30,110 nt of DNA from a virus, in IMG/VR virus record IMGVR_UViG_3300042381_000460, positions 1-30,110 of that record; one strand, 5' to 3'. The translations under genes were made by a program, and so were the position numbers. The notes beneath the pieces are model-generated. The model was given only the letters and a program-made list of their open reading frames with translations. It did no database searches and was not told the DNA's origin. Shown here in pieces: positions 1-30,110 of the stretch. Positions within the stretch are counted from its first letter, which is position 1. Every line of letters starts with the position of its first letter.

Positions 1-795
1 ATCAAAGCCCAAATTTATCTTTGTGATGATGTATTCACGAACAAATCCTGAACGCACAATATCTTGTACATTAAATTCAATTGTAGAAAAGACGGGCATG
101 GCGCGAGCAATCTGCACAAGATTTCTAATACCAGATTCTTGATGCTTTTTACCTGCCATCTTTAAGTCATCTTGTCTATGGTCTCCACACAGAATTACGC
201 GAGTGTTTTTACCAACACGAGTAAGAATAGAATCAATTTCATGCATGGTACAGTTCTGTACTTCATCGACAATTATGATTGCATCATCAAACGTGATACC
301 ACGAATAAATGATGTTGACATAAACTCAACATACTCACGCTTCTTAAGAAGGTCATACACATCACGGCGACCACCACACAGCTCTGCAAAAATCTCTCTG
401 TATGGAGCTTCATATAATGCCATCTTCTCTTGGAGTGTTCCAGGCAAGAATCCTTGGTCACGAGTTGTTACAGCACTACGCACAATAATGATGCGTCTTG
501 CATGACCTTGCAATAAATCGTTGATTGCAAAATATGTTGCAAGAAATGTTTTTCCTGTACCAGCAACACCATATAACAATAGGTTATTACCATTGCCATT
601 TGCATGAAATGCAGAATCTTGGTTGTCGGTAAGAGGTTGAATAGTTTGAAGGTTGAAGTTGTGTTTCAATATTTTCTTTTGACGACGATACTCATCTTGA
701 ATTTCTTCAACACCAAATTGATCTTGCTCTTCCTGCTGCTGATGCTGCTGATGCTGCGGATTCGGCTTGTGAAACTTGCGCGACCTTTTACCCAT
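1..795 (-). CDS. phoH: PhoH-like P-loop ATPase (C-terminus cut by window edge)
   Basis: The minus-strand frame is open from the ATG at 793-795 to base 1, so 265 codons are visible and the stop lies outside the window. A Gln/His-rich N-terminus (about residues 12-26) precedes a P-loop ATPase domain: Walker A GVAGTGKT at about 76-83 and Walker B IIIVDE at about 173-178 followed by QN. The surrounding text (IIIVRSAV, LPGTLQEKM, FIRGITF, LCGDHRQ) is typical of the PhoH family. PhoH proteins are cytoplasmic ATPases related to the N-terminal part of RNA helicases; in phages they are common, and their role is unsettled (RNA metabolism or phosphate stress have been proposed). The start is two bases after the stop of the zinc ribbon gene upstream, so the two are probably co-transcribed. 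Family assignment is very secure; function is not. Confidence 0.95.
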   Translation of the reverse strand, partial: MGKRSRKFHKPNPQHQQHQQQEEQDQFGVEEIQDEYRRQKKILKHNFNLQTIQPLTDNQDSAFHANGNGNNLLLYGVAGTGKTFLATYFAINDLLQGHARRIIIVRSAVTTRDQGFLPGTLQEKMALYEAPYREIFAELCGGRRDVYDLLKKREYVEFMSTSFIRGITFDDAIIIVDEVQNCTMHEIDSILTRVGKNTRVILCGDHRQDDLKMAGKKHQESGIRNLVQIARAMPVFSTIEFNVQDIVRSGFVREYIITKINLGFD

Positions 796-797
796 TT

Positions 798-1058
798 TTA
801 GTAATCCTTGAGTGTAGTCTTTTTAGGCAATCCCTTCTTTATCTGTTGAACTCTTTCTCTGAATTGTCCCGAAGGTTTTTTTAAACCTTCTACTCTGAAA
901 GGACTCATCAAAGCCGGAGCTCCTACTGATATACTTATGCAATTTGTTTTGCCACAATGAGGGCAAGGCTCATTTTCAGGAGCGTTTATATCTGCAATTT
1001 TTAGTATCTTGTCAAAAGTGTGTTTACACTCTGAGCATTTGTAATCATACATTGGCAT
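798..1058 (-). CDS. FmdB-type zinc ribbon protein, 86 aa
   Basis: The protein begins MPMYDYKCSEC and has a second pair CPHCG at about residues 32-36, so a four-cysteine zinc ribbon is visible, followed by a basic tail (about 60-86). The MPxYxYxC opening is the signature of FmdB/CxxC regulatory-type ribbons, small proteins of unknown function found widely in bacteria and phages. The frame extends upstream to 1253, but that extension runs antiparallel to no known domain and lies inside the preceding gene; the conserved opening fixes the start at 1058. It overlaps the end of the upstream gene by 14 bases and ends two bases before phoH. A related ribbon is encoded at 21479-21664. It may bind nucleic acid or a protein partner; the sequence does not decide. 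Confidence 0.85.
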   Translation of the reverse strand: MPMYDYKCSECKHTFDKILKIADINAPENEPCPHCGKTNCISISVGAPALMSPFRVEGLKKPSGQFRERVQQIKKGLPKKTTLKDY

Positions 1059-1620
1059 GGTAATCTTGCTCCGGTGTAAACCACGATGGGACTGGACGTT
1101 TGGTCCATTTTGCAAACACAGCTTTTGGTCCCATGTAATATTGCTGATATGCAATAACAGGATTAGAATGCTTGTATTGATCAGGCATTGCTTGTGCGGG
1201 TGTAGTGAATGGCGCATGAGAAATGCTGATTGGTGGCGACTTGAGAATGTCACGCAACATTAGATCGGTCTTGTGTTTTTTGCCGTAGCGAAACGTGTAC
1301 TCATTACACAGCGCCACGAATAGTTCATACAACCACATATAGTTATTTATGTTATCGCAACACCATATAGTGCACGGATGATTAATATGTGTCACACTGT
1401 ACATAAGTTCATTGTTAAGTGGATTAGCAAGCACATAACGTTTGACATTGCGAATTTTACCAGAGCGAGTAGTTTTGGATTGTTTAGTTTCGATGCCGTC
1501 AAGAAGCCTGTGTGCAGTGCATAGAAGTTGTGCAGACTCTAAGACCATTTTTACTACGTGCTTGTCTAAGTGGTACTGGGCTGCAAGATGGGGATTTTCA
1601 TCAAGAAAGAATATGTTCAT
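1045..1620 (-). CDS. conserved T4-like phage protein of unknown function, 191 aa
   Basis: The protein opens MNIFFLDENPHLAAQYH and continues DKHVVKMVLESAQLL, a pattern I recognise from conserved hypothetical proteins of marine T4-like phages. It contains many His and Tyr residues and ends with a YQQYYMGPKAVFAKW segment followed by RPVPSWF. The Tyr-rich ending vaguely recalls the end of the T4 endonuclease V (pyrimidine dimer glycosylase) family, but the catalytic N-terminus of that enzyme is not evident, so I do not assign it. No signal peptide or membrane segment is seen. The ATG at 1618-1620 has no Shine-Dalgarno sequence and lies seven bases after a good -10 box, so the mRNA may be leaderless. 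It overlaps the zinc ribbon gene downstream by 14 bases. Confidence 0.85.
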   Translation of the reverse strand: MNIFFLDENPHLAAQYHLDKHVVKMVLESAQLLCTAHRLLDGIETKQSKTTRSGKIRNVKRYVLANPLNNELMYSVTHINHPCTIWCCDNINNYMWLYELFVALCNEYTFRYGKKHKTDLMLRDILKSPPISISHAPFTTPAQAMPDQYKHSNPVIAYQQYYMGPKAVFAKWTKRPVPSWFTPEQDYHANV

Positions 1621-1626
1621 ACAACT

Positions 1627-1655
1627 ATCATACTATAGAACAGCTTTCATGTAAA
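1627..1655 (-). promoter_or_regulatory. sigma70-like promoter, possibly leaderless
   Basis: On the minus strand TTTACA (1650-1655) is followed after exactly 17 bases by TATGAT (1627-1632); each box matches five of six consensus positions. Only AGTTGT separates the -10 box from the ATG at 1620, which puts the expected transcription start at or within a base or two of the start codon. No ribosome binding site is present. Seen by eye, not tested. Confidence 0.6.
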
Positions 1656-1696
1656 GCGACAAATATCCAAATTGAAACAAAAGGAAAAAGTCGGCC

Positions 1697-1703
1697 CTAA
1701 ATA
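1697..1703 (+). promoter_or_regulatory. T4-like late promoter motif CTAAATA
   Basis: CTAAATA followed by ATT lies 29 bases before the ATG of the only plus-strand gene. T4 late promoters carry TATAAATA as the -10 element, and related phages use variants of it. The same motif occurs before several minus-strand genes in this window. The spacing leaves room for a short leader with an AAGGG ribosome binding site at 1720-1724. Confidence 0.5.
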
Positions 1704-1732
1704 ATTAACAACTATTTTTAAGGGTGTACAAT

Positions 1733-1888
1733 ATGAGTATTAAAAAGAAAGTTACGTGTTTGGTTTGTCGCATTCTCTTCAAACTTGGATTGAAAAAGGC
1801 ATGTAAGGCAGGACCACTTCCAGCTGCACCAGCAGAAATATCCAAAAAGACAACTAAAAAGTCTACACGTAAACCAAAAGCAAAGTAA
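1733..1888 (+). CDS. small basic Lys-rich protein, 51 aa, lone plus-strand gene
   Basis: ATG at 1733 to TAA at 1886-1888 encodes a 51-residue protein opening MSIKKKVTCLVCRILFK, with three cysteines in the first half (positions 9, 12 and 24) and a Pro/Ala linker leading into a Lys/Thr-rich tail (about 38-51, KKTTKKSTRKPKAK). The gene has its own AAGGG ribosome binding site eight bases before the ATG and a late-type motif further upstream, so it looks real despite its size. It is divergent from the gene at 1045-1620 and convergent with the one at 1896-2564, with only seven bases between the stops. The basic tail suggests nucleic acid or membrane-surface binding; a DNA-binding or virion-associated role is conjecture. 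Not recognised as a named family. Confidence 0.7.
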   Translation: MSIKKKVTCLVCRILFKLGLKKACKAGPLPAAPAEISKKTTKKSTRKPKAK

Positions 1889-1905
1889 CGTTCAATTAGT
1901 TACTT
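1883..1905. repeat. short inverted repeat at convergent gene ends
   Basis: AAGTAAC (1883-1889) and GTTACTT (1899-1905) can pair as a seven-base stem with a nine-base loop. The arms include the stop region of the plus-strand gene and flank the stop of the minus-strand gene, where a bidirectional terminator would be expected. The stem is AT-rich and no T tract follows on the plus side, so it would be weak. Confidence 0.25.
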
Positions 1906-2564
1906 GGAGTTTCCGTAGCTGTCGGAGTTGGTAAATTCTTTGTTACTTTCTCCGACGGTGTATAATACGGAGCTTCACACTTCTTCCAAATCTCTTGAAA
2001 GTGACCCCCGCCGCCTGTTTCTGGGTTATGAATGTGTAAGAAGTAATGTTGCAACTCGTGTCGATACACCATAGGTGCATCTACGTTCTCTACAATGAAC
2101 ACTGTGCGAGTTTCCGGCTGATAAACACCCACAACAGCACCTGCTGCAATACCCTGTGGCGTAACGTCAAATATAGGCCAGAAATTAAAACCAGCTTTTG
2201 GGCTAGTGTATACGTCAGGTGATTTTGCTTTTACCACAAAACACCGTGGAATATGTGTAAATTCTTCTTTTACAATTGGTGATTCAGGCCACACGTTTGT
2301 GTTTACACACTGCAATGCGGTGCTGAATTCTTTTTGCTCATCAAAATGAAGTCCGCAAGGCTCAACATCATTCCACGAAGAGTTGGGAAACAACTCATGT
2401 ATCATTGCCCTGTCAGTTGCCGTCACAGTGACAGAAGCCCCTGAGTTGAGCGCAACTGATGGATTAAGTATAAGACCTATAAGCACCAACGTAGCAAGTG
2501 TATAAAACGCCACGGAGATCGTATAGCGAGTGATTTTGAAGATTATAGAAATGAGTTTCAGCAT
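1896..2564 (-). CDS. membrane-anchored protein with HExxH metalloprotease-like motif, 222 aa
   Basis: A hydrophobic segment at about residues 13-37 predicts an N-terminal membrane anchor or uncleaved signal, and the rest would lie in the periplasm. Residues 169-173 read HELQH, an HExxH zinc-binding motif, followed by further histidines at 177, 179 and 188 (the last after a Gly run) that could supply the third ligand. Four cysteines (70, 86, 108, 196) could form disulfides outside the cytoplasm. The tail is rich in Pro and Thr. I infer a secreted or membrane-bound zinc metallopeptidase-like protein, perhaps acting on the envelope or a host surface protein, but no family is recognised and substrate is unknown. 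A CTAAATA late motif lies 22 bases upstream of the ATG; the ribosome binding site is weak. Confidence 0.8.
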   Translation of the reverse strand: MLKLISIIFKITRYTISVAFYTLATLVLIGLILNPSVALNSGASVTVTATDRAMIHELFPNSSWNDVEPCGLHFDEQKEFSTALQCVNTNVWPESPIVKEEFTHIPRCFVVKAKSPDVYTSPKAGFNFWPIFDVTPQGIAAGAVVGVYQPETRTVFIVENVDAPMVYRHELQHYFLHIHNPETGGGGHFQEIWKKCEAPYYTPSEKVTKNLPTPTATETPSN

Positions 2565-2586
2565 AACACCGTTTTGCCTAAACTTT

Positions 2587-2593
2587 TATTTAG
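2587..2593 (-). promoter_or_regulatory. T4-like late promoter motif CTAAATA
   Basis: Read on the minus strand, TCTAAATAAAAG lies 22 bases before the ATG at 2564 in the otherwise empty gap 2565-2630. The spacing gives a leader of roughly 15-17 bases if transcription starts as in T4 late promoters. Confidence 0.5.
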
Positions 2594-2630
2594 ACAATTT
2601 GGTGCGTATTGTTGATTGAATTGGTCGTGA

Positions 2631-2909
2631 TTAGTCTTCCAAATCTTCTGGTTTTATTGGAACAATAGCAATCTTAGTCTTCTTCTGCTTATCTTTGAAG
2701 ATTTGTGGAAGAGAATCTTTAATGTGGGTGGCTAACAACGCATTGATCTTTTCAATTAATTGATTTGTTTCTTCGTCGATCTGCTCGTTTGTCTTGTTCG
2801 TATCAAAAGTCAGCAAGACTTCATACACCTTAACTAGCGCCCTTAGGGGTGCTGGCTGTGTTGGTGCTGGTGCTGGTAACGCCTTTGGAGGACTCTTTTT
2901 TGCTGCCAT
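2631..2909 (-). CDS. small protein with Pro/Ala-rich N-terminus and helical body, 92 aa
   Basis: Residues 1-22 are rich in Lys, Pro and Ala; residues 24-65 look like strand plus amphipathic helix (VKVYEVLLTF, then a Glu/Asn/Leu-rich stretch); the C-terminus is KIAIVPIKPEDLED. GAAGG lies eight bases before the ATG at 2907-2909 and supports this start, although it makes the gene overlap the end of the upstream gene by 80 bases, which is unusually long. No ATG exists further in. Not recognised as a named family; no membrane segment. It is the last gene before the late promoter at 2587. Confidence 0.7.
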   Translation of the reverse strand: MAAKKSPPKALPAPAPTQPAPLRALVKVYEVLLTFDTNKTNEQIDEETNQLIEKINALLATHIKDSLPQIFKDKQKKTKIAIVPIKPEDLED

Positions 2910-3342
2910 CTTTACTACCTTCAGACTTTATTAGCCCAGGAAACACCTCGTTAATTGCTTTCTTAGTCAAGCCAAGGTCGAGGTTTCGTTCTTTAGCTTG
3001 TACAAGTATTTCAGATTCGCTTTTGTCCAAACTCTCTAACAATTGTATAAACATCAGCTCGCGTTTGCTCTGCTTGATATTTGGTGATAATGATTCAATA
3101 AAAACATACCATCCTTTAGCAGATGATTTTAATGTCGTCTTTCCAAAACCGTCAGGTACAATTGCTTGCTTGAACGGTGGTCTACCATTAGGTAGTGCTA
3201 GTACAAGCGACTCATCAAAATTCATTCTGATAATGCCACGAAGTGCGGCACAATCATTGTTTTTTAAGATTTCGATTCTTTCAGTCTTTGTCTTTGCAGA
3301 CTTCAACTTTCCAACAATCTCAGCAATACTCAATGACGACAT
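2830..3342 (-). CDS. conserved phage protein, DUF6433-like, 170 aa
   Basis: The opening (MSSLSIAEIVGKLKSAKTK, then RIEILKNNDCAALRGII) and the following PNGRPPFK segment match a conserved family of T4-like phages that I recall as DUF6433. The middle is mostly helical (about 85-140) and the last 30 residues are a low-complexity Ser/Thr/Lys tail. GAGG lies seven bases before the ATG at 3340-3342. The gene follows RNase H closely, with its ribosome binding site inside the end of that gene. Function is unknown; in related phages it is near replication genes, and no catalytic motif is visible. The family name is from memory and should be checked by a profile search. Confidence 0.8.
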   Translation of the reverse strand: MSSLSIAEIVGKLKSAKTKTERIEILKNNDCAALRGIIRMNFDESLVLALPNGRPPFKQAIVPDGFGKTTLKSSAKGWYVFIESLSPNIKQSKRELMFIQLLESLDKSESEILVQAKERNLDLGLTKKAINEVFPGLIKSEGSKDGSKKESSKGVTSTSTNTASTPKGAS

Positions 3343-3351
3343 ACTGTTTCC

Positions 3352-4236
3352 TCAAAACTCAGAAATACTTTCTAATAAGTATTTAAGCCTATTTTCTACA
3401 AAGTAATTTAGTAAATTTCGCCTGTCACCTGATGGACCTTTTTGATAAGATTCAACAATTTTCTGTTGGATTTCCACAGGCGTTTGATCCAAGTCAATCA
3501 ACATCTGATTTCTTTTGAAGTTTCTTAACATCAAATCATCACAAAACTTTTCAGGGTCTCCAAGGGCAACCCATTCTGCGAGCTTGTCTTTTCGTATTGG
3601 TTTCTGTCGAGCACCGTCGGTCACAAAAACAGAATCACTCGACAAGAAATTTGGAACACCATCGCCTGAATCGCCAGTGATAATGTGCTCAAGCAAAACT
3701 TTTTGTGCATTATCAGTTGTAAGAAACTTCTTCATCATGGGCGAAAACTGTTTCACATTTGAGAACTTCTGTAGCTGAACAAAATCTTTATCACCCGATA
3801 GGATAAGAACATCTTCTGGTTGGGGGTCAAGAGTGTTTGTCGAAAGTTTGTGTGTCTGAGTGTAGCGCACCATTGTGCCAATAATATCGTCAGCTTCAGC
3901 ACCATCAACTTGAATTACTTTGTATGGAAACTTTTCTTTGATCTCATCACGAATCTTGTTGAGTGTTGTAAAGATGAGATTCCAGTCATGCTTTGATGCA
4001 TCACGGGCTTTCTTGCGATTGGCTTTGTAGTATGGGAATGCATCACGGCGCCAGTATCGTCTGTCATCAGCACAAAACACCATCTCACCATACTTGTCAG
4101 CAAACTTCTTCTTGTATGAAAGAATAGAAGAAAGCACCATATGGCGAATCATATCTTCAGAAAGTTGAGAAGTTGGGTTAGAACTAATCTGAGACATCAG
4201 GTTTGAAATCAGAGTTTGGTTGAAGTCAATTAATAT
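3352..4236 (-). CDS. rnh: RNase H, 5'-3' exonuclease/flap endonuclease (T4 Rnh type)
   Basis: T4 RNase H removes RNA primers and nearby DNA from lagging-strand fragments using two metal ions. The conserved acidic sites are visible: LIDFNQ (Asp4), CADDRRYWRRD (about 55-65) with the helical arch YYKANRKKARD, DGAEADD (111-117), SGDKDF (148-152) and GDSGDG (189-194). The end LLESISEF matches T4 closely. The first ATG (4197) would delete the essential N-terminal strand with its Asp. That strand is encoded upstream in frame, but between the stop TGA and 4197 there is no ATG, GTG or TTG. AGGAGG (4244-4249) lies seven bases before an ATA codon at 4234-4236, which I take as the start (294 aa). A sequencing error or a nearby ATT start are alternatives. 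Confidence 0.9.
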   Translation of the reverse strand: MLIDFNQTLISNLMSQISSNPTSQLSEDMIRHMVLSSILSYKKKFADKYGEMVFCADDRRYWRRDAFPYYKANRKKARDASKHDWNLIFTTLNKIRDEIKEKFPYKVIQVDGAEADDIIGTMVRYTQTHKLSTNTLDPQPEDVLILSGDKDFVQLQKFSNVKQFSPMMKKFLTTDNAQKVLLEHIITGDSGDGVPNFLSSDSVFVTDGARQKPIRKDKLAEWVALGDPEKFCDDLMLRNFKRNQMLIDLDQTPVEIQQKIVESYQKGPSGDRRNLLNYFVENRLKYLLESISEF

Positions 4237-4273
4237 GATAAGGCCTCCTACTGTGTCAATATCGATAATAACA

Positions 4274-4302
4274 ATATTACTACATTTGAATCAGTGTGTA
4301 AA
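4274..4302 (-). promoter_or_regulatory. sigma70-like promoter of RNase H gene
   Basis: Minus-strand TTTACA (4297-4302, five of six consensus bases) and TAATAT (4274-4279, four of six) are 17 bases apart, in the 70-base gap between the acetyltransferase and RNase H genes. The predicted start near 4267 gives a leader carrying the AGGAGG site at 4244-4249. Confidence 0.5.
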
Positions 4303-4306
4303 CATT

Positions 4307-4783
4307 TTATTTTTGTGGCTTGGCTCTATGGATAAAAACCAATCCAGGAAGAGTTCCATTTGACCATGCGATCCTGCCCGATTGCTCAAATCCATTTTTC
4401 AAATAGAAGTGGCATGCACGTTCATTTTCTTCACGAACTGACAGATACACATTGGCTGCACATTCGGCACAGAATCGTTTCATGACTTCAGACGCATCAA
4501 TACGCTTGTCTACATTTCTATATGGATTCAATATCTGATGAAGTATGAAATCGCCTCGCTGGGCTTCAACATTACCAATACGCTGTCTACGCTTGTATTG
4601 ATTGAAAATGATTATGACCCCATCTTCGTAAATGACGTTGCCTGCAAATATGTTTCGCTCAACATAATCTTTTCGTATGTGAGGAAACCACTCGCGGCAA
4701 TTATAGAAGTGACTAAAGATCTCATCTAGCTGATCTATTGTCGCTCTATTCAACTTCGTCTGGGAGGAGAGATTTAAGCTCAT
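4307..4783 (-). CDS. GNAT-family N-acetyltransferase-like protein, 158 aa
   Basis: The C-terminal half carries the GNAT pattern: a beta strand (NVYLSVREEN), then N-E-R-A-C-H-F-Y-L-K-N-G-F, the usual acetyl-CoA-binding helix and following loop, then a strand ending in LVFIHR. Such enzymes transfer an acetyl group from acetyl-CoA to an amine on protein or small molecule; the substrate is unknown here. The ATG at 4781-4783 has GGAG six bases upstream; a longer frame to 4801 would need a TTG. The gene overlaps the end of the GNAT/oxygenase fusion by 38 bases, so two acetyltransferase-like domains are encoded side by side. No membrane segment is seen. Confidence 0.8.
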   Translation of the reverse strand: MSLNLSSQTKLNRATIDQLDEIFSHFYNCREWFPHIRKDYVERNIFAGNVIYEDGVIIIFNQYKRRQRIGNVEAQRGDFILHQILNPYRNVDKRIDASEVMKRFCAECAANVYLSVREENERACHFYLKNGFEQSGRIAWSNGTLPGLVFIHRAKPQK

Positions 4784-5936
4784 TTGTAGCTCCGATATCA
4801 ATTACAAGGTGTATGCGCTCTTCATTACCACCATTTATAGCTCTGTGTGGCTTGCGTATGTCAAGATACCACAGCTCTCCCTTTGTCATGTTTACTGTGC
4901 GCTCTTGTCCTCTGTAATCCCATACCGTGAAGTCTACTTTTGGGTTTGTCTTGATTGGCAAGTGAATGCGCATCAACGTGCCATCAGTAACACCAGCATC
5001 AGGCTCAACTTGATCTGTGTGTCGAGTGAGTTCACCTCCACCTGGAGCAAGTCTCATAAATCGAATGCGCTCTTGAGTTCCAAGTCCAAGTAGTTTTACA
5101 ACTTCTTCAACTTCAGGAAACACTGCTCGCATTTCTGTATCTTGAAGAGCATATGACTCATTAGCATGTTCTTTGTTCCACGCTTCGCCCATGCACACTG
5201 GCTTAGAGATAAAGGATGGGTCTTGTGAAAACCCTCTGAGTGAGATTGCAGACCATGCACGTCCTTTGTTGTGCTTTGAGTAGTGATTTGCATACTCAAC
5301 ATCAAGTGCATCAAGTTTCTTTGCAATCTTGTCGCACAACTTTGTGAGTTCAGGCGTCTTTAATTTAACGAGTGAAAGTTGTTCTGCTGGATCAACATAT
5401 GGATGCTTTCGTGCTGTTGTTGCGTCAACTGCATCTTTGAAGTACACACCGTAGATCTCAGAGAACGTAGTAACTTTAATACCAACTTTTTTAAAGCCCG
5501 CTTTCTCAATGACGTTGCGTTGTGATTCATCTTCTTCCCAAATGTATGCCCAAGTCGATTGTGTTGTGTCCTTTGATGCCAATTCTTTGATTGCATCAAT
5601 CATAATCTTGGTTGAGCCGCCATCAACAACACCAATAGCATTAATGATTCTGTCTCCCCTGAGTTTCTTTCCAATGATGACATCGTAGTACATGACAATG
5701 TTTGTGCTCGTCTTTGCAACGTGAGTGTCAATATATCCAGCGCCGTTTATAGGAACTAATCTTTGTTTAGAAAGAGAGTCTGCGATCTTTGGTCCATTCC
5801 ACTGCGCAAACGGAGAGAATGCAAACTTGTTGTAACATGCAAAATTATCTTTAATTGCGTTAATGTGTGCTAGACTAAAACCTTTTTGCCAAGGCTTCTG
5901 TTGTGTCGTCTCTTGTTCAATGTGTTCTGTGCTCAT
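4746..5936 (-). CDS. fusion: GNAT-like domain plus Asp/Asn hydroxylase-type 2-oxoglutarate oxygenase, 396 aa
   Basis: Residues about 50-170 look like a GNAT acetyltransferase fold (VMYYDVIIGKK, then WAYIWEEDESQRNVIEKAGF). Residues about 190-390 resemble the aspartyl/asparaginyl beta-hydroxylase family: RFMRLAPGG before RHTDQ (His306, Asp308 as candidate iron ligands), RIHLPIKTN, GELWYLDIRKPH with His364, and ERIHLVID with Arg374 as the likely 2-oxoglutarate contact. Such enzymes use Fe(II) and 2-oxoglutarate to hydroxylate protein side chains or small molecules. The partnership of acetyltransferase and hydroxylase domains, followed by another acetyltransferase gene, suggests modification of one target, possibly a virion or host protein or nucleic acid; this is inference. 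The ATG at 5934-5936 has no strong ribosome binding site. Confidence 0.85.
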   Translation of the reverse strand: MSTEHIEQETTQQKPWQKGFSLAHINAIKDNFACYNKFAFSPFAQWNGPKIADSLSKQRLVPINGAGYIDTHVAKTSTNIVMYYDVIIGKKLRGDRIINAIGVVDGGSTKIMIDAIKELASKDTTQSTWAYIWEEDESQRNVIEKAGFKKVGIKVTTFSEIYGVYFKDAVDATTARKHPYVDPAEQLSLVKLKTPELTKLCDKIAKKLDALDVEYANHYSKHNKGRAWSAISLRGFSQDPSFISKPVCMGEAWNKEHANESYALQDTEMRAVFPEVEEVVKLLGLGTQERIRFMRLAPGGGELTRHTDQVEPDAGVTDGTLMRIHLPIKTNPKVDFTVWDYRGQERTVNMTKGELWYLDIRKPHRAINGGNEERIHLVIDIGATNELKSLLPDEVE

Positions 5937-5942
5937 ATCAGT

Positions 5943-6194
5943 TTAATGCCTCTCTGGACCATACTTAATAGCTTTGTATTCTTTGTAACGAGCTTCAGCA
6001 ATCTCTTTTCTAAACATCTCAGGATTGTATTCGTCTATAGTATAATATATGCCGTCTTCAAACCCATGACAATAAATTTCTTTCTCTTCAACGTCTTCTT
6101 TCTTTCTCTGGTGTTGCAGACTTACGACATAAGCAACACAGGAGCCAAGAAAAAAATTAAACACTGCAACAACTGCGATGATGAGTATATCCAT
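5943..6194 (-). CDS. small membrane protein, 83 aa
   Basis: An N-terminal hydrophobic segment (about residues 3-26) is followed by a charged, Glu/Lys/Tyr-rich body of about 55 residues (HGFEDGIYYTIDEY and later AEARYKEYKAIKY), so a single-pass protein with a cytoplasmic tail is likely. AGGAAG lies eight bases before the ATG at 6192-6194. It is the first of three consecutive small one-span proteins. Not recognised; roles such as host-envelope modification, superinfection immunity or lysis timing are possible but nothing in the sequence selects one. Confidence 0.75.
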   Translation of the reverse strand: MDILIIAVVAVFNFFLGSCVAYVVSLQHQRKKEDVEEKEIYCHGFEDGIYYTIDEYNPEMFRKEIAEARYKEYKAIKYGPERH

Positions 6195-6199
6195 ATAAG

Positions 6200-6328
6200 T
6201 TACTTCCTAAAACGAATCTTTTTCATGTCACTAATGGCGCGTTCGTAGCCAAATCGATAGCCGATGGCGTAAAATGGAATTGCACATGCAATAATCGTGA
6301 CAACTATACCAAGCGCGTTACTTGCCAT
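6200..6328 (-). CDS. tiny membrane protein, 42 aa
   Basis: The frame from ATG 6326-6328 to TAA 6200-6202 encodes a 42-residue protein with one hydrophobic span (about residues 6-24, GIVVTIIACAIPFYAIGY) and a basic tail ending KKIRFRK. Positive charges after the span favour an N-out, C-in arrangement. It overlaps the end of the upstream 77-residue gene by 11 bases and its stop sits inside the leader of the next gene, whose ribosome binding site is the AGGAAG at its own last codons. The tight packing supports it as a real gene. Confidence 0.65.
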   Translation of the reverse strand: MASNALGIVVTIIACAIPFYAIGYRFGYERAISDMKKIRFRK

Positions 6329-6551
6329 TGTTCATTAGATCCAATTGTTGTTGAACTTTTTCGATGACTTCACGAGCACTCAAATCTTTAATGCTTTTAC
6401 CAGAAAATGAAAGCAACTGATCAACTTTGATTATGATCGTGACAAACAACAAAAGTTGATCTTTGAACGTCATTGCATTTTCAACTCTAGCTAAGGTGCG
6501 ACCAAGAAAGAATGCAAATGCAACAATGATACCCGTAATGATGAATCCCAT
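6318..6551 (-). CDS. small membrane protein, 77 aa
   Basis: A hydrophobic N-terminus (about residues 2-18, GFIITGIIVAFAFFLG) is followed by a second moderately hydrophobic stretch (about 31-42, DQLLLFVTIIIKV) and a helical, charged C-terminus. GGGGG lies six bases before the ATG at 6549-6551. It overlaps the next gene by 11 bases. Not recognised as a named family. Confidence 0.7.
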   Translation of the reverse strand: MGFIITGIIVAFAFFLGRTLARVENAMTFKDQLLLFVTIIIKVDQLLSFSGKSIKDLSAREVIEKVQQQLDLMNNGK

Positions 6552-6554
6552 AAG

Positions 6555-6794
6555 TTACCCCCAATGTAAAAATTTCTTCCAAAATTTTTGATTTGTTTCT
6601 ATGTTGTGTCGCATCCAAAGAAGTATCTTTAGTGCGCTATTGATTCGGTCAATCTGTTGTGTAAAGTAAATGCGCTCATCTGGCGCAAGTGGCATCTTTA
6701 AATTCTCCATGTATAGAATATCAAGTTTTGACATTGAAAGAGTGTCGATCAAAAAATCAACTTGCTTAAGAAGATTGATTCTTCTCTGTGGCAT
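6555..6794 (-). CDS. small helical protein, 79 aa
   Basis: The chosen start is the ATG at 6792-6794 (MPQRRINLLKQVDFL), one base after the stop of the preceding gene; the frame stays open up to 6896, but that part is the shadow of the preceding gene. The protein is mostly helix with a regular Leu/Ile pattern and an aromatic, basic end (NQKFWKKFLHWG). No membrane segment or known motif is visible. The start lacks a clear ribosome binding site, consistent with translational coupling to the gene before it. Confidence 0.65.
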   Translation of the reverse strand: MPQRRINLLKQVDFLIDTLSMSKLDILYMENLKMPLAPDERIYFTQQIDRINSALKILLWMRHNIETNQKFWKKFLHWG

Positions 6795-6795
6795 C

Positions 6796-6975
6796 TCATT
6801 GGAGGTTGATCTTGTCAGAATTCTTCTTAATAAGCTCAGTGAGGAACTTATCAAGCTCGTCACCAATTTTGCTGGTTGTACCAATCTCTGTTGCATAATT
6901 GTCTTTAATATCCACTGTTATTGTAGCTGCATGGTTATTGTCTATGAGCACATGAATTGTTTTCTTGTACGGCAT
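6796..6975 (-). CDS. small conserved-looking protein, 59 aa
   Basis: ATG at 6973-6975 to TGA at 6796-6798 encodes MPYKKTIHVLIDNNHAATI and then an acidic/basic helical C-terminus (ELDKFLTELIKKNSDK). AGGAG lies five bases before the ATG, a strong ribosome binding site. The gene starts inside the end of the exonuclease gene (41-base overlap) and its stop is one base before the next start. Two short beta strands followed by a helix can be guessed; no family is recognised. Confidence 0.65.
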   Translation of the reverse strand: MPYKKTIHVLIDNNHAATITVDIKDNYATEIGTTSKIGDELDKFLTELIKKNSDKINLQ

Positions 6976-8329
6976 CTTTGCTCCTGTTGATGGCTAGAAG
7001 TTCCTTTCTAGCGACAGCACTAATGGCGCTAGATTCATAAAACTTTTTTAACTGAGACATGATGTGTTGATTCTCTGGAATTTTTGCAAGTTCATCAATT
7101 TGCACAATCAATTCGTTATACGTTGGATGAAAACTTTCACTATAGACTCCAGGTTGATATTGAACATCAAAATTTTCTTTATCAGTTTTCAGTTTTCCGC
7201 CGTAGCGATACAGGGCATAATCTTTTAGTTGAGGCTCAACTTGGTCAAGATCGGCAGTGTTGCACAAGAATCGCAAATACAACTGGCTTGCATACTTACT
7301 TTGAGTCTCTTTAATTAAATACAAGTCACGACGCCAGACAGCATCATATAGTGCAGATATCTGGTTTATTGGCATCATAAAGATGAACTGCTCAACATCA
7401 CAATTTTTTGATGGCCAGAAATTCTGCAAGTTGATATCAGACAATGCGCCGCGAGCTACGTTAGCGCGGTCGCGCAAATCAGCATTTTTCAAATACTCTT
7501 GAACATAGAGTGCTGATGTGTTTTTGTTGTACCATGAAACAGCATCTTTGTATGCGCCGTTTTCAAACTTTTTAAGATTGATCAACAACGATTGTGTTTT
7601 GTTCTGCTCAAGTACCGTAAAGTAGCAATATTCATCAGAGACTTTTTGTCCATTCTGGTCTGTGTATGGAAAAACTTTAACAACATCAAATCTATTGTTG
7701 TTAATCTCATACGAACTGTATGATCTAACGTCGATATCGTAGTTTTCTGCAAGATATTTTGCGAGCTTGATTGTAAGCATTACATCAGACAATGATTCGT
7801 GTGCTTGAATCTCTGATGGATCAAGAAGACCAAGAGATTTTGTTACAGACTCAAGACGAAAAATTAAGCGGCCATCTTCTCTTCGTTGCAGCTTGCTACA
7901 AAATTCTGCGTTGTCACATGCAAGTCTACGAACAACATGAAGAACATCACCATACTTAATTGATCCTCCAAAGTATGGATTCAATCCGTTTCTTATCATG
8001 CTTGTTCGCAAATACGGCACGTCGAATTTATTTGAGTTAAATCCCACAAGACGAGTTTCTTGCCACTCTACTATGTCAGAAATGTATTTCTGAATTTTTG
8101 CTAGTGCAATATGTTCTGGATCTTTAGCTTCTGCTATGTGTTCAAAGATATCAGTGCGAGTTGCTAAGATGGCACCAGGCGACGGCAATTGTGTGCGAGA
8201 GATCGTAATCTTATCACACAACATGGACTTGATGTTCCAGTTGGCATCAACTTCTACAAAGGCATAGTTGAGTATTTGTCCAACAGTGTTTAAGTCAGTA
8301 GTTTCAAGGTCAAAAAATATCGTATTCAT
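6935..8329 (-). CDS. exonuclease I (SbcB)-like DEDDh 3'-5' exonuclease, 464 aa
   Basis: The DEDDh motifs are in order: FFDLETT (Asp7, Glu9), GFNSNKFDVPYLR (Asp103) and HESLSDVMLTIKLAK (His177, Asp182). Between them LPSPGAILATR and FRLESVTKSLGL align with E. coli exonuclease I, and the total length is near that enzyme's 475 residues, so this is an exonuclease I relative and not a T4 DexA relative. Exonuclease I degrades single-stranded DNA 3' to 5'; in a phage it could serve recombination or host DNA breakdown. The chosen ATG (8327-8329) is one base after the upstream stop and puts the first motif at residue 5; an ATG at 8362 would add 11 residues. It sits with resolvase and reductase genes in the DNA metabolism block. 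Confidence 0.9.
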   Translation of the reverse strand: MNTIFFDLETTDLNTVGQILNYAFVEVDANWNIKSMLCDKITISRTQLPSPGAILATRTDIFEHIAEAKDPEHIALAKIQKYISDIVEWQETRLVGFNSNKFDVPYLRTSMIRNGLNPYFGGSIKYGDVLHVVRRLACDNAEFCSKLQRREDGRLIFRLESVTKSLGLLDPSEIQAHESLSDVMLTIKLAKYLAENYDIDVRSYSSYEINNNRFDVVKVFPYTDQNGQKVSDEYCYFTVLEQNKTQSLLINLKKFENGAYKDAVSWYNKNTSALYVQEYLKNADLRDRANVARGALSDINLQNFWPSKNCDVEQFIFMMPINQISALYDAVWRRDLYLIKETQSKYASQLYLRFLCNTADLDQVEPQLKDYALYRYGGKLKTDKENFDVQYQPGVYSESFHPTYNELIVQIDELAKIPENQHIMSQLKKFYESSAISAVARKELLAINRSKDAVQENNSCAHRQ

Positions 8330-8330
8330 A

Positions 8331-9440
8331 TTACACAACTTTAAGGAGTATTGTATCTTCATTAATTCGTCCAGTCAATTTCTTTTCCTTAGAACGAACA
8401 TTTGGAAGAATCTTTTTGAGTGCAACTTTTCCAGACTCGAAAACTTTTGGAAGAATTTCTTCTGGTTTTCTCAAAGTCTTTGCTACTGATTCAGTTGCAT
8501 CGTAGTTTAAGATTGAACATCCTTTGACTGAGAATCCATGTGCGTTATTGCAAATGTATACGCCAAGTGTTCTGTACTTTGTGTTGTAGACCCAAAGTTG
8601 TGTTGCTCCACAAATCTGTGTTGGTGGAATACTCTTAAGTCCTTCATGATCTTTTTGATACTTTAATTTTGCAACTTGTTTCAGTGGCGACTTTGGCTTC
8701 TTTGCTCGCGGTGCTCTGTTGTTGAGTGAGATCTGTTTTGCAACATCACTCCACTTGCGAGACTCTTCGACAATAGACTCAACAAATGTGATAAACTTTT
8801 TAAGTTCAGCTTTTTTCAAAAACGAATATGCTTCAACTAACTGCTCACATGCTCCAGATTCAGCATCACGCAATTCAGACAAAAGATTCTTTTCAAAATA
8901 TTCAGCTATACCTTTTGCATGTTGATGCTTAACATTAAATGATTTAAGCCATTCATATGGATTGAATGCAGACTTACAACGAGTCTCAACAAACTCATCG
9001 ATCTTTAGTGCAAGATCACTCAACAGCTCTCGCAATTGATTCTCAAGATGATCTTGAACGCTTGGTTTTTTCTCAGCTTGAGGCTTTTCTTCAACAGTTT
9101 TCTTTGCAAGAACAACTTGAAGCACTCGCATCTTCTCTCGTTCAATTTTTTCACTATACGTTTTGGGCATAGCATCAATGTTGACAAGTTTAATGCGACA
9201 CAACCATCCAATCGTACACGACAAAGGAAGCGTTGAGCACTCTTCAATCTTTGTGAGTGTGTCTGATGGTTCTCCAGACTGCCTTAAGAATTCTACAAAA
9301 TACTTTTTTGCATCTTCATTGTTGCGATTGTAATTGTACCAAGTCAGCATCTTACTAAGTTGTGATTCGATGCTCTCTGTTTCGACAGGCTTTAAACGTG
9401 GCTCTTCCTCAGTAACAGCGTATCTGGATTTTGCTCTCAT
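8331..9440 (-). CDS. conserved hypothetical protein, 369 aa, charged and helical
   Basis: The protein opens MRAKSRYAVTEEEPRLK, followed by a helical region with TWYNYNRN and, further on, Lys/Glu-rich helices (about 100-150) and a C-terminal domain with predicted strands (TQLWVYNTKYRTLGVY, ILNYD). The ending is basic and rich in Lys. I recall similar proteins in marine T4-like phages, without known function. A frame opening continues to 9551, but it needs a TTG and would add a hydrophobic, Cys-containing N-terminus with no ribosome binding site; the ATG at 9438-9440 is preferred. The stop is one base before the exonuclease start, so the two are coupled. A DNA-linked role is suggested only by the neighbours. 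Confidence 0.8.
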   Translation of the reverse strand: MRAKSRYAVTEEEPRLKPVETESIESQLSKMLTWYNYNRNNEDAKKYFVEFLRQSGEPSDTLTKIEECSTLPLSCTIGWLCRIKLVNIDAMPKTYSEKIEREKMRVLQVVLAKKTVEEKPQAEKKPSVQDHLENQLRELLSDLALKIDEFVETRCKSAFNPYEWLKSFNVKHQHAKGIAEYFEKNLLSELRDAESGACEQLVEAYSFLKKAELKKFITFVESIVEESRKWSDVAKQISLNNRAPRAKKPKSPLKQVAKLKYQKDHEGLKSIPPTQICGATQLWVYNTKYRTLGVYICNNAHGFSVKGCSILNYDATESVAKTLRKPEEILPKVFESGKVALKKILPNVRSKEKKLTGRINEDTILLKVV

Positions 9441-9653
9441 TGTTGTAGCTCTATTTAATTTGGAAAGAAACGGTTTTGAACACTGAGAGAGTAACACTAA
9501 AAAGAGAACAGAACAACGAAAAAATCGCTTTTTTTCGCTTAATAAAATCAACTAGTTAGAAAACGAAAATGCAATAGGAACGGCGATTTCTAAAAAGATG
9601 AGTAAAGTATCGTCTTATGACTATTTTTGCTTAAAAACGATCCTAGAATGCGA
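9441..9653 (-). other. 213-base gap without a convincing gene
   Basis: Between the resolvase stop and the ATG at 9440 I see no gene with a ribosome binding site on either strand. A TTAAATA element (9452-9458, minus) lies 11 bases before the ATG and resembles the late motif. An A/T-rich inverted repeat (CGAAAAA paired with TTTTTCG, around 9520-9540) could form a weak stem. Either promoter or terminator function is possible. Confidence 0.35.
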
Positions 9654-10214
9654 CTACGAGTTTTTCGTAGAGAGGCTGCTGAAGCCATATTTGGCAACAT
9701 AGTACGCATCGATAACATCACTTGCAGGACTATCTCCAACTTTACAATCGAGGGTTGCGGTGATGTTAAATGCAGTCTCGTTTATGAATGCATCATGCAT
9801 GGCAATCTTGTTTGCGTTACCTTTGCCAGATGCAAACTTTTTGACAGATGGTGGAGAAAATGTTTTATATTGAAACTTGTTTAGCCAAAGCTTGTGTTTT
9901 AATGTGCCGGCACACTCACCAATGTGAAACACAACACCTTTGGCTGCAAATGCATAATCTTCTATGAACACGCTTGCATCTGGATGTTTTTTAATGATGT
10001 TCAACGACCAAGAAGAGATGTAATCAAATCGCTCTTCGTTTGATTGCCAATTCTTGTATAGCATCGATTCAACACGAGGCGTCTTAATCTCAAACTTTTT
10101 TACAGACGTTAGAAAATAGAACTGGCATGAATCAAAAGACCAAACATCACCTGTGTGAACGGCAATAGCAGGCGATGACATCGAGTAATCTATTCCTATT
10201 GTGACTGGTGACAT
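9654..10214 (-). CDS. RuvC-like Holliday junction resolvase, 186 aa
   Basis: The RNase H-fold resolvase motifs are in order: GIDYSMSSPAI (Asp9), VFIEDYAF (Glu85), SPPSVKKFASGKGNANK (120-136, basic) and SDVIDAYYVAKY (Asp166, Asp169). This set of acids and the K-x-x-A-x-G-K-G-N-A stretch are typical of RuvC-type junction nucleases in phages. The enzyme would cut branched recombination and replication intermediates before packaging, the job T4 does with the unrelated gp49. The length fits RuvC (about 170-190). The ATG at 10212-10214 is two bases after the stop of the zinc-ribbon gene upstream. Confidence 0.88.
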   Translation of the reverse strand: MSPVTIGIDYSMSSPAIAVHTGDVWSFDSCQFYFLTSVKKFEIKTPRVESMLYKNWQSNEERFDYISSWSLNIIKKHPDASVFIEDYAFAAKGVVFHIGECAGTLKHKLWLNKFQYKTFSPPSVKKFASGKGNANKIAMHDAFINETAFNITATLDCKVGDSPASDVIDAYYVAKYGFSSLSTKNS

Positions 10215-10216
10215 GA

Positions 10217-10450
10217 CTAATCTTCATCATCAAGATCGTCTTCATCTTCAGTGTAATACCCATCATCATCAAACTCATCATACTCATCAAAGTCTTTGAG
10301 AAATGGTCGGTCATCTTTAATGTCAACGCTATCTCCACAGAAAGGACAAATCTGTGGAGTATGGCGGCCGGCGGGGCTGCTGGTGATGACTATATCAAAT
10401 TCAACTTCACATTCATGGCATACACAACTTTTTTTTGCTTTCTTTCCCAT
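10217..10450 (-). CDS. small zinc ribbon protein with acidic tail, 77 aa
   Basis: Two cysteine pairs, CHEC (about residues 11-14) and CPFC (about 35-38), form a probable zinc ribbon, and the last 30 residues are almost all Asp, Glu and Tyr. An acidic tail next to a nucleic-acid-binding-type ribbon suggests a DNA mimic or a partner of a basic protein; this is inference. The start overlaps the reductase stop as TAATG, so the gene is translationally coupled to ribonucleotide reductase. It is unlike the FmdB-type ribbons at 798 and 21479. Confidence 0.75.
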   Translation of the reverse strand: MGKKAKKSCVCHECEVEFDIVITSSPAGRHTPQICPFCGDSVDIKDDRPFLKDFDEYDEFDDDGYYTEDEDDLDDED

Positions 10451-12381
10451 TATGTAAGTTCACACGAACCTGCAACACAAGCCAATTCTTGTGTGGATGT
10501 GGTCGTATCTTCCTTCTCGTATATATGCAATTTCGACCAGTCAACATCCTGAGGCATCTTGGAACAAAGTGCTTGATACTGATCTTTTGTGCAGTCTTGA
10601 TATGGCGCTTGTTTGTATACATGATCACTGAATGGTAAGAATGATATTCCAGAAATGTGATCGAAGTGTTTGAACACATATGCTGCAACATCTAGCCACT
10701 CATTTTCTTTTACAGAGATTGTGATAGACACCGTATGCTCTGCCCAAAACTTCTTGTAAAACATCCACAACTCAAGATGCTGAATAGCGGTCACTTGATT
10801 TCTAAAACGAGCATGATCTGGCGACCTAACAGGGAAAGAAAACACCGTTGTGTGTTCTGGTTTTGTAACATCAGGTTCATTAGGAAAACCCATCTGCTTC
10901 ATGAGTATACAAAGTGGATCTTTGTTATCTGATCGCACTGTTCTGATGTAGTAATCAGAGTGTCGAGGATGAATGCCGCTAGCACTATCAACGAGCTGTG
11001 ATACTGTGCCCGATGGTTTTACGCAAGTGATAGATGCAGATTCAGGAATACCTAACAACTTTGACCACTTTCGATTTGTCTCAATTGTTTTATCACGCAA
11101 CTCAACTAGAAACTCTTTGAGTTCATCACTTGGAGTTGACATAAACAAGTTGTCAAGGATGCCCGTAAGTGAGACGCCTAACAAACGCTCTTCTTCTGCA
11201 TTCTTCTTCCATTCTTTTAAAAGATATCTGAAGTCTGTAAGTGACGATTGAAACGTACCAAGTATTGTTGCAATTTCAACTTTCTTGAGTAGAGTTTCTT
11301 TTGTATCTTCAGCACGAACAACAACTTCTGAAAGATTACAGAAGCCTTTGTTACGAAGAAGAATTTCAGCACATGGATTTGTACCGGCAATTTTTGACAC
11401 ATCACGCCGCAGAGCACCATGAGAATTTGTGCCAAGATTTTCTGCACTCTTTTTTGCTGCTACAAGATTAAAGATACCTCGTTCACCAGAGCGCGATTCA
11501 TACAGAGACTTCCATTCGTCCATGAAGATGCCAATGTCAGGCTTCTCAGTGTAGCAAGCACTGTTGTTTGCAAGTGCTCGTTGAACGTTTTCTATCCACC
11601 ACTGACCAGATTTAGCTGCGCGCATTCTGTCATCTGAAAGATTGCTAAGAGAGATAAGTGCAGAACGACGAACACCCCCAACAACAATTACTTCTGCAAT
11701 CTTACACACAATGTCATGGCATTCGATAGATTGTAGTCTACGTCCTGCGGCTGCTTTAAATGTCTTAATACAGAATTCAAAAAGAGCAACAAGTGGTTGT
11801 GGTCCTGATGCACGACCACCAAATGTTTTAAGTGGTGCGCCAGAAGGTCGAACGCGAGAGACATCAACTTTTGGCACCTGACCCTGATACAAAAGTCCAA
11901 TTAATTCTTTAAGTGATTTTGCCCAACCAATCTTAGAGTCTTGCACTACAATTGTTGTATCCGTATCATAAAACTCTTCCGACACTGATGGCAGCTGTGT
12001 TACGTATTGACGCTCAACAGAAAAGCCAACACCTACACCACACGAAAGAATGTATAGAATTTCATCAAAAGAACGCGGACTATCAATAGCAACAAAGGAG
12101 CAATTATAGCCGGCAATTTCATCGCGCTCTAATGCTGGACCAGCTGTCATAAGACATCGCATTGATGGCATAACATCAAGTGTAAGTATTGCTTCTTTCA
12201 ACTCTTCGCGAGTTGTTTTTTTGAGCGCGTACTCACAACGATTTTGTAGATGTGTTTCAAAAAAATTAAAATACCTATCAACAGTCTCCTCCCACGTTTC
12301 TCGTCTTTTTTCATCTGACAGCCATCGGCTGTATCGAGAAAGGTGAATGAACTGTTGATAAAGTGTAGGAAGTTTAGACAT
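10450..12381 (-). CDS. nrdJ: adenosylcobalamin-dependent class II ribonucleotide reductase, monomeric type, 643 aa
   Basis: The protein reduces ribonucleotides to deoxyribonucleotides with a radical made from adenosylcobalamin. The active site is readable: GYNCS (Cys94) and GFCNLSE (Cys348) as the reducing pair, NPCAEI with Asn335, Cys337 (thiyl radical) and Glu339, and PSGT at 456-459. The tail CVAGSC (Cys635, Cys640) has the same five-residue spacing as the shuttle cysteines of the Lactobacillus leichmannii enzyme, so this is the monomeric class II form, a little shorter than that enzyme (about 740 residues). T4 instead carries class I NrdAB. GAGGT lies six bases before the ATG at 12379-12381, and a sigma70-like promoter lies upstream. 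The host must provide the cobalamin cofactor. Confidence 0.93.
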   Translation of the reverse strand: MSKLPTLYQQFIHLSRYSRWLSDEKRRETWEETVDRYFNFFETHLQNRCEYALKKTTREELKEAILTLDVMPSMRCLMTAGPALERDEIAGYNCSFVAIDSPRSFDEILYILSCGVGVGFSVERQYVTQLPSVSEEFYDTDTTIVVQDSKIGWAKSLKELIGLLYQGQVPKVDVSRVRPSGAPLKTFGGRASGPQPLVALFEFCIKTFKAAAGRRLQSIECHDIVCKIAEVIVVGGVRRSALISLSNLSDDRMRAAKSGQWWIENVQRALANNSACYTEKPDIGIFMDEWKSLYESRSGERGIFNLVAAKKSAENLGTNSHGALRRDVSKIAGTNPCAEILLRNKGFCNLSEVVVRAEDTKETLLKKVEIATILGTFQSSLTDFRYLLKEWKKNAEEERLLGVSLTGILDNLFMSTPSDELKEFLVELRDKTIETNRKWSKLLGIPESASITCVKPSGTVSQLVDSASGIHPRHSDYYIRTVRSDNKDPLCILMKQMGFPNEPDVTKPEHTTVFSFPVRSPDHARFRNQVTAIQHLELWMFYKKFWAEHTVSITISVKENEWLDVAAYVFKHFDHISGISFLPFSDHVYKQAPYQDCTKDQYQALCSKMPQDVDWSKLHIYEKEDTTTSTQELACVAGSCELT

Positions 12382-12417
12382 GAAACTACCTCAGATAATC
12401 ACGATTAACTGAAAAAG

Positions 12418-12446
12418 AATATAGCAAACTTGAATTGTAAAGACAA
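12418..12446 (-). promoter_or_regulatory. sigma70-like promoter of ribonucleotide reductase
   Basis: Minus-strand TTGTCT (12441-12446, four of six) and TATATT (12418-12423, five of six) are 17 bases apart in the 73-base gap before the reductase gene. The predicted start near 12411 gives a leader of about 30 bases that includes the GAGGT ribosome binding site. This suggests early or middle expression by the host sigma factor. Confidence 0.55.
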
Positions 12447-12454
12447 GCTATAAT

Positions 12455-13747
12455 TTAGTCCAATCGTATTCTTGGGAAAGGCAATTTGTAACAGTATCGG
12501 ACATTTTGCTTATTAAACACCAGATAAGTGTTGACAGGATAATTTGTAGGAGAAAGATTAGAACGAAACAATGGACGACCATCATGATATGGACCAGTGT
12601 TTCTAAATTCATCGACAATTTTTGTGCCTTTTATTATTTTTGCGGTCTTGACTGAACGAAACTCTGTTGGCAAAATTAACACACCGCCACGGTCTGGAAA
12701 CTCAGACTGCTTTAATAGTCTACCATACTTCAGACCATCTTCAAAGTTAGAGGACACAATACTGCACGATGAAACAACACTATTGTCTTTAGCTGTGTAT
12801 GTGTCACTTTTAGGTGCAATGCGACCTCGCTTTTGTACAGCAATAATATCTCGCATGATTTGATTATACATCGAAGTTGGTATGAAATGATTGCGCGTTC
12901 TAGGGTCTTTAAAACCTTGCTTATAACTAAGACCGTTACCCTCTTGTGTCCACACAAAAGCAACTTCACATCGGTTTGCATATTTTTCTAATTGTTGAAA
13001 CAAAGGAGCACCAGAATGAAAATAGTTTTTTGTGCCTGAGTTTTCACCAAGGGCAGGTCTATTTGCATACTTAACATCAGCTCCATCCATGTTGTACACG
13101 CAAGGCTCTTTAAGAGCCGGGTAAAGTCCGTGACCTTCTACAAGGTCTGCATTAACAATTCTTCGTGTGCTCAACGATGCTTTATGTGGATTCCACACAA
13201 TGCGAGCATTAGGAAACAAGTCTCGTGTCCATGCAATCAACACGCGGCCAGCAGTTGCGGAAACATTACTCTCTAACCCAGGATTTATCATCAATGTTGT
13301 ATGTGGCTGAAGATGCTGTGACAACACATTTTGAATAGGTTTAACATAGTTGACATACTTCTGCTTTAAGGCAACATCTTTTGCAACAAGTTTTTTGTTC
13401 CAAGTTGCAACAGATCCAACATTATATAAAAATTCATATTTGCCAAGGCGATTGTTTCTGTGACCAGGTTCGTTTATTAAGTTCACTTCAAGTGTCTTTA
13501 GCCTGGGGTCTGCAAGCAAACGTTCTAAGCAAGAAAAGTTGTTGCCAAATGTGTTATACAAAAATGCTATGTGTAGTTCTTCCAATGGAGCTATAGATTT
13601 TATGTAGCCCTCACAATTAAACTTATTGGCCGTCAGGTTGAATGTCGCATAACCAACGTTTGGAAGCCCTTGGGCGATTGCAACTGAACTTATTGGAACA
13701 AAAAGTGGCACAACAAGAATCAAAATGGAGAGCAATATGTTTTTCAT
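12455..13747 (-). CDS. exported protein, possibly TIM-barrel hydrolase-like, 430 aa
   Basis: The N-terminus (MKNILLSILILVVPLF and following to about residue 28, ending AIA before QG) is a typical Sec signal peptide with a signal peptidase I site, so the mature protein should leave the cytoplasm. The body alternates strands and helices and contains NEPGHRNNRLG, LMINPGLES, VWNPHKAS, EGHGLYP and FVWTQEGNG, reminiscent of loops at the ends of strands in a glycoside hydrolase-like barrel with Asn-Glu and Glu candidates. Several cysteines could pair. I cannot name a family; a polysaccharide- or cell-wall-active enzyme is a guess. The ATG at 13745-13747 is preferred over a GTG nine bases upstream. 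It stands between primase and reductase genes and is odd in that context. Confidence 0.75.
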   Translation of the reverse strand: MKNILLSILILVVPLFVPISSVAIAQGLPNVGYATFNLTANKFNCEGYIKSIAPLEELHIAFLYNTFGNNFSCLERLLADPRLKTLEVNLINEPGHRNNRLGKYEFLYNVGSVATWNKKLVAKDVALKQKYVNYVKPIQNVLSQHLQPHTTLMINPGLESNVSATAGRVLIAWTRDLFPNARIVWNPHKASLSTRRIVNADLVEGHGLYPALKEPCVYNMDGADVKYANRPALGENSGTKNYFHSGAPLFQQLEKYANRCEVAFVWTQEGNGLSYKQGFKDPRTRNHFIPTSMYNQIMRDIIAVQKRGRIAPKSDTYTAKDNSVVSSCSIVSSNFEDGLKYGRLLKQSEFPDRGGVLILPTEFRSVKTAKIIKGTKIVDEFRNTGPYHDGRPLFRSNLSPTNYPVNTYLVFNKQNVRYCYKLPFPRIRLD

Positions 13748-13789
13748 GGTAAACACACAATAGTATATCTGTACTATGTATATTTGACA

Positions 13790-14047
13790 CTATCGGATTT
13801 TTATAAAAATTCTGGCAGACAGGCTAAACATTTCGTTCAGGTGTTGTCTATTTGGCAAGAAAAAGTTATCAGCATCTTCATGTACAGATCCACGAAGAAC
13901 TTCGTAGACTTCTGCATACTCAATCTTTGATAATGATTGTCCATCCACTTCTATAAAATTTGATGGGGTGTTACCAACCATTAATGCTGTCATATATCCA
14001 ACCGGCAACCAACAAAATGATTCTACAGAACTCACACTTTTTTCCAT
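13790..14047 (-). CDS. small tail-collar-domain-like protein, 85 aa
   Basis: Residues about 14-65 resemble the phage tail collar domain: PVGYMTALMVGNTPSNF, then EVDGQSLSKIEYAEVYEVL and NFFLPNRQHL, matching the family pattern of G-x-x-P, a DGQ-x-L-s-x-x-x-Y-x-x-L core and a terminal LP segment. Collar domains usually form part of tail fibres or short-fibre proteins much longer than this. Here the domain stands almost alone, next to primase, with which it overlaps by 16 bases at 14032-14047. It may be a small fibre-associated protein or a remnant of a larger fibre gene. Confidence 0.65.
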   Translation of the reverse strand: MEKSVSSVESFCWLPVGYMTALMVGNTPSNFIEVDGQSLSKIEYAEVYEVLRGSVHEDADNFFLPNRQHLNEMFSLSARIFIKIR

Positions 14048-15042
14048 TTACAAAACTCCAACTGTGCTTCAAGACCACTGAACGTGCGTTTTTGTATTAT
14101 GTGTTGTATATCGCGCAATGATGTGCCAGATAGTATCATGTCATTTATATCTTTCTGCACGATGTTGGACGTCCAGATACAAACTTTTTTATTCTTGTTG
14201 ATTGATGATTCAATCATCTTCACGATCTCACGATTGCGCGGCTCATTGTCGTATACAAGAACTAAGTTGTCGTTTTTAGTTTTATCAATAACAGACGCAA
14301 GATCAGAATTGGCAGCAGCAATACAGTTTGGCAAAAACAAACTGTCGATTGGACCTTCAACAACATAACCAGTTTTTGATGGGTCAAATCGCTCAAGACC
14401 AAATATTAAATCAGTATTACTCGTCGCACGAATTGTTATGTATCGGAGCGACTTCTCAGGAGAGAATGAACGACCTTGTAAACCAGTCAGATTGTTCTGT
14501 GTATCAAAGAATGGTATAATCAGTCGAGGCTCGTTTTTTTGAAGATTCTCATATTTGCCCGGAAACACATCATCAACAAGACCAGCAAAATCATCAGTAA
14601 AAAAAAGTCGAGAGTAATACTCGGCTGGAATCTTTCTACGAATTACATACTGCTTTGCATAGTGCTCATCTGACATCTCAGACAACTTAATTGCTTTCTC
14701 AGAGTAAAACTTCGATAGTACAATTTTTGTTACAGGTTCAACTGATGCTTTTGTCTTCTTTGTGTCTACACCAGATTTGTATTTCTCAAGCAAGTATTGT
14801 TCGTGATATGCAGGAAAGTAATTCTTGAGAAAGTTTGCAACGCCAAGACCAGAACCACAGTTGTGGCACTTGAAGTACATCGAAGTGCCTTTTTGATAAA
14901 AGTAGCCGCGAGCTTTTGACTTTTTTCTTTCGCTGTCACCACAAATAGGACACGAACAATTGAAGAGGTTGTCTTTCTTTTTCTTAAAGTTGCGAAGATG
15001 TATACCTACAGTCGTAACGTATTTCAAATCGACATATAACAT
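14032..15042 (-). CDS. 61: DNA primase (T4 gp61 / DnaG type), 336 aa
   Basis: Primase makes the RNA primers for lagging-strand synthesis with helicase gp41, encoded at 26578-27990. The zinc-binding domain is at residues 31-62 (CPIC and CHNC). A Toprim-like catalytic domain follows, with YVVEGPIDSLF (Glu229, Asp232) and VLVYDNEPRN (Asp265), and the RIIPFFD-type strand before it (about 173-180). Length fits T4 gp61 (342). The ATG at 15040-15042 has no Shine-Dalgarno sequence and lies seven bases after a TATACT box, so a leaderless mRNA is possible. Confidence 0.92.
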   Translation of the reverse strand: MLYVDLKYVTTVGIHLRNFKKKKDNLFNCSCPICGDSERKKSKARGYFYQKGTSMYFKCHNCGSGLGVANFLKNYFPAYHEQYLLEKYKSGVDTKKTKASVEPVTKIVLSKFYSEKAIKLSEMSDEHYAKQYVIRRKIPAEYYSRLFFTDDFAGLVDDVFPGKYENLQKNEPRLIIPFFDTQNNLTGLQGRSFSPEKSLRYITIRATSNTDLIFGLERFDPSKTGYVVEGPIDSLFLPNCIAAANSDLASVIDKTKNDNLVLVYDNEPRNREIVKMIESSINKNKKVCIWTSNIVQKDINDMILSGTSLRDIQHIIQKRTFSGLEAQLEFCKWKKV

Positions 15043-15049
15043 GCAACGC

Positions 15050-15077
15050 AGTATATCAAATTGCCAGGCTCAGGCAA
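15050..15077 (-). promoter_or_regulatory. sigma70-like promoter of primase, possibly leaderless
   Basis: Minus-strand TTGCCT (15072-15077) and TATACT (15050-15055) are 16 bases apart, and seven bases separate the -10 box from the ATG at 15042. The -35 box also forms one arm of a short inverted repeat (TTGCC and GGCAA), so a weak stem could terminate the upstream transcript at the same place. Confidence 0.45.
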
Positions 15078-15094
15078 GATAATATTAAATTGGC

Positions 15095-15298
15095 TTACTT
15101 CAACTTTTTCTCAATCTCATCGAGTCGTGCTTTGATTGCATCCAATTCCGCAATGAGTGATGATGGAAACAAACGACGAGAAGGTGGCACTGGAGCTTTA
15201 GTAACTTCTACAGAAGATACATCCAACTTTTTTGGTGTGACTTCAACCGTTTCTGCTTGCTCGTCAGTCTTTTTACTTTTGCGCTTCTTTGTTGCCAT
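15095..15298 (-). CDS. small Lys-rich protein with C-terminal coiled coil, 67 aa
   Basis: The first 12 residues are strongly basic (MATKKRKSKKTD), the middle is Val/Thr/Pro-rich and likely disordered, and the last 20 residues (SLIAELDAIKARLDEIEKKLK) form a short amphipathic coiled coil. GAGGCG precedes the ATG at 15296-15298. The gene overlaps the o-spanin end by 26 bases, so it belongs to the lysis cluster by position. No family is recognised; a basic tail plus coiled coil suggests a small oligomer. Confidence 0.65.
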   Translation of the reverse strand: MATKKRKSKKTDEQAETVEVTPKKLDVSSVEVTKAPVPPSRRLFPSSLIAELDAIKARLDEIEKKLK

Positions 15299-15620
15299 TT
15301 TTGTTCGCCTCGTAATATCTCTTGTACAACGATATAATCTTTTGCTGTGATTTTATATATGCTTTCAATTTGGCTAGGTTAAGTGACATCTTCTTGTAGT
15401 CTTGCACACTCAATGCAACTACAACAGAATCTTTTGGTGATTTGCTTGGATCATTAAAAAACTTATCAGCATTGTTTTTGTGAATAACATGAAACTTTAC
15501 TGATTGAAGAGTCACTGCCGGTGGTGGTGGAAGATCTAGCCGAGGTCGTTCAACTGGTGTTGTATACGTCGTTGAACATGCAGATAAACACAGGCAGAGA
15601 ATTAAACACAACGTTTTCAT
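15273..15620 (-). CDS. outer-membrane spanin (Rz1-like lipoprotein), 115 aa
   Basis: The ATG at 15618-15620 gives a short signal peptide with lipobox LSAC (Cys15 as the lipidated residue), followed by a Pro-rich stretch (PVERPRLDLPPPP) that is typical of o-spanins. The rest is a helical periplasmic domain. It follows the i-spanin gene directly with a TAATG stop-start overlap, and GGAGG lies nine bases before the ATG. Together the two proteins would fuse inner and outer membranes in the last step of lysis of a Gram-negative host. The frame extends upstream to 15626 only through a TTG. Confidence 0.82.
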   Translation of the reverse strand: MKTLCLILCLCLSACSTTYTTPVERPRLDLPPPPAVTLQSVKFHVIHKNNADKFFNDPSKSPKDSVVVALSVQDYKKMSLNLAKLKAYIKSQQKIISLYKRYYEANKNGNKEAQK

Positions 15621-16051
15621 TAGCAATCGCCTCCGCGTGTTAAGAGTTCAAGACAACTCAAAACATTTTGAGTGGCTTTGTTGATCTTCTTTTCAATCAG
15701 AGTTGTTTTCTTTGTTGCAAGCTCTTCGAGAGGTCGCTTGCCTTGATTTTCTCTAAACAACTTCTCACGAAGTTCTTGAACTTCTGTTTGTGTGTCTTGA
15801 ATTTGTTTGTTTAACTCGTCTTTCGATTCAATGACTTGTTTGTAATCGCGCTGAATCTGCTCAATTGCTTTCTTCTGTTGTTCAATGATGATCTGAAGTT
15901 CTTGATTCTGGCGAGTGAGTTCGTATATTCTACTTGATGCGATAGTGTAGTATAGGTAAAACGAGGCGATAAGAACACCAAATGCACCTAGCACTATTAC
16001 GATTCTGTTGTCCCACAATTTGTTCAAAAACAATAATATACTTGTCAACAT
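15620..16051 (-). CDS. inner-membrane spanin (Rz-like), 143 aa
   Basis: A membrane segment at about residues 18-38 (IVIVLGAFGVLIASFYLYY) is followed by a long periplasmic coiled coil (about 40-125) rich in Gln, Glu and Lys, and a short Cys-containing end (NVLSCLELL, then GGDC). This is the usual i-spanin plan of N-terminal anchor plus coiled-coil rod. The downstream lipoprotein gene is the matching o-spanin. Stop and start overlap as TAATG, which fixes both ends. The cysteines may form covalent dimers, as in lambda Rz. No holin or endolysin is obvious nearby in this window. Confidence 0.85.
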   Translation of the reverse strand: MLTSILLFLNKLWDNRIVIVLGAFGVLIASFYLYYTIASSRIYELTRQNQELQIIIEQQKKAIEQIQRDYKQVIESKDELNKQIQDTQTEVQELREKLFRENQGKRPLEELATKKTTLIEKKINKATQNVLSCLELLTRGGDC

Positions 16052-16052
16052 A

Positions 16053-16442
16053 TCACGACCGTTTAATCATCCACTTTCCATCGTGAACTATGAGGTAGTT
16101 CGTATCGATGTTTCTCAATCTATATATTACGGCGTCTACTTTTTCAGCAACATCGTGTGTTTGTATATAGGCTTTTGTGTTCATTGGTTCAGTCAATCCA
16201 GATTGAACACCTAAGAAATATTCAAGCTCTGATATCTGTTGCGTGTCTTGTGCCAACCATAGTTGACCGTGAACTTTGGTTATACCTATCGGAGTATAGC
16301 CAGCATCGATACCAATGTCCCATAATGTTCCATCAACAAATGACTCGTGCTCCCAAGTCAAAAGCTCAAAACCAGGAAACGGCTGATCTTGAAGAGCAAA
16401 CGTATTCACTTTCAGGTTATTAAAAATGAAAAACGCTCGCAT
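16053..16442 (-). CDS. conserved small protein, possibly gamma-glutamylcyclotransferase-like, 129 aa
   Basis: The pattern ESFVDGTLWDIG, then YTPIGITKVHGQLWLA, followed by an LEYFLGV helix, resembles the gamma-glutamylcyclotransferase-like (GGCT) fold, in which a G-T-L turn binds substrate and V-x-G-x-L/V-W/Y forms a core strand. The catalytic Glu of that family is not placed with confidence. The ending is strand-rich and basic (IVHDGKWMIKRS). No signal peptide is visible. The stop is one base before the i-spanin start, so the gene is in the lysis operon by position, although nothing in it suggests a lysis role. Confidence 0.6.
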   Translation of the reverse strand: MRAFFIFNNLKVNTFALQDQPFPGFELLTWEHESFVDGTLWDIGIDAGYTPIGITKVHGQLWLAQDTQQISELEYFLGVQSGLTEPMNTKAYIQTHDVAEKVDAVIYRLRNIDTNYLIVHDGKWMIKRS

Positions 16443-16449
16443 GTGTTTT

Positions 16450-16785
16450 TTAGTTAAGTGTATTTGTGTCTGGCATAATATCCTTTCCTGTGTGTAGACT
16501 ATTCAAAAGTGACTTGGCATCAGCGCGAATCATATCAGAGATTGCATGTATTCTTGTAATAGCTTGTGCAGTCTCTTCATGTTTTCCGTTGCGCATTGAT
16601 TCGTCCAGTTCGTTTGCATACTGTAGTTGTTTGTCTAACGCGGGATAGTACGATTTCAATCTTTGAATTGCATAATGATCTTTACCATACATCTTTGACA
16701 TATTGTTCATAGCATCATCAATGGATGACTTGAGTTGTTTGATGCTAGAAAACAAGTCATCTCGTAATTTAACAAAACCTTCCAT
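16450..16785 (-). CDS. helical hypothetical protein, 111 aa
   Basis: The ATG at 16783-16785 (MEGFVKLRDDLFSS) follows the upstream stop by one base; a longer frame to 16824 is only the shadow of that gene. The protein is almost all helix with Met/Asn/Lys-rich surface (DDAMNNMSKMYGK, then ALDKQLQYANEL), consistent with a helical bundle or coiled coil. No motif is recognised. The regular helical character fits a structural or scaffolding role, but this is only a guess from composition. Confidence 0.65.
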   Translation of the reverse strand: MEGFVKLRDDLFSSIKQLKSSIDDAMNNMSKMYGKDHYAIQRLKSYYPALDKQLQYANELDESMRNGKHEETAQAITRIHAISDMIRADAKSLLNSLHTGKDIMPDTNTLN

Positions 16786-16786
16786 A

Positions 16787-17122
16787 TTAGTGCATTTCCG
16801 ATGTAGTGTTTTTACCAAATACAACTGTGGTGCAGTCGCCTTTCACAGAAGGATCAACTTCATTAACAAGGCAAACAAAGATACCTGGTTCAAAACACCT
16901 TCTCTTAAGAAGAGCCAATTTTTCGACATCTTCAACATTCAGTCGCATCTCGATGTTGTGGTTGATTTTTACAACAACATTACCTGGCGTATCCGAAAGT
17001 ATCTCAGTTATCATTCCGTAGATAGGGTATGTTTGACCCACCTCTACATCACCAAACTTAACTTCAAGCCCCAAAGAATCAAAAAGATTGTCTGGCTTTT
17101 TGTCGTTCGTCTCATCATCCAT
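16787..17122 (-). CDS. conserved small acidic phage protein, 111 aa
   Basis: The chosen start is the ATG at 17120-17122 (MDDETNDKKPDNLFDSLG); a TTG 24 bases upstream would add eight residues. The middle is strand-rich (KFGDVEVGQTYPIYGMI, then NVVVKINHNIEMRL), with two cysteines later (about 76 and 84). Proteins of this look are common in T4-like marine phages and unassigned. A CATAAATA element ends only five bases before the ATG, which would make any transcript from it leaderless. The gene couples to the one downstream across one base. Confidence 0.65.
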   Translation of the reverse strand: MDDETNDKKPDNLFDSLGLEVKFGDVEVGQTYPIYGMITEILSDTPGNVVVKINHNIEMRLNVEDVEKLALLKRRCFEPGIFVCLVNEVDPSVKGDCTTVVFGKNTTSEMH

Positions 17123-17127
17123 ATAAG

Positions 17128-17135
17128 TATTTATG
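17128..17135 (-). promoter_or_regulatory. late-type motif CATAAATA, close to ATG
   Basis: Minus-strand CATAAATA matches seven of eight bases of the T4 late -10 element, but only CTTAT separates it from the ATG at 17122. The 81-base gap 17123-17203 holds no other convincing element; weak sigma70-like combinations are present but ambiguous. Confidence 0.35.
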
Positions 17136-17203
17136 ATAATATCCAATTATTACCCACATGTAATAGTAACACAAGTATAGGAATTATCAATTTTTTAATG
17201 GGA

Positions 17204-17554
17204 CTATTTGCTTTCGTTTTTTGGTTTTTTGCGAATGAGTGGTTCTTGAATGTTTGCAATTCCACCACCAGAGATCGAATTTACTGGAACACCATCTTCG
17301 TCAACTTGCTTTAATTTTGTATAGTAGTCTGGAAGTTCCTTGAGGTGTGCTAGAACTATTTTACCCAAATCTTTCTCAGATCCAACAACATCAAGTTCAG
17401 AACCATCATCATGCTCGCTCTCAACACTTAGACCAATTCTAAACTGTTCGATGTCAACTTTGTTCCAATCCACGTCTAGCTTGTCACCAACGCGCTGTGC
17501 ATCTTCTTTTGAAAAGTCTTTTGATTCAGTAATAAATTGAAAGTAAGTTCTCAT
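17204..17554 (-). CDS. DUF5661-like protein with capsid-targeting-type N-terminus, 116 aa
   Basis: The start MRTYFQFITE before S matches the tagged-protein pattern seen in five other genes here. The body (FSKEDAQRVGDKLDVDWNK, then EQFRIGLSVESEHDD and GKIVLAHLKELPDYY) follows a conserved family I recall as DUF5661, with unknown function, found in phages and bacteria. The C-terminus is basic and disordered. The ATG overlaps the stop of the preceding gene (ATGA), and GAGG lies five bases before it. If the tag is used, a prohead protease would cut after Glu10, and the remainder would be packaged in the head. The domain name is from memory. Confidence 0.75.
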   Translation of the reverse strand: MRTYFQFITESKDFSKEDAQRVGDKLDVDWNKVDIEQFRIGLSVESEHDDGSELDVVGSEKDLGKIVLAHLKELPDYYTKLKQVDEDGVPVNSISGGGIANIQEPLIRKKPKNESK

Positions 17555-17964
17555 AAGCTCCTCAAAACATTTATGATGTGTGAGTCGAGTGGTATATCAG
17601 TTGTCAGAATCTCACAGTTTTCTAAAAACGTGAGTTTGTCTGGCATAAAGTTTAAGTATACAAGAAACGTTTTGAGTTGTGACCAGTGATCGCTGTCAAT
17701 CTTGAAGAACAAAAGATTTGTGGCAACTTCAACTGGAAACACATTAAACAAAATGATCAAGTGATTAAGAATCAATCTCTCTTTGAGTTCAGTGTTTGTT
17801 TGGTATCGAATAAATAAACGCTTGATGTAGTTGATGCGTTTAAGGTCATCGTAAAATTCATCAATGTCAATGCACTGAACATTGTCGTAGTGTTTCATGG
17901 CATACATGACAATATTTTTTTCAGTTAAATGCAAGCTCATATTTTCAACAAATTCATTTAACAT
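17551..17964 (-). CDS. conserved T4-like phage protein, 137 aa
   Basis: The protein reads MLNEFVENMSLHLTEKN, then HYDNVQCIDIDEFYDDLKR, YIKRLFIRYQ, LKERLILNHLIILFNVF and LLFFKIDSDHWSQLKTFLVYLNF. This block order is well conserved among T4-like marine phages; its function is not established. It is helical with a hydrophobic core and no membrane segment. It overlaps the tagged gene downstream by four bases (ATGA), which suggests coupled translation. Confidence 0.8.
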   Translation of the reverse strand: MLNEFVENMSLHLTEKNIVMYAMKHYDNVQCIDIDEFYDDLKRINYIKRLFIRYQTNTELKERLILNHLIILFNVFPVEVATNLLFFKIDSDHWSQLKTFLVYLNFMPDKLTFLENCEILTTDIPLDSHIINVLRSL

Positions 17965-18004
17965 TAGTTCACATCATATAGCTACAACAATGTTCTGTTT
18001 AAGA

Positions 18005-18862
18005 TTATTCTAGGCCAGCATCGTCTTCAGTTACGTCACTAGCATCGAGTTTTAATTCCACGTCAGCTTTCACTGTGGTAGAATTAATACCCAAATTTTC
18101 TACAACAAACTGAACAGTATTTACAGAAGATCCTGAGTCAGAGTGCAAAGATATAGTTGCCACTTTTTCTGTAGGTAGGAAAGGTCCTCTAGTTATTCCT
18201 GGTGTTAATTCAACTCTTGGTAAGTCTAAATGAACATTAGGATTTTGTCCAAAATATATCAAATATTTTGTTCCCGCAACGGCGCCTGCTGGCCAAGTAT
18301 ATACCCTACTTGAGCGAGCAAACCCAGGTATAATATCTCCGGCTCCTGTGGGTTTGCTATACAGTGCTAAAAATGGACGTGAAGTTGTAGAATCAAGAGT
18401 GACTACAGCATACGCAGAAAAATCACTCAAATTTATATCGTGAGCTTGGCCATCAAAATAATACCAATTAACCTTTTTTCCAGAGGAATCGTTTTTGAAA
18501 TACCATCCAGGACGACCATTAGGATCTTCTATTCCAGGAGCGGCACCACCATTAGCAAGAACATTACTATTAAATAAATCTGCTTCTATAAACTCAACAT
18601 TATTAATTGACTCTCTATCTTCATCAGAGATTGCAATAAGAAGTTCAAGACGTGTGCGCTCTTCGGCTGTACCTTTCTTAGTGGTAAGAACCGTGTACCA
18701 TCCAGCACCAGAGGCGCCCTTAGTAGAGTTTGCAATAGCTTCTTCTTTAGACAAGTATACAAGTTTCTTGCCAGATGCATCATGAGCAAGTGTGCCGTTG
18801 GCTTTTAGCTTAACTGATTTTGGTCGAGCTGTTGTTTTATCTTCTTTACCCCAGAGTGCCAT
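18005..18862 (-). CDS. probable virion structural protein, 285 aa, beta-rich
   Basis: The protein starts MALWGKEDKTTARP, an opening I recognise in structural proteins of T4-like marine phages, and contains GASGAGWYTVLTTKKGTAEERTR early. The middle region (GRPGWYFKND, VNWYYFDGQ, then LALYSKPTG) is rich in aromatic residues and turns and looks like a beta-sandwich, possibly binding sugar or decorating the capsid. The C-terminal 60 residues are strand-like with an acidic end. GGAG lies nine bases before the ATG at 18860-18862, and a late-type promoter lies 30 bases upstream. The frame continues to 18877 only through a TTG. Late expression and the sequence character support a virion role; which part of the particle is unknown. 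Confidence 0.75.
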   Translation of the reverse strand: MALWGKEDKTTARPKSVKLKANGTLAHDASGKKLVYLSKEEAIANSTKGASGAGWYTVLTTKKGTAEERTRLELLIAISDEDRESINNVEFIEADLFNSNVLANGGAAPGIEDPNGRPGWYFKNDSSGKKVNWYYFDGQAHDINLSDFSAYAVVTLDSTTSRPFLALYSKPTGAGDIIPGFARSSRVYTWPAGAVAGTKYLIYFGQNPNVHLDLPRVELTPGITRGPFLPTEKVATISLHSDSGSSVNTVQFVVENLGINSTTVKADVELKLDASDVTEDDAGLE

Positions 18863-18892
18863 ATCAATTATCTCCAATTAAAAGTTATACTT

Positions 18893-18900
18893 TATTTATT
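18893..18900 (-). promoter_or_regulatory. late-type motif AATAAATA before structural gene
   Basis: Minus-strand AATAAATA matches seven of eight bases of the T4 late element and overlaps the stop codon of the gene at 18896-19483. It lies 30 bases before the ATG at 18862 with the GGAG ribosome binding site between them. Confidence 0.5.
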
Positions 18901-19483
18901 TGAATCCCAGACGCTTTAATTTACTAATCACTTCTATAGTAGTTGTGCGCTGAATTGCCAGACCACCATGAGCTTTGTACTCTTGACAATTCTTGATGAA
19001 ATCGTCAATAAGTATTGTGGGCGTACCATCAACAACAGCAAAATCTTTTTTCTGTGAACGCTTTACAAGATGAATGTTACCAAGGTTTTTATACCCTAAA
19101 AACTTTGCTAACCAACGTTTCTTGCCATTCTTACACGTAGTAGCGAGTGTGCCACAGGCACTGAGAATGTGTGGCTTGTACTTCTTCACAAAGTTCCAGA
19201 GGGCTTTACCGTCAGGTAAAAAGTCAAGGTCTTCCCAGAAGTTTGGTGTTGTGTTAAGAATTTGCCACTTAATCTTTTCAGCCTCTTCTTCAGTGTGATT
19301 CTCTGTCCAGTACGGATCATTCCATGATGGCTTGCCGGCGCGCTCAAGTGCGCTATCGGCACCTTTCATCCAGTCTACAATCGTTTCGTCCATATCAAGA
19401 TAGATTTCAGGAAGAGCAGTTGTAACCGCAACATCACCATCTGTCTGAACATTTTCTATCAAATATGTACGAAACGACTTCAT
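18896..19483 (-). CDS. HAD-like phosphatase/nucleotidase with capsid-targeting-type N-terminus, 195 aa
   Basis: Residues 1-11 read MKSFRTYLIEN, the tag pattern shared by six proteins here. Behind it, YLDMDETIVDW (Asp30, Asp32) is the nucleophile motif of HAD phosphatases, HILSACGT (about 105-112) fits motif II, and PTILIDDFIKN (Asp160, Asp161) is the metal-binding motif IV. The size and the motif IV ending resemble 5'(3')-deoxyribonucleotidases. Such an enzyme would dephosphorylate nucleotides or a related substrate. Cleavage after Glu10 would release a complete HAD domain, compatible with packaging and delivery into the new host. The ATG at 19481-19483 follows the upstream stop by three bases. 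Confidence 0.8.
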   Translation of the reverse strand: MKSFRTYLIENVQTDGDVAVTTALPEIYLDMDETIVDWMKGADSALERAGKPSWNDPYWTENHTEEEAEKIKWQILNTTPNFWEDLDFLPDGKALWNFVKKYKPHILSACGTLATTCKNGKKRWLAKFLGYKNLGNIHLVKRSQKKDFAVVDGTPTILIDDFIKNCQEYKAHGGLAIQRTTTIEVISKLKRLGFK

Positions 19484-19486
19484 ATA

Positions 19487-20602
19487 CTATCTCGTCGAAT
19501 GTGCGTTATACTCAGGGTTGTAATATTTTGTTGGGACGCGGCGGGCGATGTCAGACAACAATGACTGAAGTTTTAACAGGCTTGTGCGTTCGTCACCTTG
19601 TACAAAAATTGCGCTGTATACTGGCTCTCGCACGCCACTATTATCATGCACAGCCCAGGCAAGTTTGCCGGGAGCTTTTGGACTTGGCTCAAGGGTAACA
19701 GTAAGTTTTGCACTATCTTGTTCTACTTCTAATGAGTAGCTAACGTTATTTTTGATAACGCCAACTTTTGCGTTTTGAACACTTCTTCTGATAAGAGAGA
19801 TTGTTTTCTTATCAAGATCAGTAACAACAGCTGCTTCAGTAATATCTTCAGTTGTTTCGTCTGCTACTTTTTGATGGGGAGAGTCGCTTGCGTCAGCAAG
19901 TGCCCTTTCACACACATCACAGAACCAAGGAAGACCTTCAACAATATCACGAAGTGCATCAACCGTTGGAGCACCAGGTAAAACTACTGGCGGAACAATC
20001 TGTGGCAACGTGTTTGTGTTGAATTGTGCAAAGAGTCTGTATTCTGTTGTTCCATCGACTGGAGAAGAATCTCTAAGAACATCAGCATGAACAGGAAGTT
20101 GCTTTGAAGCATCAGTCACGCCAAGGGCACCATTTGTTGCAAGCTCATCGGGGTCTGCACCTTCTTTGACGCAAGAGCCCTTTTCATATGCCTTTACACC
20201 AGGCGTAGGTTTGTAGCCGTCCCAGCAACGCTCTTCAAGATCGTCTTTCTCTTCAGCGTCGGTGGCTTCAACGCTCGAATCTTCTTCGTCTTCGTTTTCA
20301 CCAAGTTCTTTCTTTTTCTTAGCATCTTCATCTCCAGCAGTGTGATATACTTCATCTCCAGGCATATCATCTTCATCCATTGAGTCGCACGAACAATCAG
20401 CTTCTGTCAGTTGATTTTGAACATACGCATAGAACGCTTTTTTATCTTGCTCAGACAACTCCGATGCAGACGATACTTTAAACTTCTTTAGTGCTTCACT
20501 AAACAATGTCTTTTTCAATTTAGTACGAGTTTCCGAACTCTTGGAAACAACTTCACTTACTGCACTAATAAGTGACTTGGATATATCTTTAATAGATGCC
20601 AT
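19487..20602 (-). CDS. acidic virion/prohead-core-like protein with prohead protease-type sites, 371 aa
   Basis: The N-terminal 65 residues are helical and basic. Then come QLTE before A (65-68), an acidic Asp/Glu-rich stretch (70-125), CWDGYKPTPG (126-135) with KAYEKGSC (137-144), a loosely structured middle with paired cysteines (PWFCDVCER, about 225-232), and DITE before A (253-256). Two I/L-x-E sites before Ala match the gp21 protease rule. The CWxGYKPTPG motif recurs, as I recall, in internal or core proteins of T4-like phages. The plan of helical head, acidic linker and cleavable sites fits a scaffolding-core or internal protein. AGGAG precedes the ATG at 20600-20602. Function is inferred. 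Confidence 0.75.
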   Translation of the reverse strand: MASIKDISKSLISAVSEVVSKSSETRTKLKKTLFSEALKKFKVSSASELSEQDKKAFYAYVQNQLTEADCSCDSMDEDDMPGDEVYHTAGDEDAKKKKELGENEDEEDSSVEATDAEEKDDLEERCWDGYKPTPGVKAYEKGSCVKEGADPDELATNGALGVTDASKQLPVHADVLRDSSPVDGTTEYRLFAQFNTNTLPQIVPPVVLPGAPTVDALRDIVEGLPWFCDVCERALADASDSPHQKVADETTEDITEAAVVTDLDKKTISLIRRSVQNAKVGVIKNNVSYSLEVEQDSAKLTVTLEPSPKAPGKLAWAVHDNSGVREPVYSAIFVQGDERTSLLKLQSLLSDIARRVPTKYYNPEYNAHSTR

Positions 20603-20609
20603 GACTCTC

Positions 20610-21479
20610 CTAGATGGAATGATTTGTAAAACTTATCAACTTTCTTGTTGACACTACTTCAAAGAAAGTTTTTTCGTTGACTGTATTTAGCTTATCCAGA
20701 TTGAACACGGTATCACACCAGATAGGTCTGTAGTGTAATGTTTTGTGTTTTGGAATAATGAAGATCTGCCCTGATGTGCGCATTGCACCCTTTCTTGGAT
20801 CTACACGCAACGGGTTCATTTGTGGATCACTGTCATTTATGAGTGACAGCACATCAATGAGTTGATCAAACGTGGAAGCACGTTTTAGACCTTCGTTTAC
20901 TTTTTCATATCGAACATCAGAACTTTTGCGCTTTGTTACTTCTTGTGGCACATCAGCACTATAGCCAGTCCAAGGTAAAAAAATACCATGATTTGTTCTA
21001 ACAGCAATATGAGTTGTTGGAACTTCGACAACTTCATACACATACTCGTTTGTGTTGAGAAACCCAGCTTCAATTAGAAAGCATCTGTTTTTGTCTGCAA
21101 CAATAGTGTTACCTGGTATTTGAAATTCAATAACTTTGCGAATCGCATCGAACGCGGTTTTCTCAAAGAGTGCTTTGCGAATTCTCAAACCGTCCGGTGA
21201 GTAGTACACGCGAGGTGTTTTTGTGAGGCGTGAATTGTACTTTGTTGCAATTGCACCTTCAATCTCATCTGTTGTTGTTGAAATACTGGCAGACACAATT
21301 GCAACACCGTGTTCATTAACACCCTCAGTGTACTTTGTCTTTTGGTCCCATAACAACAGGCGTTCAACATTGGTGCGAAAAGATTTGCGCACACGAATCA
21401 CAGGCTTATATACTCTGTCACGATTCTTTGCTATGACCCATCCGATGTCGTCAAAATATTTGCAAGCAACGATTGACAT
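20610..21479 (-). CDS. Ntn-hydrolase-like protein (C45/choloylglycine hydrolase or NRDE-type), 289 aa
   Basis: The opening (MSIVACKYFDDIGW, then VIAKNRDRVYKP) with Cys6 and NRDR, followed by NEHGVAIVSASIS, resembles N-terminal nucleophile hydrolases of the choloylglycine/penicillin acylase and C45 families, and the NRDE (TANGO2) family. GNTIVADKNRCFLIEA and IAVRTNHGIFLPW (with Asn-His) fit the C45-type core. These enzymes cleave linear amides after self-processing exposes the Cys; here the Cys is not at position 2, so processing would have to remove five residues, or the nucleophile differs. The product could act on a host peptide, an acyl-amide signal or another phage protein. It sits in the block of virion-internal candidates. 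The ATG overlaps the upstream stop (TAATG). Confidence 0.75.
   Translation of the reverse strand: MSIVACKYFDDIGWVIAKNRDRVYKPVIRVRKSFRTNVERLLLWDQKTKYTEGVNEHGVAIVSASISTTTDEIEGAIATKYNSRLTKTPRVYYSPDGLRIRKALFEKTAFDAIRKVIEFQIPGNTIVADKNRCFLIEAGFLNTNEYVYEVVEVPTTHIAVRTNHGIFLPWTGYSADVPQEVTKRKSSDVRYEKVNEGLKRASTFDQLIDVLSLINDSDPQMNPLRVDPRKGAMRTSGQIFIIPKHKTLHYRPIWCDTVFNLDKLNTVNEKTFFEVVSTRKLISFTNHSI
20684..20690 (-). promoter_or_regulatory. CTAAATA late-type motif inside a gene
   Basis: CTAAATA on the minus strand lies inside the C-terminal coding part of the Ntn-hydrolase gene, about 80 bases before the ATG of the acidic core-like protein at 20602. It could be an internal late promoter or coding coincidence. 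Confidence 0.25.
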
Positions 21480-21664
21480 TACGTCTTCTTCACATAATCA
21501 GTTGTGTAGAAACCAGATCCTTTAAATTGAGGATTAGCTGTCGCCGAAAGAATGCGTTTAATTTGAGCATCACAGACTGGGCAGGTTTTCAATGCGTTAT
21601 CTGTGATGCTTTGGCGAACTTCTATGATTCCACACTTCTTACATTCGTATTCGTAGTATGGCAT
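21479..21664 (-). CDS. FmdB-type zinc ribbon protein, 61 aa
   Basis: MPYYEYECKKCG with a second pair CPVC (about residues 28-31) gives the four-cysteine FmdB-type ribbon, followed by a short tail ending FKGSGFYTTDYVKKT, the GSGFY-TDY ending typical of this family. It overlaps the next gene as TAATG. It is the second FmdB-type ribbon in the window and is shorter than the one at 798, whose tail is different. Function unknown. Confidence 0.88.
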   Translation of the reverse strand: MPYYEYECKKCGIIEVRQSITDNALKTCPVCDAQIKRILSATANPQFKGSGFYTTDYVKKT

Positions 21665-21682
21665 AATAACTCACAACAGAAA

Positions 21683-21952
21683 TTACTGAGTAACAGTTTC
21701 ATCAGACTCAGCTTCAGTAGTTGTTGTGTCGTTTTCTTGTGCTTTCTTAATAAGCGAGTTTGCAACAACAGCTACCGTATCAAGTGCTTGCGACCATTGA
21801 TTGGCAAGAAATCCAGGCACACGATCAAACTTAGAAAGAAAGTCATGTACACTGCGAAGGGCTGCAATTTCTTGTTCAGATGTAAGCGTTGGAAGTTCAG
21901 GTGCTGCTGTAACTTCTGCTTCTTGTGTTGCTTCTGCTGTATCATTACTCAT
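21683..21952 (-). CDS. small acidic protein with Thr/Glu-rich ends, 89 aa
   Basis: The N-terminus (MSNDTAEATQEAEVTAAPE) and the C-terminus (Thr/Glu runs) are disordered and acidic; the middle (LRSVHDFLSKFDRVPGFLANQ and following) is helical with a hydrophobic core. The ATG at 21950-21952 has GGAG six bases upstream and is preferred to the ATG at 21964, which has none. No family is recognised. It lies between a zinc ribbon gene and a tagged gene, in the block of probable virion-internal genes. Confidence 0.65.
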   Translation of the reverse strand: MSNDTAEATQEAEVTAAPELPTLTSEQEIAALRSVHDFLSKFDRVPGFLANQWSQALDTVAVVANSLIKKAQENDTTTTEAESDETVTQ

Positions 21953-21994
21953 ATTATTCTCCATTAAACAAAAATCATTTCACTACTATGTATA

Positions 21995-22315
21995 TCAGAT
22001 CCCTGGCGTAGCTTTTCTATATGCCGCAACAGCCTCATCTGTGCCATCTTCAACATATTCATTTACGGCTTCAGCATCTGGATCATTGATTACATCAGCA
22101 TCAGATTCTTTCAGTCGCTCTGCATTCTTTTTTATTTCCACAGCTTTGCGGTCTGCTTCTTTCTTTCTAAAGTCTTGTTCACGAGCACGTTCAAGTTCTC
22201 TGGTTTGGCGAACTTTGAGTGCACCTTTGTCACGCGTATTACGCTCACGGACACGGTCTTCAGCTGATGGAGGTCCGTCTGTTGCTTCTTGTATGAATGT
22301 TTTGAAGTCTTTCAT
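21995..22315 (-). CDS. charged coiled-coil protein with capsid-targeting-type N-terminus, 106 aa
   Basis: The protein starts MKDFKTFIQE before A, the tag pattern; the ATG at 22313-22315 is chosen for this reason, since the longer frame to 22372 is the shadow of the nucleotidyltransferase gene. Residues about 20-75 form one long, extremely charged helix (Arg/Glu/Lys: RVRERNTRDKGALK, then ERAREQDFRKKEADRK), and the C-terminus is acidic (DADVINDPDAEAVNEYVEDG). T4 internal proteins are also small and highly charged. A CTAAATA element ends seven bases before the ATG. I infer an internal head protein; no enzymatic motif is present. Confidence 0.75.
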   Translation of the reverse strand: MKDFKTFIQEATDGPPSAEDRVRERNTRDKGALKVRQTRELERAREQDFRKKEADRKAVEIKKNAERLKESDADVINDPDAEAVNEYVEDGTDEAVAAYRKATPGI

Positions 22316-22322
22316 AGTGCTA

Positions 22323-22329
22323 TATTTAG
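22323..22329 (-). promoter_or_regulatory. CTAAATA late-type motif just before tagged gene
   Basis: The motif overlaps the stop codon of the nucleotidyltransferase gene and ends seven bases before the ATG at 22315, with no ribosome binding site between. Transcription from it would begin nearly at the ATG. Confidence 0.35.
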
Positions 22330-23339
22330 TCGTCAATATCTTTATATGTTGTCTTTGGATACTCATGCGCATATTGCAACAGGTCTTTCATCTTTACACT
22401 AACTATGTAACAAGATACTGTCGCGTCTTTATCCAAAGTTTGTAGTGCCAACAACTGATGGTGTCCATCTAATATGAAGTTGTCGTAAGAAACAATAAAT
22501 GGCTTTGGCTCTTTTTTACCATTAACAAATTTTTCGTGCTTTTCTCGCACCTTGTTCATATTAATTTCTGATTGTGTTGGCTTCAAATTTCGCACACTCA
22601 CACTACGTTTTGCAACGGTCACGCCGTGGGTATTGAGCAATTTAATAAAATCTGGTATATGCTCACGTTTAATTTGAGGCATGTTTTTGCGGGGAATGTT
22701 TAGTGTATTTTTTAAACGCTGGATGTCTTCTACCTTTTCTACAATATTCATTGCTTTACGCAAGGCATCAAACAACTCACGAGCATATTTGTCACTTAGA
22801 TTTGACAAGGCGCCGCGTTTAAATGTGACAAAATCATTTGATGCTGCTGCCTGGCGCATTTTTGTTGCGCTCATACCTTCGGCACCTTCAGCATCAGGAT
22901 CACGGGCACCGGCGCTTACAACTTTGAACGAATTAAGATTTAAACTTTTAGCTGGATCTGGATGATTTACATAACTGCCAATAGACTTTTTAAAATCTGA
23001 CACACGGTCATCACCAGCAATCATGATTACATCTGTGTAACCAAGATCTATAAGATGTCCAACCGCATCGAATGGTGTTTTAATTGATGCGGTTGCTTTA
23101 ATATACTTCTCAGCTTTTGGCACACCAAGTCTCAAGTATTTTGCTTTTTGTGTGCTTGTCAGTGGATTCTTTTTTGCATCTTGTGTGTGAGAAACAAAAA
23201 TAAATGGCTCTGCGTTTTCTTTGCGGGCCACTGCAATTACTTTGTCAATAAGTTTTTCATGACCCATGGTAGGAGGATTCATTCGACCAAATGCAAACAC
23301 AGCTGTTTTCTTTTTGACAACTTCAGCCAATGTTTTCAT
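22326..23339 (-). CDS. fusion: cytidylyltransferase-type nucleotidyltransferase plus ParB/sulfiredoxin-like domain, 337 aa
   Basis: Residues about 12-200 carry the nucleotidyltransferase alpha/beta fold: FGRMNPPTMGHEKLI with TMGH (24-27) as the nucleotide-binding site, and SATKMR (157-162) as the second motif, as in NMN or pantetheine-phosphate adenylyltransferases. Residues about 222-320 resemble the ParB N-terminal/sulfiredoxin fold: NLKPTQSEIN, PFIVSYDNFILDGHHQLLA with DGHH at 291-294, then a strand and helix. The first half could transfer AMP or CMP to a small molecule or a protein; the second could bind or cut nucleotide triphosphates or nucleic acid, as ParB domains do with CTP. The start shares MKT with the tagged set but lacks the I/L-x-E site. 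The ATG overlaps the preceding stop (ATGA). Confidence 0.85.
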   Translation of the reverse strand: MKTLAEVVKKKTAVFAFGRMNPPTMGHEKLIDKVIAVARKENAEPFIFVSHTQDAKKNPLTSTQKAKYLRLGVPKAEKYIKATASIKTPFDAVGHLIDLGYTDVIMIAGDDRVSDFKKSIGSYVNHPDPAKSLNLNSFKVVSAGARDPDAEGAEGMSATKMRQAAASNDFVTFKRGALSNLSDKYARELFDALRKAMNIVEKVEDIQRLKNTLNIPRKNMPQIKREHIPDFIKLLNTHGVTVAKRSVSVRNLKPTQSEINMNKVREKHEKFVNGKKEPKPFIVSYDNFILDGHHQLLALQTLDKDATVSCYIVSVKMKDLLQYAHEYPKTTYKDIDD

Positions 23340-24391
23340 TTCATCCCCAATTTACGAAGAGTCTTGTATACGTCAGGTGCATGTAGTTTTACATACTCGG
23401 CAGCTTCTGGATTGTTTAGTTGTTTTGGCAATTTGTCTAATGTTGACTTGAGAAGTTCAAAACGCGTTTTCAACACTTCATCATAGTATTGGTACAAACG
23501 CGCTAAAACTTTTTTATTACTATCAGAAGTCAAGTGGCTAAAAAAATTCTTTTTAGAACTTGGCATCTTTTCTTTGATCTCTTTGATTGCAAACTGCTTG
23601 TCTGTTATATACTGAACAAACATGTTGTAGTTGATTTGAAATTTGTGAGCCATAAACATTGCATCTTCATATTGGTCATGATTCTTTGCAGTATTAAACT
23701 TACCAACAAATCGACTCTTAAGTGTCGTGACGATGCTGAGGTAGTATGTTTTATACCACGCATCAATATTCATGATTAACTCTTGCGTATGTGCGTTCAG
23801 CTCTTTTGGGTGATTAAAATATTCTTTGCCATAGCCTGTTTTGTTGTCGTATGATGGCACGTCTGTATACGCCACATTCCTATAACGAAGAGCATCCATG
23901 TGATGTACAAACTCATGAACAAAAATGTCTCGAACATCTTCTTTACGCTGTTTGATTACATTGAGTAGATGTTTATAATTGCTCGCATCTTTAAATCGAA
24001 GAAACGCATCAGAATATATCCAGCCGTTGTGATCGTCGTATGAAGTTCCGGTTGGCTTAAATGATGGATCTCGATTTTTGCGACTACTCATAATGGCAAG
24101 TTCTATAAAAATTTGTCCAGAGAGTTTGCCATACGAGCCAGCTCGCTCACGAGTAGACGATGTGAACATTATACTCACATTTTCATACTTATCATCAGCA
24201 ATAAACTTACCTAAATTGAACGTGAGTGCAGGATTTTTTGTTCGCTCAACTTCCATGTGATCTATAGAGTTTGATTTGACCAATCTTTCGAGTGTGGCAA
24301 TCATCCGATTGAATACACGCAGAGCTTCAGATCGATATTGCTTATCGACGGAAGGATTAGCCTCTACAATGTATTCAACAAAACTCTTCAT
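23336..24391 (-). CDS. HExxH metallopeptidase-like protein with capsid-targeting-type N-terminus, 351 aa
   Basis: MKSFVEYIVE before A is the tag. The body has VHEFVHHMD (HExxH at 159-163) and, about 35 residues on, HPKELNAHTQEL with Glu197 or Glu204 as the possible third zinc ligand, as in gluzincin-type metallopeptidases. The region in front (ISIMFTSSTRERAGSYGKL, then SGQIFIELAI) gives the strands expected before the active-site helix. The C-terminal 140 residues are helical and basic. No signal peptide is present, so it would act in the cytoplasm or, if the tag works, in the virion and then the infected cell. Target unknown. It overlaps both neighbours by 1-4 bases. Confidence 0.8.
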   Translation of the reverse strand: MKSFVEYIVEANPSVDKQYRSEALRVFNRMIATLERLVKSNSIDHMEVERTKNPALTFNLGKFIADDKYENVSIMFTSSTRERAGSYGKLSGQIFIELAIMSSRKNRDPSFKPTGTSYDDHNGWIYSDAFLRFKDASNYKHLLNVIKQRKEDVRDIFVHEFVHHMDALRYRNVAYTDVPSYDNKTGYGKEYFNHPKELNAHTQELIMNIDAWYKTYYLSIVTTLKSRFVGKFNTAKNHDQYEDAMFMAHKFQINYNMFVQYITDKQFAIKEIKEKMPSSKKNFFSHLTSDSNKKVLARLYQYYDEVLKTRFELLKSTLDKLPKQLNNPEAAEYVKLHAPDVYKTLRKLGMK

Positions 24392-24633
24392 TAGTTCGTG
24401 TGAGCAATCTTCACGGCTTTTACAGACGCAGTAGCAAGCAATGTGTGTGATGGTGTTTTTTGAATATTCAAAACCTCACCGGCTGCTACAGTCAAAGATG
24501 CCACAGTTGTGCTACCATCTTTAATTGTTACAGTTGTTGCACTACCAGTATTAACGACACGAACTACAGATGCAAGTTCTACGTCAGTTGCAGATGCAAG
24601 CGATGTTTCTTGTGACAATGGTTTAACGATCAT
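24391..24633 (-). CDS. small beta-rich virion-like protein, 80 aa
   Basis: The protein opens MIVKPLSQETSLASATDVE and then alternates Val/Thr strands (VVRVVNTGSATTVTIKDG, TVASLTVAAGEV), a small beta-sandwich pattern I recall from proteins of T4-like marine phages that are considered virion components. It has no Cys, no basic patch and no membrane segment. AAGGAG lies before the ATG at 24631-24633, a strong ribosome binding site suggesting high expression. Its stop overlaps the next start as TAATG. A capsid decoration role is a plausible guess. Confidence 0.7.
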   Translation of the reverse strand: MIVKPLSQETSLASATDVELASVVRVVNTGSATTVTIKDGSTTVASLTVAAGEVLNIQKTPSHTLLATASVKAVKIAHTN

Positions 24634-24650
24634 AATTTTCTCCTTACGGT

Positions 24651-25214
24651 TTATATAGACTTAGTAACTTTGTAGTACATTGTATCAGTGTCGCGAGAGT
24701 CATACCCCCACTGTGCCTTAACTATGATGATACCATCTTTTGTGGACATTTCACTCTTTCGATATCCATGTGGTATCATGTATTGCTTGAGAGCATCTTC
24801 AGGTGAAGTGCCTTTAATACCAACAACTGCGCCAACTTTACGTTTTGTTTTTGGTCCATCAAGAACATCAAAGTCATATTTAATTAGTGCAGATTCTGTC
24901 ACTTTTGATACAGGCTTGGACGACCACATTTTGCATGACCAATAGTTAGCTTTCCATTTAGGACCTGGATCATCGCAGTTGTGGCGAGCACGATAGTTTG
25001 CCCTACGTTCAGGATCATCGCGCTTAATTTCCATGTTTGGATCACCAAAATTTACTTTGACTACGTTGTTGTCATTCTTGACATACACAGAAAACTTCTT
25101 TGGTCCATCAGGTGTTCTGAATGGTTTGTTTAACGTAACTTTCTTGCCCTGATACTCAGACTCTTCGTGAATGTCTTCGTTCGATTCTGTTAAATATGAT
25201 TTAAATTTTTTCAT
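24651..25214 (-). CDS. DUF6321-like protein with capsid-targeting-type N-terminus, 187 aa
   Basis: MKKFKSYLTE before S is the tag; the ATG at 25212-25214 is chosen because the longer frame to 25274 is the shadow of the upstream gene. Residues about 30-100 contain PFRTPDGPKKFSVYVKN, NFGDPNMEIKRDDPERR and ARHNCDDPGPKWKANYW followed by SCKMW, a block I recall from a phage family annotated DUF6321, with paired cysteines that could bind zinc. The C-terminal part is strand-helix with a basic end. The gene follows the KxDG protein gene by four bases and shares its tag almost letter for letter (MKKF-K/R-x-Y-L/I-TES), so the tag may have spread by duplication. Confidence 0.78.
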   Translation of the reverse strand: MKKFKSYLTESNEDIHEESEYQGKKVTLNKPFRTPDGPKKFSVYVKNDNNVVKVNFGDPNMEIKRDDPERRANYRARHNCDDPGPKWKANYWSCKMWSSKPVSKVTESALIKYDFDVLDGPKTKRKVGAVVGIKGTSPEDALKQYMIPHGYRKSEMSTKDGIIIVKAQWGYDSRDTDTMYYKVTKSI

Positions 25215-25218
25215 AGTT

Positions 25219-26442
25219 TTACCAGCCTTTATCCAGCGTGAAGTTTGCTCGACTAAATTCAAGTCTATCAACAAGTTTTACTGCATTACCTTTCATGTGA
25301 TCTACTGCAACAAAACCTTCAGGTGATGTCACTTTGAATCCATCAGGCGTCTCTAAAAACGTACCAATAGAGTTCACCTTTCGTAGCTTACTTAACAGAA
25401 CACCTTTGACATCTGCAATAAGAGCTGCAATCAAGAACATAAGAATAAACTGTTCACGATTTGTTTTGATAAATGACACGTGTTGTTTGAGCCGATCTTT
25501 GCGACCTTGTTTGCCGCGATCTGTTTTGAGCTTATCAATTTCTTTCTGATACTTGTCTGTAATAAATTCAATAAGACCCTTAGCATACTTTTGAGTGCCA
25601 GTGATGTTTTCGCCAACCTTTACTTTAGAATTCACATATGTTTTGATAAATGAAACAATCTCATCATCTGTTACAATCTCATTGATGATTGCAGAGTCCA
25701 TACGATTAAACTGTCGACCAATTTCACTTAAACGTGTAGAGACGTATGTGGTTTCATCTTTTGTGAGAGTTGCTGTTCCAGACTCATCTCTAAAATCAGC
25801 ATCAGTCACCCATACATTTGATGTTTTCTTGAGTGATGATATGTTTGCACCAAACGATGCTTTCATATCTTGAACAGTCTTACCAGTGTACGTTGTGTGA
25901 AACACGATGCCGATGTTAGCTGCACGAATAGCACCAGCAAGGTCTGAATCTTGTGGCACAGCATATGTAATTGTGTTAGCTCTAAATGAAAGAAATGATT
26001 CACCGTTGTGTTCTATGTTTTGTAGTTCACCCTTTGTGAATAGTAAGTCGCCCTGAAGAATACCTTTAATACCCAACGTTGAAAGATTGTCGAGAGCGAT
26101 GCGAAGTTTGTCGATGAGAGTTGTTTGACCAGAGTGGTTCTTTTCAATATCATCATGAGTATAGTTTAACTTTGGAGTTTTATTGAATGCGCTTTTTGTT
26201 GCAACAAAGAACTTTCCGTTTTCTGGATTGATACCACAAACGATTGCAGGCGCTCCGTCCCATTTAACAGTAACATTGACTGATGCATTTGAGCTGCCTG
26301 AGAGCATGTCTCGCAAGCCTCTCAAGAAATTGATAGCTCGTCGAGTCCCGTTGACACCGCCGTTGAACACCTCATCTTCCAAATGTTCAAGATGGGAATT
26401 CTTATCAGCAGATTCAGTTATGTATTGTCTAAATTTTTTCAT
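25219..26442 (-). CDS. DUF6267-like KxDG nucleotidyltransferase/ligase-like protein with capsid-targeting-type N-terminus, 407 aa
   Basis: MKKFRQYITE before S is the tag (ATG at 26440-26442; a GTG 18 bases upstream is the alternative). VTVKWDGAPAIVCG (Lys60, Asp62, Gly63) has the lysine-x-Asp-Gly motif of the ligase/capping nucleotidyltransferase superfamily, with later ILQGDLLFTKG (about 128-137) as a candidate metal motif and SPEGFVAVD near the C-terminus matching the superfamily motif IV pattern E-G-x-V. I recall the family as DUF6267 in T4-like phages. It could be an RNA or DNA end-joining or adenylylating enzyme. A CATAAATA element and then a 27-base leader precede it, so late expression is likely; with the tag this suggests an enzyme packaged in the head. 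Confidence 0.82.
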   Translation of the reverse strand: MKKFRQYITESADKNSHLEHLEDEVFNGGVNGTRRAINFLRGLRDMLSGSSNASVNVTVKWDGAPAIVCGINPENGKFFVATKSAFNKTPKLNYTHDDIEKNHSGQTTLIDKLRIALDNLSTLGIKGILQGDLLFTKGELQNIEHNGESFLSFRANTITYAVPQDSDLAGAIRAANIGIVFHTTYTGKTVQDMKASFGANISSLKKTSNVWVTDADFRDESGTATLTKDETTYVSTRLSEIGRQFNRMDSAIINEIVTDDEIVSFIKTYVNSKVKVGENITGTQKYAKGLIEFITDKYQKEIDKLKTDRGKQGRKDRLKQHVSFIKTNREQFILMFLIAALIADVKGVLLSKLRKVNSIGTFLETPDGFKVTSPEGFVAVDHMKGNAVKLVDRLEFSRANFTLDKGW

Positions 26443-26469
26443 TGGTCGTATCAGTCTCACACAACCAAT

Positions 26470-26477
26470 TATTTATG
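26470..26477 (-). promoter_or_regulatory. late-type motif CATAAATA before tagged gene
   Basis: Minus-strand CATAAATA followed by ATTGG matches seven of eight bases of the T4 late element, begins two bases after the stop of the tiny membrane protein gene and lies 27 bases before the ATG at 26442. Confidence 0.5.
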
Positions 26478-26478
26478 T

Positions 26479-26571
26479 CTACTTATTGTTCGCAATTATA
26501 CTCAAAATAACTGCGGCACAGATTGCAATAATAGCCAAAAACAATCGTTCTTTGGATTCAATTCGTGACAT
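26479..26571 (-). CDS. tiny membrane protein, 30 aa
   Basis: ATG at 26569-26571 to TAG at 26479-26481 encodes a 30-residue protein with one hydrophobic span (about residues 10-26, LFLAIIAICAAVILSII) and charged ends (MSRIESKER and NNK). It begins seven bases after the helicase gene ends and stops just before the late promoter of the next gene. The composition strongly suggests a real membrane peptide, though without a good ribosome binding site. Confidence 0.55.
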   Translation of the reverse strand: MSRIESKERLFLAIIAICAAVILSIIANNK

Positions 26572-26577
26572 ACAAAA

Positions 26578-27990
26578 CTACCACTTAAAGTCATCAGTAT
26601 CTTTTTTCTCAGCCATCATAGATGAACCAAATTTGGATTTATCAAACGACGAGGTATCTTTCTTATCTTTCATGTTGGTGTCTACAAGTTCATCTTGCGC
26701 AGATTGGTCGAGATCAAACAATCGCATTTTGGATCTATCGATACCCAACACGAAGCGTTTCAGTGTAGAGATGTCATTGTATCGATTCTTGAGCTGTTTA
26801 ACGAGAATCTGACCCATCTGCTCAAGTTCTTCTGTCGATGATAGCGCAATCATAAAGTCAGCAGTTGCTGGAAGACCAAATGACTCTGAAGTATTTTCAA
26901 GTCCGATGTCACTCGATACGAAGCCTTGTCTGTTTGTTTGAGTTGCAGTCCAGATTGGAACATTACACTCTACTGCAAGTCCACGAAACTCTTCTGCAAT
27001 GCTCTTGACGTATGTGTAGCTGTTGACATGATTCGATTGGTTCAATCGAGCACTTGCAGATATGTTTAAGTAGTCAACAAAGATAACGTCGGGCACAAAA
27101 TTCTTTTTTAAATACAACTCACTCAACAATGCTCTAAAGTGAGTAACAGATGCAGTTGCAGTTGGATACTCTTTAATAATCATTCGACCAACTGTCTTAT
27201 TTTTGATCGCCGCAATCTTTCTATCGTACATATCTTTTGATATGCTTTGAAGATCTGATAGAGAGATGTTAAGCAAGTTTGCATCGATTCGTTCTGCAAT
27301 TCTTGCTTCTGCCATTTCAAGCGTAATGTACAAAACATTTTTGCCATTCATAAAATAGCTCGCGGCCATGTGACACAGTGCGAGAGATTTACCAACGGCA
27401 GTTCCAGCAAGTATAACATTGAGTGTTTTACGTGGTACACCATTCTTTGTAATCTTGTTCATACAATCAAGATCAAACGCAAACTTCTCTTCTACTTTGT
27501 GATAGAACTCATATCGCGAATCAGTGTCATCAAGATAACTATGTCCGATGTTTGGATCAAATGACACTGAAAGTGCATCTGTTAGTAGTTTAGGAATAGT
27601 GCCGCGAGAAAGTTTTCCTTTCTTATCATCAGCAATTTTGATGCTGTTCATGAGTGCATGGTAGATTGCACGATCTTTACACCACTCTTCAGTCTGATCA
27701 ATTAGCCACTTTTGCTCAACTCGTATTGGCTCAAGTGATACAACAACATCTTTTGCTTGCTTCTCTACAGAGTCAACAAGTTGTTTGTCATTTGATATTG
27801 CAATGACAAGTGCTTCTTTTGAAGGCAAGGCATCATACTTTAAAATGAAGTCTGAAACTTTCAGAAAGACAAGTTTCTCACACTCATCAGAAAAGTATTC
27901 AGCTTTAATAAAAGGAAGCACTCGTCTACAGTATGTCTCATCATTGAGAAGACTACTAAGAATGACAGACTCAATTCGATCATTTATCAT
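26578..27990 (-). CDS. 41: replicative DnaB-type DNA helicase (T4 gp41), 470 aa
   Basis: This hexameric helicase unwinds the fork 5' to 3' on the lagging strand and partners the primase. Visible motifs are GTAVGKS (196-202, Walker A), VIFVDYL (302-307, Walker B) and WTATQTNRQG (about 345-354, the DNA-binding H3-like region), then a Gly-Leu-Pro-Ala segment and RFVLGIDRSKMR. Length is close to T4 gp41 (475). The C-terminus ends with a Lys/Asp-rich tail (KDKKDTSSFDKSKFG). It overlaps the upstream gene by 11 bases and forms part of the T4-like order gp43, uvsX, small gene, gp41. Confidence 0.95.
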   Translation of the reverse strand: MINDRIESVILSSLLNDETYCRRVLPFIKAEYFSDECEKLVFLKVSDFILKYDALPSKEALVIAISNDKQLVDSVEKQAKDVVVSLEPIRVEQKWLIDQTEEWCKDRAIYHALMNSIKIADDKKGKLSRGTIPKLLTDALSVSFDPNIGHSYLDDTDSRYEFYHKVEEKFAFDLDCMNKITKNGVPRKTLNVILAGTAVGKSLALCHMAASYFMNGKNVLYITLEMAEARIAERIDANLLNISLSDLQSISKDMYDRKIAAIKNKTVGRMIIKEYPTATASVTHFRALLSELYLKKNFVPDVIFVDYLNISASARLNQSNHVNSYTYVKSIAEEFRGLAVECNVPIWTATQTNRQGFVSSDIGLENTSESFGLPATADFMIALSSTEELEQMGQILVKQLKNRYNDISTLKRFVLGIDRSKMRLFDLDQSAQDELVDTNMKDKKDTSSFDKSKFGSSMMAEKKDTDDFKW

Positions 27991-28342
27991 CTTTTACCAA
28001 CTCAAGAAACATCTTACCATTCTCTGCTTTTGCTTTGCTCACATTACTTTCAATAATGTCGATCAAGATTTGACCTAGAAGGGTCTGCATTTGATCTTCA
28101 GCTTCGTCGGGTAGTGTAACATCTTTCAGTCTTTCTGGCACGTAAATAATTTCTGTTTGAAATGAAAATTTTGGGTTTGTATCATCATCTACATCTTTCT
28201 TAATATTGAACTCTCCATACGACAAAATGATGCCGTGAAATGGATCGCATGGCGCAAGAAGTTCTACACACCACTTTTTTGAGTCTTGTGAATCAAATAC
28301 AATTCTATATTTGTCTTTTATTGGAGTATCAGTGAGCGTCAT
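27980..28342 (-). CDS. conserved small protein between uvsX and gp41, 120 aa
   Basis: The protein is strand-rich at first (KYRIVFDSQDSKKWCVELL, then FHGIILSYGEFNI) with an acidic loop DVDDDTNPKF, and helical at the end (DQMQTLLGQILIDIIESNV). It occupies the position of T4 gene 40 (between uvsX and 41), but I see no clear sequence match to gp40, so only the position is shared. It overlaps both neighbours by 11-14 bases, which supports coupled expression with the recombinase and helicase. Function unknown. Confidence 0.75.
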   Translation of the reverse strand: MTLTDTPIKDKYRIVFDSQDSKKWCVELLAPCDPFHGIILSYGEFNIKKDVDDDTNPKFSFQTEIIYVPERLKDVTLPDEAEDQMQTLLGQILIDIIESNVSKAKAENGKMFLELVKDDK

Positions 28343-29399
28343 TTAACATCTCCTCTACAATATCACCAGTATCAGTAGTGACGGCGCCATAGCTATATTC
28401 TTTTTGTGCCGCTTCATCAATGCGCTTTAACACATCTTCAGTAAAATACTTAGTAGGATTATTGATAATGTGCTTTTCAAAATGTGCAGTGCCGTCTGCA
28501 ACTTCTACTTTAGTTGAAACTTTCTTAAAAATGCCATGTTCAATAGCAAGATCAATAAGTCCATAATATCTATCAAGACCTTTATCATACGAAAGCATAA
28601 CGCTTGCTTCTGTATTTTCTTTTGTCAAACGAGACTTGAGATTCTTACATCGTATGAAAATGCCCGTCACAGTACCATCAGCATCTTTATTCTTTGATTT
28701 AGAAAGTGCAATGATGTTGTTTGCAGCATACTTAAGTCCTCCTCCACCACCCATTTCCTTTGTTGGGAACATACCCATGGACTGATACACATGGTTTGTT
28801 ACCAGAAGAGGTATCTTTGCTTTGCTCAACTTCAATGTCAGCACTCGAAACGCCGCTTTAATCTCTGCGGTACGAGTCATGTCTTTAACTTCTTTACCAG
28901 TACCAGAGTCTGCCATTTCTTTGGTTGTTGATAACATACCAAGAGAATCAAGACACAACAGCAATGGACGACGATCTTTTTCAGGTGTGTTAAGATGATT
29001 TTCAACAACTCGAAGAGCTTGAGTTTTAAATTGCTGAATAGTCTCAACAGGTACAATAAGAACACGCTTTGTATCAACACCGCGTGATGTGAGAATTTCT
29101 TTAGTGACTGAGCCTTCAGACTCAAAAACAATGCTTAGTGCTTTCTCGTTTGTATCAAGAAAGTTTTTTACAATACCAAGAGCAAAGAATGTTTTGCCTG
29201 TGGCTTCTTCACCAGCAAGAGCTGAAATTTTATTTGATGGCATACCCTTAAAGATACTACCAGAATAAAGTGCGTTTAACGCATACGAACCCGTATCAAT
29301 AAAACCCACAACGTCAGCAGAAGTGCCTTCTTCAGCCACTGTCGCATACTCATTTTCTAGTACCTTTAATATATCACTAAACGGATTGTTTTTTGCCAT
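28329..29399 (-). CDS. uvsX: UvsX RecA-like recombinase, 356 aa
   Basis: UvsX polymerises on single-stranded DNA and drives strand exchange, feeding recombination-dependent replication. Visible motifs are GEEATGKT (63-70, Walker A), FESEGSV, LLLCLDSLG (146-154, Walker B), LLVTNHVYQSMGMFP (the RecA loop L1-type region) and EMGGGGGLKYAAN (the L2-type Gly-rich loop). Length is somewhat below T4 UvsX (391). AGGAG precedes the ATG at 29397-29399. It sits directly after the DNA polymerase gene, as in T4. The C-terminus is acidic (VTTDTGDIVEEMLNDAH). Confidence 0.95.
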   Translation of the reverse strand: MAKNNPFSDILKVLENEYATVAEEGTSADVVGFIDTGSYALNALYSGSIFKGMPSNKISALAGEEATGKTFFALGIVKNFLDTNEKALSIVFESEGSVTKEILTSRGVDTKRVLIVPVETIQQFKTQALRVVENHLNTPEKDRRPLLLCLDSLGMLSTTKEMADSGTGKEVKDMTRTAEIKAAFRVLTLKLSKAKIPLLVTNHVYQSMGMFPTKEMGGGGGLKYAANNIIALSKSKNKDADGTVTGIFIRCKNLKSRLTKENTEASVMLSYDKGLDRYYGLIDLAIEHGIFKKVSTKVEVADGTAHFEKHIINNPTKYFTEDVLKRIDEAAQKEYSYGAVTTDTGDIVEEMLNDAH

Positions 29400-29408
29400 A
29401 CTTATCTC

Positions 29409-30110
29409 CTATAAATCATCAAAACTCATTGTCTTCTTAGTTGACCAGTTTATTGAATCAAGAATAATCTTGAGTGGATCAACAAACGTTTTTTCAAACT
29501 GCAATTCGTAATCAACATACTTGTGAAGATTTAGTTCTTGAGGCAGACCTTCTTCACTCATTGTAATAACATTTTCTTGAGTTGGATTAGGCTCACGCAA
29601 GTAAATGAATTTTATCTTATCACCTTCGTGGATGCAAGGATATTTTTTGTCCAATTTTTTGTCTTTAATCAATCTGTTATACATTAGTGCTCCTCGGACA
29701 TGAATTGGAGTACCTTTCTTATAGATAGCTTTTGGGTCTGAGTATGTACTGATACCATTACAACCACGAGGAAACGCAACACTTTCTGGCGGCAGACTCT
29801 TAAACTCAGACTTAAACGCATCAATGTAGTTGTGCAACTCAGATTGCGTTTTTGTAAGAATAATCTTGATTGCGTCTTTAATCTTTTGGCGACACACTTC
29901 TGGTGTCGATGACTTGACTGCTTCAATGCCTTGAATCTTTAACTTTGGAGTCTCATAACGAACACCCTCAACATCAAAGACGTTAAGTATGTAACGCTTC
30001 TTTGCTGTCCAGATCGCTTTGTCTGCAATCGACTCTCGCTTCATCTGCATCTTTTGTGAGCGAGCGTTAATATATGAGCGCAACTCAGAACAACTCTTAT
30101 CAATAACTTT
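29409..30110 (-). CDS. 43: family B DNA polymerase, C-terminal 233 residues (N-terminus outside window)
   Basis: The frame is open to base 30110, so the gene starts outside the window. The sequence aligns line by line with T4 gp43: KMQMKRESIADKAIWTAK, YILNVFDVEGVRYETPK, SSTPEVCR, a Lys-rich helix, then YKKGTPIHVRG, KFIYLREPNPTQENV, LHKYVDYELQFEKTF. The ending TMSFDDL is a candidate sliding-clamp-binding tail, as in T4. This part covers the thumb domain and end of the palm; no catalytic Asp motif is in the visible portion. The uvsX start is nine bases beyond the stop. Confidence 0.95.
   Translation of the reverse strand, partial: KVIDKSCSELRSYINARSQKMQMKRESIADKAIWTAKKRYILNVFDVEGVRYETPKLKIQGIEAVKSSTPEVCRQKIKDAIKIILTKTQSELHNYIDAFKSEFKSLPPESVAFPRGCNGISTYSDPKAIYKKGTPIHVRGALMYNRLIKDKKLDKKYPCIHEGDKIKFIYLREPNPTQENVITMSEEGLPQELNLHKYVDYELQFEKTFVDPLKIILDSINWSTKKTMSFDDL

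Follow-up and report, generated by a model that had tools for sequence, protein, structure and literature searches.

As far as known, translation starts at AUU or AUC are restricted to a handful of genes, infC among them, and these codons are disregarded by gene finders. In the infC gene for initiation factor IF3, the start codon is ATT in E. coli and ATC in Streptomyces, and starts of this kind are repressed by IF3 (PMC5472188). For sigR of Streptomyces, repression by IF3 of a GTC start has been shown experimentally (PMC5472188). Among prokaryotes, one switch from AUG to AUU has been counted in 61,358 ancestral AUG starts, and stronger Shine-Dalgarno sequences have been found to accompany weak starts (PMC5622118). 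A search of the open-access literature yielded no description of the trait reported here in phages.

The stretch of DNA analyzed here, hereafter the window, is a virus contig of 30,110 bases that encodes a T4-type RNase H/5' nuclease (rnh) on the minus strand (3352-4239, TGA stop at 3354-3352). The gene product exceeds the cut-offs of both PF02739 (5'-3' exonuclease, N-terminal) and PF09293 (T4 RNase H, C-terminal), matches phrog_107 (2.4e-59) and aligns with T4 RNase H (PDB 1tfr), a member of the same protein family, over its full length. The motifs LIDF, CADD, EADD, GDKDF and GDSGD line up with the metal-binding acids of the T4 active site, and these acidic residues are conserved across relatives. 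Judged by its domains and metal-site residues, the predicted product is an intact T4-type RNase H. The reading frame is open from 4290 to 3352; its 32nd codon, an ATG (4197-4195), is the earliest ATG, GTG or TTG. As pointed out in the initial annotation, no standard start occurs between the upstream in-frame stop and this ATG, and the LIDFNQ strand with the metal-binding Asp is encoded 5' of it (4233-4216), such that a start there would lose this residue. It is also correct that AGGAGG (4249-4244) is located seven nucleotides before an ATA codon (4236-4234) that is followed by ATT at 4230-4228. The comparison drawn at that time with AUU-started infC fits: rnh features AUC in a place where AUG, GUG and UUG are absent, preceded by a strong Shine-Dalgarno sequence (-10.2 kcal/mol), infC likewise combines AUU or AUC with a good Shine-Dalgarno sequence, and in both cases the start is overlooked by annotation software. 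Unlike rnh, infC is a cellular gene subject to autoregulation by IF3, while IF3 control of the phage nucleases is putative.

Comparison with relatives strongly supports the proposed non-AUG start, although the codon originally suggested, ATA or the ATT at 4230, is probably wrong. In seven relatives (L004-L008, L031 and L116) an ATG aligns with the ATC at 4239-4237 of the window, directly 5' of the ATA/ATT codon. ATT occupies this column in L002/L003, the nearest relative with 94% protein identity, and is likewise found at the start column of L142/L147 (74% identity), in which there is no upstream ATG whatever. The initial annotation had regarded an ATG at this place in a relative as evidence against a non-AUG start. 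Many relatives do have ATG there, but this does not refute the idea because both close and distant relatives carry ATT or ATC at the same place. When ATG is absent, it is the ATG column and not the next one that stays ATT/ATC, and ATC is therefore preferred over ATA.

A start one codon downstream, at ATA, would profit from a spacing of 7 nt to AGGAGG, closer to the usual optimum than the short distance of 4 nt to ATC, and ATA is common to the window, L002 and L147. Still, we consider this improbable. Among start-less relatives the second codon is ATA, ATC (L120/L136) or ATT (L261, L285 and L487, with ATT also as first codon), ATG-started relatives have ATA as codon 2 as well, and in none of the start-less rnh genes is the ATG column occupied by ATA. 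Furthermore, an unconstrained first triplet would not remain ATT or ATC in 34 of 34 cases. It is also conceivable that translation starts further upstream and that the protein carries an N-terminal extension as in T4 RNase H, where 14 residues precede ICLIDF, a difference to the window protein when read from ATC. In L002, the frame MDVRDNKLAGGLIILIDF is indeed open, and an in-frame ATG, matched in the window by ATT (4275-4273), precedes ATA by 13 codons. However, such an upstream start is absent in L142/L147 and in clade B, the residues upstream of the start diverge between the window and L002, and the ATG of L002 overlaps a -10-like hexamer, TAGGAT, so that an mRNA initiated at this promoter would lack it. 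We thus deem an extension very improbable. Two further ideas were rejected. An out-of-frame ATG in clade B (ATGGAGAAG...) could serve as start only with a +1 frameshift, for which no known motif is present, and its frame is not conserved; for a leader peptide or translational coupling ending at a TAG near the Shine-Dalgarno sequence, distance and frame vary among relatives. Taken as the start, ATC 4239-4237 is well supported by the alignments and gives a protein of 295 residues, in which ATA is codon 2 and the first ATG of the frame is the 15th codon. We infer that rnh very probably begins at AUC, preceded by a ribosome-binding site of unusual strength.

A sequencing error, as considered in the initial annotation, or a decaying gene could be suspected when a single metagenomic contig is inspected. 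This explanation is exceedingly improbable, as the same trait is present on contigs from independent metagenomes (L002/L003; L142; L075/L137/L138/L141; L120/L139) and in an isolate, the frame is intact and the catalytic residues are kept. Comparison of the window rnh with that of L002, which differ at the start by ATC vs ATT, yields a dN of 0.039 and a dS of 0.65 (dN/dS ~0.06), showing that the gene is under purifying selection.

The isolate is Synechococcus phage BUCT-ZZ01 (ON615601) with Synechococcus elongatus PCC 7942 as its host. Here, the in-frame stop is followed by AAGGAG, 7 nt and ATT ATA CTC TTA GAC, with no standard start in between. The deposited rnh coding sequence starts at a GTG 9 codons further 3' and therefore lacks the metal-binding Asp. 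Very likely, the gene is misannotated and its true start is the ATT at position 298 (L367:298-325). Other isolates have rnh genes with ATG (Melnitz, S-SZBM1, S-WAM1, S-RIM32, HTVC008M) or GTG (DLP_6). BUCT-ZZ01 on S. elongatus PCC 7942 represents a cultured system with the trait.

All loci fetched comprise 298 distinct rnh genes, 255 of which have ATG at the start column, 31 ATT, 3 ATC, 7 GTG, 2 TTG and none ATA. Each of the 34 genes that are devoid of a standard start near this point thus carries ATT or ATC. The proportion of ATT/ATC among all rnh genes is inflated by two scans that selected for ATH-ATH patterns, and drops to a few percent in scans where the start codon played no part. The second of the pattern scans, which used another RNase H subtype, returned 21 contigs, all without a standard start; cellular genomes scanned for the ATT/ATC pattern gave no matches. 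On a tree of 196 rnh representatives the trait requires 11 changes, at least 9 of which are forced by supported branches, and an 86-row tree places three changes in the groups around the window.

The specificity of the pattern was assessed in a control set of 432 related contigs (3.23 Mb, 6,149 ORFs), in which the start column could be tested for ~1,940 genes. ATT or ATC without a nearby standard start was encountered in two families only, rnh (25 genes) and phrog_624 (33 genes), although other families may have been missed because the contigs had been fetched via these very two. Five more flags with assorted codons resemble short or contig-edge ORFs. As only one other family shows ATT/ATC in this control, the pattern in rnh reflects more than chance. 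Members of phrog_624 are annotated as 'DNA binding protein', are Pyr_excise-like and share the motif NIFYxDxDP. Among 281 distinct members, 225 start with ATG and 42 with ATT (40) or ATC (2), the latter in many separate lineages with 15 changes on the tree, at least 8 of them forced. As far as can be judged from these reconstructions, the predicted AUU/AUC starts arose repeatedly both in rnh and in this one other phage gene family. Genes of phrog_624 often have ATT/ATC behind GGAG or AGGAGG at their start (L090:513-541 on the minus strand, L269-L347). In L285 (contig 3300047550_001846), rnh and phrog_624 have ATT starts together.

The duplex of the window AGGAGG with the anti-Shine-Dalgarno sequence is equalled or surpassed in stability by just 0.6% of ATG-started rnh genes. 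With a threshold of -4 kcal/mol or stronger, a strong Shine-Dalgarno sequence precedes 33 of the 34 rnh genes that carry ATT/ATC, compared with 104 of 254 ATG-started ones (p 2e-16, indicative only since the rows are related and not independent), and 41 of 42 ATT/ATC members of phrog_624 vs 73 of 225 with ATG, where rows are again related. Further upstream, the window contains a -35-like TTTACA (4302-4297) and a -10-like TAATAT (4279-4274), the latter 34 nt 5' of ATC. Taken alone, this promoter match is weak, since 27 of 300 shuffled sequences reach its score. The three ATT/ATC lineages around the window share TTTACA, a 17-nt spacer and a -10-like hexamer (TAATAT in the window, TAGGAT in L002, TATAAT in L147) 32-34 nt before the start. 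The rnh genes of L004-L008, the same gene at 71-83% protein identity, differ from that of the window by an ATG and the lack of a Shine-Dalgarno sequence, and in L004-L006 a -10-like TATACT is located 6 nt before the ATG. The same spacing of a -10-like hexamer, again with the Shine-Dalgarno sequence absent, is seen in L020. This arrangement suggests that these close relatives (L004-L006, L020) have leaderless rnh mRNAs. Leaderless mRNAs require AUG, and the comparison hints that the gain of a leader with a strong Shine-Dalgarno sequence is what permits AUU/AUC. Six leaders were analyzed for secondary structure, and no fold beat shuffled sequences.

In the mechanism we propose, fMet-tRNA would initiate at AUC 4239-4237 of the rnh mRNA, and the near-maximal Shine-Dalgarno sequence AGGAGG would compensate for a codon normally rejected by bacterial IF3. 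The start would be weak, with an efficiency set by the balance of initiation factors or IF3, and would keep a DNA-attacking nuclease low or make its synthesis conditional. As a whole, from the intact RNase H to its weak or conditional synthesis, we regard this explanation as quite probable on the basis of sequence comparison. Of its parts, sensitivity of the start to IF3 is probable by analogy, and limited or regulated rnh expression is plausible; a benefit of low or conditional synthesis would make sense for a flap/5' nuclease. In sigR, a very rare start similarly holds a potent protein low, the differences being that another codon (GTC) is used, that a cellular regulator is concerned and that the effect has been demonstrated experimentally.

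The main rival concerns function and is compatible with a start at ATC: a strong Shine-Dalgarno sequence may relax selection on the start codon, such that ATT/ATC would result from neutral drift and the weak start would have no regulatory role. Compensation between Shine-Dalgarno sequence and start codon has been described (PMC5622118), in line with the presence of a strong one in every ATT/ATC rnh case but one. Drift would, however, be expected to yield many GTG and TTG starts too, while rnh genes with ATT/ATC outnumber these by 34 to 9 (with two scans having selected for ATT/ATC), and it would reach many genes, while two families alone are affected in the 432-contig control. Moreover, the 18-nt block ATGGAGAAGTGTCATTAT upstream of rnh is identical in the clade B members L075, L120 and L136 although agreement at 4-fold sites is as low as 22/61 and 19/62, i.e. 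near saturation; the spacer with this block may have a role beyond that of a Shine-Dalgarno sequence. We therefore consider neutral drift possible but rather unlikely. The repeated occurrence of AUU/AUC starts suggests deliberately weak, controllable translation. It is tempting to go one step further and to speculate, tentatively and with considerable doubt, that T4-type phages hold a small class of DNA-attacking enzymes (RNase H and the glycosylase-like phrog_624 proteins) under AUU/AUC, with IF3 or the ribosome state of the host setting timing and amount, as a translational-fidelity switch acquired many times. A phage-encoded IF3 gene was not found in nine phage records, so that any control by IF3 would rest on the host. 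If the trait emerged repeatedly in two gene families, phages would be shown to make use of start-codon discrimination; it would also mean that the annotation of phage genomes systematically mis-calls AUU/AUC-started genes, with loss of N-terminal catalytic residues.

The window is free of tRNA genes, and the two clade-A contigs searched encode tRNAs for Glu, Asp, Pro and Asn only. On the 5' side, rnh is neighbored on the same strand by an acetyltransferase-like gene (4307-4801; phrog_1249, weak match) and by one that encodes an Asp/Asn beta-hydroxylase-like domain (4746-5936).

Follow-up and report, generated by a model that had tools for sequence, protein, structure and literature searches.

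Six unrelated proteins of an uncultured T4-like virus share a T4-type N-terminal tag that very likely targets them to the capsid

Introduction

The internal proteins IPI, IPII, and IPIII of phage T4 carry a capsid targeting sequence, or CTS (Mullaney and Black 1996; reviewed in PMC9026906 and PMC3012670), in which positions 4, 7, 8, and 10 have been shown by mutation to matter (PMC9026906). A T4 enzyme, the ADP-ribosyltransferase Alt, likewise enters the prohead, undergoes processing by the protease gp21, and passes into the host on ejection (PMC9026906), and in the phages SPN3US and phiKZ a distant relative of gp21 strips N-terminal propeptides from head and ejected proteins (PMC9026906, PMC5694885).

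The DNA analyzed here, referred to as the window, is the whole of IMG/VR record IMGVR_UViG_3300042381_000460 (30,110 nt), a genome fragment of an uncultured T4-like virus; the fragment does not include the head gene cluster or gene 21. Six tagged genes form a single 9-kb cluster on its minus strand (17204-26442). A near-identity DNA search of phage genomes returned a sole match, of 57 bases in the primase gene, so the virus has no cultured close relative; in a sister genome, G001 (93 kb), the six orthologous genes are tagged and none of the other ~97 genes is. That the T4 tag is portable has been published before; the new element is a cargo island, rich in enzymes, that T4-like phages of uncultured and marine origin carry. 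To our knowledge, a cleaved N-terminus with this type of tag is known from T4-type coliphages only.

Results

The six N-termini singled out by a sequence-only reading of the window are all found in place and in frame, on the minus strand and with ATG starts (the slash precedes residue 11):

17525..17554, minus strand: tag MRTYFQFITE/S on the DUF5661 protein (profile scan; G001 orthologue)
19454..19483, minus strand: tag MKSFRTYLIE/N on the HAD phosphatase-like protein (profile scan; G001 orthologue)
22286..22315, minus strand: tag MKDFKTFIQE/A on the charged coiled-coil protein (in-frame ATG also 19 codons upstream)
24362..24391, minus strand: tag MKSFVEYIVE/A on the putative metallopeptidase (profile scan; G001 orthologue)
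25185..25214, minus strand: tag MKKFKSYLTE/S on the DUF5754-like protein (the first start of the open reading frame is an upstream TTG)
26413..26442, minus strand: tag MKKFRQYITE/S on the DUF6267 protein (an upstream GTG is also present)

The pattern described in that reading, Glu at position 10, Ile or Leu at 8, and Ala, Ser, or Asn at 11, holds in 6/6 tags, which also share Phe or Tyr at 4 and 7 and Lys or Arg at 2; all six agree with the T4 CTS at its four critical positions (4, 7, 8, and 10), and the P1′ residues are S, N, A, A, S, and S. Between the window and its G001 orthologues, positions 4 and 10 are invariant and positions 7 and 8 show conservative changes only, while the variable positions differ both among copies and among orthologues.

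The tag definition of the sequence-only reading is fulfilled at 6 of 762 in-frame ATGs in the window, all six being gene starts, and at 23 of 15,464 ATGs (0.15%) in five related genomes; fewer than 0.1 matches are expected by chance for ~47 genes. A tag profile trained on DUF6267 N-termini of other genera only (threshold 7, residue 11 lying outside the training) scores the six at 10.7–20.5, five of them standing on non-DUF6267 bodies, and the search for further tagged genes found no other start at or above the threshold in the window and none in G001. Matches at internal ATGs are scarce (12/~11,800), gene starts being ~15-fold richer, and the tag is retained on the same bodies in distant phages. 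The profile recovers IPI, IPII, IPIII, and gp61.1, and nothing else, among the 266 genes of T4, and matches 0/396 genes in lambda, T7, N4, and SPO1, from all four of which the S77 protease is absent. Residue 11 is Ala or Ser in 15/31 non-DUF6267 tags (window and sister excluded) against 12.7% expected (p=1.4e-6), and many DUF6267 relatives have Glu, Gln, or Asp at P1′ rather than Ala or Ser.

The gp21 homologue to which the sequence-only reading tied the tag is present in G001 and relatives; the 30-kb record, being without the head gene cluster, is uninformative on this point. A gp21-type (S77) protease occurs in G001 to G005 and in 15/20 further records, and that of G001 matches the solved T4 gp21 (5jbl) with E=2e-23, spanning the GELGHP and SRG regions. 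The major capsid protein gp23 of G001 contains IITE/S, the same ITE/S site as found in the tags.

The bodies behind the tags are mutually unrelated by Pfam and PHROG:

17204..17524, minus strand: DUF5661 body (Pfam PF18905, E=1.5e-19, residues 19-86)
18896..19453, minus strand: HAD 5′-nucleotidase-like body (phrog_2643, 5′-3′ deoxyribonucleotidase, E=2e-21; phrog_420, E=1e-19)
21995..22285, minus strand: charged coiled-coil body (orthologue in G001)
23336..24361, minus strand: putative zincin-like metallopeptidase of an orphan family (HEFVHHMD)
24651..25184, minus strand: DUF5754-like body (Pfam DUF5754, E=1.4e-4, below cut-off; phrog_7595, E=3e-14)
25219..26412, minus strand: DUF6267 body with the ligase-type covalent nucleotidyltransferase motifs KWDG, QGD, EG, and K (Pfam PF19782, E=3e-117)

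The description of this locus as a set of enzymes is credible for the DUF6267 and HAD proteins, comes down to one motif for the metallopeptidase, and does not extend to the DUF5661, DUF5754-like, and coiled-coil proteins, for which no activity is known. In DUF6267, the motifs K60-x-D62-G63, Q130-G131-D132, E375-G376, and K389 are invariant in 31 sequences, and many RNA/DNA ligases and capping enzymes are among the top matches of a fold search, none at E<=0.001 and with low TM-scores; a sequence search of the PDB gave no match, and a profile search of solved structures no convincing relative. Most DUF6267 relatives read in IMG/VR carry the tag at the same position, and untagged DUF6267 proteins start exactly at the first residue of the tagged body (MAKNTHLEHLED, MPNKHLEHPED). 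DUF5661 relatives also occur both tagged and untagged. The label DUF6321-like has to be withdrawn, the body so named matching phrog_7595 and, weakly, Pfam DUF5754 instead; the DUF5754-like domain is found at at least 599 loci, also untagged within other phage proteins.

In the HAD protein, DMDET fits the DxDxT motif, and Pfam NT5C matches below the cut-off; a tagged HAD phosphatase of genome G003 has a weak match to polynucleotide kinase. The metallopeptidase assignment stands on its HEFVHHMD motif and nothing beyond it: the HExxH is conserved in all three sequences found and the motif is predicted to be helical in a low-confidence AlphaFold model (pLDDT 61), while Pfam and PHROG gave no match, a tblastn search of 50,697 phage records was empty, IMG/VR yielded the two sister contigs only, and a profile search of solved structures found no convincing relative. 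The coiled coil has no match in Pfam or PHROG, and no tagged protein has one in PADLOC or NCBIfam.

The cluster lies between two replication genes and includes untagged neighbors:

14032..15042, minus strand: gp61, DNA primase (phrog_47, E=2e-73), right boundary of the cargo interval
18005-18877: head/decoration-like protein inside the island (phrog_613)
22326..23339, minus strand: cytidylyltransferase/NMNAT-like protein with a ParB-like C-terminal domain, untagged (start MKTLAEVVKKK)
26578..27990, minus strand: gp41, DnaB-like helicase (phrog_19, E=2e-121), left boundary of the cargo interval

Across T4-like phages, 26/39 tag matches fall between gp41 and gp61, an interval holding 265/3046 genes (p=2e-19), and with DUF6267 and G001 left out 16/29 matches are still found there (p=8e-11); the island is almost tag-free in HTVC008M and S-PM2. 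CTAAATA, a late-promoter pattern, precedes the portal gene of G001 and recurs at a single conserved site of the island, and is absent before most tagged genes.

Cytidylyltransferase homologues exist with and without the tag, and DUF6267 is fused to the cytidylyltransferase in S-PM2 and adjoins it elsewhere. According to the available text of the proteome papers, the cytidylyltransferase was identified in CsCl-purified virions of the cyanophages S-SCSM1, S-CREM2, and S-SZBM1 (PMC9602691, PMC9146016, PMC10665884, PMC3037559), and in all three phages this protein bears a tag; the same text mentions neither a targeting tag nor a cut site, and in it the authors consider that carry-over of abundant proteins could account for the detection. 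In the S-SCSM1 island, 7/10 genes are annotated as virion proteins, compared with 45/282 overall (p=1.4e-4). Several untagged island proteins are also present in cyanophage virions, so the tag is not the sole entry route.

Discussion

Taken together, the tag and its statistics, the protease and its site, the clustering, and the cytidylyltransferase of cyanophage virions make capsid targeting of the six proteins very likely. That the shared start is a portable T4-type CTS, as the sequence-only reading proposed, is strongly supported by the critical positions, the gp21 and gp23 site of the sister genome, the bodies found with and without the tag, the recovery of the T4 internal proteins, and the virion detection in cyanophages. 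Residues 1-10 (M-K/R-x-F/Y-x-x-F/Y-I/L-x-E) would bind the scaffold core of the prohead through the aromatic residues 4 and 7, so that each protein would be co-assembled within the prohead; a gp21-type protease would then cleave past Glu10 (I/L-x-E followed by a small residue) and release the mature body, which would remain packaged alongside the DNA until both leave the head on infection. By analogy with T4, this scheme predicts that the tags are cut off and the bodies reach the host; a common ten-residue label on six unrelated genes suggests that the virus probably carries and injects a set of enzymes, whose job would most likely be host takeover in the first minute or counter-defence. The conserved gp41-gp61 interval would serve as a cargo island, with the tag being gained, lost, and swapped among unrelated bodies. 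For this head-loading explanation as a whole, from CTS to cargo island, we put the probability at roughly 0.86.

A more specific proposal, which we regard as doubtful, is that, in T4-like phages worldwide, the tagged proteins of the gp41-gp61 island are injected together as a first-response kit that repairs RNA ends and NAD, comprising the ligase-like DUF6267, the NMNAT-like cytidylyltransferase, and the HAD phosphatases. Such a kit would precede phage gene expression and could counter defences that cut tRNA or deplete NAD; one tag might be enough per complex, which would explain its presence on either DUF6267 or the cytidylyltransferase.

Among the alternatives, the one that survives best, although unlikely, is that the tags do reach the prohead core and the proteins serve head assembly, as core or scaffold partners like T4 IPIII, rather than delivery to the host. 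The polyheads that follow the loss of IPIII, the co-purification of internal proteins with gp22 (PMC9026906), and the head/decoration-like protein of the same island favor this possibility, whereas the enzymatic-looking bodies (ligase-type motifs, HAD, cytidylyltransferase), their variation and interchange between phages, and the location of essential head genes elsewhere point away from it. Far less probable is a plain docking helix for a membrane or replisome factor, unrelated to heads: the synteny with replication genes, between uvsX/gp41 and gp61, and the helix modelled with low confidence for residues 2-14 of DUF6267 would agree with such a role, but the profile finds three genuine internal proteins among the T4 genes, residue 11 shows the gp21 preference, and tagged cyanophage proteins occur in virions. 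A recent duplication of 5′ ends or a chance convergence of functionless lysine-rich N-termini is hardly credible, since, common as MK starts are and despite the 0.15% of ATGs that fit the looser definition, positions 4 and 10 stay fixed while the variable ones diverge, gene starts are enriched over internal ATGs, matches are zero in gp21-less phages, and distant phages maintain the tag on the same bodies.

The head-loading explanation extends the T4 CTS, for which experiments cover only a handful of small proteins in coliphages, to a conserved locus with enzyme genes in abundant uncultured and marine T4-like phages. It also offers a sequence-level explanation for the cytidylyltransferases that recur in cyanophage virions, which their authors could not separate from contamination. 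A short signature would predict head cargo from sequence alone, with T4 gp61.1 as a predicted candidate, and which proteins a phage injects becomes a question open to testing on existing mass-spectrometry data.

Comparison with Known Systems

The window proteins resemble the T4 internal proteins in their ten-residue tag, which has aromatic residues at positions 4 and 7, Ile or Leu at 8, Glu at 10, and a small residue at 11, in having the tag alone in common on unrelated bodies, and in belonging to a phage group with a gp21-type protease. They differ in that the T4 proteins are small and basic (IPI being a restriction inhibitor) while the window bodies include larger, enzyme-like proteins, in that the six tagged genes form one gp41-gp61 cluster, and in that virion presence and cleavage are, for this virus, predictions. 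Alt differs in its 7-residue propeptide and additional C-terminal cut (PMC9026906), and no window protein matches an ADP-ribosyltransferase family in Pfam or PHROG. In SPN3US and phiKZ, most propeptides are far longer than these tags, frequently exceeding 100 residues, and cleavage in phiKZ follows the motif S/A-x-E (PMC9026906, PMC5694885).

The T4 61.1-dmd region (genes 61-41), a proposed anti-toxin-antitoxin island, occupies the same genome position, and its dmd, tifA, and 61.2 (adfA) products are described as host-toxin inhibitors with no head packaging claimed (PMC9391042); gp61.1, starting MKTFKEFIKED, is matched by the tag profile. A parallel in marine phages is the virion-associated cyanophage cytidylyltransferase (T4-GC190; S-SM1, S-SCSM1, S-SZBM1, S-CREM2), with like tags (MKSFLQFLKEA, MRFRQFIIEA, MKNFSSFLTEA) and, in S-SCSM1 and S-SZBM1, an island likewise placed between gp41 and gp61; the window shows the reverse of those cyanophages, with the tag on DUF6267 and none on the neighboring cytidylyltransferase.

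Tagged genes between gp41 and gp61

The window, a whole virus record of 30,110 bases, is part of a T4-like phage genome in which UvsX, gp41 helicase, gp61 primase, a B12-type ribonucleotide reductase, a T4-type RNase H and PhoH can be recognised. The six genes for which the sequence-only reading had claimed a shared capsid-targeting N-terminus are all present as described, on the minus strand and within the gp41-gp61 interval (the island).

26578-27990, gp41, one boundary of the interval with the tagged genes
22326-23339, NMNAT-like cytidylyltransferase with a ParB-like domain, an untagged neighbour
14032-15042, gp61, the other boundary

In the sister genome G001 (92.9 kb), the island DNA of which is 79-90% identical, the same six tags occur in the same order, and a scan of all G001 genes found no tag on any other. 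In T4 IPIII, packaging needs no more than the first ten residues, with targeting in residues 4 and 7 and processing in 8 and 10 (PMC9026906). Position 4 is F in five of the window's tags and Y in one, and position 7 is Y in four and F in two; all six have I or L at position 8 and E at position 10. Comparison of each window gene with its G001 orthologue shows no change at positions 4 and 10, one at position 8 (L to I) and two at position 7 (Y to F and F to L), the remaining differences being at 2, 3, 5, 6 and 9.

The tag as originally defined fits 6 of the 762 in-frame ATGs in the window, all six being gene starts, and 23 of 15,464 in five related genomes. So that the test would not be circular, only 18 DUF6267 N-termini from other genera were used to train a profile of residues 2-10; this profile picks up the five window genes other than DUF6267 (scores 10.7-20.5), four of the 266 ORFs of the whole T4 genome (IPI, IPII, IPIII and gp61.1), 12 of about 11,800 internal ATGs and none of the 396 genes of lambda, T7, N4 and SPO1, all of which lack an S77 protease. 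The profile does not cover residue 11; there, A or S occurs in 15 of 31 tags (non-DUF6267 tags only, window and G001 left out) versus 12.7% in other genes (p=1.4e-6; p-values are indicative, since the families are not fully independent). Across 14 genomes, the island accounts for 265 of 3046 genes and for 26 of 39 tag matches (p=2e-19), or for 16 of 29 matches once DUF6267 and G001 are excluded (p=8e-11).

The island also contains an untagged gene (20610-21479) with weak likeness to C45 autoproteolytic acyltransferases (NF040521, E=6e-8, below cut-off) and a conserved acidic protein (19487-20602), in which NQLTEADCS, about 65 residues in, is a possible internal gp21-type site; a CTAAATA late-promoter-like element lies 88 bases upstream of the latter gene in both window and G001. 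Elsewhere in the window are a protein of 433 aa, its N-terminus resembling a signal peptide, between ribonucleotide reductase and primase (12455-13756; Pfam/NCBIfam searches without match), another HExxH-like motif (RHELQHYFLH), in a protein whose N-terminus is hydrophobic (1896-2564; Pfam search without match) and an aspartyl/asparaginyl hydroxylase-like protein (4746-5936; PF05118, E=6e-12).

Prohead protease and capsid site

G001 has a gene for a gp21 homologue, within a gp20-21-22-23 cluster; it aligns to the solved T4 gp21 (5jbl, E=1.6e-23) over the GELGHP and SRG regions, where we take the catalytic His and Ser to lie. The G001 major capsid protein has IITE/S after residue 52, the same place as FLTE/A of T4 gp23, and TE/S also ends three of the six window tags. 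An S77/gp21-type protease occurs in 15 of 20 further records, the other five being the four control phages (lambda, T7, N4, SPO1) and one 88-kb fragment.

Modularity of the tag and nature of the bodies

In most IMG/VR relatives the tag directly precedes the conserved KNTHMTHIED of DUF6267, and the untagged DUF6267 of S-SZBM1, P-SSM4 and S-RIM2 begins with the body itself, MAKNTHLEHLED or MPNKHLEHPED/MPNKHLEHLED. DUF5661 carries the tag in T4-like relatives but not elsewhere, the DUF5754-like domain is found both behind tags and within untagged proteins, and the HAD protein of genome G010 has lost the Glu of the tag. Further bodies are tagged in other genomes: a DnaJ-domain protein (Pfam E=2.5e-8; MKNFKNFLIEI; G008 149360-150358, locus L338 9360-10358), in a second tag cluster distant from gp41-gp61, and a different HAD protein, TIFDIDDTLFHTT (G003, locus L115 8686-9306; G002 157426-158043), which in G003 weakly matches a polynucleotide kinase PHROG (3.7e-5). 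In loci L146 and L149 of other phages, DUF5661 is fused behind a ParB-like DGHHRW domain, of the same type as the C-terminal end of the window's cytidylyltransferase.

Every nucleotidyltransferase motif of DUF6267 is invariant (31 sequences); its AlphaFold model has a pLDDT of 80, and ligases and capping enzymes recur in its Foldseek list, none significantly. The window's HAD protein is 5'(3')-deoxyribonucleotidase-like, and the putative metallopeptidase, from an orphan family, is assigned from its HEFVHHMD motif; Pfam/PHROG searches assigned no function to the DUF5661, DUF5754-like and coiled-coil bodies.

Virion evidence from cyanophages

Of the 10 S-SCSM1 island genes (89-98), 7 are annotated as virion proteins by mass spectrometry, the NMNAT-like protein among them (PMC9602691); for all genes of this phage the figure is 45 of 282 (p=1.4e-4). 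The cytidylyltransferase is also one of three island proteins present in S-SZBM1 virions (PMC9146016). S-CREM2 virions contain ORF154 (cytidylyltransferase) and its neighbours 155, 156 and 160 (PMC10665884), a cluster placed after the late sigma factor, and S-SM1 virions T4-GC190 (PMC3037559). The cytidylyltransferases begin with MKSFLQFLKEA (S-SCSM1), MRFRQFIIEA (S-SZBM1) and MKNFSSFLTEA (S-CREM2). In S-PM2, for which the proteome study reports no detection of T4-GC190 (PMC3037559), this cytidylyltransferase has no tag and is fused behind DUF6267, the C-terminus of which is in frame with it (NC_006820.1, ~103653-104804); the N-terminal part is a separate ORF (103025-103603), which suggests a split or interrupted gene. 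Some island virion proteins are untagged, and other routes into the particle therefore exist; the proteome authors name carry-over as a possible source of detections.

Because the two proteins are fused in S-PM2, fall within one PHROG profile (phrog_455) and carry the tag on one or the other depending on the phage, the data are consistent with DUF6267 and the cytidylyltransferase forming one complex that would need one tag.

Comparison with T4

The six tagged window genes very likely encode T4-type head cargo proteins that share a portable tag. What was observed directly is the sequence, the statistics, the synteny, the protease, the site in the capsid protein that matches the tags, and the modularity; in the window's phage the proteins would be packaged and cleaved, and presumably injected to act as enzymes. 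T4 gp61.1 (NC_000866.4 18966-19130, locus L350 1467-1631), a hypothetical protein of 54 aa with the N-terminus MKTFKEFIKEDMVAG and a CTS-like score, lies between genes 61 and 41 at the position equivalent to the cargo island, adjoining dmd and 61.2 in what has been termed an anti-toxin-antitoxin island (PMC9391042); judged by its sequence, it may be an unrecognised internal protein. Among the papers covered by a full-text search, none used 'capsid targeting' for cyanophages; the portable-tag concept itself is already known, and its generality among T4-like phages has been proposed (PMC9026906).
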